Assembly (NCBI GenBank): GCA_021234155.1 | Contig: JAJEKV010000040.1 | Span: 5,109,229-5,173,228 of the forward strand | Direction: 5' to 3' | From: Isoetes taiwanensis | Taxonomy: Eukaryota > Streptophyta > Lycopodiopsida > Isoetales > Isoetaceae | DNA length: 64,000 bases | In this document: positions 1 through 64,000 of the stretch, in pieces | How positions within the stretch are numbered: the stretch's first letter is position 1 | How the letters are laid out: each line of letters begins with the position of its first letter | The notes under the pieces: model-generated | Seen by the model: the letters and a program-made list of their open reading frames with translations, nothing else | The model's database searches: none | Told to the model about the DNA's origin: nothing | Made by a program: the position numbers and the translations under genes

Positions 1-1390
1 AAAGGTTTTATGAAGATTCCTGTAGATTTTCCTAGATTTCCAAAGATTCTTTTGAGATTCCCTAAGATTCTCCAAAGATTTTCCTAGATTCCAAAAGAAT
101 ACCCCAAGATTCCTCTAGATTCTCCAAGATTCTATGAAGATTCTCCTAGATTCTTCTAGATTCTCCAAGATTCCATCAAGATTATTCTTAATTCTCAAAG
201 ATTTTAGGAAGATTCCCCTAGATTCCCAAAGAAACGCTTGAGATTACTATAGATTCTCTTGAGATTCCCTTAGACTGCCCCTAGATTTTATTAAGATTCC
301 CTTAGATTCTCCATGATTCTATCTAAATTCCCATAGATTCTTAAAGATTTTATGACAATTTCCTTAGATTCTTCTATATTTCCATAGATTCTCTTAAGAT
401 TCTCTAAGATTCCCAAAGATTATCCCATGATTCCTCTAGGTTCCCCAAGATTCTATGAAAATTCTCCTAGATTACCTAAGATTCTATGAATATTCTTTAG
501 AATGTATAAGATTCCATCGAGATTCCCTTAGATTCTCAAAATCTAAAGGAAGATTCCCCCAACTTCCCTTACATTCTTAAAGATTCTCTCTTGAACCATG
601 TAGATTCTCTTAGATTTCCCAAGATTCTATAAAGACTTCGATAGAATCCCTATGATTCTCTTGAGATTCTCTAAGATCCTATGAAGATTCCCCTACATTT
701 TCCAAGATTGCACCAAGATTTCCTTAGATTCTTCAAGATTCTATCTATATTCCCATAGATTCTTAAAGATTTTATGACAATTTCCATTCTAAAGACTCCC
801 TAAGATTCTCCTAGATTCCCAAAGATTATCCCATGATTCCTCTAGGTTCCCCAAGGTTCTATGAAGATGCTCTTAGATTCTCCTAGATTACCAAAGATTC
901 TCTAAAATTCTTAAAGTTCTACAAAGGTTCCCCAGATTCTTAAGGTTCCTCTAGATTTTATTAAGATTCTCCTAGATTCTCTAAGATTCCATCTAGATTC
1001 CCGTAGATTCTTAAAGATTTTATGAAGATTCTTTAGATTCCCCTAGATTCCAAAAGAATACCCCAAGATTCCTCTAGATTCTATGAAGATTCTCCTAGAT
1101 TCTTCTAGATTTTCCAAGATTCCATCAAGATTACTTTAAATTCTCAAAGATTTTAGGAATATTCCCCTAGATTTCCAAAGAATCGCTTGAGATTCCTCTA
1201 GATTCTCTTGAGATTCCTCTAGATTCTCTTGCGATTCCTCTAGTTCCCATAGATTTTATGAAGATTCCCCTAGATCCCAAGATTCCTTCAAGTTTCCTCT
1301 AGGATCTTAAAGTTTGCTCTCTTGAGATTCCCAGAAACTCGAAGATTCCTAGAAGATTCCTTGAAACTCGAAGATTTCCAGAAGATTCTT
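1..1390. repeat. Short-period AGATTC tandem array
   Basis: The stretch is built from degenerate 11-18 bp units centred on AGATTC, joined by variants of CCCT, TCTA and CCAA. No long open frame crosses it. The array is cut by the left window edge, so its full length is unknown. A second, smaller array of the same motif lies at about 13391-13845, on the far side of an inserted LINE. It reads as a decayed satellite or minisatellite rather than coding DNA. Confidence 0.85.
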
Positions 1391-2760
1391 AGTATTCGAT
1401 CATGTTGGCTCCAACTGCAAGAAAATAGTGCCAAAGGACCACTCATTGGAAAGCTCTCGATGAGAGCAATCCAATGACGGACCCACCTTCATCCGACCCT
1501 AAGGCGATTAAGCAAAGGGAAGCTTCCGAGAATTTCCACTCATAAATAGTTTGCCACCTCGCTACTTTTTTTATTAATGAGGGTGCCACCTCACCTCCTT
1601 TAAAAAGAAAACAAATTTAATATTAAAAAGTTAATGGCTAGGATTTATGCTCACCTTTGATCTGACGGCTAAGATTTGCTACACCAAATATTGCGGCCAC
1701 CTCATCATGTGGCATTGAATGCATTCCAATACACGTGGCAACAAATTGGGCCATTTATTTCGCACATTCGACGGTCCAAATTAATTTGGCTTAAGCTGCC
1801 CCCTTGATGTTCCAGTACTTTGAGGTGTCGTTGTATGGACTCTGCCGATCTCGTGATCCGATCGGGCCACATGGCGACACCTCAAAGTACTATTTTTGCT
1901 ACCACTCTTTTTTCTGGCATGCAAAAGAGTCAACTGAAAAATAAGAACTACAACCATTAATCCTCGAGCCTAACCCTCACTTTTTCGATCCCTGCTATAT
2001 TATGTGCTTCAGATGGATTTACCAAACATATTTAGGTCACGCGGCAGATGATGTTCCGTCGCGGGTCGCTCCTCGCCATGACGCTCATGCTCAAAAGTCA
2101 CGCTCTACTCATGGCCACACGCTTGGTCAAAATTCTTCTTCAAAACTCACGCAACACTGACGCTTCATCACGCTTTATTACCAGAAATTTTGATGGTTGA
2201 TAATGGGGATGGCATTATAGTGCTTACTTTTTAAAGCCCCAATATTATATTTTTTTAATGGTGTTTGGAGCATTGTGTTGTCACTTTTAGCCACCCCTAT
2301 AAGGGGATGGTACTCACTATTTTTAATGCTCTCCAGACTCTTTTTTGGCCTATGTACGTCGGTGTCAACATCATTTGGGCATCAAGTTTGTGACATTGCG
2401 CATTCATAAAGACTTTTTTGGTGACAACACCCAACCATTCCTATTATTTACTCTCCTAATTCTTGGCACCATATTGTAAATGATACTTCTCGTATAAAAG
2501 TCCCAGACATATTTTTTATGCTAAAAATGTTTTAAGGGAGGTGGCGCTAACCACCTAGTGGTTAATATTATACACATGTTAGTTGTCAAGTGGTGGCGAC
2601 TACACTTGGCATGCTTAGGTTAGCATAAGTGTATGATCTAGATTTAGATAGATGTAGGCTCAGATTTGCGGTCAACACTATATTAGACCGAAGCCACTTC
2701 AGATGTATTCAGATTTGATCTCATATTTAAAAAGCCTCATTTGGCATACATTTTTCATAT
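1391..2760. other. Unassigned intergenic sequence
   Basis: No coding frame, RNA gene or recognisable element is supported. Short GC-richer blocks (about 1420-1550 and 2040-2190) look like old transposon fragments, but no family can be named. A 17-bp inverted repeat at 1814-1891 is listed separately. Confidence 0.5.
1814..1891. repeat. 17-bp perfect inverted repeat
   Basis: Bases 1814-1830 (AGTACTTTGAGGTGTCG) are the exact reverse complement of 1875-1891, with a 44-base loop between. It could be a small foldback element or a chance survivor of a TIR element. No target duplication was found outside the arms. Confidence 0.7.
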
Positions 2761-2765
2761 TTTTT

Positions 2766-2814
2766 GGGGGGGAGGGGGGGTTCATCCCCGTGGGTGGGAG
2801 TCCCTGTGGATGGG
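2766..2814 (+). other. G-run cluster, possible G-quadruplex
   Basis: Two runs of seven G separated by one A (2766-2780) are followed within 35 bases by three GGG runs (2792-2794, 2796-2798, 2812-2814). Four or more G-tracts in this span can form a quadruplex in principle. No gene lies nearby to suggest a role. Confidence 0.4.
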
Positions 2815-2939
2815 AGGTTTGATTCCTCGGGAATTTTTAAGATGAGGTTCAAATGGATTGAAAAGCCAAAATGGAGTGCTATAAGTCAATGGAATGCATG
2901 GCAAATGGCTAGAATTTGCATGGAAAACTTTTTATAGTC

Positions 2940-3420
2940 CATTTTGCAAAATTTATACTCAGAGATCTAGGATCAGGATAGAGTGATCCAGTTTTGATCG
3001 AATTTTAATCTATTTTGACGATATAGATGCTTGAATGCAAAATTCAATACTCAAAGATCTAGGACTCGGGTTCCTTCGTGCCAAAGGCCTCTCCAACAAT
3101 GTAGGAAGCCCACTAGGGCATGGAGTGACCCGCTTGGGTCCTGCTTTTGGTCGAATTTAACCTATTTTGATGATATAAGATGTTGAATGCAAAATTCGAT
3201 TACTTCTAGCCTATCTAATAACTTATATCATATTAATCTAACACTTTTAAACGAATTTTTAGGCAACCGGGTTACTTTGCATGAAAGGGGGTCTTCCAGA
3301 TTGTGGAAAGGCCTCCAGGCATGGAGTGATCTGTGTCACCCAATTTTGACTCATTTTTATTCAAATAACTTAAAGTGTAACATGCTCATCAAAAATTTCA
3401 TACATAACTAATTCAAAAAA
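2940..3420. repeat. Degenerate ~155-bp tandem repeat, about three units
   Basis: The phrases 'GAATTTTAATCTATTTTGA' and 'GAATGCAAAATTC', followed by 'GGCATGGAGTGA', recur with a spacing of about 155 bases near 2995-3060, 3120-3205 and 3310-3400. The units differ at many positions. Small open frames inside are shadows of the repeat. Confidence 0.6.
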
Positions 3421-4137
3421 AGTTTTTACAAAATACCTTAAATTTATCCTTCCGGACCCTCCTCGCCAAATTCATGTCCCTGGGCCTGACCGTTACTCGC
3501 TTGGCATGGATGGCACAGAGGTTTGACTCCTCAAAAAGTCAAGGAGCTCGCCTCAGTGCTTCTTTGGCATGCCTGGCACCATCATCTGGGGTGACCCAAT
3601 AATCACCGTGGAAATCCTCCATCACCTCTCGTAGGCATCCGAAATGGGCCTTCCCACTAACAATGTTCATGCATTGTTGGAAGCACCAAATCTCTCAAAA
3701 AGCTCGATTGTGCTTGGAATTTGGCTCATGGTGGACCCTCTAAGTTGAGGCGGTAGAGGCTTAATATTTGACTTTGGTCGGCCACCTTTGACAAACCTTG
3801 GCACTCTCTACTTGTAGTATCAGCAATTATATCTGGATCCATCACGGAGATAATTTTGTATGTCGCCTTCTTCTTCTCGTGACTGGATGTCTTGTTTTCG
3901 CTTTTAAATGGCGCTTTTACTTGTCTTGTACTTCTTGGGTGGCTTGGGCTGCATTTGGTATGGTGGCCGAAAGTGTTAGATCCGGCCCTGTTTCTGCATT
4001 CTCCTCCTCTTCTTTTTCAGCCTTTTTTTCCTCTTGTTGGTGCGGTTCTTCCTCCTCCGCTCGGGCTGTGGTTCTCTAGTAACCATGCCCTTCTTCCCTT
4101 TTTTTTGCATTGCTTGGTCCCATCGCTTTTCTTGCTA
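3421..4137 (-). other. Probable decayed gag continuation of an LTR element
   Basis: Read on the minus strand, about 3900-4137 gives Glu/Lys/Gln-rich segments broken by stops and frame changes, in line with the gag-like frame that ends at 4138. From 3421 to about 3800 nothing is recognisable. The plus-strand open frames over the same bases are low in information and are taken as shadows. Confidence 0.35.
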
Positions 4138-4320
4138 CTAGCTGCTATTTTGTTGTCGAGATTGCTCCCCGCGACTTGCTCCTAACCTTCGAAGCGCACT
4201 TATGATCTCCATTTCTTTCGAGCCTTGCGACAATTCACCTGAAGTGCTAGGTCGATGGTCCTCCATAGAGTGATACGATTCGTCTGAAGAGCTCAACTTG
4301 CTAGGTTCGTCGCTTGGCAT
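4138..4320 (-). pseudogene. Gag-like N-terminal fragment, LTR retrotransposon
   Basis: A 60-codon minus-strand frame begins MPSDEPSKL and is rich in Ser, Glu and Arg. Such acidic, Ser-rich starts are common in plant Ty3-type gag proteins. It lies about 750 bases downstream of a primer-binding-site match at 5068-5079 on the same strand, where gag should begin. The frame stops at 4138, and weak gag-like coding continues in other frames, so the element looks dead. No protease, reverse transcriptase or integrase is visible to the left. The family assignment rests on context more than on sequence identity. Confidence 0.35.
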
Positions 4321-5067
4321 GGGCCGCAGAGTCTCAAGAATTCGCTTGTTGTCATCCGTGTGAGTGCTTCAACGTTTAGGCGTAAGCTAGGGCTTTCAAC
4401 CTTCCTGGCTTCCTGTTTGGTCCTCCCAACAACTTGGCTCCTTTTATGTTATGGTGGCCTCTTTGAGAGCTCTTGCCTCCATTGATGGTCAACTGTGCCT
4501 ATTCGCGATGCCTTTGGGTCAAACTCGCAGACTGTTCGTTCGGTGCACACTCTATGGCATCTTCAAAGATTAGCTTAGAATTTGCCTTACATAAACAATG
4601 GAGAGGTTTAGGCTACAATCTGGGAACTTCTAAAGAGTAAGGGTGCTTCCATAGATTTTTGGTGGCCACATTTCTTAAGAGTCAATGTATTATAACAATA
4701 GGTTATTAATTAATGTACTTTCTCTAATCACTTAACTATTTCTCGAAATTTCTCTATTTCTTTTGGGCAAAATATTGGTCATTTCGCACCATTTTTTTTC
4801 AAGCTTCCTCTTGAGCGATTTTCCGTTCAATTTTCACTTGTAAAATGTGGTTCATGAACAACTTGAGCTCAATGTATATTTGGACTGTATTATTTCTACC
4901 CCCTAGTCTATAACTTAATCTAAATTTTGACCTTGCTAATGGGAAACAATTTTCTCCTACTTTTCATAGTTCAAGATTGGAATTTTCATTCCATTCCTTA
5001 ACTAAGCCAGTTAATCTATCTATTTAGGATCATGACCAGTGTTGGATCTTGGTCAACCAAGATCATT

Positions 5068-5079
5068 GCTTTGATACCA
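5068..5079 (-). other. Primer-binding site, initiator tRNA-Met type
   Basis: On the minus strand the bases read TGGTATCAAAGC, one mismatch from TGGTATCAGAGC, which pairs with the 3' end of plant initiator tRNA-Met and primes many LTR retrotransposons. Three bases upstream on the minus strand the sequence ends in ...GAGCATCA, a plausible LTR 3' terminus (CA). This sets the orientation of the decayed element at 4.1-6.1 kb. Confidence 0.55.
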
Positions 5080-5082
5080 TTC

Positions 5083-6084
5083 TGATGCTCCCCACCAAAT
5101 ATACGACACTCGTTATACATCTCGAGGGAAATCCCCCATCCAGCAAACCTGCCGCATGGGCCCTCCGTCTATCCCGCACCTGGGATGGCCATGTTGCAAG
5201 AAGGGCTCCTATAACAGTGAAATCATAAACATAAACATCAACACTAGCAATAACATATCCATCATAGTCATCCAATATATCCATCATCCATCATCCATCA
5301 TATGAGCTCCTACCCAGGCTCAAACTCATTAAGAGAGCAAACTAATGGCAGTGATCTCAAGATATAACAGATCGAGTTATGACAATGACATGGGCTGGCA
5401 ATAGACAATGGCTAGGATTGACCACTCCATCTGCCCATCCTGTGTATATTTTGCAGATGGGCTAAATCAGGCTATGTTGTGACTATAACCTGCCGGATAC
5501 ACAATCTCTTGGTACCACCCAAGGAGACTACTTCAGGTTGCACCTTCCCAGTCCGACGAGGTAGGAAGAGTTGCAGCTCCTCTTCCCAGAGTGTAGTGGC
5601 TCAATAGGCGACTAGAGGATCGTGGGCGACACACATCCTTTCTTGACTGAACTCCCAATACTAAGAGCCAGGCCAACACTTGCAACTCTTTGAGAGTCGT
5701 GGCAACACCATTGACCCGTATGTTCCGGACCCATGCCCTATGTCAGGTGGCCGCAGCAGACGATTCTCGGAACGGAGTTTCGGAACAAGTTTCCAGTACT
5801 GGTGGAGCCGAAAAATGGCCTAGGGTTAGAGTTTGGCCATTAGTAGGTTAAGGTTGCCATGTCATGCCATGTGGCTCAAATAGGGTGCATCCATGTGGCG
5901 AAGCTGCCAATAGGATGGAGCCTTTGTGAAAATAGTTATATACCTTAGGTTGGGTAAGTTATGTATAATGGCTTAGCCATGTTTCCTTCTTCACACTAAG
6001 GTATACAACGCTACTAAAGTAAGCTTGTATGGTGAGGTGGCCTAAAAGATACATATTTATACCATATATTTTAGGAAAACATCA
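5083..6084 (-). mobile_element. Candidate LTR of a decayed Ty3-like element
   Basis: The minus-strand right end (...CATCA at 5083-5087) abuts the primer site. The other end is uncertain: a TGATG start on the minus strand at 6084 followed by a TATAAATA-like box near 6050 is one possibility, giving about 1.0 kb. The second LTR copy was not found, so the boundary is inference. A short CATCATC run lies at about 5279-5301. Confidence 0.35.
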
Positions 6085-6599
6085 CAACTATCATCCAACT
6101 ATGGGATGAAGAATGCACCTCTATCTGTTGAGGAACTAAATATTCATGCAATACTAAGTTTGCTATTCTCTACAATAAAGGCCATTGAGACCAAATAGTC
6201 CTCTTAAAATTTGCACCAAGCTCCTTATTACTTGGTGCAAACTTCAAGATGAAAAGCAATATGGATTGCCCCACTGCCATAGAATGGTGTTGACGACAGA
6301 TTTTTTGATTCCACAAGTGTAGGTCTTTGAATCTCTATATATACATACATACATATATAGATACATACATAGCTTTTTGCATCTATCAAGGTATAGATCC
6401 CCTGAAAAAGGGGGAGGCTGCTAATGAAGCAATATATATAAGTTACGCACCGTTCCTACTGTGCATGTTCTTACGACGCAAGTCCAGGTTGGTTCCTTTT
6501 AAAATATTTATGTTCTACACTTTTATTTTGGGAGCGAGGTGTTTACTCGTATTGCTATTCTAGGCCTGCAATATCCATGAGCATTTGAAACATTTTATC
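6085..6599. other. Unassigned, with TATATA/CATACATA microsatellite
   Basis: Nothing coding is supported. A TATATACATACATACATATATA run sits at about 6334-6371, inside a spurious plus-strand open frame. Confidence 0.5.
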
Positions 6600-7068
6600 A
6601 TTCCTCTTTACAAAATTTCAAAAAAAAAAACTTTTTATTTTTAAATTGAGGTGCTTACCCATAAGCACCTAAAATAGTCTAGAATATTCTAAAAGCTTAT
6701 ATTTTGACTCTTTGCAAAAATCTTAAAAAAACTTTCTATTTTATTGAGTTGCTTATCTACGACCATTTAGAATGTTTCAAAACTTTCTAGAATATTTCAA
6801 AACATTAAAGAACTTTTTAGAACTATCTAGAACATTCTAGAACATTCTATTTTGACTCTTCACAAAATTTTATAGAAAAATTTCGAGTTTTAGATTTATT
6901 GAACTTTCTACAACTGTCCGGAACCTTTTAGAACATTCTAGAACACCCTAGCAAAAAAATATCTATTTTTAGAACGAGGTGCTTATCTATGAGCATGTAA
7001 ACTTTTCTAAAATATTCTATTTTGTCCTTTTGCCCATTATAACATTCTAAACCAACTTTCTATTTTTA
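6600..7068. repeat. TTCTAGAACATTC repeat field, part 1
   Basis: The stretch consists of diverged ~90-100 bp units containing 'GAGGTGCTTACC', 'GAGCATCTAGAACATTC', 'TATTTTGAG' and 'AACTTTCTATTTTTAGA'. The same unit recurs at 13846-14045 and 15560-16435. The L1-type LINE at 7069-13374 splits the field. Confidence 0.75.
7053..7068. repeat. Target-site duplication, left copy
   Basis: The 16 bases CAACTTTCTATTTTTA are repeated exactly at 13375-13390, on the other side of the LINE. The motif also belongs to the surrounding repeat family, so part of the match could be chance, but joining the flanks restores a continuous repeat unit. Confidence 0.65.
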
Positions 7069-7313
7069 TTTTTTTATTTTTTTGGAATGAAGGCAGATGT
7101 TCTATTCATTATAAATACATTTAGAAAAGGAGCTTAAAAATCCCCTTTCTTAACAGAAATAGTCTCTCACGAAGGAGAGATCTCGAGTCCTAATATATAT
7201 AACAACAAAAGGTATAAACTGGAAAGAGCCTGATAAGTTTAAAATAGCAAAGATAGACTTAGTTTTCTCCTGATCAGAATACTTCTGCTTCAGCTTGAAT
7301 CAGATCTCCAAGA

Positions 7314-10300
7314 TCAATTCTCTATCTTGTTCCCCGCCAAGAATCTGAGCCATTCATCCATCTCATGTATTGTGTGCATGGTGTTATCCAACAGACTAAT
7401 AGATAGTGCCTCCCTCTGCCTTTGCTGCTCCTGAAACAATTTTTTGAAGACGGGCTTGAGAGAGTTATGCTGCCACAGGTCATCCTGCTTCAGAATTCTC
7501 CGTAAAGCTTTTGCCCTGATAATGAACATCTTAAGGGAAACCAGTCATGTGTGTCTCCAACCTCGACCTGATTCATTTCAGCATCCGGATTGAACATCCT
7601 GAAAGAGCCTTGAGCTCTCAATTTGTTGAATTGAGCTGCAAGACAATAACAGAAAAATAAATGATTAGATAATAGGCCAAGGTGAAGTTTTAGATGCCAA
7701 TGGTTCCAGACTGCCATCCCCATCCTGCAAGACCAACTTGAAAAAGTTAAACAGACCCTTGAATGCACCAACTTTATCCCACATTTTGTCATATTCTAGT
7801 CCCCTTTCTCTCCTATGAGCAATTGTAGTCTCAATCAGTTTTGCAATGAATTGCCCTTTTAACCAGTTCATATTTGGAGGCAGATGCTGCCTGGTGACCC
7901 TATTCCTGTGAAGCCAGATACTCCATAAGGCTATGGATCTAATTGTGGACGTGAAGGGATTATTTTCATCAAGGAAAAGTAGGAAGCTACCACTTGTAGT
8001 ACCCGGGCTTAAGATGGTTAGATTCTGCACCCATTTCCAGAAAGGCAACAGCCATGGGCACTGGAATATGTGTAGAGGAGTCTCTTCCTGCCCACAGCCC
8101 ACCCCGCATGATGCATCTATAACATCATTATATTTTGAAGCTGCCACATTGCAAGTAAGGCTTTGATTGAGGATAAGCCATCTAAAGATAACCAGCTTTC
8201 TTGCACAATACTGTTTCCAACCAGATCTAGCCATCCTGATAGCCAAGTTTTCCTCACATTGCCATTTATCCGAGATTTTCAGATTGGAACTTTTAGGAAG
8301 CAGGGGGTAAATTCTTGCAACCCTATAACCCTCCTTTCCTTTTAAAGTCCAAATAGTTTGGGACTCTCTTAGCTCAGCTATATCTCCTACTTTCTCCATG
8401 ATTTTTTGAAGATCTTCCTATCTGTCCCACTGTTCCCCAAGGTTGTGCAGATTTCATCCCAAGTTATCCATCTATTATGTATCCTTAAGTCTTCTAGAGT
8501 ATCTATCCATGCCAGGACCCATTTTTTGTATCTCTGAGGATGTTTAAGAGCAAGACAGCCGTCTTGAGGATTGGAGAAGCCCATATGCCAGAAAAAGTGA
8601 AGATCTGAACATTGTATATTGCTCTCACTTTCCCTGAAAACAAGAGACACCTGATTCCAAGCATTAAAAATCCTTCTCATCACTTGTGAGGTGTTCGGGG
8701 CCGCTTCAAATTGTATGAAGGCTGACTCGGGAAACTGATGGGGTATCCTCTTACCTGCCGTAAGGACTGCTCAAGCCAGTGCCTTATAAGGCCCATTGCA
8801 GGGGATTTAGATCCATTTATTGCCCTCCAAACTAACTTAGCTGCTAGGGCTTGAGCCTATTGGAAGAGGTCCTTGCAACCCAACCCCCTTTCTTTCCTGG
8901 ATCTGACCAAATTATGCCATGCCATCTTGTGGTGTTTGTTCCAAATAAAGTTTCTAACTGCTGCTTCAATTTCCCTGTATGATCTTTTGTCAGCAATTAT
9001 GGCAGACGAGAAATAGACATGAGTGGCATTGATAACACTGTTGGCAATTTCAATTCTCCCAGCCAATGAAAGGGTAGATGGATATTGAGTTAGTTTCCTT
9101 TTTATCCTGTTTACAATGCTTGCCCAGAGCCCGTGTATATTCATATCAATTGCCAAAGGGAGTCCCAGGAGTTTGGTAGCAGTCCCCTTAGCCAAGCATT
9201 GTACACCTTCAATGATCTTGTCTTCTGTCTCCATGATTGCTATGCATTTACTCATATTCAGGTGCACTCCAGAAGCATCCCTAAAGAGGCGGAGCCTTTG
9301 AATAAAATTCCTAATACTGTAGCCATCATTCTTGAGAAAACAAAATGTGTCATCCGCATACTGCATAGCTGTTAGAGTATCGTGGTTGTTCGGCAGATTC
9401 AGACCTTGAATTTCTTTGTTCTCCAACATAGCTTTGATAATTCTTGTCACCATTTCTGCAACAATCAAGAAAAGGTATGGTGCAAGAGGGCAGCCCTGTC
9501 TCACCCCTCTTTGGATTGAGAATGCTAGAGTTGGGGAGCCATTAATGAGAACTGCAGAACCTGCAGCACAGTTGAAGCCATGTATCTTCTGAATTACCCT
9601 GTCAGAGAAACCCATCTTACTCATTGCCTTGTATAGAAATGGCCATTTGATGGTGTCATAAGCCCTTTTAAAATCTAGTTTTAAAAGGATGCAGCCCTGT
9701 TTTGAAAGCTTATTCCAGTGTAAGCCCTCATAAGCTCCTATATAATTATCCAAGATACTTCTGTTAGGGAGAAAGCCTGACTGAACTGGATCGATGCTCT
9801 TCATTAGAATCATCTTTAGCCTGTCTGCCATGATCTTGACAATGAGCTTGTATGTGGTGTTTGTAAGGGAGATTAGTCTCCAATCCCCAAAAAGAATAGG
9901 ATTCTCAACTTTGGGAATGAGGGTAATCAAACCTGCATTGATGGCTGGATGTAGAAACTATGCAGACCAGGCTCCCTGCACCAATGTAATCACATCTCCT
10001 TTTAGGAATTTCCAGAAATGAATGAAGAACTCCGGTGGTAGTCCATCCGGTCCCGGACTTTTCCCACTTTTCATACCCCTTAAAGTATTAAAAATTTCTT
10101 TCTCTGATGGCATTTCCAGCAACTCTTCACCATCAATGCTGTCTGACTGCTTAACCAAGTCAAACAGTTCCTGAGTTCTATTTTCATCCATGTGCTCTTC
10201 CTTGAACATCTCCACATATTTCTCTCTGAAGAAGTTTTGGATATCTCTTCATTTTTCCAAAATGACCCCATCTTCATTTTGTACCTTTGTAATCCCATTG

Positions 10301-11448
10301 TTAGATAGCCTATTTTTGGCCACCCTAAAGAAAAAGGAATTATTCCCCTTATCTATGCAACTGGTTAGCAGACATTTGGATTTGATGGCCAAGGATTTAG
10401 CTTCATCTTCCTCAATGTGCTTTATCTGAAGCTCCAGAGCTTCCTCAGATTGTTGTAAGCCAGCATTGTTCTTGTCTGCAAATAATTTCTCTCTCACCTC
10501 CTTTATCTCTTTGTAGATTTCATCTTTTTCTCGCTTTCTTCCCCAAACCATTTCTTCCCCATTCTTTAATCCATCCTTTTATCTGTTTATACTTGGATGT
10601 AAAGTTCTTCATGCATCTACTATTTCCTAAAGGAGGAATAGTGTAAAAATAGGATTTAAAATCCTCATTGAAACCTTCAACTGCCAGCAAAGAAGTGTTC
10701 AGCTTAAAAGAAGTGTCATTTGCTTTTCTCCTATTCATTTCATTCCTTGTTTCCAAAACTTGAGGGAAGTGATCAGAGATTGAGTTCCCAAAATCTGAGG
10801 TGATTGTAGCTCCTGCCCACATCTTGGAGAAAGGTTTTTGAATGTAAAATCATTAAGGAGGCAGAAAACCCTGTCATCCCCTTTTCTCTTATTGCTCCAG
10901 GAAAACACTTGAGAAGAGGATGGGGACTGATAAACAAAAGGGGAAATGAAATTATCCCATTTTTCCCTTTCCCCCTTTGACATGTTTAATTTATTACCCA
11001 TTTTCTGCTCCCAGGAAGGAGTATTATTAAAATCTCTTGTTATCAACCAGTTGTCAGCTTGCTGAGTTTGCTGCCATGCACTCATCTCCTGCCACTGTAT
11101 TTCCCTCTCCTTTGGTTCAGTAGAAGCATAGATGTTTATTATCCCGAGGTTCCCATCTACAGTGTTAAGAAACACACAAGACCATCTTCCATTTGGATCA
11201 CAGTAATAGCCATTCGATGTGAAGCCCTTCCAAATTGTAGCAATCCCTCCTTTGGTTCCATTTGCTGCTGTCCATATTGAGTCACTGTCCGGATAGATCC
11301 ATTTTCCAAGGTTAGAGGCTTCAAAAGCAGGAAGTCTATGTTCTTGAAGAAATAAAATATCTGCCTTCATCTCTCTTAACGCAATTAGAGCCCTCCTCCT
11401 CTTTAAAGGGCCCTTAATTCCTCTTAAATTCCAGGTAATGACCTTCAT
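7314..11448 (-). pseudogene. LINE ORF2: endonuclease-reverse transcriptase, frameshifted
   Basis: ORF2 encodes the enzyme that nicks target DNA and copies the element RNA. The apurinic-type endonuclease runs from 11448 to about 10750: start MKVITWNLRGIKG, then QEHR. The usual GDFN motif reads TRDFNN, a Gly-to-Arg change. The SDH motif falls in a new frame near 10760. Reverse transcriptase covers about 10130-8857, with GKSPGPDG, LKLDFKRAYD, RQGCPLAP and YADD (9349-9360). Beyond a linker, a CGVGCG...HIFQC zinc motif sits near 8080-8130. At least six frame changes separate the open segments, so the protein is not made whole. It starts 64 bases after the ORF1 stop, the usual L1 spacing. Confidence 0.9.
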
Positions 11449-11512
11449 TGGGATCTTCTTCGAGTATGAGTGGCCGGACCATCCTCAAAGAAATTGAATT
11501 GCCTTCTATTCT

Positions 11513-13161
11513 TCAGTTTTGTGCCCATATTTGTGCTGGGGTATGATAGACTTCACTGATCTCCTGTGAGGGTGAGAAAAAATCCAACTCTTTGCCAGGA
11601 GTAGGCAGAATCTGAGTTGGGGATTCTCCCTTATCTTTTTTATTCAGCCCCAGTGTTGGGGTCTGTGCAGGGTGTTTCTCATTCCGAGTTAAAGTGGATT
11701 GGAGCAGTGGGTCTGCTGTCCTCAGGTCCTCTGGAACTGAGTATTCTTCCTGAGTTTCTTGCACAAAAGACGGTTCCTTAGCCTCCACCTTCTGTGAATC
11801 GAAGAGCTTCTGACCCAGCAGAGGTGAGACCTCAAAGAATTTTGAGCATTCTCCTTCATAAATGCCATTGTTAGGCAAATCTTCATCAGAGTTAGAATAA
11901 AAAACTGGGACCGGTTCTTGGGGTTCCACAATGATCACTTTTTTTTCCTGAGTATCTGAGCACGGGTTGCATCAGCCTTTGGATTCCGAGGCTTCTCCTC
12001 CATTGGTTCTTTCATTTTCTGTATTGGGGGTTTGTTGAGAACCCTCACTTCCTGAGAAGCTACATTTTTTACCTCCCCATAAACTCTTTTGACCCATTCT
12101 TTATTTTCTTTCTTCTTATCCATCTCCAGTTCACGTTTCTTCTGCTGCTTCCTTTTTCTTTTAACACTTCCATTGGTGTTGCCCCTTATTACTTTATCTT
12201 TTTTCTTCGAGCTTGGGGTAACCCATTCTCCACCAACTGGCTCTCCCTTGTAGCTGTTGAAATTAACCGCCTGGGCCTGTCTGAACCCATACAGACTCCC
12301 CCACCATGCAGCCTTAACCCACAGATACTACATGGGATTGGAAGCCCTGACCATTGTACTTTGAGTTGTTTACTTGTCCCAAAGAAATCCACATAGTTAA
12401 TGCAACTTGGGATTTCTTTATGTAAGTCCAATTGAACCCAAACCCGTGGGGCTTTTTCAGGTACATTTTCAACTCCAATGTACTCTCCAACATCTTTAAA
12501 AAGGTTTTTACAGATTTCTTCACTCCAATATACTGGGTTCAGCCCCTGCATCGAAGTCCAAGCTGGATGATGCAGCTGGGTCGGATTCTATGAGTCAAAA
12601 ACAGGGCTCCATTTTTGGAAAAAGAATTGGGTGTTTGCCTTGGCTATTATTCCTTGCCTGAGAAGGAGATTTGCAGCATTTTCACGTGCATATTCAACCA
12701 TGAAGTAAGGAAATTCCAGCCAGTAAATCTTGTTGATTCTGATTTTCCTATTCATATTTTCTGGTTCCATCTTCATTTGTGTAAGCCTTACCCCCTCATG
12801 CCTCACACATCCTATAAGGGCCTTGGATCCGAAGATCCCAAGTCTATCCTTAACAGAAACATGATTCAGAACAGGTTTTTTTACCTCTGAGCTCCTTCTT
12901 TCCATCATTGTTGATCTCTGTTAGTATTTCTCTTTGTATGCCATTCGCGTGTTCCAGGATGGGTTCCGCAATCTGCGACTGCATCTCCACCACAGTGTAT
13001 CCAGCCTGCCACTTGGTTTCGACCATTCTTTCAGATTCGAGGTGAACAAGAAAATCGCCTACTTGAATAACCTTCACTTGTTCAAAGGAGTCCTTTTCCC
13101 CGAAAGCCCCTTTCACCAAATCTATAACCTGTTTTTGACCACGAAGCGACAACTTTCCCAA
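11513..13161 (-). pseudogene. LINE ORF1: RNA-binding protein, frameshifted
   Basis: ORF1 of plant L1 elements binds the element RNA. The frame starts MGKLSLRGQKQ at 13161, changes frame near 12880, and again before 12551. The middle part (12551-12189) resembles the DUF4283 plus zinc-knuckle arrangement of plant LINEs and keeps CSICGLRLHGGGVC, a complete CX2CX4HX4C knuckle. A Lys-rich basic stretch follows (12123-11935), then a Glu/Pro-rich tail ending in ...HTPAQIWAQN at 11513. Frames are offset at three or more points. Family assignment is good because of the knuckle and the ORF2 directly downstream. Confidence 0.8.
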
Positions 13162-13374
13162 GTACTATTCAATAATCTTTTTGTTTTCCTTAAACACATC
13201 AGCATCCACTGCCTTTCCCTGTCTTGTCCCCAGGGCACAAAATCCTTTGTCATTCCCTCTGCTTGGTAATCCGTGCCCCTGTGGGGCCTGTCCTGTCTCC
13301 ATTCCTTGAACCAAGATCGCAGGCGCTAGGCGCTCCCGCTCACGCCAAGAACCTATGGGGACAATGTTCTATTT

Positions 13375-13390
13375 CAACTTTCTATTTTTA
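13375..13390. repeat. Target-site duplication, right copy
   Basis: Exact copy of the 16 bases at 7053-7068, at the 5' end of the LINE. Confidence 0.65.
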
Positions 13391-13845
13391 GACTAAGATG
13401 CTTTATACGAAGATTCTGTTAGATTCCCTTAGATTTTATGTGATTCGCTTAGGTTTTATGAAATTCCCTTAGATTTCATTAGATTCTAAGAGATTCTCTT
13501 AGATTCTATTAAGATCCCTTTAGATTGTCCATGATGTTATGAAGATTCCCATAGATTCCCCTCAAATTCTATGAGATTTTCGTAAATTCCATTAGATTTG
13601 CTTAGATTTGATGAAATCCCCTTAGATTTTGTTATCTTTCATGGATCCCCTTAGATTCTATGAGGATTCCCCTAGGTTCTCCAAGATGCCATTAGATTTT
13701 ATGAGAATTCCTTAAGTTTAGTGAGATGTCCTTAGATTCTGCAAGGCTTCATGAAGAATTCTCTAGATTTCCATAGATTGGCTTATATCTTATGAGATCC
13801 CTTAGTATTTTGAGATTCCCTTTACTTTCTCTAATATTTTAACCT
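13391..13845. repeat. AGATTC tandem array, second block
   Basis: Short units such as TTAGATTCCCTTAGATTTTAT repeat here, of the same kind as positions 1-1390 but richer in CTTAGATT. No coding content. Confidence 0.8.
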
Positions 13846-14045
13846 AACATTCTATAACTTTTTGATTGTTCTAGAAGATTCTATAATGTTTAGAACATTC
13901 TACAAGGTTCTAGAACATTCTTGAGTGTTTTAGAACATTCTATATTAATGTTCTAAAACACCCATAAACTTTCTAGAACATTCCACAAGTATTTGAAACA
14001 TCCTAGAACTTTCTAAAGCATTCTAAAACTTTCTAACCAAGAACC
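13846..14045. repeat. TTCTAGAACATTC repeat field, part 2
   Basis: About 200 bases of 'TTCTAGAACATTC' and 'AACTTTCTA' units resume the field interrupted by the LINE and the AGATTC block. Confidence 0.7.
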
Positions 14046-14224
14046 AGAATGCCCATCCTCATGTCGATAGCCTCCTTATATATATTGTAAAAGAAGGCTT
14101 TTTTTGCATCTATACATGTGGGATATTTGTGCATGCCCTAGATTCTAGAACAAGCTTAAGCATTCTAGAACTATGAGGGTTTGACATACCCTTAAGTATA
14201 TATGAAACATTATTTTTTTTTATT

Positions 14225-14345
14225 GAATTAATATTTGGCCTAGTGGTTAGAATGCAGGGCTTGTAGGGCTCGAATCCCTCAAAAACCATCAAAGCTTTTA
14301 AAAGCCTCTCCTTAAGGGCCAAGCATGCAACGTGAGCCGTACGAT
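14225..14345 (+). mobile_element. tRNA-derived SINE-like segment
   Basis: An RNA polymerase III A-box-like run (TTGGCCTAGTGGTTAG, 14235-14250) and a B-box-like run (GGGCTCGAATCCCTC, 14266-14280) are in the right order and roughly the right distance apart. No cloverleaf can be closed, so a tRNA gene is not claimed. A SINE head or an old tRNA pseudogene both fit. Confidence 0.5.
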
Positions 14346-14765
14346 CTTGGATCCAATCAAAGACCGAGATCGTGCCATGTGGAAAATATTTAAATCAACG
14401 TGAGCCGTAAGACCTCGAACCAATGATTACGATCGCACCATGTGGCAGATCTCACAGATCGACGATCAAGATTGAAATCAATATGGACTGTAGGATCGTC
14501 CAGCTAATCTCAACTGACGGTCCAGATGCACTCAAATATGTCAATTTTGACTAGCCAATCTGGGCCGCCCATTTTTGCCATTGCCGGTCAGGATTGTGAA
14601 TTGTATATCACACGCGCGAGCCTGATGTACCCTTTCTCGGCTCGGCCCCTCCGGGGCCTCGCCTCAGTATGGACATCCTTGGGACTATTTGGTATTACTT
14701 CTCGGCTCAGCCTCCGCTTCGGCCGAGGCCTTGTCTCGATTTGGGCCCACCAATGTAGTCCTGTT
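14346..14765. other. Unassigned; GC-rich block with inverted GC elements
   Basis: Sequence of the type 'GATCGCACCATGTGG', frequent in plant transposon ends, fills 14346-14520. A GC-rich block at about 14616-14755 holds self-complementary GGCCCCTCCGGGGCC and CCTCCGCTTCGGCCGAGG pieces. The plus-strand open frame 14526-14936 runs from this block into the next repeat and is not taken as a gene. Confidence 0.4.
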
Positions 14766-15550
14766 ACCAATTCCAAAGTATCACCCGTTAGGAGCTTAAT
14801 TCCACACTATCACCAATTCAGAGCTTACTCACACCTACTACTACTTCCAAAGTATCACCCATTGGGAGTTTACTACATCTACTACGGATTCCAAAGTAAC
14901 CATGTTACTCAAGATCCATTGCTCAACCACCCATGAGGAGCTTACTCATGCCTATTACTTATTCCAAAGTATGACCTATGAGGAGCCTACTCACATATAC
15001 TACACTCCAGAACACTTGACATTCTTATTCATACTTGCTACTAATTCCAAAGTATCATCCATGAGGAGCATACTCACATATACACCCATGAGGACCTTTA
15101 TCACATCTATTACTTGGCACCCATGCATGAGGAGTTTACTCACGCCTATTACTAATTCTAAAGTATTATCCATGAGGAGCGTACTTACACCTACTACCAT
15201 GTAAGTCCATATACACACATGCCCTACTACCAATTCTAAAGTATCACTCATCAGGAGAATACTACCAATTCCAAAGTATCACATATGAGGATGTCTAGAG
15301 CATTTCACATTCTTATTCACACATGCTGCTCAACCCTCTATTCTATTACTAACAAAGTATCATTCATGAGTAGCATACTCACACATACATCCATGAGGAC
15401 ACATACCACATCTACACCCATGGGGCCACATCTACTACCTCTACTACCAATTCTAAAGTATCACCCATGTGAAGCTTACACACACCTATAATACCCATCA
15501 CACCTACTATCAATTCCAAAGTATTACCTATAGGAAGCTGACTCGCACTT
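14766..15550. repeat. Minisatellite, ~45-50 bp units
   Basis: The unit is close to 'ACCAATTCCAAAGTATCAC' followed by 'CCATGAGGAGCTTACTCACACCTACT'. About 14 or more partial copies are visible with many substitutions and length changes. Apparent open frames on both strands follow the repeat. Confidence 0.8.
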
Positions 15551-15559
15551 ATCACACCT

Positions 15560-16435
15560 ATTGAGGTGCTCACCCAGAAGCATCTAGAACATTTTAGCAT
15601 ATTCTATTTTGAGTTTTTGCAAAGTTTGAAAAAACTTGCTATTTTTGGATTTAGGGGCTTGCTATGAGCATGTGGAAGATTCTTGAACATTCTATTTTGA
15701 GGTTTTGCAAAGTTTCAAAAAGCTTGCTATTGTTAGACTGGGGTGCTTGCCCATGAGCATCTGGAACATTCGAGAACATTCTATTTTGAGTGTTGGCAAA
15801 AATCCACAAAAATTTCTATTTTTAGATTGAGGTTCTTGCCCATGAGCATCCAAGAACATTCTAGAACATTTCATTTTTAGAACATTCTATTTTGAGTGTT
15901 TGCAAAGTTCCACAAAACTTTCTATTTTTAGACTGAGGTGCTTGCCCAGGAGCACCTGGAACATTCTAGAACATTCTATTATGCGTTCTTGCAAGCTTTT
16001 AGAAAACTTTCTATTTTAGACTATGGTACTTTCTATTTTTAGACTGACGTGCTTACCCATGAGCATCCGAAACATTCCAGAACATTCTATTTTGAGCTTT
16101 TGCAAAGTTTCAAAAAACTTTCTATTTTTAGACATTTTAGAAGATTCTAGGACATTCCAAGACATTCTAGAAGATTCTAGAAGATTCTAGAGTTATCTAG
16201 AACATCTAAAGCATCCTTGAATTATTTATTTCTGGACTGAATTTCTTACCCGCGAGCATCCGAGCATGTAGAACATTCTATTTTGAGTGCTTGTAAAGTT
16301 TCAAAAAATATTCTGTCATCTAAAACATTCTAGAACATTCTATTTTTAGTTTTTGTAAACTTTTAGCAAACTTTCTATTTTTAGACTGAGGTACTTTCTA
16401 CGTTTAGACTGAGGTGCATCTGGAACATTCTAGAG
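15560..16435. repeat. TTCTAGAACATTC repeat field, part 3
   Basis: Around nine diverged ~90-bp units are stacked in tandem: 'GAGCATCTGGAACATTC', 'TAGAACATTCTATTTTGAG', 'TTTGCAAAGTTTCAAAAA', 'CTTTCTATTTTTAGACTGA'. This is the cleanest block of the family in the window. Confidence 0.85.
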
Positions 16436-17723
16436 ATTAACCATTGATATATGAATAGAAAATATTTTTAGTTCAAGAGAATCTAAGTAGAAAATAATTT
16501 TTAGTTCGGAGAACCTAATTTTCTTAGCTATCAGATAAAACAACTATCTTTAAGCCCAAATATTATTAGCCAATGTCTCTATGTTAGATCTTATTCCTCT
16601 AGGTGCTCTGAAAGCCGGTCACACGTTTTCAATCATAACTGGAGATCTGGAAGTCCGTTTCAGCCGAAATTTATTGCGTTGGAAAGCTATCTCGCAGCTC
16701 TTCTCGGCTTGGTATGTGATTTGTATATGTTTCACTAATTATTCTGCATCAGAAACACAGATTTCCGGGCTGCAAATTCCCGGGGGATTTACCTTTGATT
16801 GGCATATAACCCATGAGAGTTTAAGGTGGGGGGTTTTTTAGACCATTTGCGTACGTATTACGTATACTTAGGGTTTAGGGGTGTTTTAAGCACTGATCTA
16901 GTGCAAAATATATACATATAGGGGTCAAATTGCCTTTTGAAAATACGTATACAATGGGGGAGTTTTTGCTACCTTTTGAACGTAGATGCCATGCCCCATT
17001 ATGTATAAGTGCATCCCCCGGTGCAAATTGGGGCCCCAAAACCCCTGGCGTGTTGGTGGTGCTGCCCACTTTTCATATCCGGAGATCAAGAACTCGCTTC
17101 AGCTGAAATTTATTGGCGCTGGGAAGCCATCTCGCATTTCTTCCTATTGGTATGTAATTTGTATGTGTTTTTAATACTATTTCCTCAGCAAAAACTCAGA
17201 TTTTCGGGCTGCAAATTGAGGGCACAAAACCCTCAAGTGCTCGTGGTATTGTCCACATATTTTTTATCATATTTGGCTTAATTTTAACCCGCTTCAGCTG
17301 AAATTTATCGCTGGAAAGCTCCCTCGAGATCTTTCAAGAGTTATTTCAAAGATATTTTATGTTGCGGATGTTTGAACAGGATTTCAGAGTGAAAACAAAT
17401 GATTTTCAAAGGCCGGATTTAGGGTTTCCATTGTTCTATTTTTCAAAGCACTATATACTTTTCTTCATATCTATTGATCCGCAGCTGCTTTTGGGAGCAA
17501 TGCATATCATTAGAATGCTTGTTCTCGTGGATGATTCTAAAGACATATGGTTTATCCACATTTGCTTAAGATCCGAGAGGAGAAAACAGCCGCTTTTTGC
17601 AACCCCGATTTTAAGGCAGATTCAAAGGGTGTGATACCATCCAATCACCTTGGATTAAAACATTTACATGCTAAAGCCTTGCGCATCTTGACGCCCTCAG
17701 AAGAGGGAAAGCCATTGCTTATT
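16436..17723. repeat. Three diverged CTTCAGCTGAAATTTAT repeats in unassigned sequence
   Basis: A block with 'CGCTTCAGCTGAAATTTAT' followed by 'GGAAAGC' and, in two units, 'TTTCGGGCTGCAAATT', occurs near 16650-16780, 17090-17215 and 17290-17320. The small stretch 16518-16578 matches the start of the repeat at 23252, suggesting that the material between was inserted into that repeat. Nothing coding is supported; the plus-strand frame 17359-17634 is unrecognised and probably spurious. Confidence 0.5.
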
Positions 17724-18108
17724 TTCATTTCGCATAAGTGTCCGTAAGGTGGCGAGGTTGAACTTGAGGTCGCTTTGATTTATGCACTTGAACACTTTCG
17801 CATTGTGTGTCCGTAAGGTGAAAGAGCCCGCACTTGCTTCTTGCACTTGAAGCTCCTCGCTACCGCTTCGCTCGACACGAGAAGCTTTCTGACGGGCGCC
17901 CGTAAAGGGACAAAGGTTTCATTTCGCATAAGTGTCCGTGAAGGTGGCGAGGGTTGAACTTGAGGTCGCTGCTTTGATTTATGCACTTGAACACTTTCGC
18001 ATTGTGTGTCTGTAAGGTGAAAGAGCCCGCACTTGCTTCTTGCACTTGGAAGCCCGCTACCGCTTCGACACGCGGAAGCTTTCGACGGGCCCCAGAAAGG
18101 GACAGAGG
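17724..18108. repeat. Two 194-bp tandem repeats in the LINE leader
   Basis: The unit starting TTCATTTCGCATAAGTGTCC recurs at an offset of 194 bases (17731 and 17925 for the same base). Units are about 90% alike, with most changes at CTG/GC positions. Tandem leader repeats of this kind act as promoters in some L1 families; that role here is inference. Confidence 0.8.
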
Positions 18109-18169
18109 TTGTGCGTGATCAAAGTGCTTGAGGCTTTCGACAAGCCGCCTATAGGGTGACACCCTATTC

Positions 18170-18337
18170 ATGGCAACTCCAAAGATAGAAGAGCCGGACG
18201 AGCCCCCAAGGCCCCTTCATCCAACACCACGATATGCATGTGGATGGTGTAGATACGCAGCCCCCTACCTAGTGCGATATGGCAGAAAACTTCTATTGGG
18301 AGAGTACATAGATGCCATCCCTAATCGCACTGCATGA
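18170..18337 (+). pseudogene. Family B LINE, ORF1 N-terminal fragment
   Basis: A 55-codon frame starts MATPKIEEPDEPPRPL and contains CGWC, then reaches a stop. Further ORF1-like pieces follow in other frames to about 19700, including a Gln/Glu-rich part near 18700-18960 that could be a coiled coil. Position just after the leader repeats and before the endonuclease makes ORF1 the natural reading. No known ORF1 domain is recognised. Confidence 0.45.
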
Positions 18338-19789
18338 CACCGCAAAATTGATAGGTGCACATTGAAAAGAGAAGCGCCGCAAAGTCTCGCGGCAACAAAT
18401 ATAGCTCGACAGCCTATGACAGATACTCTAGCCTAGCGGCAAGTCAGATTCTGGGCTTCACCACCACCAAACCAGGCAGCTTGAGGAGCACCGGAAACAG
18501 TTCAAGTAATGGCAGAGGGCAACAAAGCTCGAATTGCTTGCTTGGCGAGAGGAAATGCAGGCCTCCGCGACCCAAATTGCTCAAGAAGCAAATGGCTACC
18601 AAAAACAACAGAGCCTCGCATGGAGACCCGTGATACAAAGACCTAGAAGATGGCCTTCGCCTAGTGCACTCTCGGGAAGGCGTAAGGACAAGAAGAGTCT
18701 TGCCGACATGCAGCCCGCATGGATTCCATGTCCACCGCCATTGAAACCATGACACAGAAAAAAGCAACGTGTTGAGGAAGAGACAATAGCAACCATCTCC
18801 CGCCTTCAATCGAGACCGAGGAGGCCGCCATCGCGATGCGAAAAAGTTCAGGTCGCTTTTGAAGAGAGCCACCACAATTGAGAGCCCTTCAAACTAGGGT
18901 TGAGACACAAGAAGTGGCCTCTCGCAATGAACCCTATGCCGGACTCTCGCTTGCAGAATCTGGAGCATAGCTCCGCAGCCGAGATCTAAGGTGCAGAGCC
19001 GAGGGCAGCCACACCAACAAGGCAAGGGCCTCAATGCAGGGCTCATGAGCAATTGCAGCGTGCATGCATGAATTGAAAAGGCAAAGAATAATTTCAGCAG
19101 AGCAAAGATTCGCCACTCTGCTAGCCCCACCCCAAGAGTCTCGCAAGGTGTCGCCCAGACCGGCTCAAGCATGCCACCCCCCAACGCCACTCTATGCCAC
19201 AACAAACAACTCTTTGCCAACGTGATTGACCCAAAAATCGAGTTTCGTGAGCCGACAACAAACAACAATGGGTGGTAGGTTTCCGGCGCAAGACGCCATG
19301 GGAGGACCTCATTAACCGGGCTCCAAATGTTGATTCTGCTCACGATATCCCCGCGACATATTATTATTAGGCAAGACGAAAGCAGCCGCCTATCCTAGTC
19401 ACGCTCACGCAGGCACAAGGGAACCGCATTCTATTGTATGTTGGCCGGGAACTCGCCAGACCGACTCGACTCCCAAAATCAACAAGAAGACCGCAGTAGC
19501 ACGAAGTTGGCTAAAGTTAAAAGCATTCGCAGACAGGAGGAGCCGCAGGATCCATTCGGGGTAAGATGCAAATTTTCAAGCCGCCAAATGCCGCCGCGAA
19601 ATCCGCTAACCCTCCAAAGAGTTCTCGACCATGCCACTTCTTCGCCAAGCATACCAAGACGCCTCTTCGTTGTTTCACCTTCGTTGCTCGCGACATCTCA
19701 GTCGCCTCTACTTCGCCACTCTTCGCCAAGCCGCCACCGGATCCCCGCCCCTCTCGATAAATAGGAATTGTGCCTCCGCATGGTCTCCC

Positions 19790-22700
19790 CGGAATTGTCT
19801 GGCTTCCCATGGCGTAAGGGAGATAGTCTCAACTCGTCGCGCAGATATGGATCTGATCTTCCTTATGGAAACATGGGAGCATGCAGACACAGATACCCGA
19901 CTTGCCAGATACCGCTGCTACTCAATCTTCAATGATTGCACAGAAAGCTGGGCATGGGGAGTTGCCCGCTACTATCGAACGGCCTTGGCACGCCGGGCCT
20001 CTTTGTTCAAGACGCATAAGCAATAACCGGTACTTGTGGGTGCGCAGGTGCAAACCGCAAAGAGCGCACTCTTTTGTGGCGCACCGCTACTTTCCACATG
20101 CGTAGCAACTTCTATCACACCCACTCTGATGTGGATAGGCTGACCCCTATGTCGATCTATATGATGACATACAAAGAAGATAAGCAGCTGGGCAAAGGTC
20201 ATACCCTTGGAGACTTCAATGCGCCGCACCGGGTAGAACAACCCATGAGATTTGATCCCTTGATCGATGATATATTGCAGCCGCGCCCCGCAGGCAAGCC
20301 TTTGGCCACTGACATCGATGACAATCGTCACACGCCATGGTAGACAATTGCTTTTGCTCTATGGTATCTTTGACCGGTAACCGCAATGGATCGGGCACAA
20401 AGGGTCAGCCCACCCGCAAGAGCACTTGTAGACAGAAAACCGTGGGGAGGATCTAGTGTGGTGGACTATGTGCCGGGTGCCCGAGCAGATATGCATGTCG
20501 CCAAGCACTTCCGTGGGGAACAACTAATAGGGATGAAGAGATCGACTGCACCACTTACCACTTTACTTGAAGTTGGCTTGGCAAAAGTTGTGCGAACCCC
20601 CGTGCCACAGCCCTCACATGCCTCACCAAGCATTGATTATGAACATGCGGGGCTTATGCCCGTGATGCTTATAGATGACCGCAGAAATTTTGCAATATCC
20701 TACACTAGAGCAACAGATGTTCTACCGACCGATGTGCTTAGGATCAAGCAGAGAGATGCTTTGGGATAAGCCGCCACGACGGACCTCCGTGAACACAACC
20801 TTCCCACGTAATCAATGGTTTGATGCAGAGTGCAAGGAACACAAACGCCGGGTTCGCCAAGTCACGCACCGCTTTTACGCACATGTAATGACAAGACCGC
20901 CTTCTTCCTTAAAGCTAAGAAAGCCGTGTACATTGCAAAGACATCAAAGGGAAATGTTTTATCTCCCCGAACGGCACTCCCGTGACCTTCTCGCGAAGGG
21001 TTCTTAGAAAGCCAAGATGTTCCCCACATGGAACATCACTCCCGAAAGCAAAGGAGGCAATACTTGCAACAGCTATACGACCTCGTGGTGCACATGCAAA
21101 GATACCCCTACAAGAAGGCCCGCTGCTGGAAATCACAGATTCGTGACGCGGAACAAGGCTTACAACGCCTTGCCAATGGGAAAGCCCCGACCGATGGCAT
21201 GCGCGTAATTGCTTTAAGTGGGCGTGGTCCGCCCATAATACCAGGTCGACCGCCTTGTTCAACAAGGCATTACAGAAGGCTTCCCCGATGCAATGGACCA
21301 ATAGCGTAGTTGTTCCCATCTATAAGGCAGTGACCCGCGACCGCCAGCCCACCACCGAACAATCATGGTCGGGCGGGTTTTGCAAAATTGCTTGCCGATT
21401 CTCGAAAGCAAAGAGCTTGATCGGGTCGGGCAGAGGCAAGAGAGATACTGGCCCTCACCCAGCAGGATTCGCACTCGACACTCAACCATTGACCACATCT
21501 TCACATTGCGAAGCTCGTTGAAGAAGACGCCAGAACCGCCGCCGATCTATATTGTTGCTTCGCGGATTTTGCAAAGGCATTTGACACCGCGGCTCTGAAA
21601 AACTATGGGCAAGATTGCATGACAGCCTAGGGGTTCCTGTGACATTTGCGTAATGCAAGATACGTGCTTTATGAAAGATGCTCGGTCGGTTGCAAATTAA
21701 GCCAACCATTTGATAGTAGTATCGGGTTCGCCAGTGGATGCCCTCTCCCCAACATTGTTTGGGCTTTACATTGATCAATTGGAGAGTCGGGCTTGCCGAT
21801 AATGGGGGCTTACGGGCTCACCTTCTACCGCATCATCAAGCAGCTAATATATGCCGATGATGTGGACCTCCTAGCTTACACACCAGCAGACATGCAACGA
21901 CATCTCGATGCCCCGACACATTTTGTCAAGCGTTTAATCGATATGCGCCACAACTTGGCCAAGACTAAGGTGGTTTTCATATCATCTTCACGACATCCGA
22001 GGATCCCTCCTTCCGCTATCGAGGGCGTAATGTGGAAGTAGCATCCACATACAAATATTTGGGAGTGGAGTTTCCGCCTACTATGCACCGGGACACATCC
22101 ATACGGCCACGAAGTTACGGGCGGGCCGAAAGCACTATATGCAATGCAAAACAATAGTCATAGAGCGAGTTGTATGATTGGACCCATCACCACACCTGCT
22201 CAAAGTCTTAGTGGAACCCGCCCCTTTATACTGGGTTGAAGTATGGGGCCCAAAGAGTATCCCTCGCTACTTGAATGACTTGGAGCAAAAGTAAAGCCTT
22301 CTTGGTACGAGCACTAGGGGTGAAGTCCACAGTCCCATATCAAATTCTACCGCAGAAACAGATTCTTGCCTCTTCGTGAGGGCGCCCCTTGATCGCCACA
22401 TTGTCTATTTTCGTAAGGTGGTCAACATGGACGATGCTCGCCTCCCAAAACTAGCTTATATCATGGCAATGGGGCCACAACGCCAAGGCCCACTGAGGGA
22501 AAAGAGAGCTCAATGGATGGCTAGATGGAATGTGCAGGAGCACAGTGCATACATGTGCAAACAGAGGCAGATCGCCATAGCTTGAGGTAATATCTTGACG
22601 CTTTGCTTCATCAAAGAAGCTTTGGGATGCCACCTTTGAACAGTCAAGACAAAGACACTACCAAATACCACATAAATCCCACATTGAACGAGGCCCACAA

Positions 22701-22930
22701 TGCTACCCGCGCACCCACTTGCCCATGAAAAGACGCACTCATTGCCTCCATTCGCATTGGGGGCACATCATCTTCGAATTGAGACAGCAGATGGATTGGT
22801 GAGCCACGCCAGACAAAGCTCACCAATGCCGCCAAATGGGAGTCATTGAGGATGAATCTCATACCCTTCAAAGTTGCCCAAAGATATGATCAAATCCGGA
22901 CGCCGCTTATGCCGAAGTTGGTCGCCCCCG
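19790..22930 (+). pseudogene. Family B LINE ORF2: endonuclease-reverse transcriptase
   Basis: Endonuclease pieces are visible as MDLIFLMETWE (19847), LGDFNAPHR (about 20209) and VDYVPGARADMH (20461). A post-endonuclease WFDAECKEHKRRV follows (about 20818). Reverse transcriptase motifs are GKAPTDG, VVVPIYKA, FADFAKAFDTAA, SGCPLSPTLFGLYID and YADDVDLLA (YADD at 21850-21861). The thumb has TYKYLGVEF. A C-terminal zinc motif survives in part as CRQMGVIEDESHTLQSCP near 22830-22885. These pieces fall in all three plus frames, so many frameshifts separate them. Copies B and C confirm the order. Confidence 0.8.
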
Positions 22931-23220
22931 CCACCGCTACATGTGACATTGAGCACGGCATCCGTACGGATGCTAGGATCATACCTTCAGGAGGTCATGG
23001 ACATGCGAGATCAGCTATGTCCTCGGGCACGCACTTGACATGTACATACACATTTATTTCATGATGATGTATACTTGTACAGTTTGACAGCATTCTTATT
23101 ACTGCCACGGTTTTTCCCTCGAAAACCCTTCGGGGCGGGGGTTTTTTAACCCGGACAGTAATAAGTTTGTCAAGGCCCTTCCGGGTCCCATAGGCCGACG
23201 GTCTCATTGGTCTAAAAAAC

Positions 23221-23244
23221 TATTCTATTCTATTCTATTCTATT
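23221..23244 (+). repeat. (TATTC)n tail of family B LINE
   Basis: Four to five TATTC units end the element. The same pentanucleotide appears at 26691-26713 (reverse), 38534-38552, 51450-51476 and 58866-58892. Confidence 0.75.
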
Positions 23245-23251
23245 AACCATT

Positions 23252-24679
23252 AACACCTAATTTTCTTGATAAAATAGGTACCATCTCTAAGCCTAAATAT
23301 TAGCCAATGAATTTTCATTTACGCTTCTCATGTTGGAGTATTTATATTGCCCATGACCATTAGTTGGAATCTCAAAACTTCCTTTTCGGATGGCAAGACT
23401 TCAAACATAAAGATCTTTCCAACTTGTCAATGCCTATTTTTTTCGGCATATAAGTAGAATATGTAAATATGCCATTAGATCTCCAGGTATGCTCAACATA
23501 TGCCAGAACATGTGAAAACTACCCTCCCCTAACGAATTGCCTATTAAAATGGGTACAATCCAAAAACCCCTTAGAGCTCTTATAGGTTCACATTTGATTT
23601 GACGAATCCTGATCGTTTTAGAAGTTTCATCATAAAAATTTCTATGACAACTATACACCTTTTGTATTTGAGTACGTTCATGACAATATCTAAAACTAAT
23701 TTTGTATAAAGTTTATCCATAAAGCAAAGTTTAGATTTTGGTTAAGTGGTGACCCACTAGTCCTAGAACAAATAAGTCTTGACTTCAAAGCCACCCAAAG
23801 TTGCATTCGATGTAAGGTGATTGGGGAGCAAGACCAAATTAGCAATGTGTATAGGTCATATATCCAATCGGATGCTGCTAATGTGGCATAAATCGATATC
23901 GTGTGTATGACATATGTCCAATCGGATGCTACCAATGTTGCATAAACCTAATCTTCTTAGCCATAAGATATGATAGATACTATTTCTAAGTTTTGAAAAA
24001 TCTGTATTCTACCAGTCACTATAGTTTTTTGTATGCTTCTCATGTTGGAATATTTGTATTGCCAATGATGGATTTCAATGGCTAGGGTCTTAGATGTCCT
24101 TTTTCAAATAGTCAAGATCCAACTGGACCTCAAAGCTAGATGCATGCCCAACTTGTAAGATATTTAGCATAGAATATGCAAGTATACCATCAAATCTTTA
24201 GATATGTTTAGGATATGTCAAACATGATAAAACTCTCCTTTCCTATCAAACTGCCCATGAAAAATGGCCAATCTAAAGAGCCCTTAGAGATCTTAAGGAA
24301 TCACATTCTATTTAACTAATCATGATTTTCTCATAAGCTTTCATAATCAGAATCTTCAAAACTCTAATAATCTAGCCTAAAGTTTATCCATAGGGCAAAG
24401 TTCATCGGTGTTTGGTCTACTGGTAATGCATTAGTTCTAGCAACTATAGGTCTCGAGTTTGAGACCACTAGAATTGCACTCTGAATTGTTGAGCGTCAAA
24501 TCCCACAGATGCAATGTAAAGTGATTGGGTGTAGGGCCCAACCGAGCAATGTTAGTGTGGTGTGTGGTCATATGTCCAGTTGGATGCTGCAATGTAAAGT
24601 GGTTGGGGGCAGGGCTCAACCGAGCAATGTAGTGTGGTGAGCCAGTTGGATGCTGCTTAGTGGCATGACGTTAAAACAA
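23252..24679. repeat. Tandem pair of ~700-bp repeats with SINE-like 3' parts
   Basis: Copy a (23252-23943) and copy b (23944-24679) share, in order, 'AACCTAAT.TTCTT', 'CTTCTCATGTTGGA.TATTT', 'GTATAC/GTATGC..TCA', 'AAAGTTTATCCATA..GCAAAGTT', then a tRNA-like head and 'CAATCGGATGCTGCTAATG'. In copy b the head has TTTGGTCTACTGGTAATGCA (24411-24430, A-box-like) and GGTCTCGAGTTTGAGACC (24449-24466, B-box-like). Identity is low (roughly 65-70% by eye), so the duplication is old. A third, short match is at 16518-16578. Confidence 0.6.
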
Positions 24680-24683
24680 CTAT

Positions 24684-24731
<48 letters not shown>

Positions 24732-24744
24732 ATATACACACACA
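24680..24744. repeat. (TATC)n microsatellite
   Basis: About 12 CTAT units run into TATATACACACACA. It follows the end of the SINE-like copy directly, as tails of retroposons often do, and ends about 75 bases before the first visible receptor-kinase exon. Confidence 0.9.
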
Positions 24745-24817
24745 TTACTAGTGATTGGAATAACTTGTTTGAACACTTCGAAATCAACAATTAATAGGGA
24801 CAATTTTGACAATACAG

Positions 24818-24892
24818 GTATCTTGATGGAAGTGGCGTGTCCGACTTATCAATGCCATCAAGTTTGGCACATTTGGAAGCACTAAATGAATT
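24818..24892 (+). CDS. Receptor kinase exon: LRR a (75 nt)
   Basis: Acceptor AATACAG precedes and donor GTATGT follows. It reads [16 protein letters not shown] then AHLEALNEL, split TT|G at the 3' end. GSGVS is a conserved start of this LRR in the LRR-VIII family. It is one codon longer than its neighbours. Confidence 0.85.
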
Positions 24893-27800
24893 GTATGTTT
24901 CTAAATTACATATTAAAGTACTGCAATAAATATCTAAATTTTCTATTATATGACTTGAGCAGGTCATTCCGTGATTGCGGCTTCAGTGGCACAATGCCAA
25001 CTCAAATTGGGCATCTAGCAAATCTCACTTATTTGTATGAAATGATATAACATATTTAGCTCTTTATGTATATTTCAAATGATTTATTAAAGTGTTGTTC
25101 AGGGACTTGAGCTTCAACAATTTCACAGGTGAAATACCACATACATTCGGATCATTAACTCGCTTGAAACATTTGTAAGCACTATATCTCTTTCTCCCGA
25201 GCTCCGGAACACGGACGTTGTGCCATTATCTCTCAAGATTGTATTTTATTGCTATTAGGACCTGCAGAGCAGTTAGGTTTCTCAAACCATAAGATAGGAT
25301 GAGATTTTTGACAAGGGAAATGATACAATAGTAGATTCAAAGTAAATTGTCCTTAAGCTCACCCATAGAACATCGAATAAAATTGAAAACGGACTAAGTC
25401 AATTTGGGTATGGGAATATAGGAATTTTTTTATACATGAGGATTAACTTTGAAGTGAATAGGTGATGCAACTAACAAGAAAAATGAATCAACTAAAAAAT
25501 TGAACATAACGTTTCTAACTAAAACACTATCATGATTGATAAATTTTGAACTTCATAATCACATGAACCAAAATCAGAAATACGGAGTTCACAGTAAATC
25601 AATAATGGATTATCTTGGCATCATCATCATTCAGAGAGATAAATGCATGATGAATAATTGAAATTTAGGTTGGAATCATAGACTTGATAGAAGTAATTGT
25701 ATAGTCTTAGATCACCAGAAGTAAGTAAGTAAGGGGTATTTTATTGTCAATCGACCCTAGGGTCTTGTGACATAAGATAAGATAAGATAACAACACTATG
25801 TAGTATGAGCACTGCATCAACGCCATGTTTCGCTACTTAATTTTACAATGGCAGCTGCCTATGTAGACTACAGGCTATAGGGATCTTGATGAAAGAAACT
25901 CCATTCTTTTAGGGAAAAAATCACTCAACCTATGACTGTATATCCGAGGACATTGAATTACGTGACCTCATTTTCTTTATTCACTTTCTTATTTGCCAAG
26001 GGTTTAATTCACTTTCTTATTTTGGTCATTGGGTATCTGCTACAAGCTTTTTTATGATGTCTAGGTCAAAAAAATTGAAGAAAATATGTTTGGCATGGGA
26101 ATTTATAAACCTTGATTTATCTCACGATCATTGATCTTGATTTAGACCCTTTTTCGGTGTTGAACAAACCTATAGTTTTTGGGAATGGTTTTTTTTTTCC
26201 TTTTTTTTTTGTTTTTTTTAGGGGAGGTTTGTGTTTGTAATGCCCCTATCTAGCAAAACTTACCCGAAGGTTTCACCTATTCCAAAGGGGATACACCATG
26301 TGCGTTAATGGTGTCCACAAAAACCCCTCCATATTCGCCTTATCTAGGGTTCAAAAACACACCCTTATCGTATACATATTACACTAGAGTGCCCCTAAAA
26401 AACTCCATATTTCTGTATGTATACGTATGGTTTAATTTGAAGAAAACCCACCCCAATTAACTTACATGCTATATACGGCTTACATTATGTAAAACCCTTG
26501 GGGAATGGGTTAGAAAACTGACACATCTTCTGAATGAAGTAAACAAATGATCAAATAGTCTTTAAAAGCAGCTCGTTTAGGAAGGGAAATGCACTGACAT
26601 TTAATGATACAACAATGATCAAGGTAAAAAAAGGGTTAAATGTAGCCTTGTAATTGTAAAATTGGAGATGCCCTTGAATTGAATGCTTAAGAATAGAATA
26701 GAATAGAATAGAAGCACGAGACAATAAAAGTTATACCAATAAGAAGCCTCTAAGTGAACTCTAAAATCATATATTTATTATAAGCAAAAGTTCAATATGT
26801 TAAGCCTACCAGCCATCTTAGCTTTAGTGCATTTTGCTCACAACACCTTGGCCTCAACTCATTCTTTATCGTCACCCCATATAAACTTCTGATTGTACGA
26901 AATAATTCATCCATCTTATACTGAGAAGCTAACCAAGCAAGCCATGCAGACGTAATTGCGGCTAGAAACTTAGCCACCACACTAGGCAGTGCCAAGTTGT
27001 AACAAAATAAATGCTTCTGTAGCCTGTGAATTATTTCATCTCTAGTGCATCTAGAAATGGGAAGGTAATCTCAAAAGTACCAACAGGTTCAAAAGAAAAA
27101 TAAAGCCAGAAGCCTTTCAGATCTCAAGGGCAACACACAATACCACAAACGGTGGATAATGTGGTATTCCAACATGAAGCACGATAATGGGATATAATGG
27201 AGGCATGGCTCGTACAAACATAACAATGGTCTTCACTGCCAATCATTGGTTTCAATTGCTAGTTATCTTTTGTTAAATAATATTTAATAATTTCGAACTT
27301 CATTTGATGCAAGAGACATGCAACACATATGGACACGCTGCAGGTTCCAATTACAATGTATATAAGTAGGTTCTTGCACTGGAATAAATGGCAGATAAGG
27401 TAGAGATGGTAATGGACGAACACAAACCTCCCAAAAGCACTTGTTGCAAGGTGATGATCGTAGGCTGCTACAGACGTAAATGACATGTCATCATGAGCCT
27501 TAAATATGCACATTGTTGATGTCACAGAGAAGGAAGATTGTTCAAACATAGAGGAAACATATTTTTTCATCCAAATGTCATGCATATACAGCTTGATATT
27601 ATTATATCGGTTGCTACAGTGGGTGCAACTAGGTCAGATCTCCCTCGACATTTCTTAGTGCACTTTAACGTCGAACTTTCTCGGCTACGTGTCATGTGTT
27701 ACAGAAGTCAGCTAAAGGGCACTATTTGTTCAGTACAAGAAGACTTCACTTCATTTCAACTTAGTAAAAGAGAGGAAGAGCTACACAAAACAAGTGAAGC

Positions 27801-30800
27801 AAGACAATAAAAAATTCTTCTATTCTCTTTATTTGTGGCATTGACTTTTTTGGTCAACCTCTCGCCTTTTGCCCCCATCCGTGGGTACCCTTCTGATCCT
27901 TTCTGGCTTCCTTTCTTCCCCCCTCTCCACTTAACTAGTTTTATTCCTTGCTTGTCTTATCCTCAATAGTTGCATCATATATCACTATTGGACCTAGCAT
28001 TTCCTCGTTGCCCTTCCCCTTTCCCCTCTTCGCTCATTTATACTTTTCTTCTAGAATTCTTCCATGTTTTCCAAATGCTGGGATAGCTCTTGCAAATGTG
28101 CATCCCTTCCTCTTTTTAATACACTCCAACATTCTCTACCCTACCAGAATTCCTATATGATTGAGTTCCCTTGCTTTTAACAACTCCTTGTGTAGATTCT
28201 CGCCATGTAGGCTCAAGCACGCGCCTTGATCTTCATTATATTCTTCAACTTGGTCTGCTTTGATTAATCTATCCTTCGCTACCAATGTTCTTTAGGATCA
28301 ATGCTTATATGTCTTGGTCCGCCCCTTTATACTGGCATGCACTGCCTATGCTTCGATGCAACAATCCGGAATGTGTCCTCATGAGGCTTTTAGCAATCAG
28401 ATATCCTAACATGATGCCTAATATTATTATGCTCCTCATATCCAGCTAGATGAGATTTAATCACATGCTTGCCAATCATTTAAATCACCATATTTATTTT
28501 CTAGGGCAACCAACCTTTCTACGATATTTTTCTTTTCCTTCAACGCCCTCCTTTTGTCGTTGGATGTCTTTCTTCTCGTGGTTTCTTTAACTTGCACCTT
28601 GTCCTCGATCATTTCTATTGCCTCCTTTTAATCTTGACGATTAGTGCTATTGCATATAGTGTATCCATCTTCGGTAGCCTACCCTCCAATTGAGCCAGGG
28701 TCTTGATTGCTTGGTGACTTGGTTTGATCCTCTTTATTAGCTAACTCTATCGTCTTTGTATGAGACACTGCTCTACCTCCTTGAAGTGTTGGCATCTTAT
28801 TGTTCCCTTTTTGAGTAATATGTTTTAGGAGCATATGCCTCATTCCCACCTCTTTGGGCTTATAAAAGAGAAATAATAGTTGGTTGGATCCAACTGTTGT
28901 ACCTTGGTGGATGGTCAGGGGTTATCCTCGTCATCTATATACATAGTTTTTCCTTTTATGCTATCCCATCATATAAGAGTTTATAAACGTTTAACAAGTC
29001 ATAGTTCCCCATAGCTGATGGATGAAGCATCAACTGGACGGTGGTATCTTGGTGGCTGGCCAAAGGTATCTCTCTATCCTGACTCTTAGGTTCTCCTCCC
29101 ACGTTGTCGTATTGTCCTCGCTTACAAGCTGTGAGATAATGTTATTTCTCATTTCTCAGGTTGTACCCATGTTATCTGGTGGGCTATAGGTTTTCATCAC
29201 TATCCTGACACTTAGCTCCCCCCACTACTCTTGTATCCTCGTGGGTTTACCAGATTGTCTTCTTCTTACATATGTTTGATCTATATTTCAACAAACTCTC
29301 TCTAATATTGGATAATCCAGACTCACTTTGCAATAAAAGATACTGATTATTACTCTAAACTTTAAATTACCAATATATCCACCTTTGCAATTGTAATCCC
29401 ACCAATCAAATGTTAAGTAGGGATATGATTGTACAGACTTCAAAAAGACACATTTATGAATATCAGGGAGACTTATTTGTTACCCAATTCCATACTCAGC
29501 TCCTTTATAGCAAAATATTTACCATGTTAACAATGACAACAAAAGCCCCAAGAAAAGCATAGCCCACATGTGGCCTGCAACTGATCTTCTTTTTACTCCC
29601 CTTCCTCGTTGTTTGAATCATCTCCATCATCCTCCCTGCATACCTTCATGTTTTGGTCTGCGTTGTCGCAACTATCTGCCCTTGATATTCTTTCATGGCA
29701 CTAAAAAGTGAAAAGAAGCATCCAATCACCCGTGCCTTTCGATGTAGCTTCGATGAAAAGTCGCTTCCCTAATTTCTGACCAAGCCTTAGGAGCCAATTT
29801 TGTTGCTTGCCCTCCGTTTCAATGCGGGCCAAACTGGGTTAAGTGGGTTGGGTTGGAAACAAAACCAACAAAATTTTCTCCCATCTCCTAAGACGAGTTC
29901 ATCGTTATCCTTCAATTTTCTTCTTGTCATTTCCATTTCTAATGCAATTTTCAGCATCCATTATCTTCTTGAAAGCCTCCACATCATCGTCTGTAAAGTT
30001 AAGCATGTGATTTAGCACATGTACCCAACTTCTTCCATTTGAGTGAGATGGTGAAGGCAAGAACACTCTAGAAGTGAACTCAAGCCATCCATCTCTCGCC
30101 TCTTTATTTGTTGGCATTGATGATCATCTCATATCTATTCCTTTGCCAATCAATCTATGTCTAGGACCCAACAAACAAGAAGACACCAGACAGAATCAGA
30201 CTAGAAAGAAAGACAAATGCGAGCGGGTTGTCAAATCCTTCTGTTTGTAGCTATATATGGAAAGAGCCCTAATTTGTTTTTTTCCTCATATTTTCTACAT
30301 ATTCTTCGTTTTTCCTCTTCTTCTTTATATAAAAAAGCTTTATACTATGTTTTATTATTCTGTATTATATTATACCTTTTCCACAAATCCAGCATACTTG
30401 TTCATGGTTTGGTTTCTCCTTCTTTGTTGCATCCAATCTAGAGCTCATTTTCCCATTCTAATCCTATGTGTAATCGACACCGCTTTTCAATAAATACATA
30501 TTGTGGTTCAATTTTTCATTGTACCATTGAAGCGATGTTTTTTTAATTTATGTTCTCTAATTCTAACATGCACTCTATGCCGTCATTGGGCCAACACTAT
30601 TTCCGTATTTATGTTGCTCATTGGGCGAAAGTAGAGTATCTTTTGCTTCCTTATACAGATGAATAATTCTCACTCATTTGTCATCAATTTTTTAATATAT
30701 GTACAAACTAACTATCTTCTTATATTATTATCCTATATATCTTATTTTATAAAATTATAAATTATACCATATGTCCGTTGTGAATGGTGCCCTAGATCGG

Positions 30801-33800
30801 ACGGTTGAGAATTTGATGGATCAACGGTGAAGATGACGCGTGCGTGTTTTCAACCAAAATTTCACCTTGATCGTTGCTTCAATACGATTCGCTCAATCCG
30901 ACAGTTAAAGGGTGAAAGGGAAAAGGGAAAAAGGGAAAAGGGAGGAAAGAAGGAAAGGGAACATGGAAAGGAAAGAGAAAGGGGCATGGAAAAGATAAAG
31001 GGAAAAGCAAGGGAGAAGGGGGAGAGCAAAACGAACACTGAGAAAGGGGAAGAGAATAAGGGTGGGGAAAGGTAGAAAAGGGAAGGGAAAGGGAAAAGAA
31101 AAAGAGAGGGGAAAAGGGAAAAAGGCATGAGGGAGGAAGAGAAAAGGAGGAAAAGAGAAGTGGAAAAAAGGAAGAGGGAAAGGTGGGAGGAAAGGGGAAA
31201 AGGGAAAAGGAAAAGAACAAAGTAGGGAGGAAAGGGAAGTAAAACTGCTACGAGAAAAAGGGAAGAGGGAAGGGGTTGGCAAAGGGAAGGAAGAAAGGGC
31301 ACTGTAAAAAGGGGAAGAGAAATAAAGGGAAGGGAAAAAAGACATGAGAAAAAAGAAAAAGGAAAAAGGAAAAAAGAAAAAAAAAAAGCAGAAAAGAGGG
31401 AAATGGAAGGGAAAAAGGGCAGGAAAAAAAGCGGAAGAGAGAAAGGGTCAGGAGAGGAGGAAAATGGAAGGGAAAAAGGCCATTGGTAAAAAAGAAAGGA
31501 AAAAAAAGGGGAAGGAAGAAAGGGACGCGAAACACGAAGGGGATGGGATGGGAGAAAAGGAAAATTAAAAAAAGATAAAAAGAAAAAGGGAATGTGAAAA
31601 GGGGAGGGGAAAAAAGCGAAGGGGGAGATAGAAAAAGGGAAAAGCGAGGAGGGGAAAAATAGAAAAGGCAAACGTGAAAAAAGGGGAAAAAGCAAATGGA
31701 AAAAGGCAAAAGGGAAAAAAGGGGGTAAAATGGGAAAGTAGAAAGGGGAGGTGAACGAAAAGGAAGAGCAAAATAGAAAAAGAAAAAGAGAAGGAAAAAA
31801 AGGGAAAATGGGGGAGTGGAGGGAGGCGAGGGAAAATGTGAAGAAAGGGGAAAAGAGGAGTGAAAAAGAACATGTAAAAATAGAAGAGAAAAGGGACATG
31901 GGAAAAAAGGGAAGAGGGAAAGGGTGAGGAAAGGGGAAAATGGAAGGAAAAATAGGCATGGAAGAAGGGAAAGGGAAAGGGAAAGGAACAGGAAAAGGAC
32001 ACTAGGGCTTGAGAAAGGGGAAAAAGAAAAGGTAAGCAAAAGGAAAGGGGAAAGGGGGAAGGAAAACTTGAAAAAAAAAAGGCACGGGGAAAAAGGAAAG
32101 AGGGAAAGGGGAAAGGAAAGGGAAAAGAGGCAACTACAAATTGGAGAAAAGGGAATGGAAAAATAGAAAAGAAAAAATGGGGAAGCAGAAAACAGAAAAG
32201 GGAAACGGGAGAAATGGAATAATGGAAAAAGAAAAAGGTAAATTGAAAAATGTAAAAAGGGAAAAGGGGCAAGGGGAAAATAGAAAAAATAAAAGTAGAC
32301 AAAGGCAAAAGCAAAAGTCAAAAGGTAAGGGGAAGCGAGAAATGTGGTTGAATGCTCTTGATTATCTAATTTTAAAAACGTGAATCCATTTAACAATTGC
32401 TCTAGTATATCATTTACAGTTTCAAGATATTTTTTTTTTGAAGAATATAGGAATATATTAAACCACTAGAATGTGATCAAGTACAATGATAAATGTGGTG
32501 CTAAGAAATGAAGTGCCCATCATGATTCACAATCTGTAGGAATGTCGACCAAATTTCCCGCTTAACTGTGCCAGACAAGCTTGAGACTTGGTAAGCCTGC
32601 CACAACTTATGCCTCAAGATCGGAACCAACCGAAAAGGGCTAAGCACTGCATTCTGGAAGACCTTCGCTCTCCGTCTTTTCCAAATCAACCACGGCCAAG
32701 CTCGATAAATGGAACGCCTCGCCGCTTGGCTACACGACCAACCGCTAGGAAAGACTCCCATGAGAAGCTTCGATCGCACGTTGAAGACCCAAAGAGGGTT
32801 TCACCCAGACCAAGCTGCCCCTACCTCGCGGGCATAGGACAAAGTAGTGCTCAATGGTCTCTGCCCCCCACATAGAGGGCATGTTTCCGCACCGAGGCTT
32901 GGACCCGCGGTAATTCTGACATTCACCCCCGAGGCTACTGCAAGATCCGCCATAGAAGGGTAATGGATTTTAGGAGGAGGCAATGTATTCCACGCCCACT
33001 TCCATCGGGTGGCGGGCCACTTACTCCCCTCGAAGCTTAAGTGACCACTTATCCGGCTGGCGCAATGTGTCCCCAAGCTTAGAAGCCCATAAGATGATGC
33101 TACAAACCGAGATGCATCAAGTCCACTATGCGACTTCCAAACGCCGACCGACTTTGAGAAGACAACCGCGAATGGAATAGCATTCGCACTCGCCCAAGTC
33201 CGAATGTCCCAAATAAGGCCAAATCGATCCCTAAAAACTCCCACGGCGCCAGATGACCCTCCCAATACCACCACGGATGGATGTTACCCCCGCAGCAATC
33301 CATCGGCGCCGAAAATACCGGGTGTAGGGAAGAGGCCAAGGGAGATGCGTAATCCAAGGGTACCCAAAGAAAGGGCGATGAGGCTACCATACACCCGCTA
33401 GGGTCCAATGAAAAGAGAACCTTGACCACCTTCCAGTGCCTTGAGGAGACCTTTAAGAAAAGGCGGCATGAGGGAATGGCCGCGAAATCCTCAAACAGAG
33501 CCCACGGCAATCGAGCCGGAATTGCCGGCTTCCTAAACACAATAGAGTGACGAAGCGACCGCGCTAACAGAGCTAATCCCGGGATTGTTGCTCCCGCAAC
33601 AACCGCCGATGAATTTCGACACTGTAACCTTCGTGGTGCAAGGACACATCAAGCATACCTAAGCCCCCGCTTTCTTCGACGCACACACTTCCACCATGCG
33701 ACCTTCACCGTAGCCCCTCCTCATTTCCTCCCCAAACAAAATTGCTAATGGTGTCATCCAACTCCTTAACCACACTTTCTCGGGCGCAGCATGCGGAGGT

Positions 33801-36800
33801 CACAGAAACATGAGTGCTACAAAGCACCGACTTGGCTATCGTAATCCTACCAGCCATGGTGAGTTTACTTCCCTCCACCAGCCTCGATGTCGCTTAAGAT
33901 TCTCAGAATGTCTCCTACCAAATTGTCCTAGCATTAATGCAAGCCAAATGGTATGCCTAACAGTTTGGCACCGTGGTGTGGTGGTAAGAGCCCAGTGGAA
34001 ACCGACTCAACCACGCAGAGGAGGTTCCTCCAGCACTACATGGCCGAAAGCACTTCACCGCCACAAGCACCCCGGTTAAAGAAAAGGCATCCAAAATATT
34101 CTTGGTCTGCCCGAGATTGACTCATCTTCATGAAGAAAGAGGAATGTATCATTCGCAAATTGATTGCAAACCTCGCTATGATCCATCATCCATGCGAGAC
34201 CTTGCACCACATTGTCGCGAATCGCCACCAAAAAGTCATGAGAGAGCTTCGCCACTATAGTGAATGTGAAGGGGGGCCAACTGACATCCCCGCCTAATGC
34301 CTCTACCACCGAGAAGATTGAAGAGGTCTCACCGACACCACACACCCGCCTCAGCGCACACGCAGCAGCTTCATAACCGCTTTCCTTGAAACTAGGTCCG
34401 CACCCAAAGGCTCAGATCATATCCGCCAAGAACCGCCAGCCTAACACCGCCATAAGCCTTGGCAAAATCCAAATTTTAAGAAAACAAGGGTCTGCCTCAT
34501 CCCACGAGCCCAATGCACTCCCTCAAAAGCAGCCTACATTATGAAGAATGTTCCACTGTGGTATAAAACCGCATCGCTTCGCACTAATGGCCTGAACTAG
34601 TACTGGCTTAAGCCTCTCAGCCAAAGCCTTAGCAATGATTTTATACACTACAGACAACAGAGTAATAGGCCTCCAGTCATTGATGGTTTTAGGATGCTTA
34701 CACTTGGGTATAAGTGAAATACAACCTGTATTCAGCAGAAGATGCATCGAGTTATTCCCCAAAAGATCCACATACACCTGCACCACCGAGTCCCCCACCC
34801 ATTCCCAGTACTTCTGAAAATGTTGGGCACCTTAACTAGAATAATATAATGTTATACCGTCTTGGATCAAGCCCTAAATCGAATGGTCAAGATCATTTGA
34901 TTGCATCCGAAGGCCGAGATTTATCATACGACTACACATTACCGTGATTGGAACTGATCTATTAAGGGAGAAAAGAAAAAGAAAAAGGGAAGATGAAAGG
35001 GAAAAAAAGAAGAGCAAAAAGGCACGGGAAAAAAGGGAAGAGAAAAAGGGCATCGAGAAATGGGAAAGAGAGAAAGGGTGAGAAAAGGGAAAAAGGGTGG
35101 TAAAGGGAAAGGGAAAGGAAAATGGAAACGGAAAGGGAAAGGGAAAGGGAAAGGGGAAAGGAAGGGAAAAAGGCACCGAGAACAAGGAAAGAGGGAAAGG
35201 GGAAAAGAGAACAAGGGAAGAAAAAAGGGGAACAAGAAATGGTGGTAGAGAGGGAAAGGAAAAAGGGCATGGGAAAAAGAAAAGAGAAAGAAAAAGGAAA
35301 AGGGAGTAGGAAAGAGGGAAAGGGAAGGGAAAAAGGAAACATGAGGAAAAGAGGAAGAGAGAACGGGGGAAATGGCACAGACAAAAGGGGGCGAGGGAAG
35401 GTGGAGAAAGGGAAAAATGGAAGGGAAAAGAGCATGGTAAAAGGGAAAGGGAAAAGAAAAAGAGGAAGAGGGTTGAGATCATTTGATAGCATCCAAATTC
35501 CAAGACTTACTACACAATTTTACCACCAAAGAAAAAGGAAGGAGGAATGGGGGAACGTAAAGGGCAAAATAGCATGGGAAAAAGGGAAAGACGGAGAGGA
35601 GACAGGCAAAAAGGGAATGGGGAAAAGCTTCAAGGGAAAAACCATAGCAGTAATAAGTATGCTGGCACGCTGTACAATTGTATAGGACAGTTCAATACCA
35701 TCCCGGAGGACACAACTGAGTCCGTGCATCCATAACTTCATGGAGGTATGACCCCAACAAACCGACTGATGCCGTATTCAATAACTCATGCAATGGCTGG
35801 CCAGGCACTAGTAATCAAACATCGGATATGGGCAAACACTGGGCAGATCTGGAGGGCATGACATTCATCTTCAATGGCGCCCTGGTGGCAACACTGGCAA
35901 AGCCTTTCCTCCCCTGCTTCCCGAGCCCAACGTCCTATTTCAATGCGGAAACGATGTGCACCCGTGCGAATGGAAGCTATAAGTCTGTGCTTTTTCATGG
36001 GCAAATGGGTGTACAAGTACTGGTGTGGGCCTCTCGTGAGCCTAGGATTGACTTGTTGCTGATAGTGTGCCAGCTTAACGCGCGTCAGAGCATCTGTATC
36101 CCAGAGCTTGCGAAAGAAAGTAGCATCTAGTAGGTACAGCTTAAGTGCCTTGTGATCTTTCTTTGTCCTTACATATACGCATCTGTTTGCCTGTACACCC
36201 CAGCGTGAGATCCACTGAGCTTGCTTGTCCTTCCAGCAGGCTTTGAGACATTGGGAACCCATTGCCATGGCCAAAGCAAGGTTGGGCAAATGTGTATCAC
36301 CCATAGCGACCACCTTCTGGAAGTAAATGATATGGCGTTCCAATGCAGCTCGTTGAAGGGGTAGAAAACCTGTCTCCTGGAGTAGGATCTGGTATGGAAC
36401 TGTGGGCTTTACGCCAAGGGCTCATGCCAAGAAGGCTTTCTGCACCTGTTCGAGGTCATTCTAGGTGTTGAGGGATATCACCGGACCCCACACTTCTGCC
36501 CTATACAAGAGGACCGTCTCGACCAAGGCCCGAAACAAGTGTGACTGGTAGCCCCAAGCATACAACTCTGCCTTGTGGCTGTTGTTCTGCATGGCATATA
36601 GTGCTCTCCAACCCGTCGTGACCCGCAACCTGATGGTAGCATCCCAGTGGGTGGTAGCAGAGAACTCGATCCCCAAGTACTTGTAGGTCGGAGCCACCTC
36701 TACATCTTGTCCCTGGTAAGTGAATGAGGGAAGCCTTGGCTGACGGGATGATGAAACTAGCAGCAGCCTCTACTCCTCGAGGTTAGGCCTGCTCACAAGC

Positions 36801-39800
36801 CAGATCCTCCAGTCCAGACTCCCTCAAATTGTGCGTCTCTCAAGGACGACAACATACCAGCTAGGGCTCTCATGCTAAATATGAAGGCTAAAACAAGGTA
36901 TCAAAATAGGCATGAAAACTGAACATGACTTATTTGTAACCAACAAGTACACACGTTGGAGGAGAGGGAGAGATGAAAAGCAATATACAATGGATAATAG
37001 GGAAAGAAAGGAATAATTTGCCATATAAATTTAATGAAACTAATATGAGGATACAAGATGATACGTGGAGAATGCTAGAAGGAGGTTGGTAGGTATGTAA
37101 GTGGGTATTGACCAAACAAGAATGTACTGATTAAAAAATTCAATCTTCAAATGTGCTCTCTTGCATAAAGAAATAGTTAGTTAGAACTTAGAGGGTTTAG
37201 AAACGTACATTTTCTTCCTTTGGGCCTTATGTTTGCTTTTTACCCTTTTACTTTTTTTCATTGATTGGTCATCTTAAAAAAGCACACACACAATTTGTAT
37301 TCAAATCATTTTGGACAAACCAATTAAGTACGTAAATGGTATCACTGTTGTTTCTCATCTAGTACAAAAATGTGTAGTTTTATTTGAATGGTTTGAACTT
37401 TCTTTCTTTAGTTGATTTCATAGTTACAAATTTTTAACGAACAATGTCAATCAGGTTTTTAGGGAGTAATAATTTGACTGGTGAACTTCCTAAAGAACTT
37501 CAAAAGCTCAAAGACCTAACATATCTGTAAGTACAAGTTTTTCTATAAGCAAAAGAATCATATCATTTACTAGTTCTTATTGATATGTTCATAGGGACCT
37601 TTCATATAACCGACTATCTGGATCAATTCCTATATGGCTCAGTAATCGTATCATATATATGTATGCACATACTTAAAACTTATTGTTCTATTTAGTCATG
37701 AAATATAGCTATCATAATTTTGACTTTTATCCAGGAACTTAAACTCGAACTTAAACTGGAACTTGTTCGACATCTCAAGTTCCACAAGGCAAGTCTAATG
37801 ATTTACCTTGATAGGTAGAAAAGTGGATCTATTATCTTATTCTCATTTTCTCTTTGTAAGGCTTCCTGCAACATTATTCAACTGTCTTGATTCAAAATCC
37901 CCTTGCACCAGAGCAACAACTGGCAAGAGTAAGGACATGGTGTAGATTATATGAAAAACATTTATTTTTTAATAATTATATGAATGTATACAGATGTTAA
38001 ATTTAAAATCAATTGTGGAGGCAAACAACTCAATTCATATGATGATGATTCACGTACCTTGTCAACTTCCTTGGAATATGCAAATGTTATTATACATTCA
38101 AGTAAAAAATGGGCGATGAGCACAACCGGCTATATTTCTGATAGTGATCATGATGCATATTATCTTTTGAAGGGCGTAGATGCCACTATTGATGTTTCAA
38201 ATCTTCCACATGGGTCTACTTTTGAAATTTATCAAACATCACGAGGTTCCCCCATGTCATTGAGGTATTTTGGTCTTGACATGGTGAATGGTAACTATTC
38301 TTTAGAGCTACACTTTGCAGAAATTGAAATAAGTGCGAACAATTCCGAGTGGCAAAGCATTGGCAAGCGCCTTTTTGATATTTATATTCAGGTACATGCT
38401 AGTACTAAATTTAGACCATAGTTGTTTCTTTTACTATGATAAAAAATTTAGACTTAGTTGTTTCTTTTGCGATGATTAAAATTTACAGTTAGATGGTTTC
38501 ATGGACTCTTGGTCTTCTTGCACATTAAGAAATTTATTCTATTCTATTCTATGTTTATTAGTAAGACCTCTTGTGTGTAATTCCAATAGAAGTTAAAGAG
38601 CAAATAATATATCTTTTTTTCTTGTGCTGCATACATGTGTCTCTTTTTCCTTTTGTTTCTTTGAACTTAGACTTAATTAATTGTTTCTTTTACCAAGTAT
38701 CTCTTGTGCGTAAATCCAATAAAAGATGAAGAGCAACTAATATATCTCTGTTTCTTATGCTTAGCATGTGTCATTTTTTTTTGTAGAAGGCATCATGCTT
38801 TATTTAAGAAGAAGTCAAGAACAAAATCTCGGAGGATAAGCAAGACCTATTGAGTGAAGCAACCTACCAATGCAACCTATTGAGTGAAGCAACCTATTCT
38901 TCACTGTCCTAACTTTTGAACCTTCAAAATTCACAAAATGCATTATATACATCATGTTCAATCCACTCCCAATACTTTTAAAATTTCGATTGGAAAACCA
39001 TGAAGACTTGGATATTTTTCTTTCTCCAAGAGGTTAGCAATAGAATCCAGGTCAACTATAGTGATATTTGTCCCCAAAGGTGAGCGTTGCTCTACTGAAA
39101 CAAATATAACACATTTTAGTCAACACAACAGACTGTATATTCTTTTGAAAAAGGTAAGTGCTGTCTAGCAAAGAATGAGGCAAAATGATTGTGAAGGCCA
39201 TGCATTAGCTGCTTTAAGCCAGAGACCTCTGAGCCTTTAGGCTTTTCTTTCAAGATTGCATACATGTATCATGTATGCCTTTCCACATCTACATTGTAAT
39301 ACGGGCAAAAGTATGCTGGTGGGGTGCAAAAGCACGCGTCCGGACGCATGCTTTTAGCACCCCTGCTGGAAAGTGCTGAAAACTGCTGGAAAGTGCTGGG
39401 TGCAAAGTGCTGGAAAGTGCTGGGTGCTGGAAAGTGCTGGAAAGTGCTGGGTGCTGGGTGCTGCGTCGCGTTTATTTGTAACCCACCAGCATACTTTTGC
39501 CCATACGCCTATTTAGACACCATGTTGTGAAGAACGACAGAAGAACCCACTAATGAAGCTTACTTTTGAGAAAGTCAAGCAAATGGAAATAAAAACAACT
39601 TCCAATAGTAGATGCCCCTTTGGTATTGGCCCCTAGATTAGCATCAATAAAGGTGGTAAGAGCAGAAGGTTCTTGAGGAGCATAAAGGATCCTAAAGGTG
39701 TTGTTGCATGCTATATCACCTTTTCTCCCCCCTAAGTATTTTATGAGCTATAGCTGAGATCTATAGATGTCCAAAAAAGTCTTTTTCTGCAATATCAAAG

Positions 39801-42800
39801 AGGAGTTTTGGTTGTTCAATACAACCATATTTCTGTGTAGGCATACCACCCAAAGAACTCGAATTTGAGTAATCTACTATTATTTTATCGTCGCTTCCCA
39901 AACACTGAGCATGTTTGTGTCATCTGGGGTAACTCGATTAATTGTAGACCCAACTTCAAAACTCAATCAGCCATACACAAATAAAAATATGATTTGATGC
40001 TTCTACTTCACCACATTGTGGACATTGGCTGGATACACTTGAATCATATTTAGACCAGTTCAAACTAGTTGCAAGACTTTGATGAATTGCCTGAATGTTT
40101 TTATTTTATGTGCAGTGTATATTGCTCAGCCTTTGGCACAAACTGAAGCTAATCTTTTTTCCTCACAACACCAACTTCTGAGGGTTTTTTTTTTTATCAA
40201 TGAGAGCTCTATAAATGTCTTTTACAAAATAGACTTCTTTATTATTTAACTACCATAGATTGGAGTTTGTACTACGCCTTCATATATCCATTCATCCATC
40301 TATTATTAATTTTAGATCATCTATCTTTCCTCGGGCTAGCATTATTCCATTGCATATATTTTCAAGGGTGTTGGAGGGTTAAACAACCAATTCCCTCAGG
40401 TGCCAAAGCAGGACTATCTTTACATCTAGCATCCAACATGGGCATCTATAGCAGAATGCAGTATTATTTAATGCTTGGAAGAATGTAGAGTCTGTAAATT
40501 CATGTTTCAAGGTATGGCTTCCCACTAGATGAGACTCTTTTACCCAATTTTTGATTAATGGTGAGGGTCTCCCAAAGATACGTATTCTCTCCTTAACGCC
40601 GTTCTCGATTTACAAAGTTGAGATCCAATCTCACCGGCCCATTAAAGTGTCATACTACCTAGTAACAAATTCACCTAAGACATTTTATGTCAAGCTTTAT
40701 AACATCCTAGAGTGTTAAGCATGAAATCCTCATAACACCCTAGGATAATATCAAGAACAACGTTTATCTCTTGGGCAGGCCCGAACTGATCCAGAGTTTG
40801 CTAAAAATCCGAAGTTTCTAAGTTAGAAAGAAAGCAGAAGCTGCCCTAAGATCCTAAGAAACAGAGCAGAAGTTTGCTTCCAGCCCCCTGCTCCTAAGAT
40901 CCGGCCCTAAGATCCCTCTGCTTCCGGCAGCTCTGCCCTCGAACGCAGCTCTGTCCTCTTCCGGCAGCTCTATCCTCTTCCGGCAGCTCCTAAGATCCTC
41001 TTCCTAAGAAGAACCCTCCTCGAACCTCGCTTCCGGGCAGCCGCCTCGAGCAAACCCTCGAACCAGGCCTTCTAATATCACTCTATTCCGGCCAAATCCG
41101 AGCCACAAAGCAAAGGATTAGAAAGAAAAGCTAATATCCCGCCTTCCTGCTTCTATTCCGCCCTCTCCTTTTTCTCGATTCCTCTGCCTCCGCTCTCGCC
41201 TCGAGCAAACCCAACCCGGGAGTTAGAGACGTCTCGCTCTCGGACGTTATCGAGGAGAAAAAATTTTGGGCGGCGCGTATGCACAAGACGCCCGAGGCAT
41301 TTTCACCGCCCTCTCAAATTTTTCCCAGAACGCCCTTGGGCCAGGACGTTATCTACACCATATCTTTTTTCCAGCAAAAGTTTGGGCCTAAATGAATAAA
41401 TCCTTACGTCCAAGCTCACCATCTTTCTTAGCCTTTATTAAGTCTGTCCAGGCTACTTTATAAGATCCATATAAATTTTTGCTTATAAAATGCTTTGTCC
41501 ACAACAATTGCTGAAGAAAAGTATACATGTGTACTCTTAAAGACTGCATTACTGTTTTTCAAATAAAAATCTCAAAATGAAGGAAATGTGAATGTGGTAC
41601 TCAATCCGCTATCTGCTTCTACAATCTGGGCAATTATACCTGGGGAACCTTTGCATCAAAATTTAGGGCAAGCATGAAAAGGGTGCCCAAATTAGACCCC
41701 TATTGCTATGGATTTAACCTCTTTCATTTTTCTCAACTAATCCAAACCATTTTTCACGAACAAGCCTGATTGGTCTGATCGGCTTTCTTTAGATTAGAAT
41801 CAACTGCCTAAATTTACAAGAGCTGGCGAATACTACAGTGGAAACCTTTCCCATTCAAATGGATCTTAAAATAAGTCCCAACAGTCGGGTCTGATCTGAT
41901 CTCTTTTGGTCCATTCTTTAGAATAGGATTAGACTCTTATTCCCTTTGTAGTATCCTAAAACTAATCACAGTAGATAAATATAATATACAGGAATCTATA
42001 TCATTTCAAAAGCACATGTAGCAAGAAAGATCTTGCTCTTGGCGATAGCCTTTGCTTCGTTCTGTTTAATTCTTTTGAAATTAAGACCCTTGTCATCTTC
42101 ACTCCGACTTCCTCCAGGCCCTTCTGGATGGCCAATTCTGTGGAAGCTTTTAGACATGCCCAACATGTTGGACTCCAAGGAAACAAGCGCTCTGGTGGCC
42201 AAATATAAACCGATCTTTACTCTAAATACGTTGTGTGCCCATCATCGATTCAGCCATAGCCCGAAGAGCTTTTGTTGAGTAAGGTGGAGTTTTTGCTTCT
42301 CGTCCCTGCCCAAACTCTGGCTGACTCTCAGATCGGCATGATCCTCCTCTGAACAGGCCGTGAATAAAAAAGTTTTACCTCTTAGGATTCTTGTACCCAA
42401 TCGAATGGTGCCACGCCTTCCGGAAAAAAAGAAAAAGCAATGGTTAACACAAGAAAACCATTATTTTTATTAAAATCTTTCCTCCCCAACAAAGAAAATC
42501 CAAAGAGAGTTTGCCAATGTAATGCATCCAAAATGCTACCCTCCTTTATCTAGGAAACGCAGATTCCACATCAAGTTCTACCGCCATTTATGTTTCATGC
42601 CCCATGAGAACTCAAACCAAGCCATACGAGGAAGAAGAAAATCATTGTAATATCCACAAGAGTTCAATTGATCTATGAGATCCAAACACCATATTGACCT
42701 TCTATCTCCCCATCATCCCCCTCGATGTTATATTTTTCTTTTTTTTTTTTGGTTTTGGGGTGGTTTGGACATCAAATCACGAAATCATGTAGATAGTCCA

Positions 42801-45800
42801 AGAGTCCAATTGATCTATATGTTGTAGATACCACATCAAGCTTTTTTTATGGTCCTAGCCAAATTCACCTTACATTGCATGCCCAAACCTGACCAAACCT
42901 AAGTTCATGTAGAGCCCAAAGAAGACAATTATTCTTAATCGCCCAATTGATCTACTTAGATGTAGACACCATACCAACCTCCTCCTCCACATGATATACT
43001 CTTAGGCCTACTATATTTTTTGCTTTTGCACTTCATATAATCGTAATAATATATTTGATAAGTTTACTTTTTAATAATAATATAGTTGGCTTTATTTTTA
43101 TTTTTATTTTTATTTTTTTTGCATTCTCTTTCAAAAATGTATTCTATAATGGCCTCAACCTTTATGCTTCCTTTTCTAGGGAAAAATGTTCCGCAAAGAT
43201 TTTGACATTGTAAAGGAGGCAAAAGGATCTTTTAAGGCTCTGGTGATAAGACAACAGGCTGTCCAAGTAACAAATGGAGTCCTAGAAGTTCATCTTAAAT
43301 GGTCAGAACGTGGCACAAGTGCTGTTCCCATATTGCAGACATTTGGACCTCGAATTTCAGCAATTGTTGTCATACCTGGTACGGACAATATTTTAGCTCC
43401 ATCTTGGAACAAGTATATTTCCTTAGTCAACTAGGTATTCTAGATAATATCTACTATAGTCAAAATAATGCAATAAAGATAACTTGAGGGTCTTAAAGCA
43501 AAATTGATATTCTTGTGCAACCTTACTTTTGAAAGAACATTTACTCAAAACCATTTCATGCTGACAGAATCATGTTATCAGAAAAAGAAAAGGATGAATA
43601 GGGAAACAAGATCCTGTGGTCCTGGTCTGGAATGCACATGGAATAAACAAGACTAAAGTACAAGCTACAATAGATGCATGGAACACAACTGAGATAATCC
43701 TTTTTGTGAAACACAGAAACACCAATCGAATGGTTTACCATAGTTAGAGGGATATGCACACCTAAACTCAATTTGGAATTTTCAAAGATCCAGGCATGGT
43801 GAGAGACTTTGTGGAAATTGGGATTTACATGCGAGCTAATCTCACACATAACATGCAGTAGAATTGAAGCATACCAATTTGCGACATATCTGGATTAAAA
43901 TACAAGGAGGTGACAAAACGGCCTATATTGGAGTCAGTTACTACACTCCACTCAACATGCCTTTATATCATCATATTGGGTCTTCATGAGATAGTCCATT
44001 GCATACACTAAGTATGCAAGCACTGAAATTATAGGATAGGGAAGAGAGAATAATTTTTGAAGACTTCAATACACGAACTAGAGGGTAAGAGACAATCTCT
44101 TACATCAAGGATGAATATGTAGCAAAATAACAAGGGGTTCCAGAGGGATTTGATATGGATATAATTCCTGAAACCATAGGCCATATCCCTAAAACAATTC
44201 AATGGGTTATTATAAAAAAAATATATAGATTTAAGATAAAAAATAATCATGTTAGCTCACTAGTTAGATTAGTTAAAGTAGTCTTATTAGGGCATTGAGT
44301 TATTTTGGTAGAGGTTCGAGCTCCTATATTTCATATTCTAAAACCTTAAGCGAAGCCATATAGAGGCTCGATATACCATCAAAACCTTAGGCAAACTCGT
44401 ATTTGACATCTTAAAATCATAGGCGCGCCCAATCATAAATGAGCATAAGCGAAATGAGAGGTGCCCAGAGGCTCCAACATACAGTCTGGGCCGTAGGCCA
44501 GGGTTCACCTCGTTTAGAAATGAGAGGTGCCCAGAGGCTCCAAAATACAGTCTGGGCCGTAGGCCAAGGTTCATCTCCCAATCATAAATGAGCATAAGCG
44601 AAATGAGAGGTGCCCAGAGACTCCAACATACAGTCTGGGCCGTAGGCCAGGGTTCACCTCGTTTAGAAATGAGAGGTGCCCAGAGGCTCCAAAATACAGT
44701 CTGGGCCGTAGGTCAAGGTTCATCTCATTAGAAATATGTAGCAAAATAACAAGGGGTTCCAGAAGGATTTGATATGGATTTAATTCCTGAAACCAAGGCC
44801 ATATCCCTAAAACAATTCAATGGGATATTATAAAAAAAATATAGATTTAAGATAAAAATAATCATGTTAGCTCACTGGTTAGATTGATTAAAGTAGTCTT
44901 ATTAGGACATTGAGTTATTTTGGTAGAGGTTCGAGCTCCCGTATTTCATATTCTAAAACCTTAAGCGAAGCCGTATAGAGGCTCGATATACCATCAAAAC
45001 ATTAGGCAAACTCGTATTTGATATCTTAAAATCATAGGCTTCCCAATCATAAAATGAGCAAGGTCAGTAGGATTGATGATCCCATGGGCCGGGTAGTTCA
45101 GGGTTCACCTCGTTTAGAATATTATTCATAGAAAGAATTAAAGGATCTAGAATTCAAAAGGAAACCAATGGACAAGACGGATATGGGTAATTTTTTCCTT
45201 GAATTTGGTAGTTGGTGTGGTCTTAAAATCATGAATGAAATCCCTTGGTTCCCATCATGAAGTGGTTCGATATGCTTCTCTTGGAATGGAGAAAGTATAA
45301 TGGACTATCTTCTTGCCCCTGATAAATCGATTTGGCCACAAACTTTCAAGTGCTAGATACGCCCCAAATAATCCGATCATTCGCCCATTTTATTCCTAGA
45401 TGCTTTCTAGTATGATGTTATTAGATGCAAAGAATTCTTTTGGAATGACTAAGAAGATGAGGAAGGGTCCACAAAATCAAGGTGGGATGAAGAGTGTACT
45501 CAGGCAAGGGTCTTGCTTGGCAAAGGTTGCAAAATTAAACTAACGTGGTATAAGAAGTTGATTAGGAAAAACAAAAGAGAATATCAGAAAAACATGCAAA
45601 TAATCTATCCATCAATGACAAAACAATCTGGAATCATTTTGGACACGCCTTCAATGAGGAAGATAATGTTTCGTTGAATACAAATGATTTGTCTTTTTCA
45701 TGATTCTTCATTTGAAGCACTTGCCAATTTCCACCATAAGTATTTTCTATCAAAAATCAAGTCATGCTTGCCTAAAACGATATCTATGGTTTCAAGCCAT

Positions 45801-48800
45801 AGCACGAGATAGTGGTTGATTTTTATTGTCCATTAAACAAGAAAATTGAATTGAATTGAATTGTTTTTTTGAAGACTAAATGGTTAACGAAGTCCAACAC
45901 AAGAAGGGCATATATGCCCATTGTCCATTAAACAAGAAAATTGAGTTGAATTGAATTGTTTTCTAATGTCCATAAAGACTAAATGGTCAAGGAAGTCCAA
46001 CACAAGAAGGGCATATATGGCCATTACTATGCAAGATTTAAACAACCACCCCCTCCCTCCCCTCAAAACCACCAAACGAACGGCCTTCAAAGGAAAATTT
46101 TAACATTTGTAAGCTTATTGATAAATATGTATAGAGAATGACTTCAATGTGGGCACAAACTGACCCCATAGATCAAATCTCAATGATATAAGATGCTAGT
46201 ACCATTTTCAAGTGACAAAGAAAAGCACATATAGTGGCTGAGTCTAATAAACCAACATCTTTGCTCGATATTTGCCAATGCTAGACATACTTGAAGAGTG
46301 TGATCCTCACATTCAATCACAACACCAAAGAAATCTTATTTTCGCTTAGTTTGCATCGTGCATCAATTCTGAGATGATATCCCTTCATAGATTCATGTGC
46401 TAATAGGTAAAGCTTTTGAATCATGAACTAGCATAAGTTTAATATCTCTTTTGTAATTTCATGTCTTAACCATCTCCATAGCATCTCAAATCTTACTAAG
46501 AAAGCATGCATCCAAGTATTGCTTCAAACGATTCAAGTCCACATCATTGTTCACTTTTATACATGCATACTTCTACATACATGTTCCATCTAGAAAGCCA
46601 CCCCTCGATGTTTCTTTTCTAACATGACTGTAGATCCATGGCCATTTGTATACAAGGTTTCAAAGTTTTATATTTCAGATTCAGACCACCTTTTGACAAT
46701 AAAGTATAGGGTGTTATATTCCACTATATTGCAAAGCAAGAAATCTCGTCTCTGTAGGAGGATAGGATATGGGGATGTGGACTTAACCGCAAGAGCTCAA
46801 ATCAAGAAGAGTTTCTGAACATGCTCCAAATCCTCCCATGTGTGAAGTGATCTCACAAGACCCTATACTTCTACATTGTAAAGAAGAACTGGTCCAACGA
46901 GCATCTAAAATGATGGGGGCAATCTCATAGAGCCGGGCTTGATGGTAATTATTCTGCATATCATACAAAACCTTCCAATCCACAATGATCCTTTCTCAAA
47001 TACGTACATCCAAATGCGTACCAAGATACTTGTACTTTTGCACCACCTCACTGTTTAACCCTGATATGTGAACTGTGATGCCCTTTGCTACCTAGAGGAG
47101 GAAATGACTAGAATCTTGGTTTTGACTAAGTTGACTCACATACCAGTATTCTAGGAAAAACTACTAAGGGCACCCAGATCTTGTTTCATATTGATAGGGA
47201 TATGCACTAAAAGATCCACATCATCTGCATACAACAACTCATGATACAATGAGCAAGTCTTGTCCCTCCACACCTCCTAGTTCGGCAATCCAATCTCCAA
47301 GCTAGGCAATGTATAACTGAAACAGTGTTGGAAAGATGTTCTAACGAGCATGATATTTTCATACGATAGAGCTGATTTCTTGAACACAACTCTATATTAC
47401 AATAATGAAATGATATATAAATTGAAATAATAATACTCTAGTAAATATAACCATTGCATGCTCAAGACAAAGAGCGTTTACATGCTTTCTTACGTGTAAG
47501 ATCTTCTAACATCGGAATAAATTCTTTCTCTGAAGTACTTTCAAATCTCAAATTGTCTTTTACACGAAACTAAGCCATATTTGTTATTCTTGCATTTAAT
47601 GGCATAGTTTCGTATAATTTGATGCCAAAATGCAATGCAAATCAGGCTCTATGAGTTTCTATAATTAAAACATTGCAAAATTTTGAAGATAATTCAACAG
47701 CTTGTGCTTGTGGCCAATGTGTTGAAACTATTGAACACTGCTTCTTCTTGTGCAATCATCTACGTCTTGCTTGGGCATGGTTGTTCACTCTTTTCAGTGT
47801 GTCTCTCACTAGCCAGGAGATCCTACTTGCACTTTATCCCATGTTGGCCTAACTTGCATAAGCGAGCATTTCATCTTGCTTCTAGTTGAATTTTATGATC
47901 TATCTGGAAGATGCGACGTTTGTGTATTTTCCAAGATGCACACATCTCTGATCACCAGCTTCTTCATTGTGCTCAGCAGAAGATCACACAAGCTTATTGT
48001 TACTCATCTCTAGCTGATGATAAAAAAGAGATCATTTGGCAAATGTATTTACGGTGTTCCTCTTATGCATAGACGGGTGTTTGTGCCTAGTTGGGTCAGC
48101 CTATCCACTAGGGTTTTATTCTTGTTTGTGCATTATGTATTGCGCCTTTCTGTCAATAAAAAGAGTCTCACGTCCAAAAAACGTTGTGCTTGTTTAGATA
48201 TATCAAATTTGGTACAAAAATGTGGTGCATTTGAGCTTGATCATACTCTTCATCATTCTTATAACCTCTGAATTCTTTGCGGCACAGCATGTTGGATCAT
48301 GCACAATCTCACAAGAGTTTCTTTCATCATAAGATAATCGAACATCTTGCGCTTGTTCAACTTTATTCAATTTAATGCCAAAACATGGTGCAATTGAGGT
48401 TGCTTGCTTGTATCTTCCGGGGTCTTTTTTGGCTCCCGAAATCGGGGTCCCCCGCGCCCGAAAATCGCTTAAGCAATTTTGGGGATGAAAATCGCTTAAG
48501 CGATTTTCCCGCCTGAAAAGGGCCCGCCGGAAAAGGCCCCGCCCTGCAAAAGAAAAAAAAAATAAAAAAAAACAGCTCACGCTGGCCGCACGGGCCTGGC
48601 CGCACGCACGGGCTGCTGTGGAGCAATCGTTTTTCCGGGACCATACCCAAAGAATTGGGCGACTGTGAATCATTAGAAACAATAGATCTCTCTTACAATA
48701 GATTTTCGGGGCAGATACCACCGGAATTGGGCAGATTGAAATCGCTGGAAGAGCTTTTTATCAGCGAAAACAGTCTGACAGGCCCATTACCGCCAGAATT

Positions 48801-51443
48801 TGGGAATTGGAGCAGCATGAGGAATTTGGATCTAGACACGAACGCTTTAACAGGATCAATTCCTGCGGAATTTGGGCTGATGACCACGCTGAAAACTTTG
48901 CATCTGTGGGACAATCAACTGAGTGGGCCGATTCCGGCAAGTCTAGGCAATTGCACAGAGCTGGAGGTGTTGGATCTTTCTGTGAATCATCTGAGCGGAA
49001 GAATCCTGACAGAGCTCTTCCGTCTGCCCAAGTTGGACAGGTTACTATTGCTCATCAATAGTCTAACATGTGAGAATTTCTGTAATGCATGAATCTGTGA
49101 TGGGGTATATATTATAATCATATTATTCTCACGTACAATTTGACAGGTGAGCTTTCGGTTGATCTAGGCAAAACCACAAAACTGTCGAGGCTGAGATTGA
49201 ATAACAACCTGCTGGAGGGTCCAATTCCAAGCAATCTGGGATTGCTGCACAATCTGAGCTTCTACAGGCGAAAATCGCTTAAGCGATTTTGCCCCTTTTT
49301 TTTTTAAAAATCACCTGGCCAGACGCTGACTTTTGAAAGCGATTTTCGTTTTTTTTTTTAAAAAATCACCTGGCCAGGTGATCGCATTTTCCAGCGACGA
49401 AAAACGAAAATCGCTTAAGCGATTTTCACTTTCCCCTTTTTGAAAATCGCTTAAGGGATTTTCGCAAAATTTGAAAATCGCTTAAGCGATTTTCCCAAAA
49501 TCGCTTAAGCGATTTTGGTCCGCGCGAGACCCCGATTTCGGGAGCCAAAAAAGGCACCGTGTATCTTCCTTATGCTTATAATCTTGCAGGGCTTCTTCGA
49601 TGCAAAGCATGGTGGACCTAAATGACAAAGCAAGAAGATTATATCAAATAAAGGAAGAACATAAAAATTCCTAAAAATGGAAGAAGGAATATAGAATAAA
49701 TTTTTTCTAATTTAGGCAAACTCTTCTTCATTCTAGAAACATCTAAGGTCATTTCATTAACACTTTGTGATGTGGCAGAGTCCAATTCAACTATCCCATA
49801 TGGAAAGATACTCGGCATTAGCGTAGCTGTCTTAGGAGCATTTATTCTCATTTGCTTAACTACTTTCTTACTTTGGAGAAGGCATAAGAAGTTAATGCTT
49901 GTCAAAGAAGCAAAAAATCAAGGCAAGATTCCTTATGTTAAATGTATGGATTTAAGCTATTAGATGCTAAATTCTTTTGTTTTAAATTCAGATTTCGAGA
50001 GTATAAAAAATAAGCCAAAGATGTTTACTTATAATGAACTAAAAGCTGCTACAAAGGGGTTTCATCAGCAAAATAAACTTGGTGAAGGGGGGTACGGTGT
50101 GGTTTATAAGGTATCAAAATAAATGGAGAATTTATATCTGACTTAAAGATATTAATCCATTTAATGTTGGTATAATATGTATAGATCATTTGTATAACAT
50201 AGTACTGTACATAATTTTCAGTTTGGTTTGATTGCTTGGCCTTCAGCCCTAGTTTCATTTATGCCCTTGTCCATGCTTTGTATCATCTTGTCGCCTTCTT
50301 TGGGCTTCGTGCATGTTAAATTTTTTTTATCCTAATCTCTCATGGATGTTAAAGATGCTCATTTCTTTTTGTTCCAGGGAATCTTGCCAGATGGCACCGT
50401 CGTAGCTGTTAAAAAATTATCAACAAAATTAGATAGGGGGTTGGCATCATCAGAATCAAATAAACAAGAGTTTATGAATGAAATATCTGTGATATCAACA
50501 GTTAAACACCGTAATTTGGTGAAACTCCTTGGATGCTGCATCGAAGGGGATCACAGAATTTTGGTCCTGGAATTCCTAGAAAACAATAGCCTTCAACAAA
50601 CATTGCTTGGTATTATTGTAACTTTTTTTATTTTCTTTTTTCTTGTTTAATATTTGAATATGTTGTAGGTCCATCTAAGTTATACATAGATTGGCCAACG
50701 CGATACAACATATGTGTGGAAATTGCAATCGGCATTGCTTATTTGCACGAAGAATCACTTCCTAGAATAATTCATCGTGATATCAAAGCTAGTAATATAC
50801 TCTTAGACAAAATGTTACGTCCAAAGATTGCAGATTTTGGGATAGCAAAACTTTTCGGAGATGAACAAACCCATATTAGCACTAAAATAGTTGGAACACT
50901 GTAAGTTTACCCGAGAAGTAAATGTATCTTCTTGATTATTAAGTATCTCTAATAGCATTGTATTGTGTCGGGATCAAAGTGGCTATTTATCTCCAGAATA
51001 TGCAACACGTGGCCAACTCACAGAAAAGCTAGATGTTTATAGTTTTGGAGTGCTTGCATTGGAGATAATTAGTGGCCTGAACAATCTTGATTTATCCGTA
51101 CCACCAGACAAGATTTATCTATTGGAATGGGTGAGTGTTACCATCTTCATGCCTTTTATCTAGAGTACATTAATGGCATGGGTGATTCTTACGAGATTTT
51201 AAATTATAGGTAATGCAACTAAACAAGGTAAACTCGTTTTTCAAGTGATTGACCCCATTCTCGAATCAATATGTGAAAGAAGAAGCCATGGCAATTATTG
51301 AGGTCACCATCCTTTGCATACAAGCTTCTCCCAACAAACGTCCCATGATGTCAAAGGTTGTTAATATGCTTACTAGACCTAACAAAATTACATGTTCTAT
51401 CAATCAGGATTTTATCTTTCCTTTTGGTCTCAGTGGACAATAA
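24818..51443 (+). CDS. LRR-VIII type receptor-like kinase, 5' exons missing
   Basis: Fifteen exons rebuild about 728 residues of a plasma-membrane receptor kinase: five full LRRs and a partial one, a Cys-containing linker, a malectin-like domain, one membrane helix and a Ser/Thr kinase with [16 protein letters not shown] and a GYLSPEY activation-loop motif. This order, and LRRs on separate 72-nt phase-2 exons, are typical of land-plant LRR-VIII kinases (AT1G53430 group). That family is usually near 1000 residues, so a signal peptide and the first LRRs are missing on the left; no exon for them was found between 1 and 24817. Every junction given has GT-AG or GC-AG ends and fitting phase. The last exon carries a frameshift that stops the frame at 51246-51248; copy 2 at 58623 is intact there. 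Ligand and pathway cannot be told. Confidence 0.85.
24963..25034 (+). CDS. Receptor kinase exon: LRR b (72 nt)
   Basis: Acceptor GAGCAG, donor GTATGA. It encodes [18 protein letters not shown] and ANLTYL, matching the family's FRDC/LRNC repeat. Phase 2 on both sides. Confidence 0.9.
25103..25174 (+). CDS. Receptor kinase exon: LRR c (72 nt)
   Basis: Acceptor GTTCAG, donor GTAAGC. It encodes [18 protein letters not shown] and TRLKHL, a canonical plant LRR. It is followed by an intron of 12.28 kb. Confidence 0.92.
25175..26690. other. Intron sequence, AT-rich, unassigned
   Basis: The first part of the 12.28-kb intron has no coding signal. It includes an (ATAAG)n run at 25772-25790, T-rich runs at about 26188-26219, and a region near 26290-26470 with the same phrase style (GTATACGTAT, leading CCCC) as 16860-16980. 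Confidence 0.6.
25772..25790 (+). repeat. (ATAAG)n pentanucleotide run
   Basis: Nearly four ATAAG units follow 'GGGTCTTGTGAC'. This resembles the GGTCTC...plus pentanucleotide layout at the tails of the family B elements, so it may mark the 3' end of another retroposon. Confidence 0.5.
26691..26713 (-). repeat. (TTCTA)n tail, minus-strand retroposon end
   Basis: GAATAGAATAGAATAGAATA on the plus strand is TTCTA on the minus strand. It suggests a minus-strand retroposon whose body lies to the right, from 26714 on. Confidence 0.5.
26714..27826 (-). other. Unassigned; possible body of a minus-strand retroposon
   Basis: Minus-strand open frames at 26792-26995 (67 codons) and 27259-27585 (108 codons, Cys- and aromatic-rich) have no recognisable domain. 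The (TTCTA)n tail on their 3' side makes a retroposon possible, but no reverse-transcriptase motif is seen. Confidence 0.35.
27827..30120 (-). other. Decayed element of unknown class
   Basis: On the minus strand, long stretches translate to Lys/Glu/Arg-rich, gag-like text with stops. A short frame at 29905-30117 starts [17 protein letters not shown] and has [16 protein letters not shown]. The phrase TCTTTATTTGT(T)GGCATTGA occurs at both ends (27827-27846 and 30101-30120), so the block may be bounded by short direct repeats. No named domain can be supported. Confidence 0.35.
30121..30763. other. AT-rich intron sequence
   Basis: No coding or repeat signal is convincing. Small plus-strand frames at 30217-30493 are Phe/Leu-rich and probably spurious. 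Confidence 0.5.
30764..32345 (+). repeat. Polypurine repeat element, copy 1 (about 1.44-kb tract)
   Basis: A head (30764-30905) with TTATACCATATGTC and ATCGGACGGTTGAGA leads into 30906-32345, where the plus strand is almost only A and G (GGGAAAAGGGAAAA variants). Open frames of 249-382 codons on the minus strand are pure Phe/Ser/Pro/Leu products of the tract and are not genes. Copies 2-4 are at 34846, 51836 and 59250. Confidence 0.85.
32430..34838 (-). mobile_element. L1-type LINE fragment, 5' truncated
   Basis: A T-run on the plus strand (32430-32439) marks the poly(A) end of a minus-strand element. Coding pieces of ORF2 fill the rest up to about 34800, where it stops next to the head of polypurine copy 2. 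About 2.4 kb of an expected 6 kb remains. Confidence 0.75.
32501..34798 (-). pseudogene. L1-type ORF2 remnant (reverse transcriptase, zinc motif)
   Basis: The 5' piece reads [20 protein letters not shown] then [20 protein letters not shown], the finger part of an L1 reverse transcriptase. Further on, [13 protein letters not shown] replaces YADD (Tyr-Ala-Asp-Asp reads Phe-Ala-Asn-Asp), so the catalytic motif is altered. Near 32850 ETCPLCGG is the start of the C-terminal zinc motif. The piece between the finger and FAND is shortened. Many frame changes are present. Confidence 0.75.
34846..35650 (+). repeat. Polypurine repeat element, copy 2, two tracts
   Basis: The head (34846-34967) with TGTTATACCGTCTTGGATCA and GAATGGTCAAGATCAT precedes a purine tract at 34968-35475. 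A partial second head (GAGATCATTTGATAGCATCC) at about 35473-35527 precedes a second tract that reaches 35650, where the 3' end of the family B LINE copy B begins. Confidence 0.8.
35628..36880 (-). mobile_element. Non-LTR family B, copy B, 5' truncated
   Basis: The 3' end on the minus strand (TGTACAGCGTGCCAGCATAC then TTATTACTGC) matches the end of copy A at 23075-23115. It joins the purine tract directly, so it probably inserted there. Only the last ~1.25 kb is kept, as is usual for 5'-truncated LINE insertions. Confidence 0.8.
35786..36760 (-). pseudogene. Family B ORF2 C-terminal part (thumb, zinc motif)
   Basis: This is the best preserved C-terminus of the family in the window. It reads [11 protein letters not shown] (36697), then after a stop at 36461 a 185-codon frame from 36343 to 35786 with [26 protein letters not shown], and [19 protein letters not shown], a C-C-C-H-C zinc-type motif. 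Corresponding text is found in copies A and C. Only one stop and one frame change interrupt it. Confidence 0.75.
36881..37454. other. Intron sequence, unassigned
   Basis: AT-rich sequence up to the acceptor before the exon at 37455. No coding or element signal is seen. A pyrimidine-rich stretch precedes the acceptor. Confidence 0.6.
37455..37526 (+). CDS. Receptor kinase exon: LRR d (72 nt)
   Basis: Acceptor CAATCAG, donor GTAAGT. Encodes [18 protein letters not shown] and KDLTYL. Its 5' phase joins exactly to exon 25103-25174 across the 12.28-kb intron. Confidence 0.92.
37595..37660 (+). CDS. Receptor kinase exon: LRR e (66 nt)
   Basis: Acceptor TTCATAG, donor GTATGC. Encodes [17 protein letters not shown] then RIIYM; two residues shorter than a standard repeat. 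Confidence 0.9.
37735..37788 (+). CDS. Receptor kinase exon: LRR tail (54 nt), GC donor
   Basis: Acceptor TATCCAG. Encodes [17 protein letters not shown], with N-rich text like the last LRR of this family. The donor is AG|GCAAGT, a consensus GC-AG donor, and only this cut keeps the frame with the next exon. Confidence 0.8.
37861..37928 (+). CDS. Receptor kinase exon: Cys linker (68 nt)
   Basis: Acceptor TTTGTAAG, donor GTAAGG. Encodes [20 protein letters not shown] then GK. The two Cys residues match the cysteine pair that follows the LRRs in LRR-VIII kinases. Ends in phase 1. Confidence 0.8.
37994..38391 (+). CDS. Receptor kinase exon: malectin-like domain, part 1
   Basis: Acceptor TATACAG, donor GTACAT. 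It opens with [11 protein letters not shown] (the INCGG hallmark), and continues through [35 protein letters not shown], and RLFDIYIQ, all diagnostic of plant malectin-like domains, which bind cell-wall carbohydrate in animals and probably in plants. Ends in phase 0. Confidence 0.93.
38392..38773. other. Intron sequence with (TTCTA)n run
   Basis: AT-rich. A TTCTA run at 38534-38552 follows 'ACTCTTGGTCTTCTTGCACATTA', again resembling a retroposon tail. Repeated 'TTAGTTGTTTCTTTT' phrases occur near 38415-38475 and 38675. Confidence 0.5.
39303..39502. mobile_element. 200-bp MITE with 21-bp TIRs and GTGCTGGAAA core
   Basis: Bases 39303-39322 (GGGCAAAAGTATGCTGGTGG) are inverted at the right end, and the match runs 21 bp. 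ATAC directly flanks both ends (39299-39302 and 39503-39506), a 4-bp candidate target duplication. The inside holds a near-perfect 28-bp palindrome (39328-39355, core GCGTCCGGACGC) and then a minisatellite of GTGCTGG and GTGCTGGAAA units (39364-39465). The superfamily is unknown. Confidence 0.85.
40690..41360. other. GC-rich insertion with CTCTTCCGGCAGCTC repeats
   Basis: This block is far richer in GC than its surroundings. It has at least four copies of 'CTTCCGGCAGCTC' or close variants (about 40915-40990), repeats of 'CCTAAGATCC', and 'GCCTCGAGCAAACCC' twice (41040 and 41205). It interrupts the LINE coding echo, so it is an insertion. The bases ACGTTTATCT on the left and ACGTTATCT on the right could be an imperfect target duplication. 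No coding frame is convincing. Confidence 0.5.
42003..42251 (+). pseudogene. Cytochrome P450 N-terminal fragment
   Basis: The frame has a hydrophobic helix ([15 protein letters not shown]), a short basic-polar linker and [19 protein letters not shown], the proline-rich hinge of microsomal P450s, then [13 protein letters not shown]. The usual 'GN' after WPIL reads WK. Homology ends near FTLN and the frame soon stops. No other P450 exon (I-helix, ExxR, Cys ligand) is nearby, so this is a lone fragment, perhaps carried in by a transposon. It lies in the 4.8-kb intron of the receptor kinase, on the same strand. Confidence 0.8.
42252..43179. other. Intron sequence with spaced CAATTGATCTA repeats
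   Basis: The phrase CAATTGATCTA followed within ~20 bases by 'AGATACCACATCAA' or a close variant recurs near 42664, 42805 and 42945 (about 140-bp spacing), with a weaker copy near 42545. A (TTTTTA)n run at about 43093-43122 lies in front of the acceptor of the next exon. Confidence 0.5.
43180..43378 (+). CDS. Receptor kinase exon: malectin-like domain, part 2
   Basis: Acceptor TTTCTAG, donor GTACGG. Encodes [20 protein letters not shown] then [21 protein letters not shown], and [11 protein letters not shown], the C-terminal half of the malectin-like fold. Phase 0 at the start, phase 1 at the end, which matches the TM exon. Confidence 0.93.
44115..45060 (+). repeat. Direct duplication (619-bp offset) with SINE head in each copy
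   Basis: Sequence from AGCAAAATAACAAGGGGTTC is found at 44121 and again at 44740, about 95% alike over some 320 bases. Each copy has a tRNA-type A-box (TAGCTCACTAGTTAGATTAG, 44253) and B-box (GAGGTTCGAGCTCC, 44311), then 'TTAAGCGAAGCC' and 'GCTCGATATACCATCAAAAC'. The space between the copies is filled by the tandem block at 44452-44731. Confidence 0.75.
44452..44731. repeat. Four-unit tandem repeat in two dimers (66 + 83 bp)
   Basis: Units start AAATGAGAGGTGCCCAGAG at 44452, 44518, 44601 and 44667. Units 1 and 3 end in CACCTCGTTTAG, units 2 and 4 in GTTCATCTC, so the array is a duplicated dimer with a 149-bp period. The 66-bp unit also contains CAGTCTGGGCCGTAGGCC. Confidence 0.9.
45825..46022. 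repeat. 95-bp tandem duplication with (TTGAA)n run
   Basis: ATTGTCCATTAAACAAG starts at 45825 and at 45920. Each copy has AAAATTGAATTGAATTGAAT or a close variant, then GACTAAATGGT and AAGTCCAACACAAGAAGGGC. Identity is high with small indels. Confidence 0.85.
46100..47390 (-). pseudogene. Non-LTR family B, copy C (reverse transcriptase to C-terminus)
   Basis: On the minus strand YADDVDLL lies at about 47210-47231, followed by [20 protein letters not shown] (about 46983; compare [19 protein letters not shown] in copy B), [13 protein letters not shown], and further left a [19 protein letters not shown] echo near 46540. Stops and frame changes are many. The 3' end is not sharply defined. Confidence 0.7.
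47641..48178 (+). pseudogene. L1-type LINE 3' fragment (C-terminal zinc motif)
   Basis: The plus strand encodes [20 protein letters not shown] (about 47695-47754), the Cys/His motif at the C-terminus of plant L1 ORF2, followed by [16 protein letters not shown] run CTGTCAATAAAAAG near 48150 suits a LINE 3' end. The rest of the element is absent. Confidence 0.7.
48419..49559 (+). mobile_element. Pack-MULE-like transposon carrying an LRR gene fragment
   Basis: The element is 1141 bp. A perfect 26-bp inverted repeat (48424-48449 and 49528-49553, core GGCTCCCGAAATCGGGGTC) lies 5-6 bases inside its ends. The flanks carry a 10-bp direct repeat, TGTATCTTCC (48409-48418 and 49560-49569). Repeats of 9-11 bp with long TIRs point to the Mutator superfamily. 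There is no transposase; instead 48619-49266 is a piece of an LRR gene. Both subterminal regions hold palindromes AAAATCGCTTAAGCGATTTT. It sits 220 bases before the transmembrane exon of the receptor kinase, on the same strand, in its 6.4-kb intron. Confidence 0.88.
48619..49266 (+). pseudogene. Captured LRR-kinase ectodomain fragment
   Basis: About seven LRRs in one frame from near 48625: [114 protein letters not shown]. The frame stops at 49090-49092, but LRR text resumes after an AG at about 49145 with [13 protein letters not shown] and [10 protein letters not shown]. The gap begins GTGAGA and ends TTGACAG, so an intron was probably captured too. The 24-residue repeats look like the CLAVATA1/LRR-XI style, not the 72-nt-exon LRR-VIII style of the host gene. 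No start, signal peptide or kinase is included. Confidence 0.85.
49779..49922 (+). CDS. Receptor kinase exon: transmembrane segment
   Basis: Acceptor GTGGCAG. After [10 protein letters not shown] comes a helix [20 protein letters not shown] then LLWRRHKK, a stop-transfer sequence. The donor is either CAAG|GCAAGA (49923, GC type) or T|GTATGG (about 49946); both keep phase 1. The GC cut gives the shorter juxtamembrane part. Confidence 0.82.
49992..50110 (+). CDS. Receptor kinase exon: juxtamembrane and glycine loop
   Basis: Acceptor AATTCAG, donor GTATCA. Encodes [19 protein letters not shown] then [10 protein letters not shown], the ATP-binding glycine loop GxGxxG. This exon is not part of the downstream duplicate. 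Confidence 0.93.
50221..50323 (-). mobile_element. Copia pol sliver in receptor kinase intron
   Basis: On the minus strand these 103 bases encode [20 protein letters not shown] and on, the same linker as in the Copia remnant at 57633-57735. It sits between exon 49992-50110 and exon 50378-50609. It is the shared sequence at the duplication junction. Confidence 0.8.
50378..50609 (+). CDS. Receptor kinase exon: kinase N-lobe
   Basis: Acceptor GTTCCAG, donor GTATTA. Encodes [15 protein letters not shown] with the catalytic Lys, then [12 protein letters not shown] with the alpha-C Glu, and [20 protein letters not shown]. Confidence 0.93.
50669..50900 (+). CDS. Receptor kinase exon: catalytic loop and DFG
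   Basis: Acceptor GTTGTAG, donor GTAAGT. Encodes [34 protein letters not shown] (RD-type catalytic loop) and [12 protein letters not shown]. Confidence 0.95.
50980..51130 (+). CDS. Receptor kinase exon: activation segment, C-lobe
   Basis: The acceptor is ATCAAAG, and the joined codons give [33 protein letters not shown] follows. Donor GTGAGT, phase 0. Confidence 0.92.
51210..51443 (+). CDS. Receptor kinase last exon, frameshifted in copy 1
   Basis: Acceptor TTATAG. After VMQLNKVNS the frame shifts and meets TGA at 51246-51248. In the next frame [32 protein letters not shown] (with the conserved subdomain XI Arg) run to TAA at 51441-51443. Copy 2 reads the same exon without a break. The base changes here (AACTCGTTTTTC against AACTCTGTTCTTC) are of the CTG type seen elsewhere in copy 1, so the frameshift may be a sequence error. 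Confidence 0.85.
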
Positions 51444-51835
51444 AAATGCATTCTATTCTATTTTATTCTATTCTATCTATCAACTTATAAAGCGCCTTGA
51501 ATATTGATTGTAAATTGACTTGTAATAAATTTGAAATTCATATATGCTTACCTTAACAATATCGTGATCCAAAGAACTAGAATGCCAGTGTTTATGGGCC
51601 TTTTTATTTTATCATATTAGGGTATGTTATCAGGCAAGACTTGATCAATGGGAATTTGTACTGCGAAATTTATTGTATGCTACATTATGCGCAATGAATG
51701 TTGTAATTATTTGATAGAGATATGGATAAGATCTGCATATGAACTCAACTATAATATATAATAACAATATATCAAAGTTAAGACAATGAAAAATCAAAGG
51801 GTTTGTTGGACTCTTCTATAATATCATCTTCTTTA
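51444..51835 (+). other. 3' flank with polyadenylation-like signals and (TTCTA)n run
   Basis: AATAAA-type hexamers occur at the stop codon (about 51439) and near 51525. A TTCTA/TTTTA run at 51450-51476 follows GGTCTCAGTGGACAATAAAA, which resembles the tail of LINE copy A (GGTCTCATTGGTCTAAAAAA). Confidence 0.5.
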
Positions 51836-52500
51836 TATTATAATGTTATACCATAGGTCTTGGATTGGATCAATCCCTAATTCGAATGGTCGAGATCATC
51901 TAGATGCATCCAAAGGGCGAGATTTCTCACAAAATTTCCTACCACCATAATTGGTCATGTTTTGATCTTTTATGGGGAAAGGGTAAAGGAAAAGAAGAAG
52001 AAAGGAAAAGGGAGGAGGAAAGAGAGAACATGAAAGGACAAAAAGGCATGGGGAAAGGGAAAAAAGAGAAAGAGAAAAGGATGGGGATAAGAGAAGAGAA
52101 AAATGCATAGGAAAAAAGAAAGGAAAGGAAAAGAAAAAATCAAAAGGGAGCGGGAAAGGAAATCTGAGAAAAGGGCACAAGAAAAAGGGGAAGAGGTAAA
52201 GAGGAAATGGTGTAGGAAAAAAGGGAAGAGTTATGGAAAGGGTGAAGAATGGAAAAATGAAGGGAAAAAAAGAGCATAGGAAAAGGAAAGGGGAAAAGAG
52301 CATGGGAAAAAGCAGAAAAAGAGAAACGGTGGGGAAAGAAAAAAAGGGAAGAAAAAAATGGCATGGAAAAGGAGGGGAGAGAGGGAAGGAGAAGGGAAAA
52401 GTTGCACCGAGAAATGGAAAAGAGTGAAAGGTTGGGAAAATGAGGAAAAGGGCAGGTAAAAGGGGGAACAAGAAAAGGATGAGGAAATCTGGATGTTTGA
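51836..52500 (+). repeat. Polypurine repeat element, copy 3
   Basis: The head (51836-51975) has ATAATGTTATACCATAGGTC, TTGGATTGGATCAA and CGAATGGTCGAGATCATCTA. The purine tract covers about 51975-52500. Long minus-strand frames over it are low-complexity products. Copy 4 is its duplicate. Confidence 0.85.
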
Positions 52501-52576
52501 AATCTTTAGCAGCAAGAGAAGAATGAATCCGGCTTTTTGGAAGGCAGATCTGGTGATAAAAAGTATGCACGCTTGA

Positions 52577-53285
52577 TTCCATCAACCATATCGACCTTCT
52601 CCTCACTGCAAAGATGGGTTCAAGCTCAGGCACTCTTCTCAGAACTGTTGCAGCCTAAAGAATGGGGTTTATAGAATCACAATTGACGAACTGAGAAAAA
52701 GAGCCAACAAGAACCAAAACCTTTGTTCTGACGCCGGCTGGAGCAAGGTCTCCCTAAAGGTGGTAGATAAATGGACTGAAACTTTCCCTCCAGAAGCCGA
52801 AGAATGGTATAAGGATTTCAAGTTCTATACTGAATGCACCCTGCCTGATGTAGTGGTCTCCCTGGAGAATATAAAATGCAAGTACCGTGATACCGTAGGC
52901 CCCTTTGTCACCCAATGGATGCAAAGATCACGCATAAAAAAATAATTTTTTATTCCGTAAGATGTGTCACTCTATACTTGTCCCAACCGCTATGAACTCA
53001 AAAAGAACCTCGCGATCGATTCAAAGACATGGATCAACCCCATATCTTCTCCTCCGATTTAGCATGGATAATAGTTCTAAGTTTGGATTTCGTGGCCTCC
53101 AAATATCCCACGCCTTTTTGCATGAAATCGGCTTGGTTCAAATATCCCACAAGATTTTTTAAACCATTGACATAAAAACTTTCAACCATGGCACTATTGT
53201 AGAATATATTAACTCCCTTTCAACCTTGAAACTAGTCTCATATGTTGCCATCACAATTTTAAACCATTGTAATCTTCAATTAAGT
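52577..53285 (+). pseudogene. Cys-rich unknown reading frame, damaged copy
   Basis: Identical to the frame at 59988-60476 up to about 52885 (KWTETFPPEAEEWYKDF is present), then several small substitutions and indels break the frame, with a stop at 52943-52945. The part from 52946 to 53285 has no open frame and leads to the TIR element. See the intact copy for the description. Confidence 0.6.
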
Positions 53286-53287
53286 TA

Positions 53288-55921
53288 CCCTTAACACTAG
53301 AGTTGTTCCGGGACCATTTTCGGGTCCATGGACCGTAAATGGTCCACCATACCCCCGCCACTTAAACCGATATATCTCACAAGTCAAATTTTAATTTTAA
53401 AATATAACACCACTATTTGAGTCTTCACTTGATTCTTAACAACCTGTGAGAATTTCATGACCATTGGATTCACCTTTATATTGGTATGATTGTTCAAACT
53501 TTGAAGAATTTGGCAGTTTTTACAGCATTCTAGAACTGCATTCTAGAACTGCATTCTTCAATTTTCTAGCATAAAAGTGTCTAAACCTTGCGAAATATGA
53601 AATTAATTGATATATTATAATAAAACACATCAATTTGCATGTTTCCATGTTTTGCCGCTATCATTTGATATCAATTGAAGTCGCCAAACCCTATTTTGCT
53701 TAAAAATGTTGCATGAGGTTCAAGAATTATTTCTCTCTTATTATTGCAAGTTTTGACTTAATTTTTGTGACAATGAGTCCTTAACTAGGCAACCTATAGT
53801 TCAAAGAATTTTTTTTATGTTTATATGTTTTATTAGTATCGTTATTAACTAAAGAAATTATTGTACAGAATTCAAAATAAAAATATGTGTTAAAGTGCTT
53901 CAATAAACCCCATCTATAAGTCTCATAAGGATAGTAAATGATGCATTCTAATTAACTCTATGTAGGAATTTACTTTATCAACATAAATATAGTGTAACTA
54001 GGGTATAACCATGCATTATCTAGATCTAAACAAGCTCTAATATAATAGGATGAACACAAAGAAAGGTTCCAAAGTGCACTGATTACACCTTTATAGGTCT
54101 AATACTCAACAATAATGTAGGTAGTGATAGTTATTGATGAATAGAAGACAATATCACGAAGTTTAGCCATGACTATAAATAAATAGATCAAAAGACTTTC
54201 CGTACCTGTTTTTCTAGTTCATCTAAAATATTGACTTATTGCACTATATTTCTTCCATAAGCCTTTTAAATGGCACAATATATGATAAAAGGGGATATTG
54301 AGATCCTTGTTGTGGTCTTATTAAAAAAAAATGAAGAAACCTACTTACTTTCCACTATTATAAAGTTAGACAATGTGTGGCTGCTCCAAAATGTTGTAGT
54401 CTAAGTAGGACCATAGTACATGTAGATCAACTTTTATGATAGGCTATAAATTTTGTAAATTTGAACCTTTGTTGGCAATATATATCTCAAATTTCATGTT
54501 AGAATAATATATTATATACAAGATTTGAATATAAATAAGCATGGACTATTTATAGGTTCAGGATTAAACCAACCGGATTGAGTATTTATTTGCATTGGCT
54601 CTATTCATTTTGTTCCCTACAATAATATTATGATTTCTCATCGTCTATAAGATAATCTTTGAAAGGTGTAAGTGGACTTTCTCATACATTCAAAGTAGCC
54701 TTTAACTACTTAATTTTTGTGCTCCGATATCACCTTTTAGATAGACAATCCTCCCTAATCAACCAATGTTATCATATATAATATGATATAAACTATATTC
54801 TAAAGAATTGATTAAGATGATGATGTTCTTGACTTTTAAATGAGAGGCCATGTGGACCAATAATTGGCATCGGCACAGCAGTCTATCTTGATCTTCTTTA
54901 GTCATACCTTTTCATATTTTTCCTTGGTTCATTTTGCATTGTTATCTTAACTTTGGGAAGCTTTGAAATATGGTGCTTGAAGTTCATTTTCAAGGCACAA
55001 ATCTAGAGATCAAATATGGAAAATATTTGATGATAACTTGGAACTAACACTAAAAGTTTTAGCCCAAACCTAGCAATAGATATTTTTTATTGATAGAGGA
55101 TCTCATGAAATACTAATATCCTAAAATTCGGCTTGAGATCCAATAAGGTAAAGAAGTTATTGATTTAAAATGAACATGTGGACCAATAATGGTCTTATGT
55201 ACAGAAACCTTTATTGATTTATCATGATCGTGCCTTTTGCTCTTTTTCTTTACTTGTTTTTTCATTGGTTTCATATCCATACAAGCATTCATATATGATT
55301 TTTTTAATGACATACTGTTTCAATAAATTTCCTTCAGATATAACAAAATAGACATCAATTAAAAGCTACTTAAAATTGTTACTATAAGTTAAAGCTGAAG
55401 CTTCAAATTACAGGCCAACAAATATTTTTTATGCATGGAACAATTAGTCAACTACTTATATACCAAATTTGACGTAAAAAAATCATTTTCATGCAAAAGT
55501 TATTGAATTTTAATTGAAACAGCCTTCTGGGAACCATTATCGGTCCACATAAGACAGAAAACTGTTTTGACCCTGTCATGTTTGACTGACTATATCTTCC
55601 TTTCTAGACTTCGGATTGGAACAAGGTTTTTTGTGCACTAATCCTTATCTCGTATAGAAAAATACCATTATAATGAAAAAAATCAAAAAAATCCTTTTAT
55701 TGAGACAGTTTTACATTATGTAAACATGAAGCAAACTGGACTTGACCCCCCTTGATTCACCTAAACATAACTTTCAATTTTGGGGGTATATGCATTTTTA
55801 ACTATTTTTTTCTGTGCAACATGACTGCCATATATTAACATGTAGAAAGGGTTTAACTGAATTTTATGCCATTGATTTTATATGAATTTTAAAGCGAACT
55901 GGGACAACTCTAGTGTTAAGG
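53288..55921. mobile_element. 2.63-kb TIR element, non-autonomous, copy 1
   Basis: CCTTAACACTAGAGTTGT at 53289-53306 is inverted at 55904-55921. TA lies directly outside each end (53286-53287 and 55922-55923) if the left end keeps one extra C. A palindrome-derived block sits just inside the left end (53311-53346). The inside is AT-rich and has no transposase frame; the only notable frame (55113-55313, minus, Lys/His-rich) looks spurious. The CACTA string in the TIR would suit CACTA elements, but a 3-bp target repeat was not found. The element appears to sit inside the 3' LTR of the Copia remnant. Confidence 0.7.
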
Positions 55922-55923
55922 TA

Positions 55924-56082
55924 TGAAAATAACCACGTATACAGAGAGAGAGTTCTAAGTTTTGCTTTAACATGCGCTACTGTCTGCATGTTCTTGGTTT
56001 CAACCCCTCGCTATTAGTTTCGCTAGACTTGCTTCAACGCTGTACAAGATTTACATGAACAAATAACTAACATTCCCCCTTC
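55924..56082 (-). mobile_element. Copia polypurine tract and start of 3' LTR
   Basis: On the minus strand GAAGGGGGAA (56073-56082) is followed by TGTTAGTTATTTGTTCATG from 56072. This is the usual polypurine tract next to an LTR beginning TGTTAG. The pol stop codon lies at 56067-56069, five bases inside the LTR. The LTR runs left for about 150 bases to the TIR element; its remainder may be beyond 53286. Confidence 0.6.
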
Positions 56083-57735
56083 ATGCAATCTTCCTTGCCA
56101 TTATATTGAACTGCTTTTCTCAAGGTCTGAAACCTTCCAAGTGACAATGCTTTGGTTAAGAGGTCTGCCATTTGATCAGCTGGATTAATGTAAGTAAGAT
56201 GAACCAAATGCTTTCCAACCATATCTCGTATAAAGTGAAGTTCCATCTCTATATGCTTACATCTTTCATGTAGAACAGGATTTCTTGACATGGCTATACA
56301 GCTTGTGTTATCACAAAAAATAACAGTAGGTTCAGTCCGTTCTACACCTAATTCAAATAAAGAATCTTCTTTCCCATACTACTTTTTAGTCAATAGAGCT
56401 GCAAAGATTGTATTCTCGCCTCTGCACTAGAAAGGGCTATGCTTCCTTGCTTTTTGCATTTCCAAGCTACAGGGGCACCTCCCATTAGCACAACATATCC
56501 TGAAGTTGACTTCCTTTGGTCTAAATCCCCAACCCAATCAGAGTCACAGTAGGCTTTTAATTGCAACTCATTTGAGTTATATATAATGCCAATATTCAAG
56601 GTTCCTTTTAGATATCTCAAAATCCTTTTTGCAGCTATCCAATGTTCTAAACCAGGGTTATGATTGTACCTGCTTAAGATTTTTACCCCAAAAGCAATAT
56701 CTGGTCTTGTGCAGTTAGCTAGATAAGCCAAGCACCCAATTAGTGATCTGTAGGGTGTGTTCTCCATTTGTTTTTTCTCTTTTTTCTTTTTTGGACACAT
56801 ATGAGCGTAAATTTTGTGCCCCGAACCAAGGGTGTCTCATGCTATATTGCGTACCACTCATGTTAAATTTCTTCAACATATTTAAAATATGAGTTGGGTG
56901 GCTCAAAGTTAGCAAAATTTGTTTTTTTTGCTCTCTATTAACTTCAATACCAAGAAATCTCTTAAGCTCACCCAAATCTGTCATTTGGAAACGTTTGTTG
57001 AGCAATTGTTTACAATGAACCAAGATACCTTTGTTATTTGCAACCATGATATTATCATCAACATATAGAGCTATAATACACCAATTCTTCCCATTCTTAT
57101 ATCTGCACAAATTTCCATCATATTTCAGCTTCTCAAACTCTTGCTCTAAAAGATAATTGTCCATGCATTTGTACCATTCTCGTGGTGCTTTCCTCAAACC
57201 ATAGACTGCCCTATGTAATTTCCAAACTTTACCTTCTTTTTCCTCAAATCCAGGTGCAGGCTTTAAATATATCTCTTCTTCCAACTTAGCATTAAGAAAT
57301 GCAGTACTTACATCCATATGATGAATTTCCATGTCACATGAGTTTGCAATGGCCAGCAACATTCTCAAACTATTAATCTTGACTAGTGGAGAGAATGTTT
57401 CATCAAAATCTAACCCTTTCTTCTGAGTAAATCCTTGTGCTACAAGTCTTGCCTTGAATTTCTTAGTCAATCCATCAATGCCTGGCTTTATTCTAAAAAT
57501 CCATTTATTGCCAACAACATTTTTACCTGATGGTCTATCAACTACAGTATAGGTTTCTGTCCTTTTGAAAGATAGCATCTCGTCCTCCATAGCTTTTTTC
57601 CAGTTTTCAGAATCCTTACTGTTAATAGCTTGGTTTGGTTTGATTGCTTGGCCTTCAGCCCTAGTTTCATTTATGCCCTTGTCCATGCTTTGTATCATCT
57701 TGTCGCCTTCTTTGGGCTTCGTGCATGTTAATTTT
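56067..57735 (-). pseudogene. Ty1/Copia pol remnant: reverse transcriptase and RNase H
   Basis: Reverse transcriptase (57698-56715) begins after the linker with NWKKAMEDEMLSF and has KARLVAQGF, HHMDVSTAFLN, YGLRKAPREWY and the catalytic ALYVDDNIMVA. The frame shifts near 56800, where RSLIGCLAYLANCTRPDIAF starts the connection. RNase H shows AYCDSDWVGDLDQRKSTSGY and LSSAEA, then a second shift near 56400, and ends ADLLTKALSLGRFQ...KGEC at 56067. Gag, protease and integrase are missing: the remnant stops abruptly at about 57735, next to the second set of kinase exons. Confidence 0.9.
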
Positions 57736-57789
57736 TTTTTATCCTAATCTCTCATGGATGTTAAAGATGCTCATTTCTTTTTGTTCCAG

Positions 57790-58859
57790 GGAGTCTTGCC
57801 AGATGGCACCGTCGTAGCTGTTAAAAAATTATCAACAAAATTAGATAGGGGGTTGGCATCATCAGAATCAAATAAACAAGAGTTTATGAATGAAATATCT
57901 GTGATATCAACAGTTAAAACACCGTAATTTGGTGAAACTCCTTGGATGCTGCATCGAAGGGGATCACAGAATTTTGGTCCTGGAATTCCTAGAAAACAAT
58001 AGCCTTCAACAAACATTGCTTGGTATTATTGTAACTTTTTTTATTTTCTTTTTTCTTGTTTAATATTTGAATATGTTGTAGGTCCATCTAAGTTATACAT
58101 AGATTGGCCAACGCGATACAACATATGTGTGGAAATTGCAATCGGCATTGCTTATTTGCACGAAGAATCACTTCCTAGAATAATTCATCGTGATATCAAA
58201 GCTAGTAATATACTCTTAGACAAAATGTTACGTCCAAAGATTGTAGATTTTGGGATAGCAAAACTTTTCGGAGATGAACAAACCCATATTAGCACTAAAA
58301 TAGTTGGAACACTGTAAGTTTACCCGAGAAGTAAATGTATCTTCTTGATTATTAAGTATCTCTAATAGCATTGTATTGTGTCGGGATCAAAGTGGCTATT
58401 TATCTCCAGAATATGCAACACGTGGCCAACTCACAGAAAAGCTAGATGTTTATAGTTTTGGAGTGCTTGCATTGGAGATAATTAGTGGCCGGAACAATCT
58501 TGATTTATCCGTACCACCAGACAAGATTTATCTATTGGAATGGGTGAGTGTTACCATCTTCATGCCTTTTATCTAGAGTACATTAATGGCATGGGTGATT
58601 CTTACGAGATTTTAAATTATAGGTAATGCAACTAAACAAGGTAAACTCTGTTCTTCAAGTGATTGACCCCATTCTCGGGAATCAATATGTGAAAGAAGAA
58701 GCCATGGCAATTATTGAGGCTGCCATCCTTTGCATACAAGCTTCTCCCAACAAACGTCCCATGATGTCAAAGGTTGTTAATATGCTTACTAGACCTAACA
58801 AAATTACATGTTCTATCAATCAGGATTTTATCTTTCCTTTTGGTCTCAGTGGACAATAA
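57790..58859 (+). pseudogene. Receptor kinase duplicate, last four exons only
   Basis: Exons are at 57790-58022, 58082-58313, 58393-58543 and 58623-58859, each matching copy 1. The extracellular, membrane and glycine-loop exons are absent, and Copia sequence replaces them on the left. An extra A at about 57918 (GTTAAAACACC) shifts the first exon and gives a stop at once. The catalytic HRDIKASN is kept; PKIVDFG replaces PKIADFG. The last exon is intact and ends LSGQ at 58857-58859. Without an N-lobe start it cannot give an active kinase. Confidence 0.88.
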
Positions 58860-59249
58860 AAATGCATTCTATTCTATTTTATTCTATTCTATCTATCAAC
58901 TTATAAAGCGCCTTGAATATTGATTGTAAATTGACTTGTAATAAATTTGAAATTCATATATGCTTACCTTAACAATATCGTGATCCAAAGAACTAGAATG
59001 CCAGTGTTTATGGGCCTTTTTATTTTATCATATTAGGGTATGTTATCAGGCAAGACTTGATCAATGGGAATTTGTACTGCGAAATTTATTGTATGCTACA
59101 TTATGCGCAATGAATGTTGTAATTATTTGATAGAGATATGGATAAGATCTGCATATGAACTCAACTATAATATATAATAACAATATATCAAAGTTAAGAC
59201 AATGAAAAATCAAAGGGTTTGTTGGACTCTTCTATAATATCATCTTCTT
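58860..59249. other. 3' flank of kinase duplicate
   Basis: Same content as 51444-51835, including the (TTCTA)n run at 58866-58892. Nothing coding. Confidence 0.6.
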
Positions 59250-59912
59250 TATATTATAATGTTATACCATAGGTCTTGGATTGGATCAATCCCTAATTCG
59301 AATGGTCGAGATCATCTAGATGCATCCAAAGGGCGAGATTTCTCACAAAATTTCCTACCACCATAATTGGTCATGTTTTGATCTTTTATGGGGAAAGGGT
59401 AAAGGAAAAGAAGAAGAAAGGAAAAGGGAGGAGGAAAGAGAGAACATGAAAGGACAAAAAGGCATGGGGAAAGGGAAAAAAGAGAAAGAGAAAAGGATGG
59501 GGATAAGAGAAGAGAAAAATGCATAGGAAAAAGAAAGGAAAGGAAAAGAAAAAAATCAAAAAGAGAGGGAAAGGAAAAGAAGAAAAGGGCACAAGAAAAA
59601 GGGGAAGAGGTAAAGAGGAAATGGTGTAGGAAAAAAGGGAAGAGTTATGGAAAGGGTGAAGAATGGAAAAATGAAGGGAAAAAAAGAGCATAGGAAAAGG
59701 AAAGGGGAAAAGAGCATGGGAAAAAGCAGAAAAAGAGAAACGGTGGGGAAAGAAAAAAAGGGAAGAAAAAAATGGCATGGAAAAGGAGGGGAGAGAGGGA
59801 AGGAGAAGGGAAAAGTTGCACCGAGAAATGGAAAAGAGTGAAAGGTTGGGAAAATGAGGAAAAGGGCAGGTAAAAGGGGGAACAAGAAAAGGATGAGGAA
59901 ATCTGGATGTTT
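59250..59912 (+). repeat. Polypurine repeat element, copy 4
   Basis: Duplicate of copy 3. The main difference is at 59549-59585, where copy 3 has GGGAGCGGG and AAATCTGAG in place of purines only. Confidence 0.85.
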
Positions 59913-59987
59913 GAAATCTTTAGCAGCAAGAGAAGAATGAATCCGGCTTTTTGGAAGGCAGATCTGGTGATAAAAAGTATGCACGCT

Positions 59988-60476
59988 TGATTCCATCAAC
60001 CATATCGACCTTCTCCTCACTGCAAAGATGGGTTCAAGCTCAGGCACTCTTCTCAGAACTGTTGCAGCCTAAAGAATGGGGTTTATAGAATCACAATTGA
60101 CGAACTGAGAAAAAGAGCCAACAAGAACCAAAACCTTTGTTCTGACGCCGGCTGGAGCAAGGTCTCCCTAAAGGTGGTAGATAAATGGACTGAAACTTTC
60201 CCTCCAGAAGCCGAAGAATGGTATAAGGATTTCAAGTTCTATACTGAATGCACCCTGCCTGATGTAGTGGTCTCCCTGGAGAATATAAAATGCAAGTACC
60301 AGATACCAGAGGCCCCTTTTGTCAGCTCCAATGGATGCAGCATCACAGACAAAAATAATTTTTTTATTCCAGAAGATGTGTCACTCTATACTTGTCCCAA
60401 CTGCTATGAACTCAAAAAAAGAACCTGCATCAGATTCAGCACATGGATCAACCCCATATCTTCTCCGTCGATTTAG
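59988..60476 (+). CDS. Cys-rich protein fragment of unknown function
   Basis: The frame is open for about 160 codons and ends in TAG at 60474-60476. It reads HCKDGFKLRHSSQNC, RITIDELRKRANKNQ, CSDAGWSKVSLKVVDKW, PEAEEWYKDFKFYTECTLPD, CKYQIPEAPFVSSNGCS, FFIPEDVSLYTCPNCYEL. It holds at least eleven Cys, including CPNC, so metal binding or disulphides are possible. There is no clear start codon: an upstream stop lies near 59985 and no Met begins the frame, so an upstream exon or a GTG/ATG further in would be needed. It is not recognised. It lies between the polypurine array and the TIR element, and it may be an exon of a lost host gene or part of an unknown element. Confidence 0.45.
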
Positions 60477-60702
60477 CATGGATAATAGTTCTAAGTTTGG
60501 ATTTCGGTGGCCTCCAAATATCCCACAGTCTTTTTGCATGAAATCGGCTTGGTTCGAAATATCCCACAGTACTTTAAACCATTGACATAAAAACTTTTGA
60601 ACCATGGCACTATTGTAGAATATATTAACTCCCTTTCAACCTTGAAACTAGTCTGCATGTTGCCATCACAATTTTAAACCATTGTAATCTTCAATTAAGT
60701 TA

Positions 60703-63336
60703 CCCTTAACACTAGAGTTGTTCCGGGGACCATTTCTGGTCCATGGACCAGAAATGGTCCACCATACCCCCTGCCACTTAAACCGATATATCTCACAAGT
60801 CAAATTTTAATTTTAAAATATAACACCACTATTTGAGTCTTCACTTGATTCTTAACAACCTGTGAGAATTTCATGACCATTGGATTCACCTTTATATTGG
60901 TATGATTGTTCAAACTTTGAAGAATTTGGCAGTTTTTACAGCATTCTAGAACTGCATTCTAGAACTGCATTCTTCAATTTTCTAGCATAAAAGTGTCTAA
61001 ACCTTGCGAAATATGAAATTAATTGATATATTATAATAAAACACATCAATTTGCATGTTTCCATGTTTTGCCGCTATCATTTGATATCAATTGAAGTCGC
61101 CAAACCCTATTTTGCTTAAAAATGCTGCATGAGGTTCAAGAATTATTTCTCTCTTATTATTGCAAGTTTTGACTTAATTTTTGTGACAATGAGTCCTTAA
61201 CTAGGCAACCTATAGTTCAAAGAATTTTTTTTATGTTTATATGTTTTATTAGTATCGTTATTAACTAAAGAAATTATTGTACAGAATTCAAAATAAAAAT
61301 ATGTGTTAAAGTGCTTCAATAAACCCCATCTATAAGTCTCATAAGGATAGTAAATGATGCATTCTAATTAACTCTATGTAGGAATTTACTTTATCAACAT
61401 AAATATAGTGTAACTAGGGTATAACCATGCATTATCTAGATCTAAACAAGCTCTAATATAATAGGATGAACACAAAGAAAGGTTCCAAAGTGCACTGATT
61501 ACACCTTTATAGGTCTAATACTCAACAATAATGTAGGTAGTGATAGTTATTGATGAATAGAAGACAATATCACGAAGTTTAGCCATGACTATAAATAAAT
61601 AGATCAAAAGACTTTCCGTACCTGTTTTTCTAGTTCATCTAAAATATTGACTTATTGCACTATATTTCTTCCATAAGCCTTTTAAATGGCACAATATATG
61701 ATAAAAGGGGATATTGAGATCCTTGTTGTGGTCTTATTAAAAAAAAATGAAGAAACCTACTTACTTTCCACTATTATAAAGTTAGACAATGTGTGGCTGC
61801 TCCAAAATGTTGTAATCTAAGTAGGACCATAGTACATGTAGATCAACTTTTATGATAGGCTATAAATTTTGTAAATTTGAACCTTTGTTGGCAATATATA
61901 TCTCAAATTTCATGTTAGAATAATATATTATATACAAGATTTGAATATAAATAAGCATGGACTATTTATAGGTTCAGGATTAAACCAACCGGATTGAGTA
62001 TTTATTTGCATTGGCTCTATTCATTTTGTTCCCTACAATAATATTATGATTTCTCATCGTCTATAAGATAATCTTTGAAAGGTGTAAGTGGACTTTCTCA
62101 TACATTCAAAGTAGCCTTTAACTACTTAATTTTTGTGCTCCGATATCATCTTTTAGATAGACAATCCTCCCTAATCAACCAATGTTATCATATATAATGT
62201 GATATAAACTATATTCTAAAGAATTGATTAAGATGATGATGTTCTTGACTTTTAAATGAGAGGCCATGTGGACCAATAATTGGCATCGGCACAGCAGTCT
62301 ATCTTGATCTTCTTTAGTCATACCTTTTCATATTTTTCCTTGGTTCATTTTGCATTGTTATCTTAACTTTGGGAAGCTTTGAAATATGGTGCTTGAAGTT
62401 CATTTTCATGGCACAAATCTAGAGATCAAATATGGAAAATATTTGATGATAACTTGGAACTAACACTAAAAGTTTTAGCCCAAACCTAGCAATAGATATT
62501 TTTTATTGATAGAGGATCTCATGAAATACTAATATCCTAAAATTCGGCTTGAGATCCAATAAGGTAAAGAAGTTATTGATTTAAAATGAACATGTGGACC
62601 AATAATGGTCTTATGTACAGAAACCTTTATTGATTTATCATGATCGTGCCTTTTGCTCTTTTTCTTTACTTGTTTTTTCATTGGTTTCATATCCATACAA
62701 GCATTCATATATGATTTTTTTAATGACATACTGTTTCAATAAATTTCCTTCAGATATAACAAAATAGACATCAATTAAAAGCTACTTAAAATTGTTACTA
62801 TAAGTTAAAGCTGAAGCTTCAAATTACAGGCCAACAAATATTTTTTATGCATGGAACAATTAGTCAACTACTTATATACCAAATTTGACGTAAAAAATCA
62901 TTTTCATGCAAAAGTTATTGAATTTTAATTGAAACAGCCTTCTGGGAACCATTATCGGTCCACAGAAGACAGAAAACTGTTTTGACCCTGTCATGTTTGA
63001 CTGACTATATCTTCCTTTCTAGACTTCGGATTGGAACAAGGTTTTTTGTGCACTAATCCTTATCTCGTATAGAAAAATACCATTATAATGAAAAAAATCA
63101 AAAAAATCCTTTTATTGAGACAGTTTTACATTATGTAAACATGAAGCAAACTGGACTTGACCCCCCTTGATTCACCTAAACATAACTTTCAATTTTGGGG
63201 GTATATGCATTTTTAACTATTTTTTTCTGTGCAACATGACTGCCATATATTAACATGTAGAAAGGGTTTAACTGAATTTTATGCCATTGATTTTATATGA
63301 ATTTTAAAGCGAACTGGGACAACTCTAGTGTTAAGG
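60703..63336. mobile_element. 2.63-kb TIR element, copy 2
   Basis: CCTTAACACTAGAGTTGT at 60704-60721 is inverted at 63319-63336, so the length is the same as in copy 1. A perfect 34-bp palindrome sits 6 bases inside the left TIR. About seven single-base differences separate the two copies beyond the first 60 bases. Confidence 0.7.
60727..60760. repeat. Perfect 34-bp palindrome inside TIR element
   Basis: The half-site GGACCATTTCTGGTCCA is followed at once by its reverse complement, with no spacer. In copy 1 (53311-53346) the same place has TTCGGG for TTCTGG and CCGTAAA for CCAGAAA, which breaks the symmetry. Confidence 0.9.
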
Positions 63337-63480
63337 TATGAAAATAACCACGTATACAGAGAGAGAGTTCTAAGTTTTGCTTTAACATGCGCTACTGTCT
63401 GCATGTTTTTGGTTTCAACCCTGCTATTAGTTTCTGCTAGACTTGCTTCAACGCTGTACAAGATTTACATGAACAAATAA

Positions 63481-64000
63481 CTAACATTCCCCCTTCATGC
63501 AATCTTCCTTGCCATTATATTGAACTGCTTTTCTCAAGGTCTGAAACCTTCCAAGTGACAATGCTTTGGTTAAGAGGTCTGCCATTTGATCAGCTGGATT
63601 AATGTAAGTAAGATGAACCAAATGCTTTCCAACCATATCTCGTATAAAGTGAAGTTCCATCTCTATATGCTTACATCTTTCATGTAGAACAGGATTTCTT
63701 GACATGGCTATACAGCTTGTGTTATCACAAAAAATAACAGTAGGTTCAGTCCGTTCTACACCTAATTCAGTCAGCAATCTTCTTTCCCATACTACTTCTT
63801 TAGTCAATAGAGCTGCAGCATTGTATTCTGCCTCTGCACTAGAAAGGGCTATGCTTCCTTGCTTTTTGCATTTCCAAGCTACAGGGGCACCTCCCATTAG
63901 CACAACATATCCTGAAGTTGACTTCCTTTGGTCTAAATCCCCAACCCAATCAGAGTCACAGTAGGCTTTTAATTGCAACTCATTTGAGTTATATATAATG
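63481..64000 (-). pseudogene. Copia RNase H, intact frame, cut by window end
   Basis: This is the undamaged counterpart of 56067-56590. The frame is open from the window edge to 63481: QLKAYCDSDWVGDLDQRKST, LSSAEAEYNAAALLTKEVVW, FCDNTSCIAMSRNP and MADLLTKALSLGRFQ, ending in KGEC. It keeps the RNase H Asp and Glu positions. Since copy 1 has two frame changes over the same span, copy 2 probably shows the original sequence. The reverse transcriptase lies beyond the window. Confidence 0.88.

Follow-up and report, generated by a model that had tools for sequence, protein, structure and literature searches.

How did a piece of an LRR receptor-kinase gene come to lie within an intron of another receptor-kinase gene of the lycophyte Isoetes taiwanensis, and does it contribute to the protein encoded by its host? 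Within the window, the 64,000-nucleotide stretch of DNA analysed here, we consider it very probable that positions 48418-49559 are a Pack-MULE, i.e. that an LRR piece was captured by a short element, mobilised by a transposase of the same TIR family encoded elsewhere, and inserted in the host intron. A first-pass annotation had proposed a Pack-MULE from the letters of this locus, and the proposal is now underpinned by a TIR family, 9-bp duplications, a donor gene and an empty site. The element itself has the following parts:

48418-49559, plus strand: element of 1,142 bp, very probably a Pack-MULE (non-autonomous Mutator-like element with captured gene fragment), delimited by family-compared ends, 9-bp duplications and the paralogue empty site
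48409-48417, no strand: left target-site duplication TGTATCTTC, single copy in empty site L035
49560-49568, no strand: right target-site duplication TGTATCTTC, single copy in empty site L035
48418-48483, plus strand: left terminal inverted repeat including the first subterminal palindrome, 66 nt, pairing with the right arm at 88% complementarity
49494-49559, minus strand: right terminal inverted repeat, the 66-nt arm pairing with 48418-48483
48461-48507, no strand: two 20-bp subterminal palindromes AAAATCGCTTAAGCGATTTT (48461-48480 and 48488-48507), from a pattern search with up to 3 mismatches
49271-49516, no strand: five further subterminal palindromes (starts 49271, 49407, 49443, 49474 and 49497), from the pattern search

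The perfect inverted repeat of 26 bp reported in the first-pass annotation was recovered as the longest exact run (26 nt, ending at 48449), embedded in the 66-nt arms. Such TIRs are short for a classical Mu-type element, which we count against the Pack-MULE explanation. A 10-base match, TGTATCTTCC, is present at both element ends and had originally been described as a 10-bp target duplication next to an element starting at 48419. In most of the family members compared, the ends read CGGGGTC...GGCACCG with the duplication outside them; the duplication, present as claimed, is therefore assigned a length of 9 bp and the element a start at 48418, the agreement of the tenth base with the initial C of the element being put down to chance. 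A target duplication of 9 bp is the Mutator standard. The palindrome AAAATCGCTTAAGCGATTTT occurs in 7 copies (up to 3 mismatches; 5 of them exact) distributed over the two subterminal blocks of the element, and with the same tolerance in no other part of the window. Likewise, the earlier description as a gene fragment devoid of a transposase holds, the best tblastn match of 7 family-member frames to the element having an E value of 2.9. To the left of the element, window positions 47968-48181 belong to a different repeat, with 33 of 40 listed matches being copies at 90-92%.

The ends of the element are not peculiar to this locus. In the 1,658,258,908 bases (1,110 contigs) of the genome searched, the 24-base TIR end with at most 1 mismatch was found at 222 places (115 + 107), compared with 0 for the reversed control, and chance can thus be dismissed as the source of this recurrence. 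For 100 of the 222 places positions were listed, and a family sample of 39 candidates was composed of 38 fetched stretches and the window copy, including one (L001, see below) that represents the same insertion duplicated. Both ends were present in 32 of the 39 candidates, the other 7 lacking a pair of ends, and the 9-bp duplication was exact in 27, carried one mismatch in 4 and three mismatches in 1 (random place pairs as control: 4 of 20,000). At least two palindromes were seen in 29 of 30 family elements compared (median 5.5), with palindromes near both ends in 28 of the 30. The genome search for the TIR that the first-pass annotation had recommended has returned a family with recurrent ends and 9-bp duplications. 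Members are mostly short: 27 of the 30 elements compared measure less than 2 kb, 21 of them with an interior that recurs in at least one other element.

The gene that received the insertion could be delineated as follows:

43180-43378, plus strand: host malectin exon before the intron (Malectin E=3e-8 in frame 43180-43431; start approximate), with the proposed donor after 43378, phase 1
49779-49935, plus strand: host transmembrane exon after the element-bearing intron, from the sequence and the in-frame join; 3' end approximate
50336-51160, plus strand: host open frames with kinase-domain exons, from Pkinase/PK_Tyr_Ser-Thr matches

Joining 43378 to 49779 generates one open frame through a hydrophobic segment that was read by eye from the sequence; the malectin and kinase parts are assigned by domain match, with a second Malectin match in the upstream frame 37984-38418. 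The element resides in the 6.4-kb host intron 43379-49778 in sense orientation to the gene, in accord with the original placement in the intron that precedes the transmembrane exon. Malectin domain, membrane segment and kinase agree with the LRR-VIII class named in the first-pass annotation, of which this malectin receptor kinase would be a candidate member. Within the window, the stretch with the host kinase exists as a tandem duplicate, 50221-53500 matching 57633-60916 at 97.9% over 3.3 kb.

Empty sites, which had also been put forward as a check, were found in this genome. In the paralogue L035 (C1046:5190753-5191615), the element is missing from this intron and TGTATCTTC stands there only once; two paralogues of greater distance, at C1046:6417460 and 6390471, also lack the element and can be aligned over the junction, with gaps. 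Given the recurring end repeat with its 9-bp duplications, these empty sites and the donor gene described below, neither of the two refutations named in the first-pass annotation is borne out, as far as this one genome can show. In L035 (C1046:5190200-5192200), the acceptor of the transmembrane exon reads CAA instead of CAG, and this host copy may be a pseudogene or may use a shifted acceptor site.

A further copy of the element, at C1046:5097516 (L001, C1046:5096500-5099600), was considered as an independent insertion and rejected as such, since it shares its flanks with the window locus (100% over 451 bp on the left, 97% over 459 bp on the right; 14 differences in 1,012 and 40 in 995 positions, respectively, over longer flanks). 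Either the host locus was duplicated with the insertion already in it, or the assembly has falsely doubled a single locus. The L001 element differs from the window element at 204 of 1,142 bases, 104 of these differences being no more than 2 nt away from CAG/CTG (55.7 expected). For the cargo alone, the proportion is 65 of 92 (32.9 expected), with values for the control motifs of 21 for GAT/ATC (26.5 expected) and 31 for TCA/TGA (26.0 expected); in the flanks, 7 of 14 differences on the left and 15 of 40 on the right are near CAG/CTG. The Isoetes taiwanensis assembly is described as nanopore-based with short-read polishing (PMC8566536), and for this reason the L001 differences are read as probable base-calling errors; methylated cytosines in CHG context, miscalled by nanopore sequencing in a duplicate left unpolished, may account for them. 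The L001 copy was accordingly left out of dating.

Between the two palindrome blocks lies the cargo:

48612-49263, plus strand: captured LRR receptor-kinase fragment, 652 bp, 97% to C1025:14511410-14512061, ungapped
48612-49069, plus strand: captured partial exon with open LRR frame, ending at the altered donor context ACAT/GTGAGA
49070-49146, plus strand: captured intron of 77 bp, also in the donor gene
49147-49263, plus strand: captured start of the next exon, from comparison with the donor gene

The LRR character of the cargo is reflected in matches to LRR_1 (E=1.2e-23) and LRR_8 (E=9.4e-18), and the intron that had been suspected from the letters is real, as the donor gene has an intron between two open LRR frames. 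The search for a parent LRR gene led to C1025 (locus L003), an LRR receptor-kinase gene in which the LRRs extend to both sides of the captured part, followed by the kinase. This gene is represented by a 466-aa frame (LRRNT_2 and LRRs), a 513-aa frame (LRRs and most of the kinase) and a third frame in which the kinase is completed; the captured piece begins inside the 466-aa frame, spans the 77-bp intron and ends inside the 513-aa frame. Because the intron is included, genomic DNA was most likely the template of the copy. The cargo recurs in a second element, C1028:12275186-12276341, which is framed by an exact duplication of its own, ATCTTTTTT. The donor gene and the two elements are set apart by 23 substitution differences, 15 of which are common to both elements, 3 restricted to the window copy and 5 to the C1028 copy. 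As 15 of the 23 are common to both elements, one capture followed by transposition is indicated, and we read this as a long shared history with a recent split of the window and C1028 copies; alternatively, the true source of the cargo would be a diverged allele or a lost paralogue.

The donor gene also bears on a more trivial interpretation, according to which the window element is an ordinary, MITE-like deletion derivative whose interior resembles LRRs by chance. The prevalence of family members below 2 kb and the sharing of interiors among them would be compatible with this idea, but the interior matches a receptor-kinase gene at 97%, intron included, and element bases 117-850 find no match (E 1e-8) in six long family loci. 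With the donor gene at hand, we regard the chance interior as refuted and its residual probability as negligible.

What, then, would the captured LRRs do in the intron of a receptor gene? The first-pass annotation had envisaged that splicing could add foreign LRRs to the host ectodomain. Such exonisation, by which captured LRR exons would enter host transcripts and alter the receptor ectodomain, could draw on the sense orientation, on a 191-codon open frame that includes LRRs, and on the fact that the captured intron and the host intron are both phase 1. Against it stands the reading of the junctions. In three cargo copies (window, C1028 and C1046:5097 kb), the last exon base before the captured donor is changed from G to T, and as the base preceding the donor is T rather than the G of the donor gene, splicing from the captured donor to the exon at 49779 reads ACA-TAG, an immediate stop. 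The alternative route from the host donor at 43378 to the captured acceptor reads LRRs in frame and then meets a stop at 49305-49307, inside the element. Both paths, built in silico on the captured splice sites only, hence terminate prematurely, contrary to the original expectation. Moreover, the captured piece starts mid-exon and consequently brings no native acceptor before the larger LRR block, its donor has lost the G at position -1, and the comparison with the donor gene (8 synonymous versus 7 non-synonymous changes in the first exon, 1 versus 1 in the second) gives, in these small numbers, no sign of strong constraint. A hybrid receptor with foreign LRRs is probably not made, and we consider exonisation of the element very unlikely. 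As judged from the sequence, the most likely protein-level role of the cargo is none; we infer that it is a gene fragment carried as a passenger in the intron.

An effect at the RNA level is another matter. Small RNAs derived from the element might act on the C1025 donor gene, the LRR cargo thereby serving as a silencing trigger. The identity of 97% over 652 bp between cargo and donor would permit this, captured sequences in maize are described as siRNA reservoirs (PMC13317346), and the enrichment of differences at cargo CWG sites in the C1046:5097 kb copy is compatible with CHG methylation. The same differences could, however, be true divergence, and the CAG/CTG enrichment recurs in the L001 flanks, there with far fewer differences. 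We therefore treat silencing of the donor gene by the element as possible, yet rather improbable, and retain the intronic passenger as the preferred reading of the cargo.

A non-autonomous element calls for a source of transposase, and candidate frames were taken from six family loci: three elements of about 5 kb (L004-L006), L038, L039 and L040, with L039 and L040 having one TIR each in the fetched stretch. Ten frames were scanned with Pfam. PF21056 (ZSWIM1/3 RNaseH-like) matched 2 of them above cut-off, and below cut-off there were 3 matches to PF10551 (MULE) and 1 to SWIM; both PF21056-matching frames are among the three that match PF10551. L038 holds a family element of 2,962 bp that is flanked by a duplication of its own; its 217-aa frame, a ZSWIM/MULE-type transposase fragment, scores 30.3 bits with PF21056 (cut-off 27.2) and 19.8 bits with PF10551 (cut-off 27.6). 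A frame in L039 behaves in the same way, PF21056 above and PF10551 below cut-off, and L006 has its PF10551 and SWIM matches, both below cut-off, on two frames arranged in the order expected. The remaining 6 of the 10 frames matched no transposase model in Pfam; they comprise those of L004, L005 and L040, another L039 frame, and one lying outside the element in L038. L005 nonetheless contains a relative of the L006 frame (C996:1017233). An intact transposase was not seen among the frames from the six family loci.

The fragments are linked to the TIRs by their positions as well. The L006 frame has 150 listed relatives; of the first 50, 7 are no more than 8 kb away from a TIR place among the 100 listed, where about 0.05 would be expected. 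These 7 include the place of the query itself and two that share a locus, which leaves 5 other independent loci. In the control, run against 110 places, none of the first 50 PF10551 matches lay within 8 kb. This co-location suggests a tie between the TIR family and a Mutator-like transposase. We infer that a functional transposase of the family drove mobilisation. In this scenario, 652 bp of genomic DNA from an LRR receptor-kinase gene, with exon, intron and exon, would have been acquired by a short Mutator-like element and come to lie between its subterminal palindrome blocks. The TIR family would then have supplied, from another locus, the transposase that set the element in motion, and insertion into the malectin receptor-kinase intron would have produced the 9-bp duplication.

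Capture by this family appears not to be confined to the LRR piece. For 4 of 7 interiors searched in the genome a donor locus was found, with neither TIR nor palindrome in the fetched donor stretches. L027 carries a piece of an MFS transporter (PF07690, E=2.6e-14), also present in L041 and as diverged copies in L045 and L046. Its donor L042 (89.6%) has a 460-aa frame with a whole MFS_1 domain (E=1.6e-49), L047 has a 232-aa MFS frame, and the fetched stretches of both L042 and L047 are free of palindrome and TIR. L008 and an element in L050 have their interior in common; that of L008 matches L052 at 96.7%, where a 334-aa frame (cut by the stretch end) scores above cut-off for Myb DNA-binding (E=8.8e-7) and neither TIR nor palindrome occurs in the fetched stretch. 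Other matches to L008 are on C1089 and C1025. The cargo of L021 matches C907:10002519-10003155 at 94-99% in two blocks; this source locus (C907/C1043) is a putative gene at most, and a 124-aa frame beside it found no match in Pfam. Retro-capture by L021 was considered and discarded, as the missing 86 bp lack GT-AG ends.

For the other 3 of the 7 interiors (L026, L023 and L019), the genome search gave no clear donor: the only match to L026 is another element copy, L023 is found in three element copies and in matches of 79% or less, and L019 has scattered matches, the longest at no more than 84%, with up to 89% over 62 bases. Retro-capture was dismissed for L026 too, since the C1039 locus is another element copy, reaching the subterminal part with two palindromes, that is split by an insert. 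This insert (C1039:14021601-14035262, L043/L044) is 13.7 kb long, has inverted ends CATTAGGGCGGATTTGGGGTCTGAAAATGGC and is a different, unclassified DNA transposon.

The donors point, if tentatively, to a lycophyte MULE lineage that has repeatedly transduplicated host genes (a receptor kinase, an MFS transporter, a Myb-like gene and another locus), although we would put this at somewhat less than an even chance. If true, MULE-mediated gene capture would characterise vascular plants as a whole, and here it could possibly have been aided by the arrays of 20-bp palindromes acting as hairpin or template-switch sites. For a vascular plant that reproduces by spores, a case combining donor, empty site and sister copy would extend the range over which transposons are known to capture genes. 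With its regular subterminal palindromes, the family lends itself to studying how capture happens.

Earlier descriptions of Pack-MULEs come from flowering plants, with rice, maize, Arabidopsis and tomato as established cases (PMC3310237, PMC8903248). The view that they are known mainly from grasses, voiced in the first-pass annotation, is only partly right, as a table in PMC3310237 lists 46 Pack-MULEs in Arabidopsis and 220 in tomato. Genomic fragments with exons and intron are a stated trait of Pack-MULEs (PMC4717578). In a 2026 gene-capture review (PMC13317346), none of the words lycophyte, fern and moss occurs, and in the open-access literature retrieved for lycophytes, Selaginella and Isoetes, we found no report of a Pack-MULE in lycophytes.

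The window element is thus a known kind of transposon, a Pack-MULE, in a new lineage, and not a new kind. Gene capture by Helitrons or retrocopies likewise moves pieces of host genes around the genome, but the window element has TIRs and a 9-bp duplication and has kept its intron, the latter arguing against an mRNA source of the cargo. MULE-derived MITEs are short family members with the same TIRs for which no donor is found; the window copy, in contrast, contains a recognisable host gene fragment assigned to a donor. Like the Pack-MULEs of rice, maize, tomato and Arabidopsis, it is non-autonomous, bounded by TIRs, about 1 kb long and loaded with an exon and intron fragment, with the donor gene kept, several copies of one cargo and a 9-bp duplication. 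It differs from the angiosperm Pack-MULEs in its lycophyte genome, its TIRs of about 66 bp and its arrays of a 20-bp palindrome, and the Isoetes family differs from them in its transposase fragments, for which the ZSWIM-type RNaseH-like model gives scores above cut-off and the Pfam MULE model only scores below.
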